Below are positions 1 through 64,000 of a stretch of DNA of 64,000 nt, piece after piece. The DNA comes from Nakamurella panacisegetis. GTDB lineage: Bacteria > Actinomycetota > Actinomycetes > Mycobacteriales > Nakamurellaceae. How positions within the stretch are numbered: position 1 is the stretch's first letter; each line of letters opens with the position of its first letter. The position numbers and the translations under genes were made by a program. Location: the NCBI RefSeq assembly GCF_900104535.1, contig NZ_LT629710.1:2976001-3040000 (forward strand), in the 5' to 3' direction. The notes under the pieces are model-generated. The model was not told where the DNA came from. It did not search any database and saw only the letters and a list, made by a program, of their open reading frames with translations.

Positions 1-507
1 GCATCAGGGCCGGGGAACGCCGAACCCCTCGTGACCGTCGGACCGGTTGTGCAGAACTCACAGCCCGAACGTCAGGGCGATCATGACGGCTCCACCATCA
101 TGGCGGGTCAGCTGGCCGCCGTCCTGGCCTCGACCGGCGATCCGGTCCCGGCGCCGGGGCCAGCTCGTTGCCCCACCCTGGTGCTGTCCACCGGCCAGAG
201 CGTCGAGGTCGACCGGGGTGTGGTCATCGGCCGGCGCCCGCACATCGACCGGGTGTCCGGGGCCGAGATTCCCCACCTGGTGACGGTGCCCAGTCCGCAG
301 CAGGACATCTCCCGGTCGCACGTGGCCGTGCGACCCAGTGGCGACGGTTTCCTGGCGATCGATCTCGGCTCGACGAACGGCAGCATCATCCGCCGGGCCG
401 ACGGCGCCGCGCAGGTCCTGCGGGAGGGCGCCGTGTCGGACCTGCAGTTCGGTGACGTGCTCGATCTCGGCGACGGTGTGACGGCCGTGCTGCGGGCGCC
501 GTCATGA
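1..507 (+). CDS. FHA-domain protein, 5' end outside the window
   Basis: The reading frame is open from base 1, so the true start probably lies upstream; the first in-window start codon is the GTG at 31. The C-terminal ~110 residues form an FHA phosphothreonine-binding domain: a GVVIGRRP strand, SRSHVAV (the conserved Ser-x-x-His) and DLGSTNGS (the Asn that contacts the peptide). The likely role is to read phosphothreonine marks made by the kinase encoded next, whose ATG overlaps this stop as ATGA. The layout matches the end of the zinc-ribbon/FHA gene at 20836-21736, so the missing N-terminus may carry a zinc ribbon and membrane segments; that is inference. FHA assignment is firm, substrate unknown. 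Confidence 0.8.
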   Translation, partial: ASGPGNAEPLVTVGPVVQNSQPERQGDHDGSTIMAGQLAAVLASTGDPVPAPGPARCPTLVLSTGQSVEVDRGVVIGRRPHIDRVSGAEIPHLVTVPSPQQDISRSHVAVRPSGDGFLAIDLGSTNGSIIRRADGAAQVLREGAVSDLQFGDVLDLGDGVTAVLRAPS

Positions 508-2051
508 TGAGACCGCCGGTCGCCCCGCCGGACATTCCGGGGCTGAGGGTCGGGCGACACCTGGGGGGCGGTGGTTTCGCCGACGTCTACCTCTACGAGC
601 AGAGTGCGCTCGGCCGCAAGGTAGCCGTCAAGGTGTTGCGGGCCAATGCCTCCACCGAGGAGGTACGGCGGCAGTTCACCGCCGAGAGCCGGTTGATGGC
701 GGCGCTGTCCGACCACATCAACATCGTCACCATCCATGACGCGGCCATCGCCGCCGACGGTCGTCCCTACCTGGTGATGGCCTACTGTCCCGGGCTCAAC
801 CTGGCCGACCGCTACAAGACGCAACAGATCCCGGTGGCCGAGGTGCTCTCCATCGGCGTGCAACTGGCGGGTGCCGTCGAGACCGCCCACCGGCAGGGCA
901 TCCTGCATCGAGACATCAAGCCGGCCAACGTCTTGACGGCACCAGGGGGCCGCCCGGCGTTGACCGACTTCGGCATCTCGGTGGCCATGGGTGCGATGCA
1001 CGAGGAAGAGTCGGTCGGCCTGTCGATCCCGTGGTCGCCGCCGGAGATGCTCAGCGGCGCCCCGGCCGGTGATCATCGCGCCGACGTGTACTCACTGGCC
1101 GCGACGATCTTCACCCTGTTGGCCCGCCGCTCCCCGTTCGAACTGATCGGCCGATCGAACGAGCAGATCGACCTGATCACCCGCATCCAACGAATGCCGC
1201 TGACGCCCACCGGGCGGGCCGATGTGCCGCAGACCGTCGAAGCGGTGTTGGCCATCGGACTGAACAAGGATCCCGGCCGTCGGTACCAGAGCGCGCTCGA
1301 GCTCGCCCGGGCGCTGCAGCAGCTCGAGGCCGAGATGGGTGGATCGGTGACGCCGGTTGACATCTCGGCCGAGGACCCGGTCGCCGCCGTGGCCGAGTTG
1401 GCGCCGAAGGACGACGGCCGGACCCGGATCCGGCCGCTCGTCATCCAGGCCCAGCATCCGGCCACCGACCCGGCCGCGCCGCCGGTCGACCGAACCCGGA
1501 TGCGGGGGCTCACCGGACCGACGGCCGCCGACCGACCACATCTGCGCCCGGCCGACCTGGCCCCACCGCCCCCGCCGGTGGACACCGAGGTCCGCCCGCC
1601 CGTCGGACCGATCCCGGTGGCCGTGCCGGTCGTCCGGCGTTCACGGATTCCCGTCCTGGTCGGTGTCGCGGTCCTGCTCGTGGTGCTGGGCGTCGTCGGC
1701 TTCGTGCTCGCCCAGCGGGGCACCAGCCCGGTGGCCGCACCGGAGTCCACCGCCCCGGCCACTCGTCCCAGCCTGGTGCAGGTGAGCCTGCCGTCGGCAC
1801 CGACGAATCTGACGGGCAAGCCCGTCGGGCCCAACGTTCAATTCACCTGGGTGAATCCCGACCCGGTCACCGGCGACACCTTCCAGTGGCGGCGAACCGA
1901 CCAGGATTCCGCGTCCGCCTCGTCCTGGACCGACACCACCAAACCGACGGCCGTCGTCGTCGGGGCCGGTCGGGCCTGCATCGAAGTGGTCGTTGTCCGG
2001 GCCAATTCGAGCCTGTCGAACGCAGCCACGGCCTGCGCCCCGAGGAATTGA
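504..2051 (+). CDS. Membrane Ser/Thr protein kinase with FN3-like extracellular domain
   Basis: This is a PknB-type eukaryotic-like kinase of 515 residues. The glycine loop GGGGFADVY is at 21-29, the ATP lysine is K43, the catalytic HRD motif is at 135-137 and DFG at 155-157, so the kinase should be active. A Pro-rich linker (about 290-375) leads to one membrane helix near 381-403. The outer ~90 residues resemble a single fibronectin type III domain rather than the PASTA repeats of PknB. The start overlaps the preceding FHA gene and the next gene follows after one base, so expression is coupled. Probable targets are the FHA partners and secretion components of this locus (inference). The FN3-like sensor may contact the FN3-rich protein encoded two genes downstream. 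Confidence 0.9.
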   Translation: MMRPPVAPPDIPGLRVGRHLGGGGFADVYLYEQSALGRKVAVKVLRANASTEEVRRQFTAESRLMAALSDHINIVTIHDAAIAADGRPYLVMAYCPGLNLADRYKTQQIPVAEVLSIGVQLAGAVETAHRQGILHRDIKPANVLTAPGGRPALTDFGISVAMGAMHEEESVGLSIPWSPPEMLSGAPAGDHRADVYSLAATIFTLLARRSPFELIGRSNEQIDLITRIQRMPLTPTGRADVPQTVEAVLAIGLNKDPGRRYQSALELARALQQLEAEMGGSVTPVDISAEDPVAAVAELAPKDDGRTRIRPLVIQAQHPATDPAAPPVDRTRMRGLTGPTAADRPHLRPADLAPPPPPVDTEVRPPVGPIPVAVPVVRRSRIPVLVGVAVLLVVLGVVGFVLAQRGTSPVAAPESTAPATRPSLVQVSLPSAPTNLTGKPVGPNVQFTWVNPDPVTGDTFQWRRTDQDSASASSWTDTTKPTAVVVGAGRACIEVVVVRANSSLSNAATACAPRN

Positions 2052-2052
2052 C

Positions 2053-2739
2053 ATGGGTATCCAGGTGGAATTCTGCGGTGAATGGTTCACACCCGATCCG
2101 AGCCGGTCGTTCGACATCGGCCGCGAGGGAGCCCTGCAGATCGACGACAACCCTTATCTGCACCGCCGTTTCCTGGCCATCGAGTGCATCGACGACATGT
2201 GGTGGCTGGCCAATGTCGGTAGCCAGCTGTCGGCCACGGTCTCCGACAGCGCCGGGGCGCTGCAGGCCTGGCTGGCGCCCGGGGCCCGGCTACCGATGGT
2301 GTTCGCCGAGACCACGGTGCTCTTCACGGCCGGACCGACGACGTACGAGCTGAGCATCGTCAACGACACGGCCGCATTTGCGATGTCGGAGGTCGGCCGG
2401 TCCGAGACCGGTGAGACCACCATCGGTCCCGTCATGCTGACGCCCTCGCAGAAGCAGCTGATCGTGGCCCTGGCCGAGCCGTTGCTCCGCCGTGACGGCA
2501 CCAGCGTCAGCTCCATCCCGTCCTCGCGGGAAGCCGCCGCCCGGCTGGGATGGGAACAGACGAAATTCAATCGGAAGTTGGACAACGTCTGCGACAAACT
2601 GGACCGACGGGGGGTGCGCGGACTCCGCGGCGGCGTCGGCCAGCTGGCCGTCAATCGCCGTGCCCGCCTGGTCGAGCACGCCGTCGCCACCCGATTGGTG
2701 GTCCCGGAGGATCTACGCCTGCTGGACCTTCTCGAGTGA
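2053..2739 (+). CDS. FHA-like protein with C-terminal winged-helix domain
   Basis: I chose the ATG at 2053, one base after the kinase stop and preceded by GAGG at 2042-2045; an earlier in-frame start at 1993 would overlap the kinase by 59 bases. The 228-residue product has an N-terminal beta-rich FHA-like half (FDIGREG at the first strand, but no clear Ser-x-x-His or Asn binding residues). The C-terminal half looks like a helix-turn-helix: SSREAAARLGWEQTKFNRKLDNVCDKLDRRGVRG reads as a DNA-recognition region. I infer a regulator that couples kinase signalling to transcription or to secretion assembly. It could instead be a structural adaptor. No characterised homologue is known to me. Confidence 0.7.
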   Translation: MGIQVEFCGEWFTPDPSRSFDIGREGALQIDDNPYLHRRFLAIECIDDMWWLANVGSQLSATVSDSAGALQAWLAPGARLPMVFAETTVLFTAGPTTYELSIVNDTAAFAMSEVGRSETGETTIGPVMLTPSQKQLIVALAEPLLRRDGTSVSSIPSSREAAARLGWEQTKFNRKLDNVCDKLDRRGVRGLRGGVGQLAVNRRARLVEHAVATRLVVPEDLRLLDLLE

Positions 2740-2794
2740 GCGCCGCCTTCCGATCCGATCAACCGCGATCAGTACCGATGTACGGGGACCACAG

Positions 2795-5700
2795 ATGATG
2801 AAAATGCCGAACGCATGGACCCGGGGGCAACGAGGTATCGCCATCGGCATTGTCGGCGCGCTGACCGTCACGACGGGAATCGCCTTCGCCCTGAATTCGC
2901 CCGGATATGCGCAGGCGAATGTCGATCTGTCCACCAGCACGGTCTGGACCACGAACAACACCGATTCTCTGGTCGGCCGCGTCAACATGCAGATCAAGCA
3001 ATTGAACTCGTCGTTCAAATCCAACCCGAACTTCGACGTGCTGCAGGGTGACGGTCTGGTGTTCGCGGTCGACCGGACGAAGAACCAGATCAAGACGGTC
3101 GACCAGTCGACCGTCACCACCGGTGCCCAGATCGGCCTTCCGGCAAATGCCGACGTGGCCTACGGCGCGGGCATCCTGAGCATCATCGACCCGAGCAGCG
3201 GCAAGTGGTGGGCCGGGTCGTCCGACGCCCTCTCCGGCCTCGATCCGGCCACCGCACCGCCCGCGATGACCACCGCACCGAACGCGGTGGCCGTCGTCAC
3301 CCAGTCCGGCCGGGCGTTCGCCGTCGCCCCCGGATCGAACAAGATTTTCACCATCGCCTTCAACCCCGACGGCACACCGATCGCCCCGGCCAAGAACGCG
3401 ACCGGGACCACCGACGCAACGGGCGGGCCCACCCTCGCCGCGCCGTTGAGTGCTTCGGTTCCGTTCAAGGCCGGCATCGCCATCACCGCGGTCGGGGACA
3501 CCCCGGTGGTGCTGGACCGCGCGGCCGGTCAGCTGTACGTGTCCGGCCACCGCGTCCCGGTGGCCGATGCCGCCGCCGCCGTCCTGCAGCAGAGCGGCCC
3601 GGCCGCCGACGCGGTCCTGGTCGAGACCAGAACCCAACTGCTGCAATACCCCCTGGACGGTGGGGCACCGACCGTCGTGTTCGGCGGCGGGAACGGCTCG
3701 GCCATCGCGCCGGTGCGGCTCGACGGCTGCGCCTGGGCGGCCTGGAACGGCCCGACCACTCTCGAGGCGTTGGCCTGCGACGGCGGTGCCGCGCAGTCGG
3801 TCACGTTGCCCGGCACCGGGAAACGGGATCCGGTGTTCCGGGTCAACGACGGCGCGATCGTGCTCAACGACCGGACCTCCGGGACGATCTGGGCCGTGGC
3901 GAAGACGATGACGGTCACCGTGATCGACAACTGGGAACAGGTCAAGCCGGAGAACCAGAGCGACACCACCGACAACACCGACGGCAGCAAGACGCAGTCG
4001 GAGGAAATCGCCGCCGCCCGAGCCGACTGCAGCAAGCAGGGTCCGGCGAAATCGACCGCAAAGGATGCGAAGTACCAGGTCCGGGCTGGGCGCGCGACCG
4101 TCCTGCCGGTGCTCGACTTCGTCAACGCCGGCGACTGCGCCGCCGTGGTCGTCGGCACTGTCTCCAAGTTGCCCACCACCGATGGGACCATCGACATCGT
4201 CAACGCCGGGCAGGCGCTCCAGGTCACGGTCCCGTCGGGGGTATCGGGGCGCCTTCCGTCGCTGACCTACTCGATCAGCGACGGGGTGAACCCGCCGGTG
4301 TCGGCCAGCCTGGTCATCACGGTGGTACCGGCCGGGCAGCCCGGCGACATCAAGAAGCAGCGCGATTCCTCGACCGAGGTCGAGATCAACGGCTCCGTCA
4401 CCTACAACGTGTTGCCCGACTACTACTCGACCACCGGGGACGATCTGTACCTCACCGGGGCCAGCGCGACGAGCGCCGGCGACACCGTCGACTTCACCCC
4501 GGCCGGTCAGTTGACGTTCCACGACAAGGGTTCCTCGGGCACCGGCAATCACGAAGTGCTGTTCACGATCACCGATGGCGACGTCGTCAAGTCCGGGAAA
4601 CTCACCGTCAACGTGCAGGCCGAAGGGACCGGCAAGCCGATCGCGTCGGCCGTGGTCGCGGCCTCCCTGGTCAATGTGCCGACAACCGTGAACCCGCTGA
4701 ACAGCGTCCTGTCGCCCAGTCTGGATCCGCTGCGACTGACCAACGTGTCGAGCAAGTCAGGCGGGGCGAAGGCCACCGCGACCGTCAACTCCGACGACAA
4801 CACGGTCACGCTCAGCGCCTCCGCCGCTGGGACGTACTACTTCGCCTACGCCGTGGCCGCGGGCAGTGGAAAGTCCACCGGTGTGCTGCGTTTCGACGTG
4901 ACCGACCGGCCCGTGAAGCCGGCGCCCCCGGTCGCCACGGCCGACATCGTCTACCTCCCGGCCGGTGACTCGGTCCGCGTCGATCCGACGGCCAACGACC
5001 TCGATCCGAACGGATCCGGCCTGGCCGTTCAGCAGGTCGGGACCGACCCCTCGGGCAATCTCACGGTCACCGACACCGACATGCGCACGCTGCAGATCGC
5101 CGCACGAGGCGCACTGTCGAAGGCCACGTCCCTGACGTACTCGGTGTCGAACGGGGTGGCCACCGCGGCCGGGCAGATCCGGGTCATCCCGGTGGCCCCG
5201 CTCACCGATCCGCCGGCGCCGACGGCCAACCCGATCTCGCTCACCGTCCGCGCCGGTGACGCCATCACCCTGCCCGTGGACCGGTTCGCCAGCGACCCGC
5301 GCGGCCAGGCGCTGACCCCGACCATCGTCCCGGGAGCCAGCGGCACGACTCCGGGCGTGCTGTTCGCGGACTCCACCGGCGTCCGGTACCTGGCCCCGAC
5401 CACGGCGCCGGCCGCACCGGTCAAGTTCAGCTACAGCGTCACCAACACCAGCGGCCAGACGTCCTCCGCCGCGGCGGTCACCCTCACGGTCACCGACCGC
5501 AACCCGGCGGTCGATTCCGCGCCCAACGCGCCGGCCACGGTCGTCAGCCGGGTGTTCACCGGCGAGACGACGACCGTCGCGCTGCCCCTGGACGGCATCG
5601 ATCCGGACGGTGACTGGGTCACGGTGGCCAGCGTCGACGGCACCACCGGCAACCTCGGAACCGCCACCGTGGACGGTCTCGACGCGATCTCCTACACGGC

Positions 5701-8700
5701 GCTGGCCAAACCGGGTATCGACACCATCAACTACACGGTCACCGATCCCTACGGGAAGAAGACGCCCGGGACGGTGACGATGATCGTGGTCGGCACGCCG
5801 GACGTGGTGTCGCCGCCGGTGGCGCCGAACCTGGTGGCGTCGATGCGTCCGGGAAAGGCGGTCTCCATCCGACCGCTGGATTCCGGTGTCAGCGGGGAGA
5901 ACGTCAAGCTGGCCACGCCCGCGATCGACCCGGTCGACGGCTGGCAGGCCGTCGGTGACGGCGACGCACTGGTCATCAGTGCCCCCGGAAAGACAAGTGG
6001 CATCGCCCCTTTCACCTACCACGTGGTCGACGATCGGGGCCTGACGGCGAGCGGGGTCATCACCGTCACCATCTCGGCCACCGCTCCATTGGTCCCACCG
6101 AAGGCCCAGGACGTGATCGTCACCCCGGCGATGGCGACCGACAAGGTCAACGCCGTGGTGAACGTCGCCGGGTCGATCCAGAACAACACCGGGAAGCACT
6201 CGGAACTGTCAGTCGGGCTGACGGCGGGCGAGCCGGCCACGGTCATCTCGGCGACGGTGATCCGGATCCCCCTCACCGCGAACCGGCAGGTGCTGGCCTA
6301 CACCGTGACCGATGGCGACGGGCAGGTGGCGAAGGCATTCATCGTCGTCCCGCCCAAGACCGACCTGGTCGCCGTACCGCAACAGCAGCAGGACCAGCCT
6401 CTGGACCAGCCACCGACACCGAAGGCTCACATGCCGACGCTCACGGTCGACGCCGGCGCGACCGTCACCGGGAAGATTGCCGACTACGTCGACGTGCCGG
6501 CCGGCAAGACCGCCCAGATCCCGGCCCGGTCGCCGATGTCGGCCACGCAGGGAGTCGGACACCTCCTCGACGCGGGCACATTCAGCTACACCGCGGCCAA
6601 GACAGGGGCCGGCCGGGACGCCCTCAGCCTGACCGCCTCGGTTGGCGGATCACCGTCCATCCGGATCGGCGTCCCGATCATCATCATTCCGGCTACCCCG
6701 GTGCTGAACAACACCAACCTCGACGTCGAGGTCGGGCAATCGGGCACGGTCAATCTGGCCAGCCTGGTCAGCCCGACCAACTACCCGGGTGTGGCCGGAC
6801 TCCGGTACACCGCAGGCAGCCCCGGGAACGGATTCACCGCCACCCGGAACGGCACCACGGTGACGGTCGCGGTCGCGGGCTCGGTGCCCAAGGGCGCAAC
6901 CGCTCGCGTCCCGATCAGCGTCACCGATGTCAAGGGAGCCACCGTCGCGGCCGGCATCAACGTGACGGCCACCGGAACCACCAAGCCGCTGCCGACGGTG
7001 AGCGACGCCAGCCAGATCGGAAAGCCCGGTGTGACCAGCACGTTCGACGTGCTCGCCGGCAGCACCGACCCGTTCGGTGCCGGCCTGACGGTACAGCCGG
7101 ATCCGACTGTGCTGCAGGGCAAAGGGACGGTCAGCGTCTCCGGTTCGTCGGTCAGGGTCACTCCGGCCGCCGGCCAGATCGGCGACATGGTCGTGCAGTT
7201 CACCGTGGCCGACGGCACGAAGGATCAGGCTCGCTACGCGTCCGGGAAGCTCACCCTCACGGTCAAGGACAAGCCACACGCGCCCGGGCAGCCCGTTCCG
7301 GTCCCGAACTCGGCGACCGCCAGCTCGGTGACCCTGACCTGGCAGTGGCAACAGAACTGGGCCAACGGCGGCACCGTGCGGCCGTTCGTGGTCAGCGCTC
7401 CCGGCCTGGACAGCACCACCTGCCCGACCAACAGCTGTCAGATCAGCCGCCTGACTCCGGGGCGTCAGTACGTCTTCACCGTCACCGCGACCAACGAGGA
7501 CGGCTCGGCCCAGTCCCCGAGATCGGCCCCGATCACGCCGGACGCCGCTCCGCCGGCTCCGTCCGCCCCGGTTGTGACCTTGAGCGCGGACCGGCAGCTC
7601 ACCGTCACCTGGAACATCGGCAAGGACGACAAGTCCTACAGCCCGGTCACTTCCGCCGTCCTGACCGAAGTGGTCAACGGGACCGACGGCAAGACGACCG
7701 CCGTGCCGTCCTCGGGTCGCGGAAGTCAGGACTTCTCCGGTCTGGACATCGGCAACGCGTATTCCTTCTATCTGACGGTCACCAACAAGAAGGGGTCCGC
7801 GCAGTCGGCGCCGAGCGCTCCGCAGCACCCGAACACGACCCCCGGGCCGGCCACCGCGGTCAGCATCGCCTTCGACCCCGGGAGCCATGCGGCGACCGTT
7901 TCCTGGTCGCCTCCGGCCGCGAACTCACTGCGGCCGACCGTCCAGAGCTACGTGATCACCTACACGGACAACGGATCGTCCCGCACGTTGCCGGTGTCGT
8001 CCGGGTCGGCCACCAGCGCCGAACTGCCCTCGCCGGTGGACGGTCATCGCTATGCGGTGTCGAACATCGTGGCGCACAACAAGTTCGGCGACGGCGACCC
8101 GTCGTCCGGTTCGTCCGGGTCGGTCACCGCGTTCACCACCCCGACCCCGGTCACCTCGTTGACCGCCACCGCCACCGGCGCCGACCACTCGGTGCAACTG
8201 TCGAACGTCCAGGGCGGCGCGTCCAGCGGCCGGACGGGATCGGACTTCTACTCCACCGACAACGGCGGGAGCTGGAAGCAGTTCTCGCCCGGCGACACCG
8301 TCACCACCGATTCCGGCGGGGGTACCCTGGCCAACGGTCAGCAGTACACCTTCACCGCGCGGGTCTGCTATCCGGACGAAAGTCCTTACACCACAGCGCA
8401 ATTGTGCGGCAAGAGTGCGAGCGCGACGGCGACGCCGTACGGCCCGGTCGGGGCGCCGGTGAACGTCCGGCAAACCGACAACAGCCTGACCCAGATCCGG
8501 TTCAACTGGAGCGCGCCGGCCGACAACGGCCGCTCCCCGATGACGACCAAGTACAGCGTTGACGGTGGTGCGTTCGTCAACTTCGGCGCGGGCGACGCGT
8601 CGGTGGTCGTCGGCAACTGGGGTTGTGGGACGCAGCACACGATCAACGTGCAGGGCTTCGATTCCGAGGGTCACGCGGGCCCGCAATCCGGCGCGGTGGC

Positions 8701-9301
8701 CGGCTCGACGTCCGCCTGCCCGGCCCCGGCCGCGCCGACCGGGCTGACCAAGACCAGCAGCGGGCAGAACTCGATCAGGTTCTCCTGGAACGCACCGCCC
8801 AGCAATGGCAAGGGCCCATTGACGAATCAGTATCGGGTGAACAGCGGTGGTTTCGTCGATGCCGGCACGGGCGCGAACCCCAGTGCGACGGCGGGCGGAC
8901 TGAACTGCGGGACCAGCTACAACATCGATGTCCGGGCGGTCGACACCACCGGTCTGGCCGGGCCGGTGACGTCGAAGAACATGTCGACGGACGCGTGTCC
9001 GGCCAGCCCGGTCGTGGACTTCACCAAGGCGACTCACTACAACACGAGTACCTGCTGGGATCCCTCGTGCTACAGCGTGCGCATCACGGTGGCGAATTTC
9101 ACCGGTGTCTCATCGGTGGCGTGCACCAACAACCAGGTCGATCGCACCACCACCATCAACCTGACCGGCGGGGCCGGAAGTGCCGAGAGCACCTGGTATT
9201 TCGGGTACCCCAGCAAGACCATGACCATCACCTGCAGCGGGGGCGGCAAGACGGCGTCCGTCTCCAAAGTGTGGAATTCCGGCAGTACGCCCCCGAGTTG
9301 A
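2795..9301 (+). CDS. Giant membrane-anchored Ig-like / FN3 repeat protein (2168 aa)
   Basis: The ATG at 2795 follows GGGGA at 2784-2788; upstream in-frame starts overlap the previous gene. An N-terminal hydrophobic segment (about 13-37) acts as signal anchor, so nearly the whole chain lies outside the membrane. Residues ~40-370 look like a beta-propeller-type region. From ~375 to ~1480 there are many tandem Ig/cadherin-like beta domains, recognisable by recurring 'YTVTD.G' and 'FSYSVTN' strands. From ~1490 come about six FN3 domains ('PGAPVNV...ITFNWSAP' pattern), then a Cys-containing C-terminal end. Length and repeats suit a fibre spanning the thick cell wall. Its place between the FHA regulators and MoxR/DUF58/EssC-like genes suggests an envelope conduit or scaffold for secretion; this is inference. 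Confidence 0.85.
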   Translation: MMKMPNAWTRGQRGIAIGIVGALTVTTGIAFALNSPGYAQANVDLSTSTVWTTNNTDSLVGRVNMQIKQLNSSFKSNPNFDVLQGDGLVFAVDRTKNQIKTVDQSTVTTGAQIGLPANADVAYGAGILSIIDPSSGKWWAGSSDALSGLDPATAPPAMTTAPNAVAVVTQSGRAFAVAPGSNKIFTIAFNPDGTPIAPAKNATGTTDATGGPTLAAPLSASVPFKAGIAITAVGDTPVVLDRAAGQLYVSGHRVPVADAAAAVLQQSGPAADAVLVETRTQLLQYPLDGGAPTVVFGGGNGSAIAPVRLDGCAWAAWNGPTTLEALACDGGAAQSVTLPGTGKRDPVFRVNDGAIVLNDRTSGTIWAVAKTMTVTVIDNWEQVKPENQSDTTDNTDGSKTQSEEIAAARADCSKQGPAKSTAKDAKYQVRAGRATVLPVLDFVNAGDCAAVVVGTVSKLPTTDGTIDIVNAGQALQVTVPSGVSGRLPSLTYSISDGVNPPVSASLVITVVPAGQPGDIKKQRDSSTEVEINGSVTYNVLPDYYSTTGDDLYLTGASATSAGDTVDFTPAGQLTFHDKGSSGTGNHEVLFTITDGDVVKSGKLTVNVQAEGTGKPIASAVVAASLVNVPTTVNPLNSVLSPSLDPLRLTNVSSKSGGAKATATVNSDDNTVTLSASAAGTYYFAYAVAAGSGKSTGVLRFDVTDRPVKPAPPVATADIVYLPAGDSVRVDPTANDLDPNGSGLAVQQVGTDPSGNLTVTDTDMRTLQIAARGALSKATSLTYSVSNGVATAAGQIRVIPVAPLTDPPAPTANPISLTVRAGDAITLPVDRFASDPRGQALTPTIVPGASGTTPGVLFADSTGVRYLAPTTAPAAPVKFSYSVTNTSGQTSSAAAVTLTVTDRNPAVDSAPNAPATVVSRVFTGETTTVALPLDGIDPDGDWVTVASVDGTTGNLGTATVDGLDAISYTALAKPGIDTINYTVTDPYGKKTPGTVTMIVVGTPDVVSPPVAPNLVASMRPGKAVSIRPLDSGVSGENVKLATPAIDPVDGWQAVGDGDALVISAPGKTSGIAPFTYHVVDDRGLTASGVITVTISATAPLVPPKAQDVIVTPAMATDKVNAVVNVAGSIQNNTGKHSELSVGLTAGEPATVISATVIRIPLTANRQVLAYTVTDGDGQVAKAFIVVPPKTDLVAVPQQQQDQPLDQPPTPKAHMPTLTVDAGATVTGKIADYVDVPAGKTAQIPARSPMSATQGVGHLLDAGTFSYTAAKTGAGRDALSLTASVGGSPSIRIGVPIIIIPATPVLNNTNLDVEVGQSGTVNLASLVSPTNYPGVAGLRYTAGSPGNGFTATRNGTTVTVAVAGSVPKGATARVPISVTDVKGATVAAGINVTATGTTKPLPTVSDASQIGKPGVTSTFDVLAGSTDPFGAGLTVQPDPTVLQGKGTVSVSGSSVRVTPAAGQIGDMVVQFTVADGTKDQARYASGKLTLTVKDKPHAPGQPVPVPNSATASSVTLTWQWQQNWANGGTVRPFVVSAPGLDSTTCPTNSCQISRLTPGRQYVFTVTATNEDGSAQSPRSAPITPDAAPPAPSAPVVTLSADRQLTVTWNIGKDDKSYSPVTSAVLTEVVNGTDGKTTAVPSSGRGSQDFSGLDIGNAYSFYLTVTNKKGSAQSAPSAPQHPNTTPGPATAVSIAFDPGSHAATVSWSPPAANSLRPTVQSYVITYTDNGSSRTLPVSSGSATSAELPSPVDGHRYAVSNIVAHNKFGDGDPSSGSSGSVTAFTTPTPVTSLTATATGADHSVQLSNVQGGASSGRTGSDFYSTDNGGSWKQFSPGDTVTTDSGGGTLANGQQYTFTARVCYPDESPYTTAQLCGKSASATATPYGPVGAPVNVRQTDNSLTQIRFNWSAPADNGRSPMTTKYSVDGGAFVNFGAGDASVVVGNWGCGTQHTINVQGFDSEGHAGPQSGAVAGSTSACPAPAAPTGLTKTSSGQNSIRFSWNAPPSNGKGPLTNQYRVNSGGFVDAGTGANPSATAGGLNCGTSYNIDVRAVDTTGLAGPVTSKNMSTDACPASPVVDFTKATHYNTSTCWDPSCYSVRITVANFTGVSSVACTNNQVDRTTTINLTGGAGSAESTWYFGYPSKTMTITCSGGGKTASVSKVWNSGSTPPS

Positions 9302-9324
9302 TCAACGAGAGAGTGAGCACCTTC

Positions 9325-10290
9325 ATGACGATGACCCCCGAACACGCACAGTGGTTTGCCGAGACTTTCTCCAAGCTGGTCGCCAACGTCGGCCAGGTGG
9401 TGCTGGGCAAACCGCGCACCATCGGGCTGGCCTTCACGTGCCTGTTGTCCGAGGGTCACATGCTGCTCGAGGATTTCCCCGGCACCGGGAAGACGTCTCT
9501 GGCCCGTGCCCTCGCCCAGACCGTGCAGGGGACGACCAACCGGATCCAGTTCACCCCGGATCTGCTGCCCAGCGACGTCACCGGAGTGACGATCTACGAC
9601 CAGCAGACCGGGCACTTCCAGTTCCACCAGGGCCCGATCTTCGCGTCGATCGTGCTGGCCGACGAGATCAACCGGGCCTCGCCCAAGACCCAGTCGGCGC
9701 TGTTGGAGGTGATGGAGGAATCCAAGGTCACCGTCGACGGCGAGACCCACGAGGTCGGGTATCCGTTCATGGTGATCGCCACCCAGAACCCGATCGAACA
9801 GGCCGGAACCTACCGGCTGCCCGAGGCGCAGCTGGACCGGTTCCTGATGAAAGCGTCGCTGGGCTACCCCGACCACGCGTCGACGGTGGAGATCCTGGGC
9901 GCGATCGGCACCCGGAGCCGGCCGAAGGTGGTGGCGCCGCTGATCACCAGCGCGGCGGTGATCGACATGATCGAGCTCGCCTCCACCGTGCACGTCGATC
10001 CCTCGGTGCTGGAGTACGTTTCGCACATCGCCGAGGCCACCCGCCTCGCGCCCGAGACGACGCTCGGGGTCTCGGTCCGCGGATGCCTGGCCCTCGTGCG
10101 GGCGGCGAAGACCTGGGCCGCCGCCAACGGGCGCCACTTCGTCGTGCCGGACGACATCAAGGCTCTGGCCGAACCCGTCCTGGCCCATCGGATCCTGCTC
10201 GACCCGGAGGCCGAATTCGCCGGGGCGAGCGTCCCGGCCGTCCTGAGCCGCATCATCACCGAGATCGCCCCGCCGCAGCGCCGGGCGTGA
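9325..10290 (+). CDS. MoxR-family AAA+ ATPase
   Basis: The product has 321 residues, the usual MoxR size. Walker A is at 51-58 (FPGTGKTS), Walker B/sensor region reads LADEINRASPKTQSALLEVMEE, and sensor 1 is IATQNPIEQ; all are canonical. MoxR ATPases act as chaperone-like remodelling machines, normally with a DUF58 or VWA partner, and here the DUF58 gene is next. I placed the start at ATG 9325, about ten bases after GAGAGAG; GTG 9313 in the same frame is the alternative and would add four residues. The gene lies 23 bases after the giant Ig/FN3 gene and probably helps fold or assemble the exported scaffold or the translocon. Confidence 0.92.
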   Translation: MTMTPEHAQWFAETFSKLVANVGQVVLGKPRTIGLAFTCLLSEGHMLLEDFPGTGKTSLARALAQTVQGTTNRIQFTPDLLPSDVTGVTIYDQQTGHFQFHQGPIFASIVLADEINRASPKTQSALLEVMEESKVTVDGETHEVGYPFMVIATQNPIEQAGTYRLPEAQLDRFLMKASLGYPDHASTVEILGAIGTRSRPKVVAPLITSAAVIDMIELASTVHVDPSVLEYVSHIAEATRLAPETTLGVSVRGCLALVRAAKTWAAANGRHFVVPDDIKALAEPVLAHRILLDPEAEFAGASVPAVLSRIITEIAPPQRRA

Positions 10291-10333
10291 AGCCCGGCCC
10301 GTCGTCCGATCTCGCCATCCACAGGAGTCACCC

Positions 10334-11566
10334 GTGAGTCTTCTCGCCCCCCGTCCGGCCGCACCCGGGACCGGACCGACCGCTGGTGGCCGGCGCCCGC
10401 AGGCCGGCCTCGGGCGAGGGTTACGGGTCGTCACCCCGATCGGGTGGACCGCGGTGGGCGCCGCCGTGGTGTTCTTCGCCGCCTCGAGATGGACCGGCTG
10501 GCCGGAACTCTCGGTGGTGGCGGTGGCCCTGGCCGCTGCGCTGGTGGTCGCGTCCGTGTTCGTCGTCGGCCGGTCGCGGTACCGGGTCGTTCTCGACCTG
10601 CGCAGCGAGCGGGTCGTCGTCGGTGAGCCGGCCACCGGCCGGATGCTGGTGAGCAACACCTCCGGCTCCCGCCTGCTGCCGGTGCGGATGGAACTGCCGG
10701 TCGGGGCGGCGATCCCGTCCATCTCGATCCCGTCGCTGGCCAAGGACGCGGTGCACGAGGAACTGTTCGTCATCCCGACCGCGCGGCGGGGGGTGATCGT
10801 GGTCGGCCCGGCGCGATCGGTCCGTGGGGATGCCTTCGGCCTGTTCCGCCGGTCGGTCCGGTGGACCGAACCGGAACTGCTGTACGTGCATCCGCGGACC
10901 GTCCCGCTCGAGGGCACCAGCCCGGGGTTCATCCAGGATCTCGAGGGTGAGGCGACCAAGGAACTGTCGAACAACGACGTGTCGTTCCACGCCCTGCGCG
11001 GTTACGTTCCGGGTGACGACCGGCGGTACATCCACTGGAAGACGACGGCGCGGACCGGCGTGGTGATGGTGCGTCAGTTCGAGGAGACCAGACGGTCCCA
11101 CCTGGCCGTCGCCCTCTCGGTGCGGATGCAGGACTACGGCAGCGAAGCCGAATTCGAGATCGCCGTCGCATCGGCCGCCTCGCTGGGCGTGCAGGCCTTC
11201 CGCGAGGAACGGGCGGTGTCGGTCGTCCCGGGCGACCGGCCGCTCCGAGCCGCCACCGCCCGCCGACTGCTTGACGGGATCGCCGGAGTCGAATGGTCCG
11301 ACACCACCGACGGGGTGGCCACGGCGGCCAGGAACACGGCGGCCACGGTGCCTGACGTGTCGGTCGCGATCGTCCTCTGCGGGAGCGAGCCGACGGTGGC
11401 GCAGATCCGTTCCGCGGCCACGGCTTTCCCGGTCGGCGTGCGCGTGGTCGCGGTCCGGGTGGAACGAGGCGCGCCGATCGCGGTCCGACGCGTCGGCTCC
11501 CTTCCCGTCCTGACCATCGGCGCCCTCGACGACCTGGCCCGCGCCCTCCGGGCGGTGCGCGCATGA
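10334..11566 (+). CDS. DUF58 domain membrane protein, MoxR partner
   Basis: GTG start preceded by AGGAG at 10322-10326. The 410-residue protein has two hydrophobic segments near residues 30-80 and then the DUF58 signature FHALRGYVPGDDRRYIHWKTTARTG around 215-240. DUF58 proteins are von-Willebrand-like adaptors that work with MoxR ATPases, commonly in moxR-DUF58-transglutaminase operons as here. The stop overlaps the next start (ATGA, 11563-11566), so translation is coupled. The specific client is unknown; the envelope proteins of this locus are the obvious candidates. Confidence 0.9.
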   Translation: MSLLAPRPAAPGTGPTAGGRRPQAGLGRGLRVVTPIGWTAVGAAVVFFAASRWTGWPELSVVAVALAAALVVASVFVVGRSRYRVVLDLRSERVVVGEPATGRMLVSNTSGSRLLPVRMELPVGAAIPSISIPSLAKDAVHEELFVIPTARRGVIVVGPARSVRGDAFGLFRRSVRWTEPELLYVHPRTVPLEGTSPGFIQDLEGEATKELSNNDVSFHALRGYVPGDDRRYIHWKTTARTGVVMVRQFEETRRSHLAVALSVRMQDYGSEAEFEIAVASAASLGVQAFREERAVSVVPGDRPLRAATARRLLDGIAGVEWSDTTDGVATAARNTAATVPDVSVAIVLCGSEPTVAQIRSAATAFPVGVRVVAVRVERGAPIAVRRVGSLPVLTIGALDDLARALRAVRA

Positions 11567-13836
11567 CGGCATACGTCGCCGGCCGGCCGGCGACCCGGAG
11601 CGGCCGGCGCGCATCGGCCACGCTCGTTCTCGCCGTGGGGATCGCCGCTCTGGTGGTGGCCGGCTCCCTGGCCCTGCAACCGGCCTACGGCGGGCAACGC
11701 TGGCTGGTCGCCGCGGTGGGCGGCGCGGCGACCGGCGCCCTGGTGGCCTGGGGTGCAGCAAGGCTCGCTCTGCCGTGGTTCTTCTCGGTGCTGGGGCTGG
11801 TGGTGGCCTACCTTCTCTTCGGAGCTGCCCTGGCCACTCCGAGCGTCGCGGCGGGAGGGATCGCGCCCACCCTGGAATCGACCCGGCTGCTGGTCCTGGG
11901 AGTCGTCACGTCGTGGCGGCAGGCACTCACGGTCGCCGTCCCGGTCGGCTCGTCGGGGGCGCTGCTGGTGCCGGTCTTCCTGTCTACCCTGGTGCTGAGT
12001 CACGTCGGCGCCACCATCGCCGTCCGGACCCGCCGGCCGCTGTTCGCGTTGCTGGCGCCGACCGTCATGCTGGCGGTCGCGGCGTTGATGGGCACCTCGG
12101 ATTCCCACCTGCCGCTGGTCTCCGGCGGCGTGCTGGCCGTCGGCGGACTGATCCTGGCCTCGGCGGTCGGCGTGGGGGACGCCCGGCTGAACCTCCGCAA
12201 ACCGGTGTCCGGAATCCTGGTGCTGGCGGCCGCCGTCGCCGCGGTGCTGTTCGCGGGCGGACCCACGGCGCCCGGGAGTCCCCGGGTGGCGCTGCGGACC
12301 TACGTCAATCCGCCGTTCGACCCGCAGACCTACCCGAGCCCGCTGTCCGGGTTCCGCAACTACGTCGGATCCGACGAGGCGAAGAAGGTCAAGCTGTTCA
12401 GCATCAGCGGACTGCCGGACGACGTCGACGTCCGGCTGGCCGCGCTGGACTCCTACGACGGCGTTGCGTTCGGCGTCACCTCCGACACCGGAGCGTTCGC
12501 CCGGGTCGGGGACAAGATCGCCGAATCGGTGACCGGAACACAGGTCTCGGCCCACCTGACCGTCCAAGGCTATCAGGGCGTGTATCTGCCGACCGCCGGC
12601 CATCTGACCGGGATCGAGTTCTCCGGCGATCGGGCGGCCACCCTCACCGAGGCCTTCCGGTACGCCACCGGCAGTGCGGTCGGTGTCGAGCCCGATGGTC
12701 TGCGGCCCGGTGACACCTACGATTTCACCGCCCTCGTGCCGGCCGATCCGACCGACGGCCAGATGGCCTCGGCAGCTGTGGACAACTCCACCGGGATCGT
12801 CGCGCCGGCGAAGATCCCGGACGCGGCCCGGACCGCCGCGACCAAGTACACCGGTGCGGTGGACGGCGCCTACGCGAAGGCCAAGGCCATGGCCGACGGT
12901 CTCAAGGCGGCCGGGCACCTCAGCCACGGGTCGAAGACCGAAACGCGGCAATCGCCCTCCGGACACGGCATCGACCGGCTCACGCGACTGCTGACCGACC
13001 CGCAGATGATCGGTGATCAGGAGCAGTTCGCCCCGGCCCTGTCGATGATGCTGTGGTCCCAGGGCATCCCGAACCGGGTCGTCATGGGATTCGCCACCGG
13101 AAAGCACGGAACCGCGCCGGTCACGGTGACCGGAGGGGATGTCACCGCCTGGGTCGAGGTGCCGTTCGCCGGGGTCGGCTGGGTGTCGTTCGACCCGACC
13201 CCGGACCAGAACTCACAGGCGCCGCAACCGATACCTCGGCAATCGGCGCCCAAACCCCAGGTGGTCCAGCCGCCGCCGCCACCCCCGCCGCCCGGTCAGG
13301 CCAAGACGTCCGAGGTCGATCAGAGCCAGTCCAGCGACAAGAACCCCGACGACAACAAGAAGAACGACCCTCCGCCGCCCGGCAGCGCCGCTTCCGGATT
13401 CTGGTGGGCCATCGGCCTCGGGGCCGGCGGCCTGATGCTGCTGATCGCGGCGGGAGTGGCCCTGATCCTGTGGCTCAAGGCCCGCCGCCGTGCTCGGCGC
13501 CGGAACGCCCCTGCGCCCCCGGACCGCATATCCGGCGGGTGGAACCAGGTGCTGGACGAGGCGACCGATTTCGGCTGGGCCGTGCCGGACAGACGCACCC
13601 GCTCGGAAGCCGCTGCCGACCTTGACGAACGATTCGCCACCGGCACCGTCCTGCTGGCCCGGGAGGCCGACGCGAGAGTGTTCGGGCCGGATGCCGTCGA
13701 CGACGAGCAGGCCGCCCGGTTCTGGACCGAGGTCGACGCGGCCCTGCTCGGCCTGCAGACCGGACACGGTAGGTGGCGGCGCCTGCGGGCCCGGGTCTCC
13801 ATCGCGTCCCTACGCCGAGAAGACGGGCGCCGATAG
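11563..13836 (+). CDS. Transglutaminase-fold membrane protein lacking catalytic Cys and His
   Basis: This 757-residue TgpA-like protein has a cluster of about six N-terminal membrane helices (to ~residue 240), an outer domain with the transglutaminase core near 470-550, a Pro-rich linker, a further helix near 612-640 and a cytoplasmic tail. In active family members the core reads G-x-C-x-x-F/Y-A and later a HAWVEV motif. Here they read GDQEQFA (Q486 where Cys is expected) and TAWVEV (T528 where His is expected), while FDP with D544 remains. It should therefore be inactive as a protease or transglutaminase and is more likely a structural partner. It completes the moxR-DUF58-transglutaminase trio and abuts the ATPase gene without a gap. 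Confidence 0.88.
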   Translation: MTAYVAGRPATRSGRRASATLVLAVGIAALVVAGSLALQPAYGGQRWLVAAVGGAATGALVAWGAARLALPWFFSVLGLVVAYLLFGAALATPSVAAGGIAPTLESTRLLVLGVVTSWRQALTVAVPVGSSGALLVPVFLSTLVLSHVGATIAVRTRRPLFALLAPTVMLAVAALMGTSDSHLPLVSGGVLAVGGLILASAVGVGDARLNLRKPVSGILVLAAAVAAVLFAGGPTAPGSPRVALRTYVNPPFDPQTYPSPLSGFRNYVGSDEAKKVKLFSISGLPDDVDVRLAALDSYDGVAFGVTSDTGAFARVGDKIAESVTGTQVSAHLTVQGYQGVYLPTAGHLTGIEFSGDRAATLTEAFRYATGSAVGVEPDGLRPGDTYDFTALVPADPTDGQMASAAVDNSTGIVAPAKIPDAARTAATKYTGAVDGAYAKAKAMADGLKAAGHLSHGSKTETRQSPSGHGIDRLTRLLTDPQMIGDQEQFAPALSMMLWSQGIPNRVVMGFATGKHGTAPVTVTGGDVTAWVEVPFAGVGWVSFDPTPDQNSQAPQPIPRQSAPKPQVVQPPPPPPPPGQAKTSEVDQSQSSDKNPDDNKKNDPPPPGSAASGFWWAIGLGAGGLMLLIAAGVALILWLKARRRARRRNAPAPPDRISGGWNQVLDEATDFGWAVPDRRTRSEAAADLDERFATGTVLLAREADARVFGPDAVDDEQAARFWTEVDAALLGLQTGHGRWRRLRARVSIASLRREDGRR

Positions 13837-16800
13837 ATGAAGCTCAAGTTCACGCTGGTACGACCGGGGGGCCAGACGGTGGATCTGGTCGCGACGGTGG
13901 ACGCCACCGTGTCCGTCGGCGACCTGGCCTCGGCAGTCGAGCGCTGCGACCCGGTGCGCCAGGCCCAGGGCGCACGCGCCCCGCGGCTATCGGTGTCCGC
14001 CATTCGATCCGGCGAGGCATCGGCCCGCGGCACGGCCGGCGACGGGCCGGTACTGACCCTGCGGGTGCACGCGGGCGGCCCGCAAGGGCCCACATCCGTG
14101 CTGGCCGCCGGCATCCCGTTGGCCACCAGCGGACTTCGGTCCGGCTCGTTCGTCTCGTTGGCGGCGGTCACCGAGCAGTGGCACGCGCCGGGCGCGAACG
14201 GAGGCCCCTCGGCGGCCACCCTCACCGTCCTGACCGGGCCGGAGGCCGGGCGGACGATCCCGCTGCGCGAGGGCACCTGCTTCCTGGGCCGGGCCCCGGC
14301 CTGCGACATCCGGCTGACCGATCCGCTGGTCTCCAAGCGTCACGCGCGGATCACCATCGGCGACACCGCGGAGATCATCGACCTGGGCTCGGCCAACGGT
14401 CTGGTGATCGGGGGAGTGGCCGTGCCCAGGGCGGTGCTGCGGCCGCAGGATCGGGTGATCGTCGGTGACACCGCTATCGGGATCACCCTGCACCGGACGT
14501 CCGCGTCGTCGCCGACGGCGACGGCCGACGTCGATTTCAACCGCTCGCCCCGGCTCGACCCCACCTACGCCGGGCTCCGGTTCGAGGCCCCAGAGGCCCC
14601 GGAGCGCCCGCCCCGGGCCCGGTTGCCCATCCTGGCCATGCTGGCTCCGCTGATCATGGGAGCGGCGCTGTTCGCGTTCACCCGCAGCGCCCTGTCCGTC
14701 CTGTTCGTCGCCCTGTCGCCGATCTTGGTCATCGGGTCCTACCTGGACGAGCGATTGCAGAGCAGGCGGAACCTCCGCGAGGCCACCGCGGTGTTCGAGG
14801 AGGCGCTCCGCGCGCTCCGGATCGACCTGCGGCAGGCGCTCGCACTGGAACAGGTCGGGCGGCTGGCCGAGGCACCGTCGACCACGGACTCGGTCGATGC
14901 CATTCACCGCCAGACCGCGTTGCTGTGGACCCGTCGCGGCGAGCACGACCGGTTCCTGACGGCCCGGCTCGGTACCGGCACCCTGCCCAGCCGGCACACG
15001 GTGGTGCTGCCGTCGCGGGCGCGGGCCAAAGCCGAACACTGGCACATGCTCACCGAGCTGCAGTCCGAAGTGGCTCTGGTGCACGGGGTTCCGGTCGTCG
15101 TGGAACTGCCGGCGTGCGGCGGCCTCGGGATCGCCGGTCCTCGGTCGGCCGCCGTCGGTGTGGCCCGCGGCGTGCTGCTGCAGTTCGCCGCATTGCACTC
15201 GCCGGCCGATCTGACCGTCGCCGCCGTCACCTCGAGCGACAGCGGCCGTGATTGGGATGCGTTGAAGTGGCTGCCGCACAACGGTTCTGCGTACTCGCCA
15301 CTGTCGATCGGGCATCTGGCCGACGAGACCGGGGCCGGCACCCGGCTGATCGCCGAGATCGAGCAGCTGATCGTCGATCGCAGCTCCGTCAAGCGTGATC
15401 CCCGGAAGCGGATGATGCCGGCCCTGTTGGTCCTGGTCGAGGACGACGCCCCGGTCGAACGGCACCGGCTGGTCGGCATCGCCGAGAACGGCCCGGAGCA
15501 AGGGATCCACGTGCTGTGGGTGGCCGCGTCGCAGGAGCGGCTGCCGGCGGCCTGCCGGACCTACGTGACCGTGGACCCGGGAACGGGCGAGGTGACGGCG
15601 GGGTTCGTCACCACGGCGTTCGGTGTCGCCCCGGTCGTGTGCGAGACGGTCGACCAGCAGGCGGCCATGCTGGCCGCCCGGGCGCTGGCCCCGGTCGCCG
15701 ACGCCGGAGCGGGGATCGCCGACGAGTCGGATCTGCCCCGCTCGATCTCGTTCCTGACGCTGATCGGGACGGACCTGGCCCAGGACCCGGCCAGTGTCCT
15801 GGAGCGGTGGCACGAGTCCGAGTCAGTCATCGACCGGGCGGCGGCAGCGCCGGTGCCGCGGAAGACGACCAGCCTGCGGGCCGTCGTCGGTCAGGCCGCC
15901 GGCGAGCCGCTCGCCCTCGACCTGCGGACCCAGGGCCCGCATGCCCTGGTCGGCGGTACCACCGGGGCCGGCAAGAGCGAGTTCCTGCAGTCGTGGGTGC
16001 TCGGCATGGCCGCGGGGTATTCGCCCGACACGCTGACCTTCCTGTTCGTCGACTACAAGGGTGGTGCCGCGTTCGCCGACTGCGTCCACCTGCCGCACAC
16101 CGTCGGCCTGGTCACCGATCTCTCGCCGCACCTGGTCCGCCGGGCGCTGGCCTCCCTGAACGCGGAGCTGCGCCACCGGGAACACATCCTCAACGCCAAG
16201 AAGGCCAAGGACCTGCTCGAACTGCAACGGCGCGGCGACCCGGAGGCGCCGCCCAGCCTGGTGATCGTGGTGGACGAGTTCGCCGCGCTGGTGCAGGAGG
16301 TGCCGGAATTCGTCGACGGGGTGGTGAACATCGCGCAGCGCGGCCGTTCCCTCGGTCTGCATCTGATCCTGGCCACCCAACGGCCGGCCGGTGTCATCAA
16401 GGACAACCTGCGGGCGAACACCAACCTGCGGATCGCCCTGCGGATGGCCGACGAGAACGACTCGACGGATGTCCTGGGGGTGCCGTTGGCCGCGGGCTTC
16501 TCGCCGGACATCCCCGGACGCGGTGCGGCCAAGACCGGGCCGGGCCGGATCGCCGGCTTCCAGACCGGCTACGTCGGCGGGTGGTCGCAGCGTGACGCGC
16601 CCGCGGCGCAGGTCAGTGTGGGGGAGCTGGCCTTCGGGCCGGGGCGGCCGTGGGACGAGCCGCAGGTCGAAGATCGCGGTGCCGACGTCGATCTCGGCCC
16701 GACCGACATCGTCCGGCTGGTCGCCACCATCTCCCAGGCCGCCGGCCGGGCCGAGATCCCGGCGCCGCGTAAGCCCTGGCTGCCGGACATGGCGCCGACC

Positions 16801-18282
16801 TACGACCTGCAGTTCTTGGGCCAGCGGCGAGATCGCGAACTGGCCTTGGGGGTGATCGACGATCCGAACGCCCAGCAGCAGCGGACGGCGTACTTCTACC
16901 CGGACCTTGACGGCAACATGGCTGTCTACGGCACCGGCGGCTCCGGGAAGTCCACGCTGCTGCGCACCGTCGCGCTGGCCGCCGGGATCACCCCCCGATC
17001 CGGGCCGTGCCAGGTCTACGGGCTCGACTTCGGCTCGTCGGGGCTGCGCATGCTCGAAACGCTGCCCCACGTCGGCAGCATCATCTCCGGCGACGACGAC
17101 GAGCGGATCAACCGACTGATGCGCTGGCTGAAGACGGTGCTGGACGAGCGGGCCGGTCGGTACGCCGCAGTCCGGGCGGGCAGCATCACCGAGTACCGCG
17201 ACATCAGCGGCCACCACGACGAGCCGCGGATCCTGTTGCTGGTCGACGGTATCGCCAATTTCCGGCAGCAGTACGAAAGTCACGCCGTCGCGTCGATCTT
17301 CGCCATGTTCACCCAGATCGCCGCCGACGGCCGTCCGGTCGGCGTCCACGTGGTGGTGACCGCGGACCGGGCGGCGTCGATCCCCAGCTCGCTCCGGGCC
17401 GCGATCCAGCGGACGGCCGTGCTCCGTCTGGCCGACGACAGCGACTACAACTTCCTGGGCGTGCCGGCCGACGCCATGGACGGCAATTCCCCGCCCGGGC
17501 GGGGCGTCCTGGACGGTCTCGACCTGCAGGTGGCGGTGCTCGGCGGCAGCCCCAACCTGGCCGTGCAGTCCAAGGCGGTCGATGATCTGGCCCGGACCCT
17601 GCGGGCACGTGGGGTGGTCGACGCGCCGGCCATCGGGCGCCTGCCGAACCGCGTGTTGCTGGCCGAGCTACCGCCGGGCACATCCGGGGTGCCGATCGGG
17701 ATCGCCGGAAACACCTTGGCCCCCATCGAATTCGAGCCCGAGGGCTATTGGGTTCTGGCCGGCCCGCCCGGGTCCGGTACGCCCGACGTGCTGGTCGGTC
17801 TGGCGGCGGCCATCGCCCGGGACCGGCCCGGCATCCAGCGCCTGCTGGTGTCCGGCCGGAAGTCCGCGGTCGAACCGTCGCTGCCCTGGACGGCGATCCT
17901 ACGGACCGACGACGACCTCGAGCGCTGGACGGCCGCGGTGGCCGCCGCGGCCGCGACGACGGTGCTGTTCGTCGAGGACGTGGCCGGGCTGGTTGGCACG
18001 GCGATGGAGCAGGCCGTGTTCAACCTGGCCCAGGCCCTCGGCCGGGCGGGTGGAGGGGTCATCGCCGAGTCCGAGACCGGCACCTGGTCGCAGTACAGCG
18101 ACCTGCTCAAGCTGCTGCGCGGACAGCGGAAGGGGTTCCTGGTCCAGCCGGACCAGGCTGACGGGGACAACCTGCTGCGCACCGACCTGCCCCGCGGTCA
18201 ACGCAAAGATTTCGCCGTCTGCGGCGGGGCGTTCGTGCTCAACGGGTCCGTTACCAAGGTGCAGTTCGTCGAGGCCAGCTGA
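13837..18282 (+). CDS. Type VII secretion FtsK/SpoIIIE ATPase with N-terminal FHA domain (EssC/EccC-like)
   Basis: The start ATG follows the upstream TAG directly. The 1481-residue order is as follows. A ubiquitin-like or FHA-like beta region is at ~1-95. An FHA domain at ~128-222 has FLGRAPACDIRL, SKRHARI and DLGSANG. Two membrane helices lie at ~261-305. FtsK domain 1 follows, with Walker A TGAGKSEF near 708-716 and Walker B LVIVVDEF near 807. Domain 2 has Walker A TGGSGKST near 1033-1040, and its Walker B-like LLLVDG lacks the Glu. Domain 3 is degenerate (PPGSGTPD near 1308). FHA before two helices is the EssC plan of Firmicutes rather than mycobacterial EccC. It should energise export of the WXG100 proteins encoded just downstream. 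Confidence 0.93.
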   Translation: MKLKFTLVRPGGQTVDLVATVDATVSVGDLASAVERCDPVRQAQGARAPRLSVSAIRSGEASARGTAGDGPVLTLRVHAGGPQGPTSVLAAGIPLATSGLRSGSFVSLAAVTEQWHAPGANGGPSAATLTVLTGPEAGRTIPLREGTCFLGRAPACDIRLTDPLVSKRHARITIGDTAEIIDLGSANGLVIGGVAVPRAVLRPQDRVIVGDTAIGITLHRTSASSPTATADVDFNRSPRLDPTYAGLRFEAPEAPERPPRARLPILAMLAPLIMGAALFAFTRSALSVLFVALSPILVIGSYLDERLQSRRNLREATAVFEEALRALRIDLRQALALEQVGRLAEAPSTTDSVDAIHRQTALLWTRRGEHDRFLTARLGTGTLPSRHTVVLPSRARAKAEHWHMLTELQSEVALVHGVPVVVELPACGGLGIAGPRSAAVGVARGVLLQFAALHSPADLTVAAVTSSDSGRDWDALKWLPHNGSAYSPLSIGHLADETGAGTRLIAEIEQLIVDRSSVKRDPRKRMMPALLVLVEDDAPVERHRLVGIAENGPEQGIHVLWVAASQERLPAACRTYVTVDPGTGEVTAGFVTTAFGVAPVVCETVDQQAAMLAARALAPVADAGAGIADESDLPRSISFLTLIGTDLAQDPASVLERWHESESVIDRAAAAPVPRKTTSLRAVVGQAAGEPLALDLRTQGPHALVGGTTGAGKSEFLQSWVLGMAAGYSPDTLTFLFVDYKGGAAFADCVHLPHTVGLVTDLSPHLVRRALASLNAELRHREHILNAKKAKDLLELQRRGDPEAPPSLVIVVDEFAALVQEVPEFVDGVVNIAQRGRSLGLHLILATQRPAGVIKDNLRANTNLRIALRMADENDSTDVLGVPLAAGFSPDIPGRGAAKTGPGRIAGFQTGYVGGWSQRDAPAAQVSVGELAFGPGRPWDEPQVEDRGADVDLGPTDIVRLVATISQAAGRAEIPAPRKPWLPDMAPTYDLQFLGQRRDRELALGVIDDPNAQQQRTAYFYPDLDGNMAVYGTGGSGKSTLLRTVALAAGITPRSGPCQVYGLDFGSSGLRMLETLPHVGSIISGDDDERINRLMRWLKTVLDERAGRYAAVRAGSITEYRDISGHHDEPRILLLVDGIANFRQQYESHAVASIFAMFTQIAADGRPVGVHVVVTADRAASIPSSLRAAIQRTAVLRLADDSDYNFLGVPADAMDGNSPPGRGVLDGLDLQVAVLGGSPNLAVQSKAVDDLARTLRARGVVDAPAIGRLPNRVLLAELPPGTSGVPIGIAGNTLAPIEFEPEGYWVLAGPPGSGTPDVLVGLAAAIARDRPGIQRLLVSGRKSAVEPSLPWTAILRTDDDLERWTAAVAAAAATTVLFVEDVAGLVGTAMEQAVFNLAQALGRAGGGVIAESETGTWSQYSDLLKLLRGQRKGFLVQPDQADGDNLLRTDLPRGQRKDFAVCGGAFVLNGSVTKVQFVEAS

Positions 18283-18304
18283 CCGCCCGTCAGGGGAGAA
18301 CGGG

Positions 18305-18350
18305 ATGGGTAGTGCTGCCCATTGCCGGTTCCGACCAGATCCCATAACTT
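18305..18350 (+). promoter_or_regulatory. Promoter P1 with imperfect palindrome, upstream of first WXG100 gene
   Basis: ATGGGTAGTGCTGCCCAT (18305-18322) is an imperfect palindrome with perfect ATGGG/CCCAT ends. It overlaps by one base a -35-like TTGCCG (18322-18327), followed by a 17-base spacer and a -10-like TAACTT (18345-18350). The same arrangement recurs at 18696-18741. The palindrome centre falls about 43 bases before the predicted start site, the position of a class II activator; an activator or repressor is inferred, not shown. Confidence 0.65.
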
Positions 18351-18410
18351 TGGTCTCACCTCCCGCCGGGGGGTGGGGAATCAAAAAGACGCTGAAAAGG
18401 AGCATTCATC

Positions 18411-18686
18411 ATGTCGCTCGTCGGAATGGATGTTGATGTCGTCAAGGGGATCGGCAAGGATCTGGGGACCCAGGCCCAGGCGATCCAGACGTCGATCAAC
18501 GCGATCAACAAGTTGCTGGACAACGCGAAGCAGAACTGGAAGGGCAAGGATTCCGACCACTTCGAGCAGCTCTGGCACGGGCAGTACCAGGGCCAGATGC
18601 GCAAGATCCAGTCCGACATCGAGGATCTGGGCAAGGCCGCCATCAAGAACGCCGGTGAGCAGGAGCGCACGTCCGGTTCCTACTGA
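18411..18686 (+). CDS. WXG100 family (Esx-like) secreted protein, copy 1
   Basis: This 91-residue helical-hairpin protein has the WXG turn as NWKGKDSDHFEQLW (W43-K-G45). AAAGGAG lies eight bases before the ATG. WXG100 proteins are the small substrates of type VII secretion and fold as two antiparallel helices, usually as dimers. The usual C-terminal YxxxD/E export signal is not visible; the chain ends TSGSY. It follows the EssC-like ATPase after 128 bases, but with its own promoter (18305-18350), so it can be made in excess of the machinery. It matches the second copy at 89 of 91 residues, so homodimers or mixed dimers are both possible. Confidence 0.93.
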   Translation: MSLVGMDVDVVKGIGKDLGTQAQAIQTSINAINKLLDNAKQNWKGKDSDHFEQLWHGQYQGQMRKIQSDIEDLGKAAIKNAGEQERTSGSY

Positions 18687-18695
18687 CCGGCAGGC

Positions 18696-18741
18696 ATGGG
18701 TAGTTGTGCCCATTGCCCCATCACGAATTGCGAATTACATT
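18696..18741 (+). promoter_or_regulatory. Promoter P2 with imperfect palindrome, upstream of second WXG100 gene
   Basis: ATGGGTAGTTGTGCCCAT (18696-18713) shares its outer bases with the palindrome of P1 and again overlaps by one base a -35-like TTGCCC (18713-18718). A 17-base spacer then leads to TACATT (18736-18741), which fits TANNNT. Sequence between the boxes differs from P1, so conservation is confined to the palindrome and promoter elements. That supports function. Confidence 0.65.
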
Positions 18742-18817
18742 TCGATCATCGTCTGGATCGGGGCGGCGAAACGTCAGCCCCAAAGCCTGAACTCTGCTCT
18801 TGAAAGGAGCATTCATC

Positions 18818-19093
18818 ATGTCGCTCGTCGGAATGGATGTTGATGTCGTCAAGGGGATCGGCAAGGATCTGGGGACCCAGGCCCAGGCGATCCAGACGTC
18901 GATCAACGCGATCAACAAGTTGCTGGACAACGCGAAGCAGAACTGGAAGGGCAAGGATTCCGACCACTTCGAGCAGCTCTGGCACGGGCAGTACCAGGGC
19001 CAGCTGCGCAAGATCCAGTCCGACATCGAGGATCTGGGCAAGGCCGCCATCAAGAACGCCGGTGAGCAGGAGCGCACCTCCAACTCCTACTGA
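18818..19093 (+). CDS. WXG100 family (Esx-like) secreted protein, copy 2
   Basis: This near-identical paralogue of the preceding gene also has 91 residues; it differs by M to L in GQYQGQ(M/L)RK and G to N near the C-terminus (TSNSY). The ATG at 18818 aligns with copy 1 and keeps the same AAAGGAG ribosome site; an in-frame TTG at 18800 would only add six residues. The WKG turn is conserved. It is driven by promoter P2 and is followed after 44 bases by a larger WXG100-fusion gene, which is probably co-transcribed. The two copies may raise dosage or form a pair with slightly different surfaces. Confidence 0.93.
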   Translation: MSLVGMDVDVVKGIGKDLGTQAQAIQTSINAINKLLDNAKQNWKGKDSDHFEQLWHGQYQGQLRKIQSDIEDLGKAAIKNAGEQERTSNSY

Positions 19094-19137
19094 TCGCCGG
19101 TCGGTAGGTCCTCGGGCAAGAAAGGATGGCGGTGACG

Positions 19138-20238
19138 ATGGCATTCGTCGGGATGGACCTGCAGGTGATCCGGCAGGTCGGGCGTGATCTGCAGACTCAG
19201 TCGCTGAATCTGCGCGGCGTCGTCACCACCGTCGATCGGACGGCCGGACGGGCGCGACAATCCTGGCACGGCCAGGATTCCGACCATTTCACGCAGCTGT
19301 GGACCGGTCAGTACCGGGCGATCATCGACGCGCTGGCCAAGGAGATCGACGAACTGGGGGCCAAGGCCCTCGGCAACGCCGACGCCCAGGACGCCACGAG
19401 CTCGTCGTACGACGGGAACGCCTCGGGTGTCAGCTCGGCCGGGTTGACCACGGCCGGGACCGGGACGGTGACGGATGGAAACGGCCATCCCAGCTACGTC
19501 CAGGTCAGCGGCCAGGGCAGCTACGGTCCGCTGGACTACCGAGGCACGGCCGGCGCCGGCGCCCAGGCCGACGCCCACGCCTCCGGCTCGATGGACGGCA
19601 ACACCATGTCCGGCTCGGCCGACGCCAGCGCCAGGGCCGGTGCCTGGGCTTCCGGTGACGCATCCCTGCACGCCGGACCCCTGAACGGCACCGCGCACGG
19701 CGACGCGTTCGCCGGCGCCCAGGCCAATGCCGACGCGTCCGGCCGCATCGGTCCGGACGGCGCCACCGGCCAGGCCCACGCCGGCGCCTTCGCCGGTGCC
19801 CAGGCCAACGCCGACGGCAACCTGTCCCTGGGGCCGGTCGGTGTCTCCGGCACGGCGAACGCCATGGCCGGCGCCTCGGCGACCGGATCGGTCAACGGCA
19901 CGATCAGTGCCACACAGGTCACCGGCGGCTTCAGCGGTGATGCCTTCGCCGGCGCCCGGGCCAGTGCGGGCTACACGACGTCGGTCCTGGGGATGAACAG
20001 CTCGACCACAGCATCGGCGTGGGCCGGCATCGGCGCCAAGGCGTCCGGTGACCTGGCTATCGGCTACGACGACGTGCATCTCGGCTTCGATGTGGGAGCC
20101 GGACTGGGGCTCGGTGCCGAGGTCGGCTTCGACGTCGACTTCAGTCCGAAGGACATGGTCAACGGCATCTCCGACACCGTCGGTGGCATCGCCAGCGTCG
20201 GCGACAGCGTCGTCCACGACATCAGCAGCTGGTTCTAG
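19138..20238 (+). CDS. WXG100-domain protein with long Gly/Ala-rich repeat tail, candidate secreted effector
   Basis: Residues 1-95 align with the two WXG100 proteins (MAFVGMDLQVI against MSLVGMDVDVV, SWHGQDSDHFTQLW at the turn, then SSSY). I therefore chose ATG 19138 rather than the ATG 12 bases earlier; AGAAAGGA lies about 12 bases before it. The remaining ~270 residues are rich in Gly, Ala, Asp and Ser. They hold imperfect repeats such as GDAFAGAQANADASG and GAFAGAQANADG, then a hydrophobic Gly-rich C-terminus. No enzyme motif or Cys is seen. A WXG100 module fused to a C-terminal region is the plan of larger type VII substrates; the tail could be a beta-solenoid, a surface adhesin or a membrane-active domain. 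I do not recognise it. Confidence 0.8.
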   Translation: MAFVGMDLQVIRQVGRDLQTQSLNLRGVVTTVDRTAGRARQSWHGQDSDHFTQLWTGQYRAIIDALAKEIDELGAKALGNADAQDATSSSYDGNASGVSSAGLTTAGTGTVTDGNGHPSYVQVSGQGSYGPLDYRGTAGAGAQADAHASGSMDGNTMSGSADASARAGAWASGDASLHAGPLNGTAHGDAFAGAQANADASGRIGPDGATGQAHAGAFAGAQANADGNLSLGPVGVSGTANAMAGASATGSVNGTISATQVTGGFSGDAFAGARASAGYTTSVLGMNSSTTASAWAGIGAKASGDLAIGYDDVHLGFDVGAGLGLGAEVGFDVDFSPKDMVNGISDTVGGIASVGDSVVHDISSWF

Positions 20239-20271
20239 AGATCAGTCCGCAACGAACGAAAGGCCATGGTC

Positions 20272-20769
20272 ATGTCGAACTCGACCATCAGATTCCCGAG
20301 TGAGGATTTCCCGGCACTGCCGGCGGTGTCCCTTGTGCTGCCTGAGGAATGGTCGGGCGTGGTGGTGCCGGCGACGGTGCTCGCCGCACACCGGCGCGTC
20401 GACGAAGGGCAGTTCGTCTCCAACGTGATCGTGCGTACCCAGCGGGTGGAGAACACCGTGGATCTCCAGACGGCCGCCGCCATCGTGGATGAGGGCGTGG
20501 CGTCCCTGGCCGACGTCCAGGACATCGGGCGGGCGATCATCGAGACCGCCGGGCGGAACGGCTACGCCCGGGAATTCGCCTTCCGTCATGCCGAGGCCGG
20601 AACCCTGGCCCAGTCCTGGCGCATCTTCGTGGTCGAACACGACGGTGTCACCGACCTGGTCGAGCTGGTCGGTACGGTCTCACCGGCCCGCACCCTGGAC
20701 CTGGCCGAGATCCGATCGATCATGGACACGGCGCTGATCGGCGACCGGCAACCGGCCGTCCGGTCCTGA
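20272..20769 (+). CDS. LpqN-like (PsbP/Mog1 fold) cytosolic protein
   Basis: ATG 20272 is preferred because GAAAGG sits eight bases upstream; ATG 20266 lies only two bases from it. The 165-residue protein has no signal peptide. Its pattern (VSLVLPEEWSGVVVP, FVSNVIVRTQRV, SWRIFVVEHDG, DLVELVGTVSP) resembles the LpqN/LpqT family fold, but without a lipobox. Small proteins of this kind often sit beside actinobacterial type VII genes, and a chaperone role for the WXG100 substrates is conceivable; that is inference. The stop codon is embedded in a strong hairpin (20761-20820). Confidence 0.55.
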   Translation: MSNSTIRFPSEDFPALPAVSLVLPEEWSGVVVPATVLAAHRRVDEGQFVSNVIVRTQRVENTVDLQTAAAIVDEGVASLADVQDIGRAIIETAGRNGYAREFAFRHAEAGTLAQSWRIFVVEHDGVTDLVELVGTVSPARTLDLAEIRSIMDTALIGDRQPAVRS

Positions 20770-20820
20770 CGTGGGCACCGCCCGGACGTCGGCGGGCCGG
20801 GCGGCGCCCACGTCGGACCG
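20761..20820 (+). terminator. Long GC-rich hairpin, possible attenuator or terminator
   Basis: Left arm CGGTCC-T-GACGTGGGC-A-CCGCCCGG pairs with right arm CCGGGCGG-C-GCCCACGTC-GGACCG. The stem is about 23 pairs with one bulge and one mismatch, around an 11-base loop. It covers the stop codon of the LpqN-like gene and ends 15 bases before the next start. There is no U-tract, so it may act as an mRNA stabiliser or attenuator between substrate genes and the FHA genes. Confidence 0.6.
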
Positions 20821-20835
20821 GATCAGGTGGTTGAC

Positions 20836-21736
20836 GTGACCGCGGCGATCTGTGGCGGCTGCGGTTCGGCGCCGCCGGTGGGGAGCTTGTTCTGCCCGCG
20901 TTGCGGTCGCGCGGCCGGTCCCCAGCGGTCGACGCCGGCCGTACGCCCCCTGCCGGTCGTCGGGATGGTGGGCGTCGACGCGGGCACCAGCCCCTGCCTT
21001 CCCTCGTCCCACCCCCGGCACGGGGCGGCTCCTCCGGAGCGGCCGCGTTCGCCCTACGGGATCGCGCTGCTCATCGACCTCGGGCCGCCCGTCGTCGTTG
21101 GTTCCCTGGCCGGCTGGGGTCGCTGGAGCGGCCGCCTCGGCGGTCCCCTGGTGCTCTGGCTGTCGGTCGTCGCCGGGTTGTACCTGCTGGTGTGGGTGGG
21201 CCTGCTGACGCGCGGCACCAGTCTCGGCCGGGCCCTCACCGGCACGTCACGCCGGATGCAGGAGGCGCGCCGTCGCGCCGCCGGGCAGGTCCCGGCGGTT
21301 CGGCCGGTTCCGATGGTTCGTCCGGTTCCGGTGGCGGTGTCAGCGGTCATCGCCCCCGCCGTGAGGCCGGCGCCGCCCCGGCCGGGGTTGGTTGGCCACC
21401 CGATCGCTCCCGCCTGGGCGGTCACCCTTGACGACGGACGGGCGGTTCCGCTGGCCGGACCGTCGGTCTTCGGTCGCGATCCGTCGCGTCGGCCCGGGGA
21501 GGGCGACGTTGCGCTGGTGGTCCTCCCGGGACGAGACACGCACCGTTTCCAAGACGCATGTCAGACTGGAGCCGGCCGGAGACGTCATGTTGGTCACCGA
21601 TCGCCACTCCACCAACGGAGTGGTGGTGATCACCGCCGGCATCGCCACCCGGTGTCGGGCCGGAGAACCGATGGTCGCCGGGCCCGGGTCGGTGGTGCGG
21701 TTCGGAGATCGGGAGATGCAGGTGCGCAGGGGATGA
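20836..21736 (+). pseudogene. Zinc-ribbon / membrane / FHA protein, frameshifted near 21528
   Basis: GTG 20836 is chosen with CAGGTGG before it; GTG 20827 is in frame too. The product starts with a zinc ribbon (ICGGCG ... FCPRCG), then two hydrophobic segments ending in TRGTSLGRALTG, which resembles an RDD domain. A C-terminal FHA domain follows. The FHA domain is split: ALVVLP is in the first frame, and DETRTVSKTHVRL...VTDRHSTNGVVV is in the next frame. One extra G in CCCGGG (21528-21530) explains it, and the paralogue downstream reads AVPDMTFSFSKTH across the same point. With the shift repaired the gene ends at 21736, overlapping the next ATG as ATGA. It is either a sequencing error or a recent inactivation. 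Confidence 0.75.
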
Positions 21737-22920
21737 CGTTCGTGCTGTTCGGCCAGATCACCGTCCTGGGTGAGGTGATGGCTGGGCGGCCACCGGGCGC
21801 CGAACAGCCGCTGGTCGATCCGGCCGGCCGACTGGTCATGCGCCCGGGCGACGGAGAGCAACCCGACCCGACGGATCTGCTGAGTGTGGCCGCCGGCGAG
21901 CTCGAACACCCGGACGACCAGGGCCGGGTCGTGTTCAACAGCGTCGGACTGCAGACCGTGATCACCCGGACGGCGAGCCGCCTTGGGTTGCTGGCCCACA
22001 GCGAAGCCGCCGGACAGTGGGCCGGAGAGATCCTGTTCCCCTGGATCACCGACCTCCTGGTCCGGCCCCGGGCCGGCCGGCGAGACCCGGGTGACATCCG
22101 GATTCTCTTCCTGGACCCCAACCTCCCGGCGTCGCAAGCCGGTCGCCAGTACGTCGACTTGGTCACCACCAGACACCTCGCGGCCGCGGATCTGGCCTGG
22201 GAACTTGTGCAGCGCATCGTGGCCCACCGGCACACGCTGCTCCCCGCGTCCGCGTCGGACCAACATCGCCAGCTCGCCGCGGTCGTCACCGCCGGGCGGC
22301 GGCCGGCCACGGAACCGGCCTGGTACGGACTTCCCTACGCGGCGGTGGAACGTCCTGGGGCCCAGGAGCCGGAGCCGTCCGGGTCCGCTGATCACACGAT
22401 GCGGATTGCCGCATCGCAGATCCGCAGTGCGCCCACCGTTGCCGGACCGTCAGCGTGGTCACCTCCGGGACCGGCCGTCCCCGAGGTGGGGCCGATACCG
22501 GTCGGAGCACCGGGGGAGATGATCACCGCTGTCCCGGGGGTCGGCCGCGCGGCAGAGGCCGGAGCCCACCCGACGGCCCGTCGTCGAGATATGGGCGGCA
22601 CGTTTCGGGTCGAACTCGACAGCGGGGAGATCGTGACCGTCGACTCGCCGACGCTGTTCGGCCGGGACCCGGCGCCGATGGACGGCGAACAGGCCGTCCT
22701 CCAAGCGGTTCCCGACATGACGTTCAGCTTCTCGAAGACGCATCTGCTGCTGACGCCGTCGGCCGCCGGCATCGTGGTGACCGACCGACATTCCACCAAC
22801 GGGGTCCTGGTCGAACACGGTGGCCAACTGTCGGCCTGCCCCCCGGGGGTGCCCACGCCGCTGACCTTGCCAGCCACCCTTCGACTCGGCGGCCGCCGCA
22901 TGCTGGTGACGCGGGCCTGA
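21733..22920 (+). CDS. Protein of unknown N-terminal domain with C-terminal FHA domain
   Basis: The ATG at 21733 overlaps the corrected stop of the previous gene (ATGA). The 395-residue product starts MTFVLFGQITVLGE and has a ~190-residue domain that I do not recognise, with short strands, WITDLLVRPR and IRILFLDPN. A disordered Pro/Ala linker follows, then an FHA domain with TLFGRDPAP, SFSKTHLLL and VTDRHSTNG, so the Ser-x-x-His and Asn residues are present. Without correction of the frameshift it would be read as the C-terminus of one long fused protein. It is the last gene of the secretion locus before a terminator and probably docks on phosphorylated partners. Confidence 0.8.
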   Translation: MTFVLFGQITVLGEVMAGRPPGAEQPLVDPAGRLVMRPGDGEQPDPTDLLSVAAGELEHPDDQGRVVFNSVGLQTVITRTASRLGLLAHSEAAGQWAGEILFPWITDLLVRPRAGRRDPGDIRILFLDPNLPASQAGRQYVDLVTTRHLAAADLAWELVQRIVAHRHTLLPASASDQHRQLAAVVTAGRRPATEPAWYGLPYAAVERPGAQEPEPSGSADHTMRIAASQIRSAPTVAGPSAWSPPGPAVPEVGPIPVGAPGEMITAVPGVGRAAEAGAHPTARRRDMGGTFRVELDSGEIVTVDSPTLFGRDPAPMDGEQAVLQAVPDMTFSFSKTHLLLTPSAAGIVVTDRHSTNGVLVEHGGQLSACPPGVPTPLTLPATLRLGGRRMLVTRA

Positions 22921-22928
22921 CCGAAAGA

Positions 22929-22955
22929 GGGCCCCGGCGCGTCGCGTCGGGGCCC
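22929..22955. terminator. Bidirectional terminator hairpin
   Basis: GGGCCCCG and CGGGGCCC pair perfectly around an 11-base loop, followed by TGTTT on the plus strand. It lies between the rightward secretion locus (ends 22920) and the leftward dehydrogenase gene (ends 22974), so it could stop both transcripts. Confidence 0.8.
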
Positions 22956-22973
22956 TGTTTCGTCCGGACGGCT

Positions 22974-24059
22974 CTACAGCACGACCACGCTGCGGAGCAC
23001 GTCCCCGTGGTCCATCTTGGCGAACGCGGATTCGATGTCGGTCAGCGCGATCTCCTCGGAGACGAACTTCTCCAGCGGCAACCGGCCCTGCAGGTACAGG
23101 TCGATCAGCACCGGGAAGTCGCGGGACGGCAGGCAGTCGCCGTACCAGGAGGACTTGAGAGAGCCACCACGGCCGAAGATGTCGATCAGCGGGATCTCCA
23201 GCTGCATGGTCGGGTTGGGGACACCGACCAGGACGACGGTGCCGGCCAGGTCGCGACCGTAGAACGCCTGCTTCCAGGTCTCCGGACGCCCGACGGCGTC
23301 GATGACGACGTCCGCACCGAAGCCGCCGGTGAGCCCCTGGATCGCCTCCACCACGTCACCGTCGGAGGCCAGGATGGTGTGGGTGGCGCCGAAGTCCTTG
23401 GCCCATTCCAGCTTCCGCTGGTCCATGTCGATCGCGATGATCTTGTTCGCACCGGCCAGCCGGGCACCGGCGATGGCCGCGTCACCGACGCCGCCGCAGC
23501 CGATGACGGCCACGCTGTCACCGCGGGTGACCGCGCCGGTGTTGATGGCCGCTCCGAGACCGGCCATCACACCGCAGCCGAGAAGGCCGGCGACGGTGGC
23601 CGGGGCGGTCGCGTCGACCTTGGTGCACTGGCCGGCCGCGACCAGTGTCTTCTCGATGAAGGCGCCGATGCCAAGGGCCGGGGAGAGTTCGGTGCCGTCC
23701 TCCAGGGTCATCTTCTGCTTGGCGTTGTGAGTGTTGAAGCAATACCAGGGACGGCCGCGAAGACAGGCACGGCACTGCCCGCAGACGGCGCGCCAGTTGA
23801 GGACGACGTAATCGCCCGGCGCGACGTCGGTGACACCGTCGCCCACCGCCTCGACGATGCCGGCCGCCTCGTGTCCGAGCAGGTAGGGGTAGTTATCGCC
23901 GATGCCACCGGTCTTGTAGTGCAGATCGGTGTGGCAGACGCCGCAGGCCTGGATCTTCACCACGGCCTCCCCGGGTCCGGGGTCGGGGACGACGACGGTG
24001 ACCAGTTCGACCGGCGCGTCCTTGGCACGTGAAATGACGCCCTGGACCTTCTGCGACAT
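22974..24059 (-). CDS. mscR: S-(hydroxymethyl)mycothiol dehydrogenase (mycothiol-dependent formaldehyde dehydrogenase)
   Basis: This 361-residue zinc-dependent medium-chain dehydrogenase oxidises the formaldehyde-mycothiol adduct with NAD+. It was recognised by its length and the start [19 protein letters not shown]. Catalytic zinc ligands are C42 (ACGVCHTD) and H63/E64 (LGHE); the structural zinc ligands are C93, C96, C99 and C107. The nucleotide fold reads [11 protein letters not shown]. The ATG follows AGGAGGA. Mycothiol is confined to Actinobacteria, which supports the taxonomic call. It is a single gene with its own leader of about 200 bases before the next leftward gene. A related class III alcohol dehydrogenase is the only alternative. 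Confidence 0.92.
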
Positions 24060-24263
24060 CGTTCGTTCCTCCTGTTGTGCTCGGGACCGGCGTGCGGCGC
24101 GGCCGAGGTGATCGGGCGCACCTGCGGCGCCGTCCGAGCAGAGTAGCGCCTGGCGCCGACCCGACCCCGGCAGGCCGCCCGGGTCGGTCTTTGGCCGTTC
24201 GGCCCGACGCCCGCCGACCGTCATCTCGGATCCGCGGCGTCGTCGCGGACCGTGACGGTGCCG

Positions 24264-24464
24264 CTACCTCTCGACGAAGAAGTGCCAGCCGAGCCACCAC
24301 CAGAACACCACGACCGTCATGCGCGACGAGCGGTGCGACATGGTCGACCGCAGCACGGCCCCCAGCGTCCCGGCGCGTCCCGGCTCCGACGCGCCCCGCC
24401 ACTGCAACACGGCCAGACCCAGACCGCAGGCCACGAAAAGGGCGATGGTGAGAACCCTGGTCAT
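24264..24464 (-). CDS. Small membrane protein, DUF6186-like
   Basis: The 66-residue protein has one clear N-terminal hydrophobic segment (VLTIALFVACGLGLAVLQW) and a second near the C-terminus ending FWWWLGWHFFVER. That ending is typical of a small actinobacterial family of unknown function. Its ATG overlaps the stop of the upstream membrane-protein gene (ATGA), so the two are translated together. No function is known. Confidence 0.75.
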   Translation of the reverse strand: MTRVLTIALFVACGLGLAVLQWRGASEPGRAGTLGAVLRSTMSHRSSRMTVVVFWWWLGWHFFVER

Positions 24465-25075
24465 GGGGGCAACTCCGGTCGCCGACTCTCCTCCGCCGCT
24501 GGCGCCTGGGTCAGGGACCAGCGCACCAAGGTCACGCCGGTCGCCACCCAGACTCCGCCGGCGAGCACCCGCCAGAACCAGTGGCCCAGGGCCGGGTCGA
24601 TCAGATCGGACAGGGTCGGAAGACTGTTCCCCCGATGGCGAGCATCACCCAAGCCGTAGGCGGACAGCTCGACCAGGCAGGTGACGACGGCGGCCGACGA
24701 CCACGCGGCCACCGTCCGTCGCGGGAGGGTGCGGGCCGGTTGGCCCGTCGGCCCTGCGCCGCCGGGCCAGGTCAGGGCCATGACCGTGATGCCCGCGCTC
24801 GCCACCGCCACGATGTCGAGTCCGGAGTACCGGGGGGACAACCCCATCGCGGCGCCCACGACCCCGGCCCCGGCCACCGACATCGTCGCGGTGGGCCGGG
24901 CCCAGCCCACGCGATGGGCCCGGATCGGGTGCAGGTCGTCGACGATGAGCACGGCGCCCGCCGCGCCGAAGACCGCGGCCTCCACCAGCTGACGCCGGTA
25001 GAGGTGGAAGCCGGCGGCCAGCAACAGAATCACCGGTCCGAACCGCCATGGCCGCGCAGTGCGATCGGACCCCAT
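24461..25075 (-). CDS. Polytopic membrane protein of unknown function
   Basis: ATG 25075 (MGSDRTARPW) follows GGGGGAAG; upstream in-frame starts give a low-complexity Arg-rich leader that looks non-coding. The 204-residue product has about six hydrophobic segments, including FGPVILLLAAGFHLY and VLAGGVWVATGVTLV, and the phrase LSDLIDPALGHWFWR before the last helix. It pairs with the small DUF6186-like gene it overlaps and probably forms a complex with it. I recognise no enzyme or transporter signature. Confidence 0.75.
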   Translation of the reverse strand: MGSDRTARPWRFGPVILLLAAGFHLYRRQLVEAAVFGAAGAVLIVDDLHPIRAHRVGWARPTATMSVAGAGVVGAAMGLSPRYSGLDIVAVASAGITVMALTWPGGAGPTGQPARTLPRRTVAAWSSAAVVTCLVELSAYGLGDARHRGNSLPTLSDLIDPALGHWFWRVLAGGVWVATGVTLVRWSLTQAPAAEESRRPELPP

Positions 25076-25098
25076 GGCTTCCCCCGGACGGCCGTTGG

Positions 25099-25431
25099 TC
25101 AGCCGATGGTCTGCAGCTGCTGCGGGGGCCAGCGATCGGACCGGTCGGCGCCGGTCCGGATCGGCGTCACGTGGGCCGTGCGTCGCCCGAACTCGTCGTG
25201 CTCCCAGGTGGTGAGCCGCTCCAGGCCCAACCGTTGCAGGGTGACGTCGGCTTCCTCGTCGGTGGGAACCGGCCACGGCGCCACGGCCTGCTGAATGCCC
25301 TGCTCGTCGAGGATGAACACCGAGCCGCGGAACTCACCGGAACAGACCGGCCGGTCGTCGAATACCGGCAGGTCGACGTCGAAGACGGACGGCACCTGTT
25401 GGACGGCCCGGAGATGGACTGCGTATGTCAT
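25099..25431 (-). CDS. Conserved hypothetical protein
   Basis: ATG 25431 follows AAGGAAG with about seven bases spacing. The 110-residue product (MTYAVHLRAVQQVPSVFDVDLPVFDDRPV...) is soluble, acidic in the middle and Arg-rich near the end. It has no membrane segment or Cys pair, and I do not recognise its family. It precedes the membrane-protein pair by 23 bases and may share its transcript. Coding is supported by GC-rich third positions and the ribosome site rather than by a known domain. Confidence 0.55.
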   Translation of the reverse strand: MTYAVHLRAVQQVPSVFDVDLPVFDDRPVCSGEFRGSVFILDEQGIQQAVAPWPVPTDEEADVTLQRLGLERLTTWEHDEFGRRTAHVTPIRTGADRSDRWPPQQLQTIG

Positions 25432-25837
25432 CACGGCACTTCCTTCGGCTCCCGTCACGCGCCAGTCGATCATCGCCCTCGTGCTCACCGATCGTGGTTG
25501 CTCGGGCGCAGAACGACGCCAACCACGCCGCCACGGCCCGGCCGGTCCGGATCGCAGGAGAGGGTGATCGTCCGAACAATCGGCGAAGCAGCCAGGGGCA
25601 CAGGGACTTTCACCAACCACGGTACTCGGGTCGGCCGGGGAAAGACCTGAGCGATCCCGACGAATCGGAACCGGTATTCCCGGCCGTGCGGTTTCGAGGT
25701 CGCGGCCGAACGGGTGGGCCGCGACGCCCCCAGGAGTGCGGGGCGCGGCGGCTGGAGGACGGCAACGCGACAGCGGACGCCGTTCGGATCACGAGTCACC
25801 GAGCGGACCTCCGGCGCAGGTGACGACCGGAGCGCGG
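25432..25837. other. Non-coding stretch between fprA and the hypothetical-protein operon
   Basis: I see no convincing gene here; open frames on both strands are Arg/Pro-rich with poor codon pattern. A GC hairpin (CGCCCC 25725-25730 with GGGGCG 25740-25745) could end the leftward fprA transcript. The rest presumably holds the promoter of the leftward gene starting at 25431. Confidence 0.5.
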
Positions 25838-27211
25838 TCAGCGTGCGCCGGCGCGACCGATCTGCGTCATGTCCTCGCGTGAGTGCAGCTTGATGCGCTC
25901 ACGGGTGGCCGGCTCGCCGAGCGACCGCTCGTGGGCGTCCAGGCGATCCCAGCCCTCGAAGTCGGTGACCGGCAACGACTTCGATGCCAGCAGGGCGTGC
26001 ACGGCCTCACGGTCGCGGACCGGCGCCTTGATCAGACTCGGTGCGTCGGCCAGCAGGTTGGCCACCGTCTCGGCGGCGTCGGACTTGGTGTGTCCGATCA
26101 GGCCGACCGGTCCGCGCTTGACCCATCCGGTCGCGTAGATGCCGGAGAGCTGCTCGCCGTCCAGGTCGATGACCCGTCCGGCCCGGTTCGGCAACACGAA
26201 GTTGCGGGTGTCGAACGGAAGGTCCTCGATCGCCTCGGAGCGGTACCCGATGGCCCGGTAGACGGCCTGGACGTTCCAGGTGGTGAACTCGCCGGTGCCG
26301 CGAACATTGCCGTCGCCGGTCAGCTCCTGGTGCTCGGTGCGCAGCCCGACCACCTTGCCGTCCTCGCCGATCACCTCGATCGGGTTCTCGAGGAAGTGGA
26401 TGTGGATCCGCCGGTTGAAGTTCGGATCCGCGTCCCGGATGGCCCACTCGCTGAGCACGTCGACCACCATGCGCAGCGACTTGGACTTGCTCAGAGCCTC
26501 CTGCGAACCGGCGTCGAACTCCATCCCCTCCGGCTGCACCAGCACCTGCAGGTTGGGGGAGTGGTCGAGTTCGCGGAGCTCGACCGGGGTGAACTTGGCC
26601 TGGGCCGGGCCGCGACGGGCGAACATGTGGACGTCGGTGACGGCCGAGTCCCGCAGGACGGCGTGCACGTGCTCCGGGATGTCGGTGTAGAGCAGCTCGT
26701 CGGCCGTGCGGGCCAGCATGCGGGCCACATCCAGGCCCACGTTGCCGACGCCGATGACGGCGACCGAGTGGGCATCGGTGAGGTCCCAGGTCTTCTCGCG
26801 GTCCGGGTGCGAATCGTAGAACGCGACGAAGTCGGCCGCTCCGTAGCTGCGGTCGAGGTCGATCCCGGGCAGGTCGGCCGGCCGATCCCGTTCGGCGCCG
26901 GTGGCGAAGATGATCGCGTCGTAGAACTCGCGCAGTTCGTCGACCTTGATGTCGACGCCGACGTGCACGTTGCCGATGAAGTTGATGCGGTCGGACTCCA
27001 TGACGCGGTGCAGCGCGACGATGATCTGCTTGATCCGCGGGTGGTCCGGCGCGACGCCGTAGCGGATCAGGCCGTAGGGGGTCGGCAGCCGATCGAAGAT
27101 GTCGACCGTGACATCGGGGTCATTCTTGGTCAGGATGTCGGAGGCGTAGATTCCGGCCGGTCCGGCGCCGACGACGGCGACACGCAACGGCAACGACACA
27201 GGCTGGGACAC
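25838..27211 (-). CDS. fprA: NADPH-ferredoxin (adrenodoxin-type) reductase
   Basis: The GTG start is preceded by GAGGAG. The 457-residue flavoprotein carries the FAD motif VVGAGPAGIYASDIL near 13-27 and, unlike plant-type reductases, the adrenodoxin-reductase landmarks PYGLIRYGVAPDH, VIGVGNVGLDVARML (NADP site) and FARRGPAQAKFTP. The C-terminal FAD contact GWVKRGPVGLIGHTKSDA is also present. It moves electrons from NADPH to ferredoxins for P450s and other iron-sulfur enzymes. Length and motifs match mycobacterial FprA. No ferredoxin or P450 gene is adjacent. Confidence 0.93.
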   Translation of the reverse strand: MSQPVSLPLRVAVVGAGPAGIYASDILTKNDPDVTVDIFDRLPTPYGLIRYGVAPDHPRIKQIIVALHRVMESDRINFIGNVHVGVDIKVDELREFYDAIIFATGAERDRPADLPGIDLDRSYGAADFVAFYDSHPDREKTWDLTDAHSVAVIGVGNVGLDVARMLARTADELLYTDIPEHVHAVLRDSAVTDVHMFARRGPAQAKFTPVELRELDHSPNLQVLVQPEGMEFDAGSQEALSKSKSLRMVVDVLSEWAIRDADPNFNRRIHIHFLENPIEVIGEDGKVVGLRTEHQELTGDGNVRGTGEFTTWNVQAVYRAIGYRSEAIEDLPFDTRNFVLPNRAGRVIDLDGEQLSGIYATGWVKRGPVGLIGHTKSDAAETVANLLADAPSLIKAPVRDREAVHALLASKSLPVTDFEGWDRLDAHERSLGEPATRERIKLHSREDMTQIGRAGAR

Positions 27212-27414
27212 AGAGTTCTCCTCGATACGGGCAACCCCTCCAGGCTACTTGAGTGCGGGGCACCCTCTTTCCATGGTGAGCAATCTCGCAGGTCGGAGTC
27301 GGTGCCCGGAGCCGGAGAGCGGTCCCGCGAGGAGTCGCAGAACGCCGTCGCCGAGCACGCCGGTTCGGTATTCTCTGGCCTCACAACGGTGTACCGAACG
27401 GCGGCGGAGACCAC

Positions 27415-28635
27415 ATGCGACGAGCGATCACGGGTGCTTCCCTCATCCTGGCCGTACTGATTCTTGCGGGCTGCTCGGTCACCGAGGGCGGCCAGGCGGT
27501 CGCCGCGTCCACGGTCTCCGCCGGACCCGCCTCGACGGCGGCGCCGGACTCGACCGGGTCGTCGCCGGGCGCAAGCGAACCGGCGCCGAGTCCGACCGTC
27601 GGTCGGACGGTCACGGTGACGACCACACCGACCTCAGGCCCGGCGAGCACCGCGCCGTCCACGCCGGGGAGCAATCCCTCGACCACCGGCCGCCCCGTGA
27701 CCCCGCGGCCGAACGCGGCCCCGGCCTGCTGGTCCGACCAGTCGTGCCCGGCGGTGGCCCGGGTCGGCCTGCCCGGCGGATGGAGTGTGGCCGTGGTCAA
27801 CGCCGGCGCCACCGCCTCGCTGATGCTCCTGCTGTCCGGTGGCCAGGTCTACGACCAGTTGGGTACGCGCGACCTCGGTGCGCACCCGGTGCTGACCTGT
27901 CTCACCGTCAGTGGCGCCCCGACCTGTCTGATGAGCGGCGTCCCGGGAGCCCACACCGCCTTCGGTGCGGTGGCGCGGGTGGTCAACGGTCGGCTGATGA
28001 ACCTGACCAGAACCGAGATTGCGTCCGAGGGCGGGTTCGACTTCCGCTCGACCGACGCCACCCACGCCCTGATCGTCGGGACGGTCGCGTTCTACGACTA
28101 CGGCGTGAGCTACGCCGCTGCCCCGAAGGCGTACGTCACGTACACGGTCACCACCTCGATCACGAAGACCGGTTGCTCGGCCCCGGCGTTCGAGCCGCCG
28201 ACGCCACCCACGACGCCGCAGACCGGTCCGTGCTCGGGCACGCCGCCGATCGCCGGCTACACCGCCGGTTCGGCGGCCAAGATCCTGGATCTCGGCGGCG
28301 GCATCGTCTCGGCCTCGGGCAACCTGTGGTGCGTCGACCAGCCGTACGGCAGCGGCGAGGTCGACTGCACGATCAGCAAGACCGACTTCGCGGTCCCCAC
28401 GGGCTGCGTCGGTGAGCCAGGGACGATCGTCCGATGGCCGGCCGGCGGCACCCCCACCCTCTCCGGTTGCCAGGGGGACACCATGGTCAACGCCGGCCGC
28501 CAGCCCATCGCCTACGGTCAACTGGCGATGAGCGGCGACGTCATCTGTGTGGTCGCCCAGACCGGCGGCGTCCGCTGCGAGAACTTCGACCACCACGGGT
28601 TCGTGCTGTCCCGTGCGAAGTTCACCGCGTTCTGA
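27415..28635 (+). CDS. Lipoprotein of unknown function
   Basis: ATG follows GGCGGAG. The signal peptide ends in a lipobox LAGC with the lipidated C20. A Thr/Ser/Pro-rich spacer (to ~100) follows, then a Cys-containing beta-rich domain from ~105 to 405. The conserved-looking end is GDVICVVAQTGGVRCENFDHHGFVLSRAKFTAF. Even Cys spacing suggests several disulfides. I do not recognise the family; it should sit on the outer face of the membrane. It is divergent from fprA, sharing a 203-base intergenic region, and converges on the ALDH operon with only 16 bases between stops. Confidence 0.8.
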   Translation: MRRAITGASLILAVLILAGCSVTEGGQAVAASTVSAGPASTAAPDSTGSSPGASEPAPSPTVGRTVTVTTTPTSGPASTAPSTPGSNPSTTGRPVTPRPNAAPACWSDQSCPAVARVGLPGGWSVAVVNAGATASLMLLLSGGQVYDQLGTRDLGAHPVLTCLTVSGAPTCLMSGVPGAHTAFGAVARVVNGRLMNLTRTEIASEGGFDFRSTDATHALIVGTVAFYDYGVSYAAAPKAYVTYTVTTSITKTGCSAPAFEPPTPPTTPQTGPCSGTPPIAGYTAGSAAKILDLGGGIVSASGNLWCVDQPYGSGEVDCTISKTDFAVPTGCVGEPGTIVRWPAGGTPTLSGCQGDTMVNAGRQPIAYGQLAMSGDVICVVAQTGGVRCENFDHHGFVLSRAKFTAF

Positions 28636-28651
28636 GACGCGGCCGGACCGA

Positions 28652-29563
28652 TCAGTACCCGCCGCCCCCACCCAGGGACAGCGCGCCGGTGGGATGCCAG
28701 ACCGTCTTGGTCTCCAGGAACGCCCGCAGCCGCGCGGTGCCGGGAGGCCGGCCGAAATCGGACCGGGTCGGGGCGAAGACGCGCTTGACGGTGCCCGCCG
28801 CGGCCTGTTCCAGCGAGGTCCGGAGATCGCCCTCGGCGCCGGTCAGGTCGAGCGCGTTGACGTCCCCGTGCGCGGCCAGGTGCGGCATGATCTCGGCCGG
28901 GTCGCCGGTGAGGATGTTGACCACGCCGCCGGGCAGGTCGGAGGTGGCCAGCACCTCGGCCAACGCGACCGCGGCCAACGGATGTTCCTCCGACGCGATC
29001 ACCACCACCGTATTGCCCGAGGTGATGATCGGGGCGATGACGCTGACCAGGCCCAGCAAGGATTCCTGGGCCGGCGCGACGGCGGCCACCACCCCGGTCG
29101 GCTCGGGGGTGGAGAAGGAGAAGAACGGGCCGGCCACCGGATTGGCGCCGCCGAACACCGCGGCGAGTTTGTCGGTCCAACCGGCGTAGTGCACGAGCCG
29201 GTCGACCGAGGCGTCGACCGCCGCGCCGGCCTGTTTCTGGCCGGTCGCCTCCAGCAACTCGACGAACTGGGCCCGCCGTCCCTCCAGCATCTCGGCGATC
29301 CGATAGATCACCTGGCCCTTGTTGTAGGCCGTGGCCCCGGCCCAGCCGCCGAACGCCTTGCGCGCCGCCGCTACCGCGTCCCGGGCGTCCTTGCGGGATC
29401 CGCGGGCCGCGTTGGCCAGGAACGCCCCGGAGTGGTCCCGGACCGGGTAGGTCCGCCCCGACTCGGAGCGGGGAAAAGCTCCGCCGATGAACAACTTGTA
29501 GGTCTTGGCCACCGTCAGCCGGTCACCCGGTGACGGGTCGGCCGTCCGCTGCTCGTCCGCCAT
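28652..29563 (-). CDS. Short aldehyde-dehydrogenase-like protein lacking the catalytic half
   Basis: ATG 29563 overlaps the stop of the full ALDH gene (TGATG). The 303-residue product matches the N-terminal, NAD-binding half of ALDH: YKLFIGGAFPRSESGRTYPV, PTGVVAAVAPAQESLL, and SGNTVVVIASEEHPLAA. It then diverges at LDLTGAEGDLRTSL and ends without the LELGG glutamate or any catalytic Cys motif, so it should not oxidise aldehydes. The start and end look intact rather than broken. A catalytic ALDH paired with a non-catalytic ALDH-fold partner recalls the two-domain ALDH16 family, here split into two coupled genes (inference). A role in stabilising or regulating its neighbour is likely. Confidence 0.8.
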   Translation of the reverse strand: MADEQRTADPSPGDRLTVAKTYKLFIGGAFPRSESGRTYPVRDHSGAFLANAARGSRKDARDAVAAARKAFGGWAGATAYNKGQVIYRIAEMLEGRRAQFVELLEATGQKQAGAAVDASVDRLVHYAGWTDKLAAVFGGANPVAGPFFSFSTPEPTGVVAAVAPAQESLLGLVSVIAPIITSGNTVVVIASEEHPLAAVALAEVLATSDLPGGVVNILTGDPAEIMPHLAAHGDVNALDLTGAEGDLRTSLEQAAAGTVKRVFAPTRSDFGRPPGTARLRAFLETKTVWHPTGALSLGGGGGY

Positions 29564-31074
29564 CAGAACGCCCCCTCGTCGTCGGTGTCCAGGTAAGCGG
29601 CCAGGCCCGAACGGCCACCCTCGCGCCCGAACCCGGATTCCTTGTAGCCGCCGAACGCGGCCGTCGGGTCGAAGCGGTTGAAGGTGTTGGCCCACACCAC
29701 ACCGGCCCGCAGGGCCGAGGCCATGCCCAGGATCCGCGATCCCTTCTCGGTCCACACGCCGGCCGAGAGCCCGTACGGGATGTTGTTCGCCTTGGCCACC
29801 GCCTCGTCCGGGGTGCGGAACGTCAGCACGGACAGCACGGGCCCGAAGATCTCCTCGCGGGCGATCCGCATCGACTGCGACACGTTGGTGAAAACCGTTG
29901 GGGCGAAGAAGTAACCACGGTCCGGAACCGGGCACGGGGAGGTCCAGCGCACGGCGCCCTCCTCCTCGCCGGTGGCGGCCAGAGCGGTCACCCGGGCCAG
30001 TTGCTCGGCCGAGTTGACGGCGCCGATGTCGGTGTTCTTGTCCATCGGATCGCCGAGCCGCAGGGTCGAGATCCGTTGCTGCAGCTTGTCGATCACCTCG
30101 TCGGCGACCGATTCCTGCACCAGCAGACGGGACCCGGCGCAGCACACGTGACCCTGGTTGAAGAAGATGCCGTTGACGATCCCCTCCACCGCCTGATCGA
30201 TCGGTGCGTCGTCGAACACGATGTTGGCCGCCTTGCCGCCCAGTTCGAGGGTGAGCCTCCGGCCGGTCCCGGCCAGCGAACGCTGGATCTGCTTGCCGAC
30301 GTCGGTCGACCCGGTGAAGGCCACCTTGTCGATGCCCCGGTGGTTGACCAGGGCGGCACCGATGTCGCCGGCTCCGGGCAGGATGTTCACCACCCCGGGC
30401 GGCAGGTCGGCGTCGGCCAGGATCTCGGCCAGCACCAGGATCGACAACGGCGTCGTCTCGGCCGGTTTGATCACCACGGTGTTGCCCGCAGCCAGGGCCG
30501 GGGCGATCTTCCACGCGGCCATCAGCAGCGGGAAGTTCCACGGGATCACCTGCCCGACGACACCCAGTGGCTTCGGGTCGGGACCGTATCCGGCGTGCCG
30601 CAATTTGTCGGCCCAGCCCGCGTGATAGAAGAAGTGCGCGGCCGCGGTGGGGACGTCGACGTCGCGGGACTCCTTGATCGGTTTGCCGTTGTCGAGCGTC
30701 TCGACCACCGCGAGCTCCCGGGCCCGCTCGGCGATGCCCCGGGCGATGCGGAAGAGGTACTTGCCGCGTTCGGCCCCGGACAGGCGGGACCAGCTGCCGT
30801 CGAAGGCCTTTCGTGCATGTCCGACGGCCGTGTCGATGTCGCCGCCCGACGCCGTCGACACCACCGAGAGGGGCTCGGCGGTGGCCGGGTTGAGCGTCTC
30901 GAGGTCGTCGCCGCCGCCGTCGACGAACCGGCCGCCGACGAACATCTGGTACCGCTGCTTGACCCGGCCGATGGCCGCCGATTCCGGCGCTGGCGCGTAG
31001 TCCCAGTCGACCGCGCCCCGCTTGCCGGGGACGTGCGGGTCGACCGGGGCCGGTCCACCGTCGAGATCAGTCAT
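29563..31074 (-). CDS. Aldehyde dehydrogenase
   Basis: The 503-residue NAD(P)-dependent ALDH is complete: PWNFPLLMAAWKIAPALAAGNTVVIKPAE (cofactor site), FTGSTDVGK, the general-base Glu in LELGGKAAN, and the nucleophile in NQGHVCCAGSRL. The end FNRFDPTAAFGGYKESGFGREGG is typical. The start overlaps the deoC stop (TGATG) and its stop overlaps the short ALDH start, so three proteins are made in fixed ratio. Because DeoC releases acetaldehyde, that is the likely substrate, giving acetate. The N-terminal ~40 residues are a non-conserved extension. Confidence 0.92.
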   Translation of the reverse strand: MTDLDGGPAPVDPHVPGKRGAVDWDYAPAPESAAIGRVKQRYQMFVGGRFVDGGGDDLETLNPATAEPLSVVSTASGGDIDTAVGHARKAFDGSWSRLSGAERGKYLFRIARGIAERARELAVVETLDNGKPIKESRDVDVPTAAAHFFYHAGWADKLRHAGYGPDPKPLGVVGQVIPWNFPLLMAAWKIAPALAAGNTVVIKPAETTPLSILVLAEILADADLPPGVVNILPGAGDIGAALVNHRGIDKVAFTGSTDVGKQIQRSLAGTGRRLTLELGGKAANIVFDDAPIDQAVEGIVNGIFFNQGHVCCAGSRLLVQESVADEVIDKLQQRISTLRLGDPMDKNTDIGAVNSAEQLARVTALAATGEEEGAVRWTSPCPVPDRGYFFAPTVFTNVSQSMRIAREEIFGPVLSVLTFRTPDEAVAKANNIPYGLSAGVWTEKGSRILGMASALRAGVVWANTFNRFDPTAAFGGYKESGFGREGGRSGLAAYLDTDDEGAF

Positions 31075-32045
31075 CAGTCCACCGTCACATAGTCGGGGCC
31101 GCTGTAGTGGCCCTGGAGCTGGGTCTGCCGCTGCATCAGCAGATCGTTGAGCAGGGAGGAGGCGCCGAACCGGAACAGGTACGGGTCCAGCCACTCCGGG
31201 CCGGCCACCTCCCGGACGGCGACCAGGTAGCGCAGCGCGTCCTTGGTGTTCCGGATGCCGCCGGCCGGTTTCACCGCCACCCGTTCGCCGGTGCGTGCGA
31301 ACCAGTCGTGCACCGCCTGCAGCATCACGTGGATGACGGGCAGAGTGGCGGCGGGGGCGATCTTGCCGGTGGAGGTCTTGATGAAGTCGCCGCCGGCCAG
31401 CATGGCCAGCCACGACGCGCGGCGCACGTTGTCGTAGGTGGCCAGTTCGCCGGTCTCGAGGATCACCTTGAGCCGGGTCGCGCCGCACGCCTGCTTGATC
31501 GCCCGGATCTCGTCGAACACCTTGCCGTACTGCCCGGCCAGGAACGCGCCGCGGTCGATCACCATGTCGACCTCGGTGGCCCCGGAGTCGATGGCCAGCC
31601 GGGTGTCGGCCAGTTTCACCGCGAGCGAGGAGCGTCCGGACGGGAAGGCGGTGGCGACCGAGGCGATGCCGACCCCCGTCCCGCGCAGTTCACCGGCCGC
31701 GACCGCGACCATGTCCGGATAGACGCAGACGGCGGCCACCGCCGGGGTGTCGGGCTGGGCCGGATCGGGTCGGCGTGCCTTGGCGGCCAGCGTCCGGACC
31801 TTGCCCGGGGTGTCCGAGCCCTCCAGGGTGGTCAGGTCGACCATCGAGATGGCCAGGTCGATGGCCCGCAGTTTGGACGCCGCCTTGATCGACCGGGTGG
31901 CCAGCCCGGCGGCCCGGGACTCCACTCCCACCGGGTCGACCCCGGGCAGCCCGTGCAGGAACCGGCGGAGCGACGACTCGTCGGCGACCGCGTCGCGCAG
32001 GTCGGGGTGCACCGGGTCGCGGCGTTGCGGGGGAGCGGTGGTCAT
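31074..32045 (-). CDS. deoC: Deoxyribose-phosphate aldolase
   Basis: DeoC splits 2-deoxyribose 5-phosphate into acetaldehyde and glyceraldehyde 3-phosphate. The 323-residue sequence shows the Schiff-base lysine in GGDFIKTSTGK and the second active-site lysine in VAVKPAGGIRN, with EVDMVIDRGAFLAG before them. ATG 32045 is preferred over an upstream start that would add 26 residues reaching toward the divergent upp. It heads the three-gene operon with two ALDH-fold proteins. The 83-base gap to upp must hold promoters for both directions. Confidence 0.95.
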   Translation of the reverse strand: MTTAPPQRRDPVHPDLRDAVADESSLRRFLHGLPGVDPVGVESRAAGLATRSIKAASKLRAIDLAISMVDLTTLEGSDTPGKVRTLAAKARRPDPAQPDTPAVAAVCVYPDMVAVAAGELRGTGVGIASVATAFPSGRSSLAVKLADTRLAIDSGATEVDMVIDRGAFLAGQYGKVFDEIRAIKQACGATRLKVILETGELATYDNVRRASWLAMLAGGDFIKTSTGKIAPAATLPVIHVMLQAVHDWFARTGERVAVKPAGGIRNTKDALRYLVAVREVAGPEWLDPYLFRFGASSLLNDLLMQRQTQLQGHYSGPDYVTVD

Positions 32046-32128
32046 TCCCGCGATCCTAGGCGCCGGGCGGCCACCGACTACGGTTGCGGTGTCGATGGGC
32101 CCCAGCAGAAGAAGGCGAGTCACCCACC

Positions 32129-32782
32129 ATGCCAGCTCCGCACGAGATCCCCGCCGGCCTCGACGTCACGGTGGTCGATCACCCGCTGGCCGCGTCGCGC
32201 CTGTCGACCATGCGCGACGCGCGGACCGACAACGCGGCATTCCGGGCGGCCCTGCGCGAGTTGACGTTGATGCTGATCTACGAGGCCAGCCGCACCCTGG
32301 CCACCGAGAAGCACCCGATCCACACGCCGGTCGCCCGGACCTCGGCGATCCGGCTGGCCAATCCGCCGCTGCTGGTTCCGGTGCTGCGGGCCGGCCTGGG
32401 CATGGCCGACCAGGCCCACGCGCTGATCCCGGAGTCGCAGATGGGCTTCGTCGGCCTGGCCCGGGACGAGGAGACGCTGCTGCCGACGCCGTACATGGAG
32501 TCGTTGCCCGAATCGCTGGCCGGCCGGCCGGTGTACGTCCTCGACCCGATGCTGGCCACCGGTGGGTCGATGGTGCACACCATCGAATTGCTGAAGGCCC
32601 GTGGCGCCACCGACGTCACCGCCATCTGCGCCCTGGCCGCGCCCGAGGGCCTGGTGACCCTGGCCGAGTCCGGCCTCGGGGTCAGGGTCGTCACCGCGTC
32701 GGTCGACGAGCGCCTGAACGACTCCGGTTACATCGTGCCCGGCCTCGGCGACGCCGGGGATCGTCAGTTCGGCGCGGTCTGA
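32129..32782 (+). CDS. upp: Uracil phosphoribosyltransferase
   Basis: This enzyme converts uracil and PRPP to UMP. The 217-residue protein has the PRPP loop [21 protein letters not shown], the [12 protein letters not shown] segment and the uracil-binding end [20 protein letters not shown]. The start chosen gives [25 protein letters not shown], matching the family's usual N-terminus; upstream in-frame codons overlap the intergenic promoter. It is divergent from deoC and converges on the FAD enzyme with an 18-base gap. Together with deoD and pmmB nearby it marks nucleoside salvage. Confidence 0.96.
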
Positions 32783-32800
32783 CCGTCCGCGGTCTGACGG

Positions 32801-33724
32801 TCACTGCGCGGCGATGATCGCCGCGGCCACGTCCGTCCCGGACCGCCACGCGCTCTCCACCCGGGGCGGACCGTCGGGGCACCACTGGTCGCCGGCGAAT
32901 CCGACCAGGCGGCCACCCGTTTCGACCAGTCCGAAGCTCATGGCGTGCTGTCCGGCCGGTTTGGCGAACGTCCACCGGTGTACGTGGGTCCGGACCGGCG
33001 GTCGCCCCCCGATCACCTCGCGGACACCCGAGATCATGGGCGCGGCGGCGGCCTCGGAGTTCGTCAGGTACGAGCGGGCGAAGTCGGGGGTGCTGTGCGC
33101 CACCAGCACCGGCGCGCCGTCACCCCGTCGGGCGCCGTCGTCGGCGATGAACTCGACGATCGGGTGATCGTTGACGAAGGCGGCATCGACGAACGGCCAG
33201 GCCCGCTCCTCGAACTCCAGGACCGTGGTCAGCACCGGTGAACAGCCGACCGGATCGGGCACCGGGCCCAGCCGCGCCGCCTGCGGGTCGGGCATGGCCA
33301 GGACGACCGTCCCCGAGGGTAGTTCGGTCATCTCGGTCTCCAACTCCACCCGGATGTCGGCGAGCAGGGCCCGCACCAACGATCGCAACCCACCCGGGGT
33401 GGCCCAGCGGGTCGGGCCGGTGGTGGTGTCGGGGTCGGTTCCGGCGCGCAGGACGCCGAACGTGTCGGTCCACTCCCGGGCCAGGTTGGTTCGCGCCCAG
33501 GCCTGCGCCACGGCGGCGAAACCGTTGTCCCGCACGGTGAAGTACCCGGCGCCGATGTCGACCCGTCGGCCCCGCACGGTCGGGGAGGCCATCCGTCCGC
33601 CGATCGACCGTCCGCGTTCGACGAGCCGGAACGGGACCCCGGCGTCCCGCAGGGCCACGGCGCACGCGGCGCCGGCCAGTCCGGCCCCGACGATGGTCAC
33701 CCGGGCCGCGTTCGTTGAGGACAT
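32801..33724 (-). CDS. FAD-dependent amine-oxidase-like (renalase-type) oxidoreductase
   Basis: ATG 33724 gives a 307-residue protein whose start is VTIVGAGLAGAACAVALRDAGVPFRLVERGRSIGGRMAS, a classic FAD-binding Rossmann motif, followed by DIGAGYFTVRD. The C-terminal GRLVGFAGDQW completes the FAD site. The size and motif order fit the small NAD(P)/FAD family related to renalase. The substrate is unknown. It is a single gene, leftward, between upp and the EspI-like ATPase. Confidence 0.85.
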   Translation of the reverse strand: MSSTNAARVTIVGAGLAGAACAVALRDAGVPFRLVERGRSIGGRMASPTVRGRRVDIGAGYFTVRDNGFAAVAQAWARTNLAREWTDTFGVLRAGTDPDTTTGPTRWATPGGLRSLVRALLADIRVELETEMTELPSGTVVLAMPDPQAARLGPVPDPVGCSPVLTTVLEFEERAWPFVDAAFVNDHPIVEFIADDGARRGDGAPVLVAHSTPDFARSYLTNSEAAAAPMISGVREVIGGRPPVRTHVHRWTFAKPAGQHAMSFGLVETGGRLVGFAGDQWCPDGPPRVESAWRSGTDVAAAIIAAQ

Positions 33725-33786
33725 GCCCCCACTGTGCCCGGTTTCGCCGTTCCTGACGCAACTCGGGCATCGGCCCGGGCGCGGTC

Positions 33787-35175
33787 CTAGAGCCCGTCGG
33801 CCACCAGGGCCGTGGCCTGCAGCCATGCGTCCCGCGACGCGGGGGACAGCAAGTCGATGTTGATCGGGCCGCCGGCCACCAGGGACGGGTCGAACGGCAC
33901 GAGTGTGACGGCCCGGGTGAGGCGGCCGAAGTGGTCGCGCAGGCGGCCGCTCAACTCGCGGTCCGGATCAGGACCGGGCGCCGCCAGGATGGTCACCGCC
34001 GAGGCCACCTTTTCGGCAAAACCCTTCTCGCCCAACGCATCAGCAACCCACGCGGCGGATTGGCCGGTGTCCTCCCGGATGGTCGACACGATGACCACCT
34101 GGTCGGCCGCTTCCACCGCGGCGTCCCAGTTCGAGGCCCGCATGTTGTTCCCGGTGTCCACCACGATCACCCGGTAGAAGCGACTCAGGCTGCGATGCAG
34201 TGCAGTGAACGCGTCGGCGTCGATCGACGCCGCCGAGGCGGCGTCCTCGTCGCTGGCCAGTACGTCGAACTGGGCGCTGCCCTGGCCACGGACGAAGTTG
34301 TCCAGATCGCCGATGCGGGCCGACCGGGCGTCCTCGAACCGGTCCAGTTCCCGCAGCAGATCGACCGCGGTATTGGTGTGACGGCCCTGTTTGGCCCGCC
34401 AGCCCATGGTGCCCCTGGTCTCGTTGTTGTCCCAGGCCAGCGTGTAGCCCCCGCGGTGGATCCCGAAGGTGGCGGCCAACAGCAGCGAGGCCGTTGTCTT
34501 GCTGGCCCCGCCTTTCGGGTTGATCACGACCACGGTTCGCGGGCCGGCCAGGCTGCGCTGCACGGCGGCGATCCCGCGCCGCCGGGCTACCTCGAACTCG
34601 TTCGGGCGCAGCGTGATCAGGCCGCCGGTCAGCTTCCGGACGGCCGCTCGCCAGCCCAGCTGGGCCGGGTCCTCGGGGGGAGCCGGACGGGTCGCCAGCA
34701 GGTCGTCGAGGGTCGGCGACGGGGGTGCGGCAACCGGGGGCGCGGCGGCGGCCGGCGGCGGGGGCGAGGCCGACGCGACTGGGACGGCGGGCGTCGGCGG
34801 CGCGGCGGGCGTCGGCGACTCCAGGTTCGGCGCGGCGCGGCCGTCTTGCTCGGCGGCGTGCCGGCGGCGTTCGGCCCTGGTCATGGACGAGCCCGCCTCG
34901 GCCGGGTCCTGACGCGGCTCGGGAATCGGGCCGGCCGGGGTCGCCTGGCCATCCGGGTGCACATGCAGCCAGTACTCCAGCGGCGAGCCGATGGTGTCGA
35001 CCGCGTGGGTCAGGAGGGGAGCGCCGGCCCGCTGAGCCAGCGGCACCGCCAGCGCGATGCAGGCGTCGTGGATGGTGCGGTAGTTCCCCTTGGTCACCGG
35101 CTGTCCGTTGACCGTCCCCTCTTCGGTGCTGAACGTCTGTATCTCGATCGGAACGACGACGTCATTGAGCGTCAC
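33787..35175 (-). CDS. MinD/ParA-like ATPase of the type VII-associated EspI kind
   Basis: The 462-residue protein has an N-terminal ~75-residue domain, a Pro/Ala-rich disordered stretch (80-160), and a ParA/MinD ATPase domain from ~210. The latter contains INPKGGASKTT (219-228), TLAWDNNETRGTMGW and VIVVDTGNN. The AWDNNETRGT phrase is characteristic of EspI-like proteins that accompany actinobacterial type VII systems. The P-loop is unusual: the Gly before the catalytic Lys is Ser (KGGASKTT where KGGxGKTT is usual). It stands alone, about 11 kb from the WXG100 locus, and may supply regulation of that system in trans. EspI responds to ATP level in mycobacteria; such a role here is inferred. 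Confidence 0.85.
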   Translation of the reverse strand: MTLNDVVVPIEIQTFSTEEGTVNGQPVTKGNYRTIHDACIALAVPLAQRAGAPLLTHAVDTIGSPLEYWLHVHPDGQATPAGPIPEPRQDPAEAGSSMTRAERRRHAAEQDGRAAPNLESPTPAAPPTPAVPVASASPPPPAAAAPPVAAPPSPTLDDLLATRPAPPEDPAQLGWRAAVRKLTGGLITLRPNEFEVARRRGIAAVQRSLAGPRTVVVINPKGGASKTTASLLLAATFGIHRGGYTLAWDNNETRGTMGWRAKQGRHTNTAVDLLRELDRFEDARSARIGDLDNFVRGQGSAQFDVLASDEDAASAASIDADAFTALHRSLSRFYRVIVVDTGNNMRASNWDAAVEAADQVVIVSTIREDTGQSAAWVADALGEKGFAEKVASAVTILAAPGPDPDRELSGRLRDHFGRLTRAVTLVPFDPSLVAGGPINIDLLSPASRDAWLQATALVADGL

Positions 35176-35292
35176 TTCTTCTCCTCTTCGGTCTGGAACG
35201 ACTGCGATCTGCCCAGCTCAGAGAGGTGGGGGCGGTTTCGGGCGCACAACGATCAGCGAGCCGGCCCCAACCGGGTCCGCTCCGATGTCAAC

Positions 35293-35316
35293 ATCACGAT
35301 CGGGTCTCATCGTGAT
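35293..35316. promoter_or_regulatory. Palindrome upstream of the EspI-like gene, candidate operator
   Basis: ATCACGAT and ATCGTGAT form a perfect 8+8 inverted repeat with an 8-base spacer, 118 bases before the leftward GTG/ATG start at 35175. On the same strand TTGACA (35291-35286) follows immediately, but I see no good -10 box at 17 bases. It could bind a dimeric regulator controlling the ATPase gene. Confidence 0.4.
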
Positions 35317-35408
35317 CGATCGTAAGGGGATGACCCCGTACCGGGCCCATTCGACGAATGGGCTCCCCCGTTCAGACGAAGCTCGACCCGGGGCAGACCA
35401 TCACCGGG

Positions 35409-37079
35409 TCAGCCCTGGATCAGGGCCGTCACTTCCGCCTTGAGGGCGGCCAGATCGACCGCGGCCGCCGCCCGCAGGCGGGGGAGATCCGCCGCGACCG
35501 GCACCGGGGTGACGATCTCCAGGTAGCACTTGAGCTTGGGCTCGGTGCCCGATGGACGGACGATCACCCGCGCCCGCTCGGTGGCCAGGCGGACTCCGTC
35601 GGTCCGTGGAAGCAGGTCGGCGGCGGTGACCACGGCCTCGCCCAGGAGCGTCGTCGGCAGGTGCGTCCGGAGCCGGCTCATCCAGCGCGGAATGGTCGAC
35701 TGGTCGGCGACCCGCATCGAGACCGCGCCTGTGGTGTGCAACCCGTGCGTCACGGCCAGGTCGTCGAGAACGTCGGGTACGGACCGACCGGCGCCCTTCA
35801 GGTCGGCCGCGAGGTCGCAGGCCAGCACCGCGGCCGAGATGCCGTCCTTGTCGCGCACGGCATCCGGGTCGACGGCCAGGCCGAGCGCCTCCTCGTAGCC
35901 GAAGACGAGCCCGGTGCCGTGCCCGTCCCCGGCCCGCACGATCCACTTGAACCCGGTCAACGTCTCGTCGTACCGGGCGCCGCGAGCGGCGGCGATCCGA
36001 CCGAGCATCTGCGAGGAGACGATGGTGGTGGCCACCAACGGGTCCGGATGGGCCGTGCGGTCCAGCCGGTCCAGGATGCGGTCACCGAGCAACGCCCCGG
36101 CCTCGTCACCGCTGAGCATCCGCCAGATACCGTCCGCCCCGGGAACGCCGATGCTGCAGCGGTCGGCATCCGGATCGTTGGCGATGGCGAGATCGGCGCC
36201 GATCTCGGCGGCCAGGGCCAGCAGGTGATCGGTGGCCCCCGGCTCCTCCGGGTTCGGGAACGTCACGGTCGGGAAATCCGGATCGGGTACGGCCTGGTCG
36301 GCGACCACGTGCACGTCGGTGAATCCGGCCCGATGCAGGGCCTTGACCAGGGTTTCGCCCCCGACGCCGTGCAACGCGGTGGTGGCCACCCGCAGGTCCC
36401 GGACGGCTCCACCGGCACCGGCCAAGCCGGCCGCGCGGCCGACGTAGGCCTCGAGCAGGTCGTCGGGCCAGGACAGCGGGGCACCGGCGGTGTCGATCGA
36501 GATGGCGGGGCGGGCCGCGGCGATGGCGGCTTCGATCTCGGTGTCGGCCGGACCGACCAGCTGGCAGCCGCCGTCCAGGTAGACCTTGAGCCCGTTGTCC
36601 TGGGGCGGGTTGTGGGACGCCGTGACCTGCAGCCCGGCGGCGGCGTTCAGGCGACGGACGGCGAACGCGGTGACCGGGGTCGGCAGTGCGCTCGGCGCCA
36701 GCAGTGCCCGGAAACCGGTGGCCGCCAGCACCGTGGCGGCGTCCCGGGCGAACTCGGCCGAGCGGTGGCGGGCGTCGAATCCGATCACCACGGTCGCCCC
36801 ACCGGCCCCCTGCGCCTTCAGATAGGCCGCGATCCCGGCGGCGGCCCGGCGCACCACGGCCAGGTTCATGCCGGCCGGTCCGGCCCGGAGCGGCCCACGG
36901 AGACCGGCGGTGCCGAACGTGAGCGGGCTGCTCATTCGTTCGGTCAGGTCGTCGAGGGCCGGTGTCGAACCGCCCATCGCCTCGGCCAAGACCTTCTGCA
37001 ACTCGGCGCGGTCGGAGGGCGACGGGTCGTCGGCGATCCAGCGCATCGCCTTCTGGCGCAACTCCGAACCGACGGTCAT
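35409..37079 (-). CDS. pmmB: Phosphomannomutase/phosphoglucomutase family enzyme
   Basis: This 556-residue alpha-D-phosphohexomutase has the phosphoserine loop [11 protein letters not shown] (S155), the metal loop DPDADRCS, the sugar loop GYEEALG and the phosphate-binding [10 protein letters not shown], so it should be active. Its start overlaps the stop of the PNP gene (ATGA). The deoD-pmmB pair is also found in Mycobacterium. Since PNP yields (deoxy)ribose 1-phosphate and no deoB is seen, this mutase may act as the phosphopentomutase; a role in mannose or glucose phosphate conversion is the textbook alternative. Confidence 0.9.
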
Positions 37080-37885
37080 GCCTGGGCCACGACGTCGGCC
37101 AACAGCGAGCCCATCCGGCCGGCGGCGGCGCGGCCCTCGGCCAGCACCTCGAGATGGTTCAGCGGTTCGCCCGTCATGCCGGCGGCCAGGTTGGTGACCA
37201 GCGACAGCCCGAACACCTCGACTCCGGCCTCCCGGGCGGCAATGGCCTCGAGGACGGTGGACATGCCGACCAGATCCGCGCCCAGCGTGCGCAGCATGCG
37301 GATCTCGGCCGGGGTCTCGAAATGCGGACCGGGCAACTGGGCGTAGACCCCTTCCTCCAGGCTCGGGTCGATCTCGGTGGCCAGCTTGCGCAGCCGCGGC
37401 GAGTACAGGTCGGTGAGGTCGACGAAGTTCGCCCCGACGATGGGCGAGATCCCGGTCAGATTCAGGTGATCAGCGATCAGCACCGGCTGGCCCGGACGCA
37501 TGCCGTCGCGCAGTCCGCCGGCCGCGTTGGTCAGCACGATCAGCTTCGCCCCGGCGGCGGCGGCCGTGCGGACGCCGTGGGCCAGTGCGGCCACTCCGCG
37601 GCCCTCGTACAAGTGGGTCCGCCCCAGGAAGACCAGGGCGCGTTTGTCGCCGATCGGGATGGACCGGACGGCACCGCCGTGGCCCGGCACGACCGGCGGC
37701 AGGAAGCCGGGCAGGTCGGCCATCTTGATCTCCGCCGTGGCCGTGCCCAGCGCGTCGGCGGCCGGTGCCCAGCCCGATCCCATCACCAGGGCGACGTCGT
37801 GGTGAAGCACTCCCGTCGCTTTGGCGAGCGCCGACGCGGCTTCCTCGGCTTTGGCGCGGTTGTCGGTCCCAGCATCATCAGACAT
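37076..37885 (-). CDS. deoD: Purine-nucleoside phosphorylase (trimeric type)
   Basis: The 269-residue protein cleaves purine (deoxy)nucleosides with phosphate to base and (deoxy)ribose 1-phosphate. It has MGSGW (phosphate loop), [10 protein letters not shown], the base-binding Glu in [20 protein letters not shown] and the Asn in [10 protein letters not shown]. These are features of the trimeric inosine/guanosine phosphorylase class rather than hexameric E. coli DeoD, despite the customary mycobacterial symbol. It overlaps pmmB downstream and the kinase gene upstream (8 bases), so the three are one operon. Confidence 0.93.
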
Positions 37886-39125
37886 GCAGCGGAGCGTAGG
37901 GCAGGGCCGCGACCGGTGCCGCGTCGGCCGCGGCGATCGGCGTGCCGTTCTCCAGGTGCGCGACGACGCGGACACCGAAATACCCGGCGGCGGCGGCGAG
38001 GACGGCCACCAACAGGGCGACGGCGGTCAGCGCGAGCTTCCGGCGCGGGGACCGGGCCGGTGCCGTGACCGGGATCGGGCGCAGCGCGGTGGCCGCGGAC
38101 CCGGCCCAGGGCGGCGGCGGGAGGGCCGGACCGGCCCGCAGGTCCCCGGGTCGGTTCGACGCCGAGGTCGCCCATGGCGGGGGCGGCAACGGGGGGCGGT
38201 TCGCTGAAGGCGGGCGTTGGGCCCGAGCCGCCGGCTTCCAGGCGTGCGTCACCAGGCCCCCGGTGTCGACCGCGATCCGCAGCATCGCCTGATGGGCCAG
38301 TCCGACCGACATCCGGGTCGACGGGTCCTTGACGAGCAGACCGCGGATCACCCCGCTGAGCTGGCCGGAATTCGGGTGCGGCGGGACCGGGTCCTGCACC
38401 ACCGAGGTCAGGGTGGCCAGCGGGGTGCCCTGGTCGAACGGCGGCCCACCCTGGACACAGGCGAACAACAGGGCGCCGAGCCCCCAGGCGTCGGACTGTG
38501 CATTGGCCGGGCGGCCGGCGGCCACCTCGGGGGAGATGTAGGCCGGCGAACCGAGCAACAGGCCGCTGGCCGTGATGGTCTGCTCCCCGGCGCTGCGCGC
38601 GATGCCGAAGTCGGTCAATTTGATCCGACCGTCGTCGCAGATCAGCACGTTGCCCGGTTTGACGTCACGGTGGGTGATGCCGGCCGAGTGGGCGGCGAGC
38701 AGGCCGGTGGCCACCGACAGGCCGACCACTGCGGACTCGGTGTCGGACAGGGTTCCGTCCCGGGCCAGGATCTCGGCCAGGGACCGGGCCGAGAGCAACT
38801 CCATGACGATGGCCGGCCCGTTCGGCAGGCTGAGCATGTCGAAGATGGTCACCACGTGCGGGTCGGAGACGGACGCGACCGCCCTGGCCTCCCGCATCGT
38901 GCGCTGGGCGATCTGGTCGACCTCGGATTTCGGCATGCCGGCCGGGAAATCGACTTCTTTGATCGCGACCGGGCGGCCGAGAACCTCGTCGTAGGCGGCC
39001 CACACCTTTCCCATGGCGCCCTTGCCGACCACGCGCTCCAACCGGTAGCGGCCACCCAGGAGCCGCTGGGTCGGCTCGTCCTCGGGCACGGCACGGCCAC
39101 CCGCGGGGTCGGAGACGGTGGCCAC
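37878..39125 (-). CDS. Membrane Ser/Thr protein kinase
   Basis: GTG start; 415 residues. It has the glycine loop GKGAMGKVW (34-42), lysine K56, HRD at 152-154, DFG at 172-174 and SPAYISPE in the activation segment, so it is a complete PknB-type kinase. A Pro-rich linker leads to a single membrane helix at ~365-392, and only ~25 residues remain outside, so it has no sizeable sensor domain. Its last bases overlap the PNP start, placing it at the head of the nucleoside-salvage operon. It is divergent from kdp, sharing a 228-base region; a link to either is unproven. Confidence 0.92.
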
Positions 39126-39164
39126 CGCTCCAGGGTAGTGGAGTGAGGATCCCGGCCCGTTGGC

Positions 39165-39214
39165 ATCAGGATTCCGTCAAGAACGTTTCCCGGGCCGTCA
39201 AGGCCGTATCAGGA
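39165..39214 (+). promoter_or_regulatory. Four RTCARGR direct repeats, candidate KdpE operator
   Basis: ATCAGGA (39165), GTCAAGA (39176), GTCAAGG (39197) and ATCAGGA (39208) are spaced 11, 21 and 11 bases. OmpR-family regulators such as KdpE bind head-to-tail on direct repeats with about 11-base period, so this reads as two dimer sites. They lie 140-190 bases before kdpF, and 40 bases upstream of the divergent kinase start, which they could also influence. Confidence 0.55.
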
Positions 39215-39353
39215 CCCATCAGCCGTCGGGCCGGGCCGCCATACCGTCGTCGCCAGTGGGACCGACCGGCCCTACCGTGCGAAAACACTGGGTATCAAAC
39301 AAGAACTGGCGGCACCAGGTGTTCACTTCCCGTTGGCTCTCCGGGGCAACGTC

Positions 39354-39434
39354 ATGACCGTGGTGGCGGCCGCGGCCGCGATCGGACTGTTGGTCTATCT
39401 CTTCCTGGCCCTGCTCAAACCGGAGCGTTTCTGA
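39354..39434 (+). CDS. kdpF: KdpF, small subunit of the K+-transporting ATPase
   Basis: This 26-residue single-helix peptide (MTVVAAAAAIGLLVYLFLAL, then LKPERF) was found by eye because of its position and the KPERF ending typical of KdpF. It stabilises the KdpFABC complex in the membrane. Its TGA overlaps the kdpA ATG (TGATG at 39432-39436), giving translational coupling. Confidence 0.92.
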   Translation: MTVVAAAAAIGLLVYLFLALLKPERF

Positions 39435-41095
39435 TGACGCCCTGGTTGTCCGCGGCCCTGGAGATCACTCTGGTCGTCGCCGTGCTGGCGATCATCCACG
39501 TCCCGCTCGGCGAGTACATGGCCCGGATCTACACCTCCGACAAGCACTGGAAGGTGGAGCGGGGGTTCTACCGACTGCTCCGGATCGACAGCCGCGCCGA
39601 TCAACGCTGGTACACCTACCTGCTGTCCGTTCTGGGCTTCAGTGCGGTGTCGATCCTGCTCCTCTGGGCGCTGCTGTCCGCGCAGTCGTACCTGCCGTTC
39701 GATTTCGGCCGGGCCGGCCTGCCGAAAGCCCAGGGTTTCAACACCGCTGTCAGTTTCGTGACCAACACGAATTGGCAGTCCTATTCCGGAGAGACCGCGT
39801 TGGGTTACACCGTGCAGGCCATCGGTCTCACGGTCCAGAACTTCCTCTCCGGTGCGGTGGGCATGGTCGTGGTCGCGGCGCTCATCCGGGGACTGGTCCG
39901 TCGGCACACCGATCGGCTGGGCAATTTCTGGGTCGACCTGACCCGGACCACGGTACGTCTGCTGCTGCCCATCTCGACCGTCATCGCGCTCGTGATGGTG
40001 GCCGGTGGCGTCATCCAGAACCTGAACGCGCCGACCGACATCACCACGCTGGCCGGCGGATCGCAGACCATTCCCGGTGGCCTGGTCGCCTCACAGGAGG
40101 TGATCAAGCAACTGGGGACGAACGGCGGCGGGTATTTCAACGCGAACTCCGGACACCCATTCGAGAACCCGGCCCAGTGGACCAATCTCCTGGCCATCGT
40201 GCTGATGCTCGCCATTCCGTTCGCCCTGCCACGCACTTTCGGGCGAATGGTCGGCAGCATCAAGCAGGGCGTCGCCATTCTGATCACCATGGCCGTGTTG
40301 TGGGCCGGGTCCCTGACCACCACCCTGGTGCTGGAGGAAAGCCACGCCGGCGCCGCACTGCGCGCGGCCGGCGCCGCAATGGAGGGCAAGGAGGTCAGAT
40401 TCGGCGTACCGATGTCCACCTTGTTCGAGGTATCCACCACGCTGACCTCCACGGGGGCGGTGGATTCCACCCATTCCTCGTTCACCGGTCTCGGCGGCGG
40501 CGCACTGCTGTTGAACATGTTGCTGGGTGAGATCGCCCCCGGGGGGACCGGATCCGGTCTCTACGGGATGCTGATCCTGGCCATGGTCGGTGTGTTCGTG
40601 GCCGGCCTCATGGTCGGGCGTACGCCGACGTACCTGGGCAAGCGCATCGGCGGCGAGCAGATGAAGTACGTCGCTCTCTACATCCTGGCCACCCCGGCCC
40701 TGGTGCTGCTCGGTACCGGTGTGGCGCTGCTGGTCCCGTCGGCCAAGAGTGCGGTCCTGAACTCCGGGCCCCACTCACTGACCGAGATCGTCTACGCGTT
40801 CGGCTCGGCGGCCAACAACAACGGCTCCGCCTTCGCCGGGCTGTCGGCCAACAACGACTTCTACAACATCGCCTTGGGCGTGGTGATGCTCCTCGGCCGA
40901 TTCGTTCCCATCGCGATGGTGCTGGCCCTGGCCGGATCGCTGGGACGCCAAGGGTTCCGTCCGGACGATTCCGGGACGCTCCCCACCCACAAACTCCAGT
41001 TCATCACCATCCTCATCGGGGTGGTGGTCCTGGTCGCCGCTCTCACCTACCTTCCGGCGCTTGCGCTGGGTCCGATTGCCGAGGGATCAGCATGA
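39434..41095 (+). CDS. kdpA: KdpA, potassium-binding channel subunit
   Basis: The 553-residue protein has about ten membrane helices and is the K+ channel-like subunit of the Kdp P-type ATPase. Selectivity-filter segments of the four pseudo-repeats are visible: [48 protein letters not shown] and [16 protein letters not shown] set the start at the ATG that overlaps kdpF; earlier in-frame codons run through the kdpF gene and promoter. It ends in an ATGA overlap with kdpB. Confidence 0.96.
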
Positions 41096-43170
41096 CCACG
41101 CCTGTTCTGCACCGACCGGCCGTCGCCGGTTCCCAGGACGCCGAGCCGCACCGCGTCGGGGCGGGCGTCTTCCGGCCCGCCAGCCTGCTCGCGGCGCTCC
41201 CGAACGCCCTGAAAGCCCTTGACCCGCGGGTGATGTGGCACAACCCGGTGATGTTCGTGGTCGAGGTCGGTGCCGCTCTGACCACGGCACTGTGCTTCAC
41301 CGACTACAGCGCGTTCAGTGTCTGGATCGCGATCTGGCTGTGGCTCACCGTCCTGTTCGCCAACCTGGCCGACTCCGTGGCCGAAGGCCGCGGACGGGCT
41401 CAGGCGGCATCCCTGCGGGCCGGCCGGGACACCGCGGTCGCGCGCCGGCTGACCGGCGACACCGAGGAACAGGTCCCGGCTTCCGAGTTGCGCCAGGGCG
41501 ACCTGGTGGTGTGCGAAGCCGGTGACACCGTCCCCGGCGACGGCGAGATCACCGAGGGCGTGGCCAGCGTCGACGAGGCCGCGATCACCGGGGAGTCGGC
41601 CCCGGTGGTCCGGGAGTCCGGCGGCGACCGCTCGTCGGTGACGGGCGGGACCAGGGTGCTGTCCGACCGGATCGTCGTGCGGATCACCGCGGATCCAGGT
41701 AAGTCCTTCGTGGACCGGATGATCGCCCTGGTCGAGGGGTCGGTCCGCTCGAAGACCCCCAACGAGATCGCCCTGAACATCCTGCTGGCCAGCCTGACCA
41801 TCGTCTTCCTCCTGGTGATCATGGCGCTGCAGCCGATGGCGTCCTTCTCCGGCTCGCACCAGTCGATCGTCGTGCTGGTGTCCCTGCTCGTCTGCCTCAT
41901 TCCGACGACGATCGGGGCCCTGGTCTCGGCCATCGGTGTGGCCGGCATGGACCGGCTGGTGCAGCGGAACGTACTGGCCATGAGCGGCCGGGCGGTCGAG
42001 GCGGCCGGAGATGTCTCGACCCTGTTGCTGGACAAGACCGGCACCATCACGTTCGGCAATCGTCAGGCTTCCGAACTGGTCGTCGCACCTGGGGTGGACA
42101 TGGCCGACCTGGCGTCGGCCGCGCTCGACTCGTCGATGGCGGACGAGACGCCGGAGGGACGCTCGCTGGTGGACCTGTGCCAGAGCCGTTACGGCGCCGA
42201 ACCTTCCGTCGGCGACGAGTGCACGTTCGTGGAATTCTCGGCCCGCACCAGGATGAGTGGCGTCGATCTCCCGTCGCGCAGTATCCGCAAGGGCGCCGGC
42301 TCGGCCGTGACAGCCTGGGTCACCGAACACGGGGGACAGGTCGGCCGGGATGTCATGGACGCGGTCGACACGATCGCCGGCAGCGGCGGAACCCCGCTGC
42401 TGGTGGCCGAACTGGTCGGCGAGCGCTCCCGCGTGCTGGGCGTCGTGCATCTGAAGGACGTGGTGAAGCCCGGTATCTCTGAACGGTTCGCCGAGTTGCG
42501 GAAGATGGGGATCCGGACGGTGATGATCACCGGCGACACCCAGTTGACGGCCCGATCGATCGCGGCCGAGGCCGGGGTCGACGACTTCCTGGCCGAGGCG
42601 ACGCCGGAGGACAAACTGGCCTACATCCGCCAGGAGCAGACGGGCGGACGGATCGTCGCGATGACCGGGGACGGCACGAACGACGCGCCGGCGCTGGCCC
42701 AGGCCGACGTCGGGGTGGCCATGAACTCCGGGACGACCGCCGCGAAAGAGGCAGGCAACATGGTCGACCTCGATTCCAGCCCCACCAAGCTCATCGACAT
42801 CGTGGAGATCGGCAAGCAGTTGCTGATCACCCGCGGGGCGCTCACCACGTTCTCGCTCGCGAACGACATCGCCAAGTACTTCGCCATCCTGCCGGCCATG
42901 TTCACCGGGGTCTTCCCCGGGCTGCGGGCGCTGAACATCATGAAGCTGGCCACGCCGTCCTCGGCGGTGCTGTCGGCCGTCATCTTCAACGCGCTGGTGA
43001 TCATCGCCCTGATCCCGCTGGCCATGCGCGGAGTCCGCTACACCCCGTCCTCGGCGGCGAAGTTGTTGTCCCGCAACCTGTGGATCTACGGACTGGGCGG
43101 ACTCGTCGTCCCGTTCGTCGGCATCAAGCTCATCGACCTCGTCATTTCCCTGATTCCCGGAATCGGCTGA
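41092..43170 (+). CDS. kdpB: KdpB, P-type ATPase subunit
   Basis: The 692-residue catalytic subunit hydrolyses ATP to drive K+ uptake. The phosphorylated D314 lies in [12 protein letters not shown], the dephosphorylation loop reads ITGESAPV, and the hinge [21 protein letters not shown] is intact. The first ~40 residues are a variable cytoplasmic tail. It overlaps kdpA by four bases and is followed by kdpC after five. Confidence 0.97.
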
Positions 43171-43175
43171 TCACC

Positions 43176-43838
43176 ATGTCTGCAGACACCCTTACCCCCA
43201 CCACCCCGACTCCGTCGGACCCCGGTGCGTCGTCCCCCTCGGTCGGCACGCTGGCCTCGATCGCCGGTCGGCAGCTGCTCGTCGGCCTACGTTTCCTGCT
43301 CGCCATGACGGTCGTGCTCGGCATTGCCTATCCCTTGCTGGTCCTGGGGATCGGCCAGCTGATCGCCCCGGCCAAGGCCAACGGATCGATGGTCTCGGTC
43401 AACGGCACCACTGTCGGGTCGAGCCTGATCGGTCAGAACTTCACCGGCGCCAAATGGTTCCAATCGCGGCCGTCGGCGGCCGGCGCCGACGGATACGACC
43501 CGACGTCCTCCGGTGGCAGCAACCTCGCCGCCGACAGCGCGGTGCTGGCCAAGCAGGTGCAGGACCGGCGGGCGGCGGTGGCCAAGGCCGACGGGGTGCC
43601 CGAGTCGGCCGTGCCGCCGGACGCGGTCACCGCCTCCGGCTCCGGGCTCGACCCGGACATCAGCCTGGCCTATGCACTCATCCAGGTCGATCGGGTGGCC
43701 AAGGCCCGCGGGCTGTCGCTCGCCGTCGTGCGGAATCTGGTCGAGTCCCACGTCGAATCCAAGGTGCTCGGCTTCATCGGGCAAGGCGGAGTCAACGTGC
43801 TCGAACTGAACGTCGCGGTCGACCGCCTGGCCGGCTGA
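43176..43838 (+). CDS. kdpC: KdpC, stabilising subunit of the K+-transporting ATPase
   Basis: The 220-residue protein has one N-terminal helix (FLLAMTVVLGIAYPLLVLGIGQL, ~38-60) and the family signatures GSSLIGQNF, YDPTSSGGSNLA, GSGLDPDISLAYALIQVDRVAKARG and VNVLELNVAVD near the end. It binds near the ATP site of KdpB and helps assembly. The Thr/Pro-rich N-terminus is longer than in E. coli, so a start slightly downstream cannot be excluded. Confidence 0.95.
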   Translation: MSADTLTPTTPTPSDPGASSPSVGTLASIAGRQLLVGLRFLLAMTVVLGIAYPLLVLGIGQLIAPAKANGSMVSVNGTTVGSSLIGQNFTGAKWFQSRPSAAGADGYDPTSSGGSNLAADSAVLAKQVQDRRAAVAKADGVPESAVPPDAVTASGSGLDPDISLAYALIQVDRVAKARGLSLAVVRNLVESHVESKVLGFIGQGGVNVLELNVAVDRLAG

Positions 43839-43935
43839 CCGCGATGGAGCGACCGCCGTCCGGCACAGTGGAGGCAGCAGCGCTCGCGCCGTCGGATGTC
43901 GAGTGCTGGAATCGGGAGAGAGGCAGGATGGGGCG

Positions 43936-46554
43936 GTGATCGAGGAGGGCAGCGTTCCGGCGTCCAGCGGCAGTGCCCGCACGTCGACCGAGCGCCCGGC
44001 GGCGCGCGGGCGGCTGCGGGTCTACCTCGGTGCCGCGCCGGGGGTGGGCAAGACCGTGGCGATGCTCGGCGAGGCGCGCCGCCGCCGGGAACGGGGGACC
44101 GACGTCGTGGTCGGCATCGTCGAGGACCACGGACGCGACTACACCCGTGAATGCCTGGGCGACCTCGAGGTGATCCCGCGGCGAACACTGGAGCACCGGG
44201 GCATCACGCTGACTGAACTCGACCTTCCCGCGGTGCTGGCCCGCCGTCCGGCCGTGGTCCTGATCGATGAGCTGGCGCACACCAACGCCCCGGGCATCGG
44301 TCACGAAAAGCGTTGGCAGGACGTGCAATCCATCCTGGACGCCGGGATCGACGTGATCACAACGGTGAACATCCAGCATCTGGAGTCACTGAACGACGTG
44401 GTGGCCGGCATCACCGGGATCGTCCAGGCCGAGACCGTGCCCGATGACGTGGTGCGGGCGGCCGACCAGATCGAGCTGGTCGACATGAGCCCGCAGTCCC
44501 TGCGGCGGCGGATGGCCCACGGGCACGTCTACCCGGCCGGAGCCATCGACACCGCGCTGGGCAACTACTTCCGCGAGGGCAACCTGACCGCGCTGCGGGA
44601 GTTGGCTCTGCTGTGGGTGGCCGATCGGGTCGACGAGGGGCTGGACCGGTACCGCCGCGAGCACGGCATCACCGGGACGTGGGCCGCCCGTGAGCGCATC
44701 GTGGTGGCGTTGACCGGAGGTCCGGAGGGGCCGCTGCTGCTACGACGGGGGGCGCGGATCGCCGGCCGGGCGACCGGTCGGGACCTGGTGGCCGTGCACA
44801 TCGTCCGGTCCGACGGTTCGATGGGCGCCCCCACCGGCGAGATCGAGAGCCAGCGCCTGCTGGCCGAGAGCCTCGGCGGCAGCTTCCACCTCATCGTCGG
44901 GGACGACATCGCGGCCTCGGTCCTGGATTTCGCCCGCGGTGTCAACGGGACGCAGATCGTCGTCGGAGCCTCCCGCCACGGTCGGCTCACCCAGCTGGTG
45001 CGCCCCAGCACATCGATGGCCATCGTCCGTGGGTCGGGCGACATCGACGTGCACGTGGTGACCCACCAACCGATGCCGCGGCCGCCGGGCCGAGCCCGCC
45101 GTCGGGCCAGTGTCCGGACCCGCTGGGCGTGGGCCGCCGTGGTCGGCGTGCCGGTGCTGCTGGCCGCCGTGATGCGGCTGTTCCGGGAGGGATTGAACCT
45201 GCCGACCGTGCTGCTGATCTTCCTGCTCGGGGTGCAGACCACCGCCTTGATCGGGGGCGTACTGCCGGCCGCGATCACGGCGGTGGTGGCCGGTGTACTG
45301 GCCAACCTGCTGTTCACCCAGCCGTACGGGTCGCTCACCATCGCCGAACCGCAGAACGCGTTCGCCCTGCTGGTATTCGTCGTCGTCGGGGTGACGGTGG
45401 CCAGCATCGTCGATCGGAGCCGGGCCGCCGCCGCGCAGGCCGCCCGCGGTCAGGCCGAGGCGCAGCTGCTGGCCGCGGTGGCCAACACGATGGCGTTGCC
45501 CGGCGATCCTCTCACCGCAGTGCTGGAGCAGGCCCGGATCGGATTCGGCATGCGTCGAGCGGTGCTGGTCCGGAGCGGTCCGGGCACGACCCGACCGGAT
45601 CCCCGTGTCCTCGCGGTGGCCGGTGACACCATGCCGGATCCCGATGATCCGTTGGCGGGCGCCGATGTCGTCGTCGACGCCGACGGGGAGGAAGGACTGG
45701 TGCTGGGCCTGTTCGGGCATCCGCTGGTCGCCGCCGACCAGCAGCTGGTCGACGTGGTGGCGGCCCAGGTCGCGCTGGCCCTGGAACGCAGCGAGCTGGA
45801 GGCGGAAGCCGCGCAGGCCGAGCGACTCCGCCAGTCGGACGTGGTCCGGACAGCGATCCTGGCCGCGGTGTCCCACGACCTGCGGACGCCGCTGGCCACC
45901 ATCAAGGCGTCCATGTCCAGCCTGCGGGACGGCGCCGTCACCTGGTCGGCGGAAGACCGGGACGACCTGCTCGCCGCCACCGACGAAGCGGCCGACCAGC
46001 TGGATGGGCTGCTGTCGAATCTGCTCGACCTCTCCCGGTTGCAGACCGGTGTCCTGGCGCCGGTGCGACGCCCGGTGTCGGTGGACGAGGTGGTGTACCG
46101 GGCCCTCATCGGTCTGCCCACGGCCCGTCTGGACGTCGAGATCAGCGACGACCTGCCGCTCATCGACACCGACCGGGGGCTGCTGGAACGGGTCGTCGCG
46201 AACATCGTGTCGAACGCGGTCAGCCACAGCGCGGACGGGAAGCCGGTGCGGATCCTGGCCGGTGAGGTGCCAGGGGCGGCCTCCATCCAGATCCGCGTGA
46301 TCGACCACGGCGCCGGTGTCCCGGAGGCTCAGCGCGAGGCGATGTTCGCGCCGTTCCAACGACTCGGGGATGCCCCGTCAGGCTCCGGCATCGGGCTCGG
46401 GCTGGCGGTGGCCCGCGGGCTGGCCCTGGCCGTGGACGCCTCCATCGAGGTGGACGACACTCCGGGGGGCGGATTGACGATGATCATCACCGTGCCGATC
46501 GCCGGACGCGACGAGCAACCGGCCTCCGGCCGATCCGAAGGGGAGGCGGTCTGA
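43936..46554 (+). CDS. kdpD: KdpD, sensor histidine kinase for K+ limitation
   Basis: I chose GTG 43936, preceded by GGCAGGA at a good distance; GTG 43903 lacks a ribosome site. The 872-residue protein has the KdpD domain with Walker A GAAPGVGKT near 33-41, a universal-stress-like domain (~250-370) and four membrane helices (~400-490). It then has a GAF-type region, the phospho-acceptor H647 in AAVSHDLRTPLATI, and an ATPase domain with NIVSNAVSHS and GSGIGLGLA. It senses low K+ or turgor and phosphorylates KdpE. The next gene overlaps it as TGATG. Confidence 0.94.
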   Translation: MIEEGSVPASSGSARTSTERPAARGRLRVYLGAAPGVGKTVAMLGEARRRRERGTDVVVGIVEDHGRDYTRECLGDLEVIPRRTLEHRGITLTELDLPAVLARRPAVVLIDELAHTNAPGIGHEKRWQDVQSILDAGIDVITTVNIQHLESLNDVVAGITGIVQAETVPDDVVRAADQIELVDMSPQSLRRRMAHGHVYPAGAIDTALGNYFREGNLTALRELALLWVADRVDEGLDRYRREHGITGTWAARERIVVALTGGPEGPLLLRRGARIAGRATGRDLVAVHIVRSDGSMGAPTGEIESQRLLAESLGGSFHLIVGDDIAASVLDFARGVNGTQIVVGASRHGRLTQLVRPSTSMAIVRGSGDIDVHVVTHQPMPRPPGRARRRASVRTRWAWAAVVGVPVLLAAVMRLFREGLNLPTVLLIFLLGVQTTALIGGVLPAAITAVVAGVLANLLFTQPYGSLTIAEPQNAFALLVFVVVGVTVASIVDRSRAAAAQAARGQAEAQLLAAVANTMALPGDPLTAVLEQARIGFGMRRAVLVRSGPGTTRPDPRVLAVAGDTMPDPDDPLAGADVVVDADGEEGLVLGLFGHPLVAADQQLVDVVAAQVALALERSELEAEAAQAERLRQSDVVRTAILAAVSHDLRTPLATIKASMSSLRDGAVTWSAEDRDDLLAATDEAADQLDGLLSNLLDLSRLQTGVLAPVRRPVSVDEVVYRALIGLPTARLDVEISDDLPLIDTDRGLLERVVANIVSNAVSHSADGKPVRILAGEVPGAASIQIRVIDHGAGVPEAQREAMFAPFQRLGDAPSGSGIGLGLAVARGLALAVDASIEVDDTPGGGLTMIITVPIAGRDEQPASGRSEGEAV

Positions 46555-47234
46555 TGAACCGGGTACTGGTGGTGGACGACGATCTGGCTCTGGCCCGCGC
46601 GCTCGGGATCAACCTGCGCGCCCACGGCTACGAGGTCACCGTCGTGCACGACGGACGGGCCGCCCTCGACCGCGTCGCCCATCTCCATCCGCAGGTGGTG
46701 ATCCTCGACCTCGGGCTGCCCGACATCGACGGAGTGGAAGTGCTGCAAGGCATTCGCGGCTGGTCGAGCATCCCGGTGATCGTGCTGTCGGCCCGATCGA
46801 CCTCGGCCGAGAAGGTCGAGGCGCTGGACGCCGGAGCCGACGACTACGTCACCAAACCGTTCGGCATGGCCGAGTTGCTGGCCCGGGTCCGCGCCGCCGT
46901 TCGACGCGGCGCGCCGGCCAGCGGCGAGGTGCTGGAACCCGTGGTGACGCCGGACTTCACCGTCGATCTGGACGCCCACCGGGTCCTGCGGAACGGCGAG
47001 CCGGTCAAGCTCACGCCGACCGAGTGGTCGATGCTGGAACTGCTGGTCCGCCACGCGGGCAAGCTGGTGCCCGGCAAGCAGTTGCTGGTCGAGGTCTGGG
47101 GGCCGGCGTACGAGACGGAGACGCACTACCTGCGCGTCTACATGGCCCAGCTCCGCCGCAAACTCGAACCGGACCCGGCCAAACCCAAGTACCTGATCAC
47201 CGAAGCCGGTGTGGGCTACCGGTTCCAGCCCTGA
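46554..47234 (+). CDS. kdpE: KdpE, OmpR-family response regulator
   Basis: The 226-residue regulator has receiver residues D8-D9-D10, phospho-acceptor D52 (VILDLGLPDIDG) and K101 (TKPFG). Its winged-helix output domain has LTPTEWSMLELLVRHAGKLV and ETHYLRVYMAQLRRKLEPDPAKPKYLITEAGVGYRF. It should activate kdpFABC, probably via the direct repeats at 39165-39214. It ends the six-gene operon. The 174 bases after it hold only a weak hairpin before the convergent permease gene. Confidence 0.95.
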   Translation: MNRVLVVDDDLALARALGINLRAHGYEVTVVHDGRAALDRVAHLHPQVVILDLGLPDIDGVEVLQGIRGWSSIPVIVLSARSTSAEKVEALDAGADDYVTKPFGMAELLARVRAAVRRGAPASGEVLEPVVTPDFTVDLDAHRVLRNGEPVKLTPTEWSMLELLVRHAGKLVPGKQLLVEVWGPAYETETHYLRVYMAQLRRKLEPDPAKPKYLITEAGVGYRFQP

Positions 47235-47380
47235 CCTGCGTGCGGGGCGCAATTCACCGGACACGTGTCGGCCGCGCCGCTAGGTTCGGCCGGTGACGAA
47301 CGACGACCGGATGCAGGACGAGCGAAGTACGGACGCCCTGTGGACGGAACTAGGGATCAGCTTGAACTGAACCGCGGGGC

Positions 47381-47402
47381 CGGTCGTCACCGGGAACGAC
47401 CG
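47381..47402. terminator. Weak hairpin between kdpE and the permease gene
   Basis: CGGTCGT (47381-47387) and ACGACCG (47396-47402) can pair around an 8-base loop in the gap between the convergent kdpE and NCS1 genes. There is no U-tract, so terminator function is uncertain. Confidence 0.3.
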
Positions 47403-47408
47403 CTGCCG

Positions 47409-48872
47409 TCAGACGCTCTCCTGCGTGCGGACCCGACGCCGGTTCAGCGCCAGATAGCCGACGAAGCCGATGGCCAGCGAGATGACGACGCCGAGGTTGG
47501 CGTTCGCCCAAGTGCCGTTCTTCGGGCCAAGGTGCAGCGGGGCGAGCAGGTATCCCTGCCAGGCCAGCCATTCGGCCGTGCTGACCACCAGCCCGAAACC
47601 GACGCCCGACCCGAGCAGCATCAGCGCGACCGCCGAGACGTTGGCCGCACCGTAGCGGCCTCGGGACGAGTACAGGTCGGCCTCGGCGTAGTTGCGGCGG
47701 CGCAGCAGCATGTCGGCCAGGAAGATCCCGGTCCAGGCGGCGATCGGCACGCCGAGGGTGATGAGGAAGCCGGTGAACGAGCCCAGGAACGATCCCGCGG
47801 CGATCCACACCAGGTAGACGGTGCCGAGCACCATGATCACCACGTCGATCGAGACCGCGATGTGCCGCTTGGTCTTCAGACCGAGGCTCAGCAGGGCCAG
47901 ACCTGACGAATAGATGTCCAGGACCGCGCTCCCGATCAAGCCGAGCAGGGCGACCAGGATGAACGGGACCAGGTACCAGGTCGGCAGGATCGTGCCCAGG
48001 CCGCCGATCGGGTCGTTGCCGACCGCGGTCAGCAGAGCCGGGTCCGAGCCGGTGAGCAGCAATCCGTCGAGGATCAGCAGCACCGGGCCGACACTCGCCC
48101 CGAAAGTGGTCCAGCCGACCACGCTCGAGCCGCGGACCGACGTCGGCAGGTAGCGGCTGTAGTCGGCAGCGGTATTGGCCCAGCTCAGCCCGAAGCCGGT
48201 GAAGGCGAAGATGACCGCGCCGACGAAGGCCGCGACCCCGCCGGTCGGGAGCGATTTCAGGGCCGACGGGTGGATGTGGGACGCGGTGATGATCACGAAC
48301 CCGATGGTCAGCAGGATCATCAGGTAGGTGATCCACTTCTGGAATCTCATGATCACGTCGAAACCGAGCGTGCCGGCCACCGCGATCACCCCGGCCACCA
48401 CGACGAACGATCCGATCTTGGTTGCCGTGCCGGTGCTCCAGCCGAGCCGTTCGAAGATCACCCCGACCGCCGAGATGGCCAGCACCATGGTGACGATCTC
48501 CCAGCCGACCAGCAGCAGGTAGCTGACCAGCGACGGCAGCCGGTTGCCGAGCACGCCGAACGGGGCGCGGGAAAGGATCATGGTCGGCGCCGAGCCGCGC
48601 TTCCCGGCCAGCGCCGAGAACCCGACCAGCAGGAACGAGCCGATGATGCCGATCACCCCGGCGACCAGGGCCTGGAGGAACGAGACCCCATGGAACAGCA
48701 GGTACGCGGCGTAACCCATGCCGAGCACGCCGACATTGGCCGCGCACCACGGCCAGAACAGGTTGGACGGCTTGCCCTTTCGCTCGACCGGGTCGATGAC
48801 GTTGATGCCGTTGAGTTCCAATATCGGCGCCGAGACGCCCGAGCGTTCGATCTCGGGGTGGACGGTGGTCAC
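47409..48872 (-). CDS. NCS1-family (cytosine/purine/thiamine-precursor) permease
   Basis: GTG 48872 follows AAAGGA; upstream in-frame sequence belongs to the preceding gene. The 487-residue protein has about twelve membrane helices and NCS1 landmarks: NLFWPWCAANVGVLGMGYAAYL, SRAPFGVLGNRLPSLVSYLLLVGWE, FTGFGLSWANTAADYSRYLP and GVPIAAWTGIFLADMLLRRR. NCS1 carriers import nucleobases, hydantoins or hydroxymethylpyrimidine. It is the third gene of a GntR - AIR-synthase-like - permease operon (28-base gap), so the transported compound is probably the substrate of the neighbouring kinase-like enzyme. Confidence 0.9.
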   Translation of the reverse strand: MTTVHPEIERSGVSAPILELNGINVIDPVERKGKPSNLFWPWCAANVGVLGMGYAAYLLFHGVSFLQALVAGVIGIIGSFLLVGFSALAGKRGSAPTMILSRAPFGVLGNRLPSLVSYLLLVGWEIVTMVLAISAVGVIFERLGWSTGTATKIGSFVVVAGVIAVAGTLGFDVIMRFQKWITYLMILLTIGFVIITASHIHPSALKSLPTGGVAAFVGAVIFAFTGFGLSWANTAADYSRYLPTSVRGSSVVGWTTFGASVGPVLLILDGLLLTGSDPALLTAVGNDPIGGLGTILPTWYLVPFILVALLGLIGSAVLDIYSSGLALLSLGLKTKRHIAVSIDVVIMVLGTVYLVWIAAGSFLGSFTGFLITLGVPIAAWTGIFLADMLLRRRNYAEADLYSSRGRYGAANVSAVALMLLGSGVGFGLVVSTAEWLAWQGYLLAPLHLGPKNGTWANANLGVVISLAIGFVGYLALNRRRVRTQESV

Positions 48873-48900
48873 AGGTGGATCCTTTCGCAGATGACTTCGA

Positions 48901-49692
48901 TCAGGTCGGGGGCGACGAGGACAGCTTCCCGATGACGGTGACCGGCAGATCCGCGCGGATCGCGCGGAGGCCGACAAGTGCGCCGGAGGAAAGTGATACC
49001 AGGACGCAGGAAGCGGGACCGCCCGATGCGTGCACATCGAACCCGCTGTCCTGCCCGCTATGTCGGTCGTCGATCTGATGTCGGAGACCGGCCGTGGCGG
49101 CCAGGGCGGCGAACTCTGCGGCCACGCCCCGGGATCCGACCGGCAGGACCTCCCGCACCCCGGGCATGTGCAGCACGCGGACGACCTCGGCCACGGTGGG
49201 CATGGCGCGGTCGGCGGGCGTCAGGGTGTGCGCCGGAGCCGACCGCGGAAGACCGAGGCAGACCACGATGTCGCCGGCTCGACTGCTCCCGCCCCGCAGC
49301 CGGCCCGCCTCGGCGATCCCGACGACGGTGACCCCGACGGCGGTGCTGGTGGTGGTGACGTTGTCCTCGGTCGATCCGGTGACCGCCCCCGCATCGAGCC
49401 CGAGTTCACGCGCCAGATCGCTCATCGCCGCGATCATCGCGTCCGCCACCGGCCCGGTTTCGAAGCACAAGTTGTTCACCACCAGTCGCGGTACGGCGCC
49501 CGCGGCCAGCACCTCCAGGACGGGCGTCCGGGCGGCGAAGTAGCCCACTGTGTAGGGATCGGCGGCCACCGTGTCGCCGGGCTTCGGTCCGATGCCACCG
49601 ACCGAGTCGCAGGCCACCACCATGGTCGACCCGTCGGGCAGGGCCAGGGTCGTCACGTCGCGGATCCGCCCGGTCACGGCGGTGCCGGTCAC
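48901..49692 (-). CDS. AIR-synthase-related (PurM/ThiL/HypE superfamily) protein, substrate unknown
   Basis: The 263-residue protein starts at a GTG that overlaps the GntR stop (GTGA). Recognisable parts are VVACDSVGGIGPKPGDTVAADPYTVG and VTGSTEDNVTTTSTAVGVTVVGIA, which follow the ATP/metal-binding layout of the PurM-like superfamily. It is shorter than PurM or ThiL. Members phosphorylate small molecules (thiamine phosphate by ThiL, alpha-ribazole by CblS). Operon partners suggest an imported pyrimidine- or imidazole-type compound; which one cannot be told from sequence. Confidence 0.75.
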   Translation of the reverse strand: MTGTAVTGRIRDVTTLALPDGSTMVVACDSVGGIGPKPGDTVAADPYTVGYFAARTPVLEVLAAGAVPRLVVNNLCFETGPVADAMIAAMSDLARELGLDAGAVTGSTEDNVTTTSTAVGVTVVGIAEAGRLRGGSSRAGDIVVCLGLPRSAPAHTLTPADRAMPTVAEVVRVLHMPGVREVLPVGSRGVAAEFAALAATAGLRHQIDDRHSGQDSGFDVHASGGPASCVLVSLSSGALVGLRAIRADLPVTVIGKLSSSPPT

Positions 49693-50474
49693 GACGGGAC
49701 CGCCGGATCCAGCGGCCGCGCGCCATCAGGCCTCCGGTTGACGAAGGTGAATCGATCCGCGCGGAGCAGTGTGCGGGCGAACTCCAGCGGTCTCCCGTCG
49801 GCGGCGTAAGTGGTCCGTTCGAGACCGAAAGCCGGTACCCCGGAACGATTTTCGAGATGGCGGGCGGCGGCCGGGTCGAGGCCGACGGCCGAGAGCCGTT
49901 CGGCGGCGTGGTCGGGCGCGAAACCACCGTCCCGGCCAAGGGTCTGGAAGAGCGACTCGTCGCCGAGCGGTTCGTCGAGCAGGGGTCCGGCCGTGGACGC
50001 CGGCAGCCAGGACGTCTCCAGGCTGCTCGGGATCCCGTCGATGTACCGGACCCGGACCAGGCGGACGACGCGGTTCGCCTCGTTGGGCACGCGCAGCGCG
50101 GTGAGCACGGCCGGGTCGGGCGCCGCGAACCCCGCACTGAGGACCCGGGTGTGCCAGTCGCGACCCTGGTCGCTCAGGACCGAGGAGAACCCGGTCAGCG
50201 TGACCGCGGCCGCCGTCACCCGGGGCGGCGCCACGTAGGTGCCCGAACCGTGACGACGGATCAGCCGTCCCTCGTTCTCCAGGGCCGAGGTGGCGTGTCG
50301 CACGGTGATGCGGGAGACCTCGAGCAATTGCGCCAGGGCACGTTCGGTCGGAAGTCGGTGCCCGGGCGGCAGCGCCCCGGAGTCGATCAAGGTCCGTAGC
50401 TGGTCGCGGACCTGGGCGTAGGCCGGACGGTCGCCGGTCGTCGGCCGGAGGGTGGCGAAGAGGCCGAGTTCCAC
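49689..50474 (-). CDS. GntR-family regulator of the HutC/UTRA type
   Basis: GTG start; 261 residues. The N-terminal winged helix reads YAQVRDQLRTLIDSGALPPGHRLPTERALAQLLEVSRITVRHATSALENEGRLIRRHGSGTYV, a typical GntR DNA-binding domain. The C-terminal UTRA ligand domain has VRVRYIDGIPSSLETSWLP and FGLERTTYAADGRPLEFARTLLRADRFTF. It leads the operon with the AIR-synthase-like enzyme and NCS1 permease and probably represses it until the imported ligand or a product binds. Confidence 0.9.
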   Translation of the reverse strand: MELGLFATLRPTTGDRPAYAQVRDQLRTLIDSGALPPGHRLPTERALAQLLEVSRITVRHATSALENEGRLIRRHGSGTYVAPPRVTAAAVTLTGFSSVLSDQGRDWHTRVLSAGFAAPDPAVLTALRVPNEANRVVRLVRVRYIDGIPSSLETSWLPASTAGPLLDEPLGDESLFQTLGRDGGFAPDHAAERLSAVGLDPAAARHLENRSGVPAFGLERTTYAADGRPLEFARTLLRADRFTFVNRRPDGARPLDPAVPS

Positions 50475-50618
50475 CTCATCCTCCGTCCGGCAAATGGGCT
50501 CAAGTGGGATGAGAGTAGAACTCGAGCGAACGCCGGGTCAAAGCAACCGCGACGCGGGCCCGTCGATCTGCCATGATGACCTCGTCGTAGTCATGGGCGG
50601 GGTACAGGAGGGGACCGG

Positions 50619-51005
50619 ATGTTGTACCTGGATTCGTTCGTCGGGCTGGCGCTGATGGCGCTCTGGATCTTCTGTGTCGTCGACGTCATCATGACTCCGG
50701 ACGGCGCGACCCGGAACCTGCCGAAGATGCTCTGGCTGCTCCTGGTGATCTTCTTGTTCGAGATCGGGGCCATCATCTGGCTGATCGCCGGCCGGCCGCG
50801 GTCCGGGACCGCGCGCGATCGGGGCGCTGGCCGGGGTTTCTACGCCGGCGCCCGGGCGCAGGGCTTCCCGGAGTACGAACGACTCGGCCGATCCACGGTC
50901 GATGATCCGGAGGCCGACGCCGAGTTCCTCCGTCAGTGCCGGGAGCGGGCGCAGGCCCAACGGGCCCGGTACGAGCAGAGCAAGAAAGATCAGTCGGAGT
51001 CGTAA
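50619..51005 (+). CDS. Small membrane protein with PLDc_N-type domain
   Basis: ATG follows AGGAGGGG. The 128-residue protein has two N-terminal helices (LALMALWIFCVVDVIMT and MLWLLLVIFLFEIGAIIWLIAG) in the arrangement of the phospholipase D N-terminal membrane domain, but no HKD catalytic motif. A charged, Arg/Glu-rich tail of ~60 residues follows. Its 3' end overlaps the convergent meaB by 16 bases. Function unknown. Confidence 0.82.
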   Translation: MLYLDSFVGLALMALWIFCVVDVIMTPDGATRNLPKMLWLLLVIFLFEIGAIIWLIAGRPRSGTARDRGAGRGFYAGARAQGFPEYERLGRSTVDDPEADAEFLRQCRERAQAQRARYEQSKKDQSES

Positions 51006-51979
51006 GCGGCCAGCAACTGGTCGGCGGCGGCGGCGGACGACACCCGGCCGGCCGCCACGTCTTGCGTGATCCGGTCGCGGATGGCCGCGATGTGCGGCGA
51101 GTTCCGCAGCCGCTGATCGAGTTCGTCGCGGACCAGGGTCCAGGTCAATTCGACCTGCTGCCCGGCGCGTTTCCGAGCCAGACCGGCGACCGTCAGCCCC
51201 GTTCGGTGCGCCATGACGGCCGCCCACAGCTCCTCGATCCCGGCACCGGTCAGTCCGGAGCAGGTCAGGACGGACATCCGGGCGTCCTTCCCGCGGACCA
51301 GCCGGACCGCGCCGGCCAGGTCGCGGGCGGTCGCCTCGGCCTCGACGAGGCGCTCGCCGTCGGCCTTGTTGACCGCGATGACGTCGGCCAGTTCGACGAC
51401 ACCTTTCTTGATGCCCTGCAACTGATCTCCGGTGCGGGACAGGGCCAGCAGAAGGAAGGTGTCGACCATCGACGCGACCGTCGTCTCCGATTGCCCGACC
51501 CCGACCGTCTCGACGATCACCACGTCGAACCCGGCCGCCTCGAGCACAGTGATGGCCTGCGCGGTCGACCGCGCAACGCCGCCGAGCGTCCCGGCGTTCG
51601 GAGACGGCCGGATGTAGGCGTTCGGGTCGGCCGACAGCCGGGGCATTCTGGTCTTGTCGCCGAGCACGGAGCCGCCGGTCCGGGTGCTGGACGGATCCAC
51701 GGCCAGGACGCCGACGCGGTGACCGGCGGCGGTCAGGTGCGTGCCGAGGGCCTCGATCAGGGTCGACTTCCCGACCCCCGGCGCGCCCGAGATCCCCACT
51801 CGCACCGCCCCTCCCGCGTGCGGTGCGAGCAATGCGTAGAGCTCCCGGGCGGCCACGCGGTGGTCAGGACGGGTGGACTCCATCAACGTGATCGACCGTG
51901 ACAGGGCGGCCCGAGCGGGCCCGTCGCCGTGCCGGCCGATGACGAGCGCGGCCAGCGTCTTCGGGTCGGGCGCGGTCAC
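50990..51979 (-). CDS. meaB: MeaB, GTPase chaperone of methylmalonyl-CoA mutase
   Basis: The 329-residue G3E-type GTPase has Walker A GAPGVGKST (65-73), DPSSTRTGGSVLGDKTRM, the family hallmark VETVGVGQSE and NKADG for guanine recognition. It protects and reloads B12-dependent methylmalonyl-CoA mutase. The mutase genes are not in the window, which is somewhat unusual because meaB often follows mutB. It starts 31 bases after the leftward GCS2 gene's stop and may share its transcript. The related ArgK name refers to the same family. Confidence 0.93.
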   Translation of the reverse strand: MTAPDPKTLAALVIGRHGDGPARAALSRSITLMESTRPDHRVAARELYALLAPHAGGAVRVGISGAPGVGKSTLIEALGTHLTAAGHRVGVLAVDPSSTRTGGSVLGDKTRMPRLSADPNAYIRPSPNAGTLGGVARSTAQAITVLEAAGFDVVIVETVGVGQSETTVASMVDTFLLLALSRTGDQLQGIKKGVVELADVIAVNKADGERLVEAEATARDLAGAVRLVRGKDARMSVLTCSGLTGAGIEELWAAVMAHRTGLTVAGLARKRAGQQVELTWTLVRDELDQRLRNSPHIAAIRDRITQDVAAGRVSSAAAADQLLAAYDSD

Positions 51980-52010
51980 GGCCGGCGGTCGCGGAGGCCG
52001 AGGGCGGCCG

Positions 52011-53486
52011 TCACGGCAGCTCCCAGGTGTGTACCGGCTCGTTGGAGTGCATGCCGACCGAATAGCGGTGCAGCATCTCGGTCAGTGCCTCGTGGCGACT
52101 CATCCCCTTGCTCTCCAGCCGCTGCACCGCCTCGCTCTGCCACCAGGAGCCGTTGCGCCGCAACTTGCATCGCTCCTCGATGATGGTCAGGTAGCGATCG
52201 CTGGTCGACGCCGAGACCCCCCAGCGGTCCAGACCCTCCTGGGCCAGCGGCAGCAGGTGGCGCAGGATCAACTCGTCCCAGGAGACCTCGCCGAACCCGG
52301 GCCAGTAGAACATCGCGTCCACGCCGTGACGGGCACCGGCGTCGAAATTGGCCTTGGCCGCGTCGAAGGACATCTTCGTCCACACCGGGCGGTCGTCACC
52401 GGCCAGCATCTTCACCGCCCCGTAGTAGAAGGCGGCGTTGGCCAGCACGTCCACGACGGTCGGTCCGGCCGGCAGCACCCGATTCTCCACCCGCAGGTGC
52501 GGGACGCCGTCGACCACGTCGTAGACCGGTCGGTTCCATCGGTAGACGGTGCCGTTGTGCAGACGGAGTTCTTGCAGGCGAGGCGCTTTGCCGGCCGCGA
52601 GAACGGCCTCGGGGTCCTCGTCGGTGGTCTCCGGGAGCAGGGCCGGGAAATAGCGGACGTTCTCCTCGAACAGATCGAAGATCGACGTGATCCACCGTTC
52701 GCCGAAGAACACCGGCGGCCGCACGCCCTGGTTCCGCAGCTCGGGGGAGCGGGTGTCGGTGGCCTGCAGGAACAATTCGGTCCGGGTCTCGGCCCACAGT
52801 CGCTTGCCGAACAGGAACGGAGAGTTGGCGCCCAGGGCCAGCTGCGGGCCGGCCAGGGTCTGCGCCGCATTCCAGTTGGCGGCGAACGCGGCCGGCGACA
52901 CCTGCAGGTGCAACTGCACCGAGGTGCACGCCGATTCCGGCGCGATCGTGTCGGCGAACATCTTCAAGGACTCCACGCCGGTGATGTCCAGCTCCAGGTC
53001 CTCCCGGCGGTGCGCGAAGATCGCTTCGCTCAGCGCCGCGTACCGGGGATTGGCGCTCATCCAGTCATCCTGGAAATGCTCGGGGGCCAGGGTGGGCAGG
53101 ATCCCGATCGACACGATCTCCGAGCCGGATTCGTTGGCCTTGGCCTCGGCGTGGTTCAGGGACTTCCGCAGCATCGATTCGAGTTCCAGCAAGGAGTCGC
53201 CGGTGAGCGGCCCCGGCGGGACGTTCAGTTCGATGTTGTACTGGCCGAGTTCGGTCTGGTACGCCGGATCGGCGATGGCGGCCAGCACCCGGGCGTTGGC
53301 CATGTCCGGCTGCCAGTTCCGGTCGACCAGGTTCAGTTCGATCTCCAGCCCGGTGAGCGGCTGGTCGAAGTCGAAGACGTGCTCGGCCAACATCTTCTCG
53401 AACACGTCGAGGCACCGACGGACCTTCTCGCGGTAACGCTGCCGCTGCTCGCGGGTGAAGGAGCCGCTGGAGATGTCGTCGCCCAT
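52011..53486 (-). CDS. Glutamate-cysteine ligase family 2 (GCS2) protein
   Basis: ATG 53486 follows AGGAGG. The 491-residue protein begins with TREQRQRYREKVRRCLDVFEKML, then LTGLEIELNLVDRNWQPDMANARVLAAI and GQYNIELNVPP, the acidic metal/ATP site of the GCS2 fold. LHNGTVYRWNRPVYD and RVENRVLPAGPT lie further on. It should join glutamate, or a similar acid, to an amine or amino acid using ATP. In Actinobacteria the best known relative is EgtA for ergothioneine, but no egtBCD genes are near, so the product is uncertain. Confidence 0.85.
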   Translation of the reverse strand: MGDDISSGSFTREQRQRYREKVRRCLDVFEKMLAEHVFDFDQPLTGLEIELNLVDRNWQPDMANARVLAAIADPAYQTELGQYNIELNVPPGPLTGDSLLELESMLRKSLNHAEAKANESGSEIVSIGILPTLAPEHFQDDWMSANPRYAALSEAIFAHRREDLELDITGVESLKMFADTIAPESACTSVQLHLQVSPAAFAANWNAAQTLAGPQLALGANSPFLFGKRLWAETRTELFLQATDTRSPELRNQGVRPPVFFGERWITSIFDLFEENVRYFPALLPETTDEDPEAVLAAGKAPRLQELRLHNGTVYRWNRPVYDVVDGVPHLRVENRVLPAGPTVVDVLANAAFYYGAVKMLAGDDRPVWTKMSFDAAKANFDAGARHGVDAMFYWPGFGEVSWDELILRHLLPLAQEGLDRWGVSASTSDRYLTIIEERCKLRRNGSWWQSEAVQRLESKGMSRHEALTEMLHRYSVGMHSNEPVHTWELP

Positions 53487-53651
53487 GGTGCCTCCTGGGG
53501 TTGAAGCGACTGCCGGCCGCGCTGCTTGCGACACCGGTCACAGCCAACCACACGGGTAACGTGACGTGCGGGCTGCGCCCCGTGGTGCGGACAAAATCTA
53601 CAGTGATCGTGATCTTCACTGATCACGAACTTCGACGGTGATGGCGAGCAG

Positions 53652-54884
53652 ATGACCTCCTCCGGCGCGACGGCGCAACTCCAGGTTCCCGACGACCTCG
53701 GCTCGGGCCGTGGCCCGGACTTCCTGGAGGCCTATCTGGCCCGGTCGCTGGGCGAACTGGTCGTCATGCGCCGGGACATCCACGCTCACCCCGAGCTGGC
53801 GCGGACCGAATCGGCCACCACCGCCCTGATCCTGCGGACCCTGCGGGCGGCCGGCATCACCGGCCGTCCGCTGCCGGGCGGGACCGGCGTGGTGGCCGAG
53901 CTCGGGCGCGGTGACCGGGTGATCGCGCTGCGGGCCGACATCGACGCGTTGCCGCTGCGGGAGACCTCCGGGCTGCCCTTCACCTCGACGGTCCCCGGGG
54001 TGTGCCACGCCTGCGGCCACGACATCCACACCACGGCCCTGATCGGCGCCGCCCAGGCCCTGGCCACGGCGGACAACCTCCCGGGCCGGGTGCGGTTGAT
54101 CTTCCAGCCGGCCGAGGAGGTGATGCCCGGCGGCTCGCACGACGTCATCGCCTCCGGAGCGCTGAACGGCGTGGAACAGATCTTCTCCATCCACTGCGAT
54201 CCGCGGCTGGAAGTGGGCCGGGTCGGTCTGCGGATCGGCCCGATCACCTCCACCAGCGACGTCGTCGAGATCGAGCTCACCGGGCCGGGCGGCCACACCG
54301 CCCGCCCCCACCTGACGGCCGACCTGATCTACGCCCTCGGCGTGGTGATCACCGGCCTGCCGGCGTTGCTGACCCGGCGGATGAACCCGCGTTCCGTGCC
54401 CGTCATGGTGTGGGGGAACGTGCATTCCGGCGTCGCCGCGAACGCCATACCGGAGACCGGCGTGCTGCGGGGCACGCTGCGGCTGATGGATCGGGCGGGT
54501 TGGGACCAGGCCGAGGGCCTCGTCCGGGAACTGATCGCCGACCTGCTCGCCCCGACCAAGGCCGGCTTCGTGCTGAACTACCTGCGCGGCGTCCCGCCGG
54601 TGGACAACGACCCGGATTGCACGGAGATCCTCCGGCTGGCCGTCGGCGGCGCGGCCGGGCTGGAGCACACCGCGGTGGCCGAACAGTCGACCGGAGCCGA
54701 GGACTTCGCCATCTATCTCGACCATGTGCCGGGAGCCCTTGCCCGCGTTGGTGTCTGGGACGGGGTCAGCCCACAGGTCGACCTGCACTCGGGGGCGTTC
54801 CGGGCCGACGAACGAGCCCTGCCGGTGGCCGTGCGGCTACTGGTCCACACCGCACTGGAAGCCCTGGACGCACCGCGGCCGTAG
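53652..54884 (+). CDS. M20-family metal-dependent amidohydrolase
   Basis: The 410-residue enzyme belongs to the peptidase M20D group (hippurate / N-acyl amino acid / IAA-conjugate hydrolases). Metal and catalytic motifs are RRDIHAHPELARTE, ALRADIDALPL, GVCHACGHDIHTTAL, FQPAEEVMPGG, the GPGGHTARP dimerisation-domain loop, and HSGAF near the end. It cleaves acyl groups from amino-acid-like substrates; amiA1/amiB1 hold an equivalent place in mycobacteria. It is divergent from the GCS2 gene with 165 bases between. Substrate not deducible. Confidence 0.9.
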   Translation: MTSSGATAQLQVPDDLGSGRGPDFLEAYLARSLGELVVMRRDIHAHPELARTESATTALILRTLRAAGITGRPLPGGTGVVAELGRGDRVIALRADIDALPLRETSGLPFTSTVPGVCHACGHDIHTTALIGAAQALATADNLPGRVRLIFQPAEEVMPGGSHDVIASGALNGVEQIFSIHCDPRLEVGRVGLRIGPITSTSDVVEIELTGPGGHTARPHLTADLIYALGVVITGLPALLTRRMNPRSVPVMVWGNVHSGVAANAIPETGVLRGTLRLMDRAGWDQAEGLVRELIADLLAPTKAGFVLNYLRGVPPVDNDPDCTEILRLAVGGAAGLEHTAVAEQSTGAEDFAIYLDHVPGALARVGVWDGVSPQVDLHSGAFRADERALPVAVRLLVHTALEALDAPRP

Positions 54885-54909
54885 TCGAGCGGCGTCGCCC
54901 GCGTTGTCT

Positions 54910-54974
54910 GCGTCGACCGGAATGACATTTGCGCTCCAGGCCGCCAATCGCGGAATTTTCATTCCGGTCGATGC
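54910..54974. repeat. Inverted repeat, 16-bp arms, between convergent genes
   Basis: GCGTCGACCGGAATGA (54910-54925) pairs with TCATTCCGGTCGATGC (54959-54974) with one mismatch, around a 33-base spacer. It lies between the stops of the amidohydrolase and VOC genes, so it may serve as a terminator for both or be a small mobile-element remnant. Confidence 0.55.
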
Positions 54975-55021
54975 GCCGCCCATGGCCACGCCACACGCGG
55001 GTGCTGCCGGTCGAGGATCGA

Positions 55022-55450
55022 TCAGCCGAAGTCGGGGATGACGAGCGTCCCGTCGTCGTTGATCGTGAAGCCAGGGTTGTAGGCGATTTCCCACGGGTGG
55101 CCGTCAGGGTCGGTGAAGTAACCGGCGTAGCCGCCGTAGAAGGTGGTCGCCGCGGGTCGGGTGACCGTGGCCCCGGCCAGCCGGGCCTGGGCCATCACCT
55201 CGTCGACCTCGGCCGCGGAGCGGACGTTCTGGGCCAGGGCGAAACCGCCGAAACCGTGCCGCCCGTCGTCGGGCAGGCCGCAGTCCTCCGCCAGCTTGTC
55301 CCGGCCCCACAACACCAGCCCGAGTCCGCCGAGCTGCAGGAAGACCGTCTCCTGCACCTCCTGCCCCCGCCAGCCCACGGCTTCGTAGAACGAGCGGGCT
55401 CGGGTCAGGTCGGTGACGCCGAGCGTGATCAGGCTGACTCGCTGCTCCAT
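55022..55450 (-). CDS. Glyoxalase/VOC superfamily protein
   Basis: The 142-residue protein is one VOC module pair: VSLITLGVTDLTRARSFYEAVGW, VFLQLGGLGLVLWGRD, AGATVTRPAATTFYGGYAGYFTDPDGHPWEIAYNPGF. The family includes lyases, dioxygenases and resistance proteins. Some metal-site residues typical of glyoxalase I are missing, so it may be non-enzymatic or use other ligands. It follows the GGCT-like gene after 15 bases on the same strand and is probably co-transcribed. Confidence 0.85.
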   Translation of the reverse strand: MEQRVSLITLGVTDLTRARSFYEAVGWRGQEVQETVFLQLGGLGLVLWGRDKLAEDCGLPDDGRHGFGGFALAQNVRSAAEVDEVMAQARLAGATVTRPAATTFYGGYAGYFTDPDGHPWEIAYNPGFTINDDGTLVIPDFG

Positions 55451-55465
55451 CGATCCTCGCCCTCG

Positions 55466-55918
55466 TCAGCTGCCGATCGAACGGCAGGGCCGACGGCGCA
55501 ACTCGGCCACGTACTCCGACGGCGCGTCCGCGGCCTCGGCCGCATCGGCGATGACGCCCAGATAGCGCGCGGACGGGACGCCGCCTTCGAACGCCTGCAG
55601 GGCGTAGAGCCAGGCCAGCTTGTCGCCCTCCAACGTGTGCACCCGGAGCCGGAGTTTGGTGTACAGGCCCAGGTCGGCGCCCTCCCAGGAGTCCAGGTTC
55701 TTCTCGTCCGAGGTGGCCATGTCATAGAGCACGACGAACACGCTGCTGTCGGGGTCCTCGACCACCGTGGCCAGCGCGCCCTCCCAGCCCAGGTCCTCGC
55801 CGCCGAACGTCAGGCGCCACCCGGGCAACCATCCGCTCCCGGCCACCGGTGACGACGGGCAGCGCTGCAACATCTGCGCCGGATCCATGTTGGATCCGTA
55901 CGCCGCATAGAGGGCCAT
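55466..55918 (-). CDS. Gamma-glutamylcyclotransferase-like protein
   Basis: The 150-residue protein starts MALYAAYGSNMDPAQMLQRCP, the YGSN loop that defines the GGCT/AIG2 fold, followed by GWRLTFGGEDLGWEGALATVVEDP, VFVVLYDM and the LYTKLRLRV strand. Such enzymes release 5-oxoproline from gamma-glutamyl compounds. A homologous gene sits near lpdA in mycobacteria, so this is part of the shared neighbourhood. It forms an operon with the VOC gene. Confidence 0.85.
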   Translation of the reverse strand: MALYAAYGSNMDPAQMLQRCPSSPVAGSGWLPGWRLTFGGEDLGWEGALATVVEDPDSSVFVVLYDMATSDEKNLDSWEGADLGLYTKLRLRVHTLEGDKLAWLYALQAFEGGVPSARYLGVIADAAEAADAPSEYVAELRRRPCRSIGS

Positions 55919-56126
55919 GAGGGGAGCTTATCCGCCGCGGCGGTTCTCGCGGTGGCCCGTCGTGGCCGCCGTGCGAGACCCCGGCGTCGACCACTTCTTC
56001 GAGTGGACGGGCGCCGGTCGGCGATGTCCATCGGTGCGTTCGCCCGGACGAGCCCGACCGCTGCTACCGTGACGGTTCTGCGGGCGGTCGTCCCCTGACC
56101 GCGCGACGCCAGTACCGGAGGGCACC

Positions 56127-56321
56127 GTGAACACTCGCTACGCTGCCGAGATCGATCTGGAGAACACCGCCACCACGCACTCGAAGCTCGTCCTGATGGG
56201 CGGTCGAGGCCGACGGGTCCTCGAACTCGGCGCCGCGTCCGGCTACATGAGCAGTGTGCTCGAGGCCAGTGGACCCACGGTCACGGCGGTCGAGTACGAC
56301 GCCGAGGCCGGCAACTCCTGA
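56127..56321 (+). pseudogene. N-terminal remnant of a SAM-dependent methyltransferase
   Basis: GTG start with GGAGGG upstream. The 64 residues read ENTATTHSKLVLMGGRGRRVLELGAASGYMSSVLEASG and then VTAVEYDAEAGNS before a stop. ELGAASGYM is motif I and AVEYD the acidic motif II of class I methyltransferases, so only the start of the SAM-binding fold is present. No continuation is found in other frames before lpdA begins 89 bases later. It is therefore a 3' deletion remnant, or less likely a free-standing small protein. Confidence 0.7.
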
Positions 56322-56409
56322 CGCTCCGCAATTCTCCGAAAACAGCGGCCGGGCCGAGTTGTGGCCCCGCCGGAAGACCGAACACCGCGATGGACAGGAA
56401 CGAGAACCG

Positions 56410-57816
56410 ATGACCCGGATCGTGATCATGGGCGGCGGCCCCGCCGGCTACGAGGCGGCGCTGGTGGCCGCCCAGTACGGCGCCGAGGTGACGCTGATCG
56501 AGACGGACGGTCCCGGCGGCGGATGCGTGCTCTACGACTGTGTGCCGAGCAAGACGTTCATCGCCTCGGCGGGGGCTCGGACCTCGGTCCGTGACGCGGA
56601 CGAGCTCGGCGTCATCGTGCCGCCGCAGAAGGTCGACGTCGACGTCGAGGTCGTCCACGGCCGGGTGAAGTCGCTGGCCCTCGCGCAATCGGCGGACATC
56701 GGCGCCCGGCTGCTGTCCGAGGGCGTCGCAATGATCGCCGGCCGGGCCGAACTCGCCGATTCGGCGCCCGGCCTGGCCGCGCACCGGATCCTGGTGCACG
56801 GCAATGACGGCGTCGACACCGTGCTGGAAGCGGACGTGGTGCTCATCGCCACCGGGGCGTCACCTCGAATTCTCGATTCGGCTGTGCCTGACGGGGAGCG
56901 AATCCTCACCTGGCGGCAGCTGTACACGCTCAAGGAATTCCCGGAGCACCTGATCGTCATCGGCTCGGGTGTGACCGGAGCCGAATTCGCCTCGGCCTAC
57001 AACGAGATCGGTGTCAAGGTCACGTTGGTGTCCAGCCGCGACCGGGTGCTGCCCAGCGAGGACGCCGACGCCGCCGCCGTGATCGAAGCGGTGTTCACCG
57101 AGCACGGGGGCGGACTGGCCCGCCGCGCCCGCGCCGCGTCGGTGGTCCGCGAGGGCGACGAGGTGGTGGTGACCCTGACCGACGGCCGGCAGGTGCGCGG
57201 CTCCCACGCACTGATGACCGTCGGTTCGATCCCGAACACGGCCGGAATCGGATTGGACAAGGTCGGGATCGAGGTGCCGGACAGCGGTTTCATTCCGGTC
57301 GACCGGGTGTCTCGCACGTCGGTGGCCGGCATCTACGCGGCCGGCGACTGCACGGGGGTGCTGATGCTGGCGTCGGTGGCCGCCATGCAGGGGCGGATCG
57401 CCATGTGGCATGCGCTCGGGGAGGGAGTTCCCCCGATGCGGTTGCGGACGGTGGCGGCCAACGTGTTCACCCATCCGGAGATCGCCACGGTGGGCATCAG
57501 CCAGGCCGAGGTCGACGCGGGTACCGTCCCGGCCCGCACCATGATGATGCCGCTGTCGACCAATCCACGCGCCAAGATGACCGGGATGAGGAACGGTTTC
57601 ATCAAACTGATGATCCGCCCGGCCACGGGCATCGTCATCGGCGGGGTGGTGGTCGCTCCGGAAGCCTCGGAGCTGATCCTCCCCATCGCGATGGCCGTGC
57701 AGAACGGGCTCACCGCAAAGGATTTGGCGTACACGTTGAGCGTGTACCCGTCATTGTCGGGCTCCATCACCGAGATCGGCCGTCGCCTCATGCACTACGA
57801 CGGCGACCTCGGCTGA
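56410..57816 (+). CDS. lpdA: LpdA-type NAD(P)H-quinone dehydrogenase (lipoamide-dehydrogenase family)
   Basis: The 468-residue flavoprotein has VIMGGGPAGYEAAL (FAD), a CX4C pair C39/C44 in GGGCVLYDCVPSKTF, VIGSGVTGAEFASAY (NAD(P)), IYAAGDCTGVLMLAS and a dimerisation domain. At the C-terminus the lipoamide-dehydrogenase catalytic His-Glu (HPTLSE) is replaced by YPSLSGS, so it should not oxidise dihydrolipoamide. This fits the mycobacterial LpdA quinone-reductase class. In mycobacteria lpdA neighbours glpD2; here glpD is 6 kb away behind a peptidase and glpFK. Confidence 0.9.
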   Translation: MTRIVIMGGGPAGYEAALVAAQYGAEVTLIETDGPGGGCVLYDCVPSKTFIASAGARTSVRDADELGVIVPPQKVDVDVEVVHGRVKSLALAQSADIGARLLSEGVAMIAGRAELADSAPGLAAHRILVHGNDGVDTVLEADVVLIATGASPRILDSAVPDGERILTWRQLYTLKEFPEHLIVIGSGVTGAEFASAYNEIGVKVTLVSSRDRVLPSEDADAAAVIEAVFTEHGGGLARRARAASVVREGDEVVVTLTDGRQVRGSHALMTVGSIPNTAGIGLDKVGIEVPDSGFIPVDRVSRTSVAGIYAAGDCTGVLMLASVAAMQGRIAMWHALGEGVPPMRLRTVAANVFTHPEIATVGISQAEVDAGTVPARTMMMPLSTNPRAKMTGMRNGFIKLMIRPATGIVIGGVVVAPEASELILPIAMAVQNGLTAKDLAYTLSVYPSLSGSITEIGRRLMHYDGDLG

Positions 57817-57840
57817 GTCGTCGCCCCTGACGTCGGGGTC

Positions 57841-57878
57841 CGTTGGTGGGCAACGTTCTGTCGTTGCCCACCAACGGT
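57841..57878. terminator. Bidirectional terminator hairpin
   Basis: CCGTTGGTGGGCAACG and CGTTGCCCACCAACGG form a perfect 16-pair stem with a six-base loop (TTCTGT), between the convergent lpdA and sedolisin genes. It probably stops transcription from both sides. Confidence 0.85.
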
Positions 57879-57885
57879 TCCGAGA

Positions 57886-59055
57886 TCAGAAGGCGGTGGT
57901 GCCGATCGGTGTGCCCAGTCCGGTCGGGCCGTCCCAGCCCGTGCCAGCCGTGCACCAGATCGCGGTGCTGCAGGTGCCGTTGGATCCGGAGGTGACGTCG
58001 TTCAGGCTGGAGCTGTGCGCCCAGGTGTACGACGCCGGGTAGCCCGATGTGTTGCCGGACAACGCGTATACCGATGCGATGATCGGAGACGATGCGCTCG
58101 TCCCGCCGAACACCATCCAGCCCTTGGAACCCTGGTACGCGGTCGAGTCGTACACGGCGACGCCGGTGTTCGGATCAGCGACGGCCGAGACATCGGCGTT
58201 GGCCTTGCCGGAGCACTGGGTGACCGAGGTCTGCCAGGTCGGCTTCGCGTTCAGGGTCGAGCAGCCGCTGCCGGCCCCGGACCACGCCGATTCGGTCCAG
58301 CCGCGGGTGTTCGACGCCTTGGACAGGCTCGTGCCGCCGACGGCTACCACCGTGCCGAAGGACGCGGGGGACTCCACGCCGTAACCACCGTCACCGGTGG
58401 ACGCGGTGATCGCGATTCCCGGATGGTTGTAGGCCGAACTCGAGGCGCTGTCGGAACCGCCGTAGGAATTGCTGATGGCCACGACGCCCTGGGTGGCGGC
58501 GTAGTTGACCGCCGTGCCCAGATCGGCGAAGGACGCAGATTTGGCCTCGACCAACAGGATCTTGCAGTCCGGGCAGGCGGCCGAGACCATGTCCAGGTCG
58601 AGGCTGATCTCCTGGGCCCAGCCCGCGTTCGTGCGAGGCACGGCCCCGCCGGTCTGGCCGACCTTACGGAAGCATCCGTTCGCGGTCGTGCACGCCGACA
58701 GCCCGTACTGACTGCGGTAGACCCCGAGATCGGCCGCGGCGGTCGGGTCGTCGTAGGCGTCGACGATCGCGACCGTTCGCCCGCCACTGGATGACGAGGT
58801 GAGAGCGTAGGCCGATCGGATGTCGGTCGGCCCGAGGCCGCTCGGGCTGGCGGTGGCGGCGGGTGCGCCGGCCGCATCCACCTGCACCAGGGCCTGGCAG
58901 GCGGCCTGACCGGCCGGGGCCACGGCGCACACCCGATCCGCCCGATGTCGACTCTGGTGGTCCGCGGTCGAACTGGCCGACGCGGGGCCGGCCGGCCCGA
59001 TCAGCAGAGCGGCGGCAAGGGCCGTCACCGCGCCGAGGATGATGCTTGTCCTCAT
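57886..59055 (-). CDS. Secreted sedolisin (S53 family) serine-carboxyl peptidase
   Basis: ATG follows AGGAG. The 389-residue protein has a signal peptide (to about residue 27, ASA). The sedolisin catalytic set is visible: E149 and D153 in AQEISLDLD, the oxyanion Asp D222 in TASTGDGGYG and the nucleophile S320 in FGGTSASSP. The long activation pro-domain of kumamolisin-type enzymes is missing; only ~45 residues separate the signal peptide from the catalytic domain. It should act outside the cell, probably at acid pH as the family does. It is a single gene flanked by terminators. Confidence 0.88.
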   Translation of the reverse strand: MRTSIILGAVTALAAALLIGPAGPASASSTADHQSRHRADRVCAVAPAGQAACQALVQVDAAGAPAATASPSGLGPTDIRSAYALTSSSSGGRTVAIVDAYDDPTAAADLGVYRSQYGLSACTTANGCFRKVGQTGGAVPRTNAGWAQEISLDLDMVSAACPDCKILLVEAKSASFADLGTAVNYAATQGVVAISNSYGGSDSASSSAYNHPGIAITASTGDGGYGVESPASFGTVVAVGGTSLSKASNTRGWTESAWSGAGSGCSTLNAKPTWQTSVTQCSGKANADVSAVADPNTGVAVYDSTAYQGSKGWMVFGGTSASSPIIASVYALSGNTSGYPASYTWAHSSSLNDVTSGSNGTCSTAIWCTAGTGWDGPTGLGTPIGTTAF

Positions 59056-59363
59056 CTGAACTCCTGACTGCTTGGGGCAAATCCGGACGATAAGTTACTT
59101 TGCCCGAGCAATGAGAAATTGTGAAGAGTGCACGCCGAAATTATTTCGGAAATCGGGCCGAGCGGCGAGATTTGTTGCCGGGCAGCGCGATCTGGAGAGT
59201 GAATTTCCGGGATATGTGGGCGGGGCGGCGACGTCCGTTCAGCCACCTGGCGTGACAATTCGTCAGTCTGATGGTCAATTCCTTGGCCGATGGTCACCCG
59301 CTTGCGCCGATCGCCGGCCGAGTGACTCCGAGGTGTGCGACCGCCGGAGCGGGGGACGACGAA

Positions 59364-59395
59364 GGGCGGGGCGCACCCCTCGGTGCGTCCCGCCC
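59364..59395. terminator. Terminator-like hairpin downstream of glpK
   Basis: GGGCGGGGCGCAC pairs with GTGCGTCCCGCCC (13 pairs including one G-T) around a six-base loop. It is placed to end the leftward glp operon; no long U-tract follows. Confidence 0.65.
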
Positions 59396-59423
59396 TGTGG
59401 ACCAAGACGACCCCGATCGGCTC

Positions 59424-59505
59424 GGCGTGGATCAACTTCGCCGGTTTGTGACGAATGGGACAGGAGTCGCCATGTTCATCCATGCCTGCGAAGTTGATCC
59501 ACGCC
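59424..59505. repeat. Perfect 18-bp inverted repeat with 46-base spacer
   Basis: GGCGTGGATCAACTTCGC (59424-59441) and its exact complement GCGAAGTTGATCCACGCC (59488-59505) flank 46 bases. Its size resembles a small non-autonomous element or an interspersed palindromic repeat rather than a simple terminator. It sits just after the glpK stop. Confidence 0.75.
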
Positions 59506-59540
59506 AAAGCGGGCCGAAGTCGATCGGCGGCGGCCGAAGG

Positions 59541-61058
59541 TCAGGCCTCGTCCTCGACCCAGTCGAAGGTCTTGGTGACGGCCTTCTTCCATGAGGCGTA
59601 GGCCTTGGCCCGAGCGCCTTCCTCCATGTTTGGCTCCCAGCGCTTGTCCTCGGCCCAGTTGGTGCGGATGTCGTCTTCCGTTGCCCAGAATCCGACGGCC
59701 AGGCCGGCGGCGTACGCGGCGCCGAGGGCGGTGGTCTCGGCCACCACCGGACGGATCACCGGGACACCGAGGATGTCGGCCTGGAACTGCATCAGGGTCT
59801 CGTTCATGACCATGCCGCCGTCCACCTTGAGCGCGGTCAGGTCGACCCCGGAATCGGCGTTCATCGCGTCGAGCACCTCCTTGGACTGGAAGGCGGTCGC
59901 CTCCAGCACCGCCCGCGCGATGTGGCCCTTGTTGACGTACCGGGTCAGACCGACGATCGCGCCGCGGGCGTCGGAGCGCCAGTACGGGGCGAACAGACCG
60001 GAGAACGCCGGGACGAAGTAGCAGCCACCGTTGTCCTCGACCGACTTCGCGAGATCCTCGATCTCCGGGGCCGAGTTGATCAGGCCGAGGTTGTCCCGGA
60101 CCCACTGCACCAACGACCCGGAGACGGCGATGGAGCCTTCCAGGGCGTAGACGGTCGGCTGGTCTCCGATCTTGTAGCAGACCGTGGTCAGCAGGCCGTT
60201 CTTGGACGGGACCTTCTCGGTGCCGGTGTTCAGCAACATGAAGTTGCCGGTGCCGTAGGTGTTCTTGGCCTCGCCGGGGGACAGGCAGGCCTGACCGAAC
60301 GTGGCCGCCTGCTGGTCGCCCAGAATGCCGGAGATCGGCACCCCGGCCAGCACACCGCGCGGACGCACCTCGCCGTACACCTGCGAGGACGACTTGATCT
60401 CCGGAAGCATCGACATGGGGATGCCCATGTCCTTCGCGATCGACTCGTCCCAGGTCAGGGTGTCCAGGTCCATCATCAGGGTGCGCGAGGCGTTGGTCGG
60501 CTCCGTGATGTGCAGACCGCCGTCGGGGCCACCGGTCATGTTCCAGACCGTCCAGGTGTCCATGTTGCCGAACACCAGGTCACCCGCTTCGGCCCGCTCC
60601 CGCGCGCCCTCGACGTTGTCCAGGATCCAACGCACCTTGGGGCCGGAGAAGTAGGTGGCCAGGGGCAGCCCGACCTTGTCCTTGTACCGCTCCGCGCCGC
60701 CGCCCAGCGCCCCGAGCTGCTGACAGATCGCGTCGGTCCGGGTGTCCTGCCAGACGATCGCGTTGTAGACCGGCTCGCCGGTGTTCTTGTCCCAGACCAT
60801 CGCCGTCTCGCGCTGGTTGGTGATACCGACGGCGGCGATGTCCTCGGCCTTGAGGTCGGCCTTGGCCAGGGCGCCGGCCGTCACCGCGCGGGTGTTCTCC
60901 CAGATCTCGACCGGGTTGTGCTCCACCCAGCCCGCCTTGGGAAAGATCTGCTCGTGTTCCTTCTGGTCGACCGCGACCACGCGGCCCTCGTGGTTGAAGA
61001 TCATGCACCGGGTGGAGGTGGTGCCCTGGTCGATTGCTGCTACGAACTGTTCGCTCAT
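59541..61058 (-). CDS. glpK: Glycerol kinase
   Basis: The 505-residue FGGY-family kinase makes glycerol 3-phosphate from glycerol and ATP. It has [15 protein letters not shown] at the start, [39 protein letters not shown] and the adenosine-binding [22 protein letters not shown]. Its start lies 64 bases after the aquaporin stop, so it is the last gene of glpD-glpF-glpK. Sequence is complete and no unusual feature is seen. Confidence 0.97.
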
Positions 61059-61122
61059 TGGGGGTTCCCTTGTCTCACTTCGTCGTGAATGGTGTGCCGG
61101 AGGCCGGGTTGAGGACGGGTCC

Positions 61123-61866
61123 TCAGGCCTTGACCGCCTTGATCAGGTCGGCGGCGTCGGTCGCCTTGAACAGGAGGGTGGCCAGGATCGCGCCGATGAC
61201 GGGGGCGACGACCGGGATCCACGAGTAGCTCCAGTCGGAGGAGCCCTTGCCCTTGATCGGGAGGAGGGCGTGCGCCACGCGAGGACCGAGGTCACGAGCG
61301 GGGTTGATCGCGTAACCGGTCGGTCCACCCAGGGATGCGCCGATGCCGACGACGACCAGTGCAACGCCGAGCGGGCCGATCGAGGCGGGGGTACCGCCCG
61401 ACATCAGGATCCAGAAGATCAGCACGAAGGTGGCGATGATTTCTGTGATGATGTTCCACACCGGGGTGCGGATCGCGGGGCCGGTGGAGAACACGCCCAA
61501 CTTCTTGCCCGGATCGGCTTCGGCGTCGAAATGCTCACGAAACGCAGCCCAGGCCAGAACGGCACCGATGAATGCGCCGAGGAATTCCCCGCAGAAGTAG
61601 ATGAGAGCCTGTTTGGCCGAAATGTTGCCCATCATCCACTGGGAGACGGTGACGGCCGGATTGAGGTGGGCGCCGGTGGGGAAGGCAACGTAGACGCCGA
61701 CGAAAACGCCGAGACCCCAACCGAAGTTGATCAGCAGCCAACCCCCGTTCTCGCCCTTGCTGCCCTTCAGAATTGCCGTTGCGACGACGCCACACCCGAG
61801 TAGGAGAAGAAGGGCGGTGCCCATCGTCTCGTACAGGAAGATGTGGCCCAAGCTGACAGTACTCAA
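61123..61866 (-). CDS. glpF: Glycerol uptake facilitator (aquaglyceroporin)
   Basis: The 247-residue MIP channel has six helices and both NPA boxes, in [15 protein letters not shown] and [14 protein letters not shown]; the D after the second box (NPARD) marks the glycerol-conducting type. The start is TTG 61866 with GGAGG seven bases upstream; the next Met (METMG region) would remove part of helix 1. It lies between glpD and glpK. Confidence 0.94.
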
Positions 61867-62060
61867 CTAAGTCCTCCATTGGACTGGGCCGGCTTCGTTG
61901 CCGGCGAGGTTGATGGGTGGTTCGTGATGACGACGCGTGCGGTACGCCCGATCCATCGGTCAGGGTGGCATCGGCGCCTCCCGGTCGTCACCGGCGCGCA
62001 GTCGGTTCCCCGTGCCCCGTGGTGCCACGGTCACCGACGCCCGTCGTCCGCGCATTCCGG

Positions 62061-63845
62061 TCACAGCCCCTGATCGGCTTTGCCCTGGCCTTCGGCCGCC
62101 CCGTCGACCCCGTGCCGCTCGCCGGGGGATTCCGCGCCGACCCGCACCTCCGGGGCGCCCATCCGGGCGGCATCGGCGGTCTGGTCGTCGGGCATCTGCT
62201 GCGACTCGATCTCGGCCTTCACCCTGGCCCGGTAGTGCTCCACCTCGTTGGCGACGGCCGCGGCGTCCCAGCCGAGCAGAGGAGCGACCAGATCGGCAAC
62301 CTCCTGAGCGACGGCCTCTCCGCGGTCCCAGGTGTCCACCGAGATGCGGGTGCGGCGGGCCAGGATGTCGTCCAGGTGCAGCGCCCCTTCGTGCGAGACC
62401 GCGTACACCGCTTCGACCTTCAGATATTTCGGGGCGTGCTCGAGCGGGTCGCCGAGTTCGGGCCGCTCGGCGATCAGGGCGACGATCTCCCGGATCAGGC
62501 TGCCGTACCGGCCGAGCAGGTGCTTGACCCGCGGCTCGTCCAGATGCACCTCGGCGGCCAGCTTGTCCTGGTTGTTGGCCAGCGCCGCATAGCCGTCGGC
62601 GCCGATCAGCGGAACCCGGTCGGTGATCGACTTGCCGATCTTCCCGGGTAGCTGCTCCACCGCCTTGTCGACCGCATCCTTGGCCATCACGCGGTAGGTG
62701 GTGTACTTCCCGCCGGCCACGATGACCAGACCCGGGACGGGGGACACGACGGCGTGTTCGCGGGAGAGCTTGCTGGTCTGGTCCTCCTCGCCGGCCAGCA
62801 ACGGACGCAGGCCGGCGTACACGCCGACCACGTCGTCGCGGGTCAGCGGCTTCTCCAGCAGGCGGTTCGCGTGGTCGAGGATGTAGTCGATGTCGCTGCG
62901 GCTGGCGGCCGGATGGGCCAGGTCCAGGTTCCACGGGGTGTCGGTGGTACCGATCACCCAGAAGTCGTCGCTCCACGGGCACGGGATGATGAAGAGCAGG
63001 CTCTTCTCGGTCTCGGTGATCAGTCCGGTGTCGGAGTCGATCCGGTCGCGCGGGATGATCACGTGCACGCCCTTGGACGCGGTGACCCGGAACTGGCCCT
63101 TGCCCCCGATCATGTGCTGGATGTCGTCGGTCCAGACGCCGGCCGCGTTGACCGTCGTCTTGGCCTTGACCTCGATGTCGCGGCCGGATTCGAGATCCTT
63201 GACCACGGCGCCGATCACGCGTTCGCCGTCACGCAGGAAGCCGGTGACCCGCGCGCTGGTGGCGACCAGCGCGTCGTAGGAGGCGGCCGTGCGGGAGATC
63301 ATCATGGTGTGCCGAGCGTCGTCCAGCTGCCCCTCGTAGAACATGATGCCGCCCTTGATCCCCCCGATCTTGCCGCTGCGGAAGGACTTCAGGGTCGACT
63401 TCTTGGACAGGTGGCGCAGGTGACTGGGCACGCCGCGGCCGGCCCCAAGAACGTCGTACACCCCGACCCCGGTGCCGACGTAGGCGCGGTCCCAGGCGGT
63501 CTTCTCCAGCGGGTAGATGAACTTCACCGGGCGAGCCAGGTGGGGACACAGCGTCTCGAGGATCAGCTTGCGTTCCCGCAGGGCCTCGAAGACCAGTGAG
63601 AAGTTGAGCTGCTTGAGATAGCGGAGCCCGCCGTGCACCAGTTTGGACGAACGGCTGGATGTGCCGGACGCCAGGTCGCGGGCTTCCACCAGGGCGACCT
63701 TCAACCCACGGCTGGCCGCGTCGAGCGCGGCGCCGGCGCCCACCACACCACCGCCGATGACTAGGACGTCGAACTGCGTCTCGGCCATCTGCCGGAGTGA
63801 TTCCTCACGGTTGGACGGGCTCAGAGCGGTGGACAGGAAACTCAT
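62061..63845 (-). CDS. glpD: Glycerol-3-phosphate dehydrogenase, FAD-dependent
   Basis: The 594-residue enzyme oxidises glycerol 3-phosphate to dihydroxyacetone phosphate and passes electrons to quinone at the membrane. It has the FAD motif VLVIGGGVVGAGAALDAASRGL, SGTSSRSSKLVHGGLRYLKQLNF, GGIMFYEGQLDDARHTM and VIGTTDTPW. The C-terminal helical domain is followed by a charged tail of ~35 residues. GGAG precedes the ATG. Length fits GlpD2 of mycobacteria. It is first in the operon, 194 bases before glpF, so glpFK may also have their own promoter. Confidence 0.96.
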   Translation of the reverse strand: MSFLSTALSPSNREESLRQMAETQFDVLVIGGGVVGAGAALDAASRGLKVALVEARDLASGTSSRSSKLVHGGLRYLKQLNFSLVFEALRERKLILETLCPHLARPVKFIYPLEKTAWDRAYVGTGVGVYDVLGAGRGVPSHLRHLSKKSTLKSFRSGKIGGIKGGIMFYEGQLDDARHTMMISRTAASYDALVATSARVTGFLRDGERVIGAVVKDLESGRDIEVKAKTTVNAAGVWTDDIQHMIGGKGQFRVTASKGVHVIIPRDRIDSDTGLITETEKSLLFIIPCPWSDDFWVIGTTDTPWNLDLAHPAASRSDIDYILDHANRLLEKPLTRDDVVGVYAGLRPLLAGEEDQTSKLSREHAVVSPVPGLVIVAGGKYTTYRVMAKDAVDKAVEQLPGKIGKSITDRVPLIGADGYAALANNQDKLAAEVHLDEPRVKHLLGRYGSLIREIVALIAERPELGDPLEHAPKYLKVEAVYAVSHEGALHLDDILARRTRISVDTWDRGEAVAQEVADLVAPLLGWDAAAVANEVEHYRARVKAEIESQQMPDDQTADAARMGAPEVRVGAESPGERHGVDGAAEGQGKADQGL

Positions 63846-64000
63846 GACGGCACTCCATTGGCTTCGTTGGTGCTGCCCTCGGCGGCCGTGGGGTGATCAC
63901 GGCCGGGGAGGAGGTGGGATGAACGCAGCAAGGAGGCGGGCAGGCCGGGACCATCGGGGTTCTTACGCCGCAAGGTCATCGACGGATCCTCACTGATCAA
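63846..64000. other. Leader region upstream of glpD
   Basis: This stretch probably carries the glpD promoter. I see no complete gene; a short frame from an ATG preceded by GGAGGAGG (near 63918) ends at the window edge after about 25 Arg-rich codons and is not convincing. Confidence 0.4.

Follow-up and report, generated by a model that had tools for sequence, protein, structure and literature searches.

The systems closest to the locus analysed here are T7SSd, a type VII secretion system found in Actinomycetota (PMC11217815), and the PFNA operon of Bifidobacterium (PMC8430577, PMC6803598). In the available part of its description, T7SSd comprises a WXG100 protein (TsdA), an FHA-bearing EccC/EssC-like ATPase (TsdC), a Ser/Thr kinase (TsdD), the single-pass protein TsdH and a giant Ig-like protein (TsdI); that part reports no ubiquitin-like protein for the system, and the main text makes no mention of a promoter, a helix-turn-helix (HTH), MoxR or a transglutaminase (PMC11217815). 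The PFNA operon holds genes for a kinase, an fn3 protein, an AAA ATPase, a DUF58 protein, a transglutaminase, a phosphatase and an FHA protein, and its transcription starts have been mapped. Neither PFNA paper mentions WXG or a promoter, PMC8430577 does not mention a palindrome, and the available sections name no regulator (PMC8430577, PMC6803598). EspM of mycobacteria, whose gene lies beside a type VII cluster, combines an FHA domain with a C-terminal HTH and regulates its secretion system; its description does not mention a palindrome (PMC7002343). Activator palindromes and FHA-HTH regulators of type VII systems are kinds already known.

A gene cluster with features of T7SSd and PFNA

We analysed a stretch of 64,000 nucleotides of the Nakamurella panacisegetis genome (NZ_LT629710.1, positions 2,976,001 to 3,040,000), here called the window. 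It contains the following cluster of genes, with coordinates counted from its first base.

504-2051, + strand: Ser/Thr protein kinase (Pfam Pkinase, E 2.6e-39), directly before the regulator gene
2053-2739 (genome G000:C1:2978053), + strand: putative regulator of 228 aa with a degenerate FHA domain and a C-terminal LuxR/NarL-like helix-turn-helix, from models and fold comparisons
2795-9301, + strand: giant Ig/fn3-repeat protein, TsdI/FN3-like (Pfam Big_9 3e-34, fn3 4.1e-28), start codon as chosen
9331-10290, + strand: MoxR-type AAA ATPase (Pfam AAA_3 1.6e-63, scanned as 9247-10287), start codon as chosen
10334-11566, + strand: DUF58 protein (domain scan)
11563-13836, + strand: TgpA-type transglutaminase (domain scan)
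13837-18282, + strand: EccC/EssC-type ATPase with N-terminal FHA (Pfam FtsK_SpoIIIE 5.8e-51, FHA 5.7e-13)

The kinase belongs to a run of genes that begins outside the window, with a PP2C phosphatase gene and the operator that we call operator 3 below, and the gene for the 228-residue FHA/HTH protein begins two bases past the end of the kinase gene. The last ATPase of the list matches the NCBIfam models EssC (9.4e-156) and EccCa (7.1e-106), in both cases below the models' cut-offs. Its start (13837-13950, ahead of the FHA domain) gave us the impression of a ubiquitin-like appearance; Pfam has no match there.

Four features of T7SSd are present in the machinery of the window: a WXG100 protein, an FHA-bearing EccC/EssC-like ATPase, a Ser/Thr kinase and a giant Ig-like protein. 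Compared with T7SSd as far as its description is available (PMC11217815), the cluster adds PP2C, FHA, FHA/HTH, MoxR, DUF58 and TgpA proteins. The window also has the whole PFNA core: kinase, fn3 giant, AAA ATPase, DUF58 protein and transglutaminase.

Palindromes and promoter boxes in the window

The region behind the ATPase gene carries two palindromes, each followed by promoter-like boxes and a WXG100 gene.

18305-18322, + strand: operator 1 (predicted), ATGGGTAGTGCTGCCCAT, upstream of WXG100 gene 1
18322-18327, + strand: -35-like box TTGCCG, its first T common to the box and operator 1
18345-18350, + strand: -10-like box TAACTT, 17 nt past TTGCCG, a spacing conserved across genera
18411-18686, + strand: WXG100 gene 1, 91 aa (Pfam WXG100, E 3.6e-08)
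18696-18713, + strand: operator 2 (predicted), ATGGGTAGTTGTGCCCAT, upstream of WXG100 gene 2
18713-18718, + strand: -35-like box TTGCCC, overlapping operator 2 by one base
18736-18741, + strand: -10-like box TACATT, 17 nt past TTGCCC
18818-19093, + strand: WXG100 gene 2, differing from gene 1 at 5 of 276 bases
19126-20238, + strand: third protein bearing a WXG100 domain (Pfam WXG100 match below the cut-off, E 0.00064), with a long C-terminal tail

The original prediction, that both palindromes share one base with a TTGCC(G/C) box and are followed by 17 bases and TANNNT, was borne out at these positions; the start of the second WXG100 gene is corrected to 18818. It had also held that the flanks are too unlike for the match to be a mere part of the gene duplication, and this agrees with our comparison: the two spacers are 40% identical over 65 aligned positions, and their similarity is at shuffle level, with 38 of 40 shuffled spacers scoring equal or higher. 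A search of the window with ATGGGTAGTNNTGCCCAT at up to three mismatches returned three matches, namely both exact sites plus the opposite-strand reading of site 1; shuffled windows gave a mean of 0.16 matches, and three were reached in 1 of 100 shuffles. The spacer of the palindrome is four bases long, and a pattern with a five-base spacer gave only chance-level matches in the window.

No such palindrome lies upstream of the third WXG100-domain gene, whose product has a long, repetitive, Ala/Gly-rich C-terminal tail. The next gene (20266-20769) encodes a 167-aa protein with no Pfam match; by eye, a look-alike stands behind an operator in locus L147 (L147:984-1454).

A third site at the head of the machinery genes

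The genome-wide search that had been proposed for the motif gave a positive outcome, and one that extends to many genera. Searched with ATGGGTAGTNNTGCCCAT, the genome of 5,013,870 bases has no more than three sites below three mismatches: two exact ones and one with a single mismatch. At three mismatches there are 14 further rows, three of which are other-strand readings or at chance level; the pattern reversed as a control yields 9 rows genome-wide. The one-mismatch site lies outside the window.

G000:C1:2974165-2974182, 1836 bp before the window: operator 3 (predicted), ATGGGCAGTGGTGCCCAT, 1 mismatch

Operator 3 has TTGCCG behind it and, after 17 bases, TAGCGT, so that the three best sites of the 5.0-Mb genome fall within 20.5 kb and all carry TTGCC(G/C)-N17-TANNNT. 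It heads tightly packed genes for a PP2C phosphatase, an FHA protein, the Ser/Thr kinase and the 228-residue FHA/HTH protein, and the motif therefore marks machinery as well as substrates. This copy had been missed when only two were seen, and it goes against the proposal of dedicated substrate control apart from the machinery: the same element, -35 box and spacing head the predicted PP2C-FHA-kinase-FHA/HTH operon. Substrate-only control was rejected on this ground. The extra operator copies apparently give the WXG100 genes promoters of their own under the same control, and relatives have the element upstream of PP2C and giant Ig/fn3 genes as well.

The FHA/HTH protein

The N-terminus of the 228-residue protein has an FHA fold, with best comparison rows at Z of about 12 (for example 6ccd: 12.1, 2.3 A, 93 aligned). 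Whole-protein fold searches covered the FHA half only, and the HTH was therefore modelled by itself. This C-terminal domain is conserved, with a mean column identity of 76% among 32 sequences, and its model has a pLDDT of 83.8. Compared with known folds, the model gave middling Z values for DegU (9.3; 1.8 A, 67 aligned), LasR (9.1), DosR (8.1) and NarL (8.0), and we predict a LuxR/NarL/GerE-like HTH from it. Foldseek alone found no match to the HTH model at E <= 0.001 (best E 0.23). Pfam and NCBIfam scans of the protein at E 0.1 returned no match and no curated HTH model, and a PDB sequence search with the FHA/HTH profile gave a single match, at E 0.45. No DNA-binding domain was found in the other cluster proteins scanned.

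As modelled, the DNA-binding domain of the FHA/HTH protein may have the fold of DegU, NarL, DosR and LasR, with an FHA domain replacing the receiver or autoinducer domain of NarL/LuxR-type regulators. Regulators of the NarL/LuxR type bind palindromes as dimers. EspM (PMC7002343) has the same order of domains, but the window protein is not matched by the EspM model NCBIfam NF052403 at E 0.1. The FHA fold of EmbR (PDB 2fez) resembles the N-terminal part of the protein (Z 11.9, 2.0 A, 91 aligned). The FHA domain of EmbR is C-terminal (chain 288-382), whereas that of the FHA/HTH protein is N-terminal. The DNA-binding part of EmbR is of another type. In the open-licence PMC literature, outside which most subscription papers lie, we found no description of the FHA/HTH regulator family, its operator or its regulon.

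Aligned to the FHA domain of the ATPase, the FHA part of the protein keeps the Arg and has the Ser and the Asn replaced (VSKRH to LHRRF, SANG to SQLS), these three being what we take to be the phosphothreonine-contact positions. With the usual Ser and Asn lost, a simple switch from kinase to FHA is not supported, and any kinase signal to the protein would probably not pass through the textbook phosphothreonine grip.

Conservation within the genus

The FHA/HTH protein was found in 7 of the 17 genomes of the genus sample, and MoxR, DUF58 and TgpA genes lie near its gene in all seven. In the stretches fetched, five genomes (G000, G001, G004, G005 and G015) have sites with 0 to 2 mismatches at PP2C, between the ATPase and WXG100 genes, or at both places; G005 has them at WXG100 only and G004 at PP2C only. 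In G016 a weaker site upstream of PP2C was recognized by eye. Some copies of the element in the genus have no TANNNT at the usual place. The PP2C element and the FHA/HTH protein are both kept in G004 and G016. The cluster regions fetched from G004, G014 and G016 yielded no EccC-type ATPase.

The cluster of G014 has no site, and this genome holds five exact palindromes elsewhere. By eye, four of the five are followed by a short helical WXG100-like ORF or by a larger ORF that starts alike; tblastn with our own cluster proteins against these stretches gave no match at 1e-4, so the WXG100-likeness was judged by eye. The offset to TANNNT in G014 is 34 at two palindromes and 39 at one. As counter-evidence, a looser pattern matches once each, irrespective of spacing, in G007 and G010, which are without the FHA/HTH protein. 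G054 has one match to a loose pattern.

Enrichment and spacing beyond the genus

An alignment of the seven FHA/HTH proteins led to at least 560 encoding stretches in named genomes. The best 80 of them, mostly Micrococcales by title, were kept; they were picked by the FHA/HTH relative alone, not by the motif. In these 80 loci TGGGNANNNNTNCCCA occurs in 53 exact copies, distributed over 34 loci, while six other palindromes have 0 to 4 sites each. The reversed pattern is identical to the motif and was unusable as a control here. One-mismatch palindromes are not enriched in the 80 loci (80 against 32-184 for controls, strands counted apart).

TANNNT starts 23 bases after the 16-mer at 31 of the 53 exact sites, 24 bases after it at 10 and 33 bases after it at 5, against a background rate of 0.0009 per position; the remaining 7 sites lack it at all three offsets, and one of the 41 at 23 or 24 has a second TANNNT at 26. 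On the opposite side of the palindrome a single TANNNT was seen, at 25. This statistic was taken from the 80 loci only, because some of the other collected sites come from loci that the spaced pattern had served to find. With the first T of TANNNT set at -12, the centre of the palindrome falls at -43.5 or -44.5, and at -53.5 in the 33-base class. The operator stands at a fixed distance from the -10, as at class II activator promoters. The original prediction of a dimer-type operator centred near -43 of a promoter and linked to WXG100 genes is upheld as far as sequence can tell, and the element is conserved across genera too.

A position-matrix scan found a site in 47 of the 80 loci and a site with the spacing in 35, and on reversed sequence three matches, none with the spacing; the matrix was trained on the collected sites, which come partly from these same 80 loci. 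T-x-G stands at the -35 position in 62 of 75 spaced collected sites; since the search pattern largely dictates the T, the G alone is informative. Within 10 kb, the six Paenarthrobacter-titled loci show neither exact nor spaced sites.

Two records titled Acidobacteria and Sporosarcina (L052, L066) contain actinobacterial-type clusters with the motif, for which contamination or mis-binning seems likelier than transfer. In L074, from a metagenome-assembled genome (MAG), two identical operators (7495 and 7650) lie 155 bp apart with an N run between them, possibly an assembly artefact.

Genes downstream of the motif

The collection comprises 82 sites, of which two are reverse readings of a listed palindrome and four have no called ORF; 80 sites were used for the consensus, and 76 ORFs (75 distinct) were scanned with Pfam. 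Among the 75 downstream ORFs there are 40 matches to WXG100, 16 to WXG100_2 (the two may overlap), 6 to Ig repeats and 4 to PP2C, and the single matches include an M23 peptidase. Some targets look unrelated, and some ORF choices are doubtful (L129, L134, L142 and L152 have negative or near-zero coding scores). The sites are spread over the chromosome in some genomes, with seven in G263 and five in G062.

Co-occurrence of the motif and the FHA/HTH gene

Two samples were scored for the spaced motif and for the protein. In the class sample of 296 genomes, 19 have the motif, 27 the protein (E < 1e-50), 17 both and 2 the motif only; that is, the motif occurs in 17 of 27 genomes with the protein against 2 of 269 without it (Fisher 7e-19), eight genomes whose protein matches were weak (E 4e-11 to 1.3e-6) being scored as without. 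In 199 genomes of one family, taking the motif and protein scans as covering the same 199, the counts are 75 for the motif, 80 for the protein, 71 for both, 9 for the protein only and 4 for the motif only, so that 71 of 80 protein-bearing genomes have the spaced motif and 4 of the 119 others do (Fisher 1.8e-38). The genomes are related, and both Fisher values overstate independence. The reversed-pattern control was found in 1 of the 296 class genomes, and none was seen in the 199 family genomes.

Of 76 genera in the family, 12 are mixed for the FHA/HTH gene. Six of the 12 are fully concordant, g188 (two genomes) is wholly discordant, and the remaining non-concordant genera give mixed results. 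Pooled over the 12, the motif is found in 16 of 22 genomes with the gene against 2 of 19 without it, and shuffling the gene within genera reaches 16 in 10 of 20,000 trials.

The exceptions run in both directions. Eighteen genomes have the protein with no spaced motif found. Nine of them hold an exact palindrome, which in four of the 18 (G097, G177, G280, G453) lies within about 5 kb of the FHA/HTH gene, and the reversed control matches 3 of the 18. The other nine of the 18 re-examined (G135, G167, G176, G210, G278, G381, G410, G459, G461) have no exact palindrome. Conversely, the spaced motif occurs without the protein in six genomes, G162 and G181 in the class sample and G382, G406, G421 and G460 in the family. 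In G181 and G162, which belong to one genus and lack the FHA/HTH gene, loci L141 and L142 combine a correctly spaced motif with related-looking downstream sequence. Because the whole cluster is co-inherited, co-occurrence cannot tell the FHA/HTH protein from the other cluster proteins.

Discussion

Judged from its sequence and distribution, the element is real and functional-looking, and broader in reach than was originally supposed: a candidate operator of a conserved secretion regulon. Computation establishes the motif with its spacing and enrichment, the genes beside it, and that it and the FHA/HTH gene occur together. On this basis we think it probable that a dimeric activator of the class II type, most likely the FHA/HTH protein (2053-2739), uses the palindrome as its operator and controls a T7SSd/PFNA-like cluster through it. 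Binding of the palindrome by this protein, activation, co-transcription, autoregulation and any link to kinase signalling are what we infer from these observations.

In the mechanism that we propose, a dimer would bind the palindrome (consensus ATGGGGAGTNCTCCCCAT) centred about 43.5 bp upstream of the transcription start, with a second allowed position about 53.5 bp upstream, one helical turn further. The activator would recruit RNA polymerase to promoters whose -10 is TANNNT and whose -35 is weak and of the T-x-G type. Lying behind the PP2C, FHA and kinase genes after operator 3, the FHA/HTH gene would have its own expression driven too; if PP2C to FHA/HTH form one transcript, positive autoregulation would follow. 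The regulon would consist of the phosphatase/kinase operon, the giant Ig/fn3 proteins and WXG100-type substrates, remote copies included.

The chief alternative in identity is another regulator, and the chief alternative in sign is repression. Operator and regulon could be real and the binder encoded elsewhere, for example as a NarL/LuxR-type response regulator, with the FHA/HTH gene merely co-inherited. The NarL/LuxR fold is widespread, which would allow other proteins to recognize a palindrome of this kind, and the six genomes with a spaced motif and no FHA/HTH gene also favour this account. We nevertheless hold it to be unlikely: the motif tracks the FHA/HTH gene in one family and, less strictly, in the mixed genera of that family; the FHA/HTH protein is the sole DNA-binding candidate among the cluster proteins scanned; and G004 and G016 keep motif and protein together although a search of the regions fetched turned up no EccC homologue. 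As to sign, a dimer that blocks RNA polymerase at the -35 box would agree with the one-base overlap of operator and -35 box in both window copies, a place where repressors can act. The two preferred offsets, 23-24 and 33 (34 at two of the five G014 palindromes), differ by one helical turn and are easier to reconcile with polymerase contact than with simple blocking, and the -35 is weak, which makes repression, too, an improbable reading.

That the palindromes are left over from tandem duplication, or form a hairpin or terminator by chance, seems to us extremely improbable. Such an origin might be suspected from the near-identical duplicate WXG100 genes (5 of 276 bases differ) and from the position of both palindromes close behind a stop codon. 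A remnant of duplication was rejected, since spacer similarity does not exceed that of shuffled sequence and a third copy lies 20 kb away. A hairpin in the downstream transcript was rejected because the element is upstream of its -10; the same position of the window copies, and the lack of a T-run after the palindrome, speak against a terminator. Both ideas are further opposed by the recurrence of the same element and spacing across genera and at other kinds of genes.

Returning to activation through the FHA/HTH protein, we lean towards a wider form of the proposal, with somewhat less assurance than for the locus itself: the family that joins a degenerate FHA domain to a LuxR-fold HTH may be a dedicated activator of T7SSd/PFNA-type systems across Actinomycetes, whose 18-bp operator, at a fixed distance from the -10, would barcode scattered substrate and effector genes. 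Substrates of kinase-associated type VII systems in Actinomycetes have so far been guessed from gene neighbourhood. If the proposal is true, a regulator with a precise operator would make the identity of the switch testable, and a scan for the motif would yield candidate substrates genome-wide.
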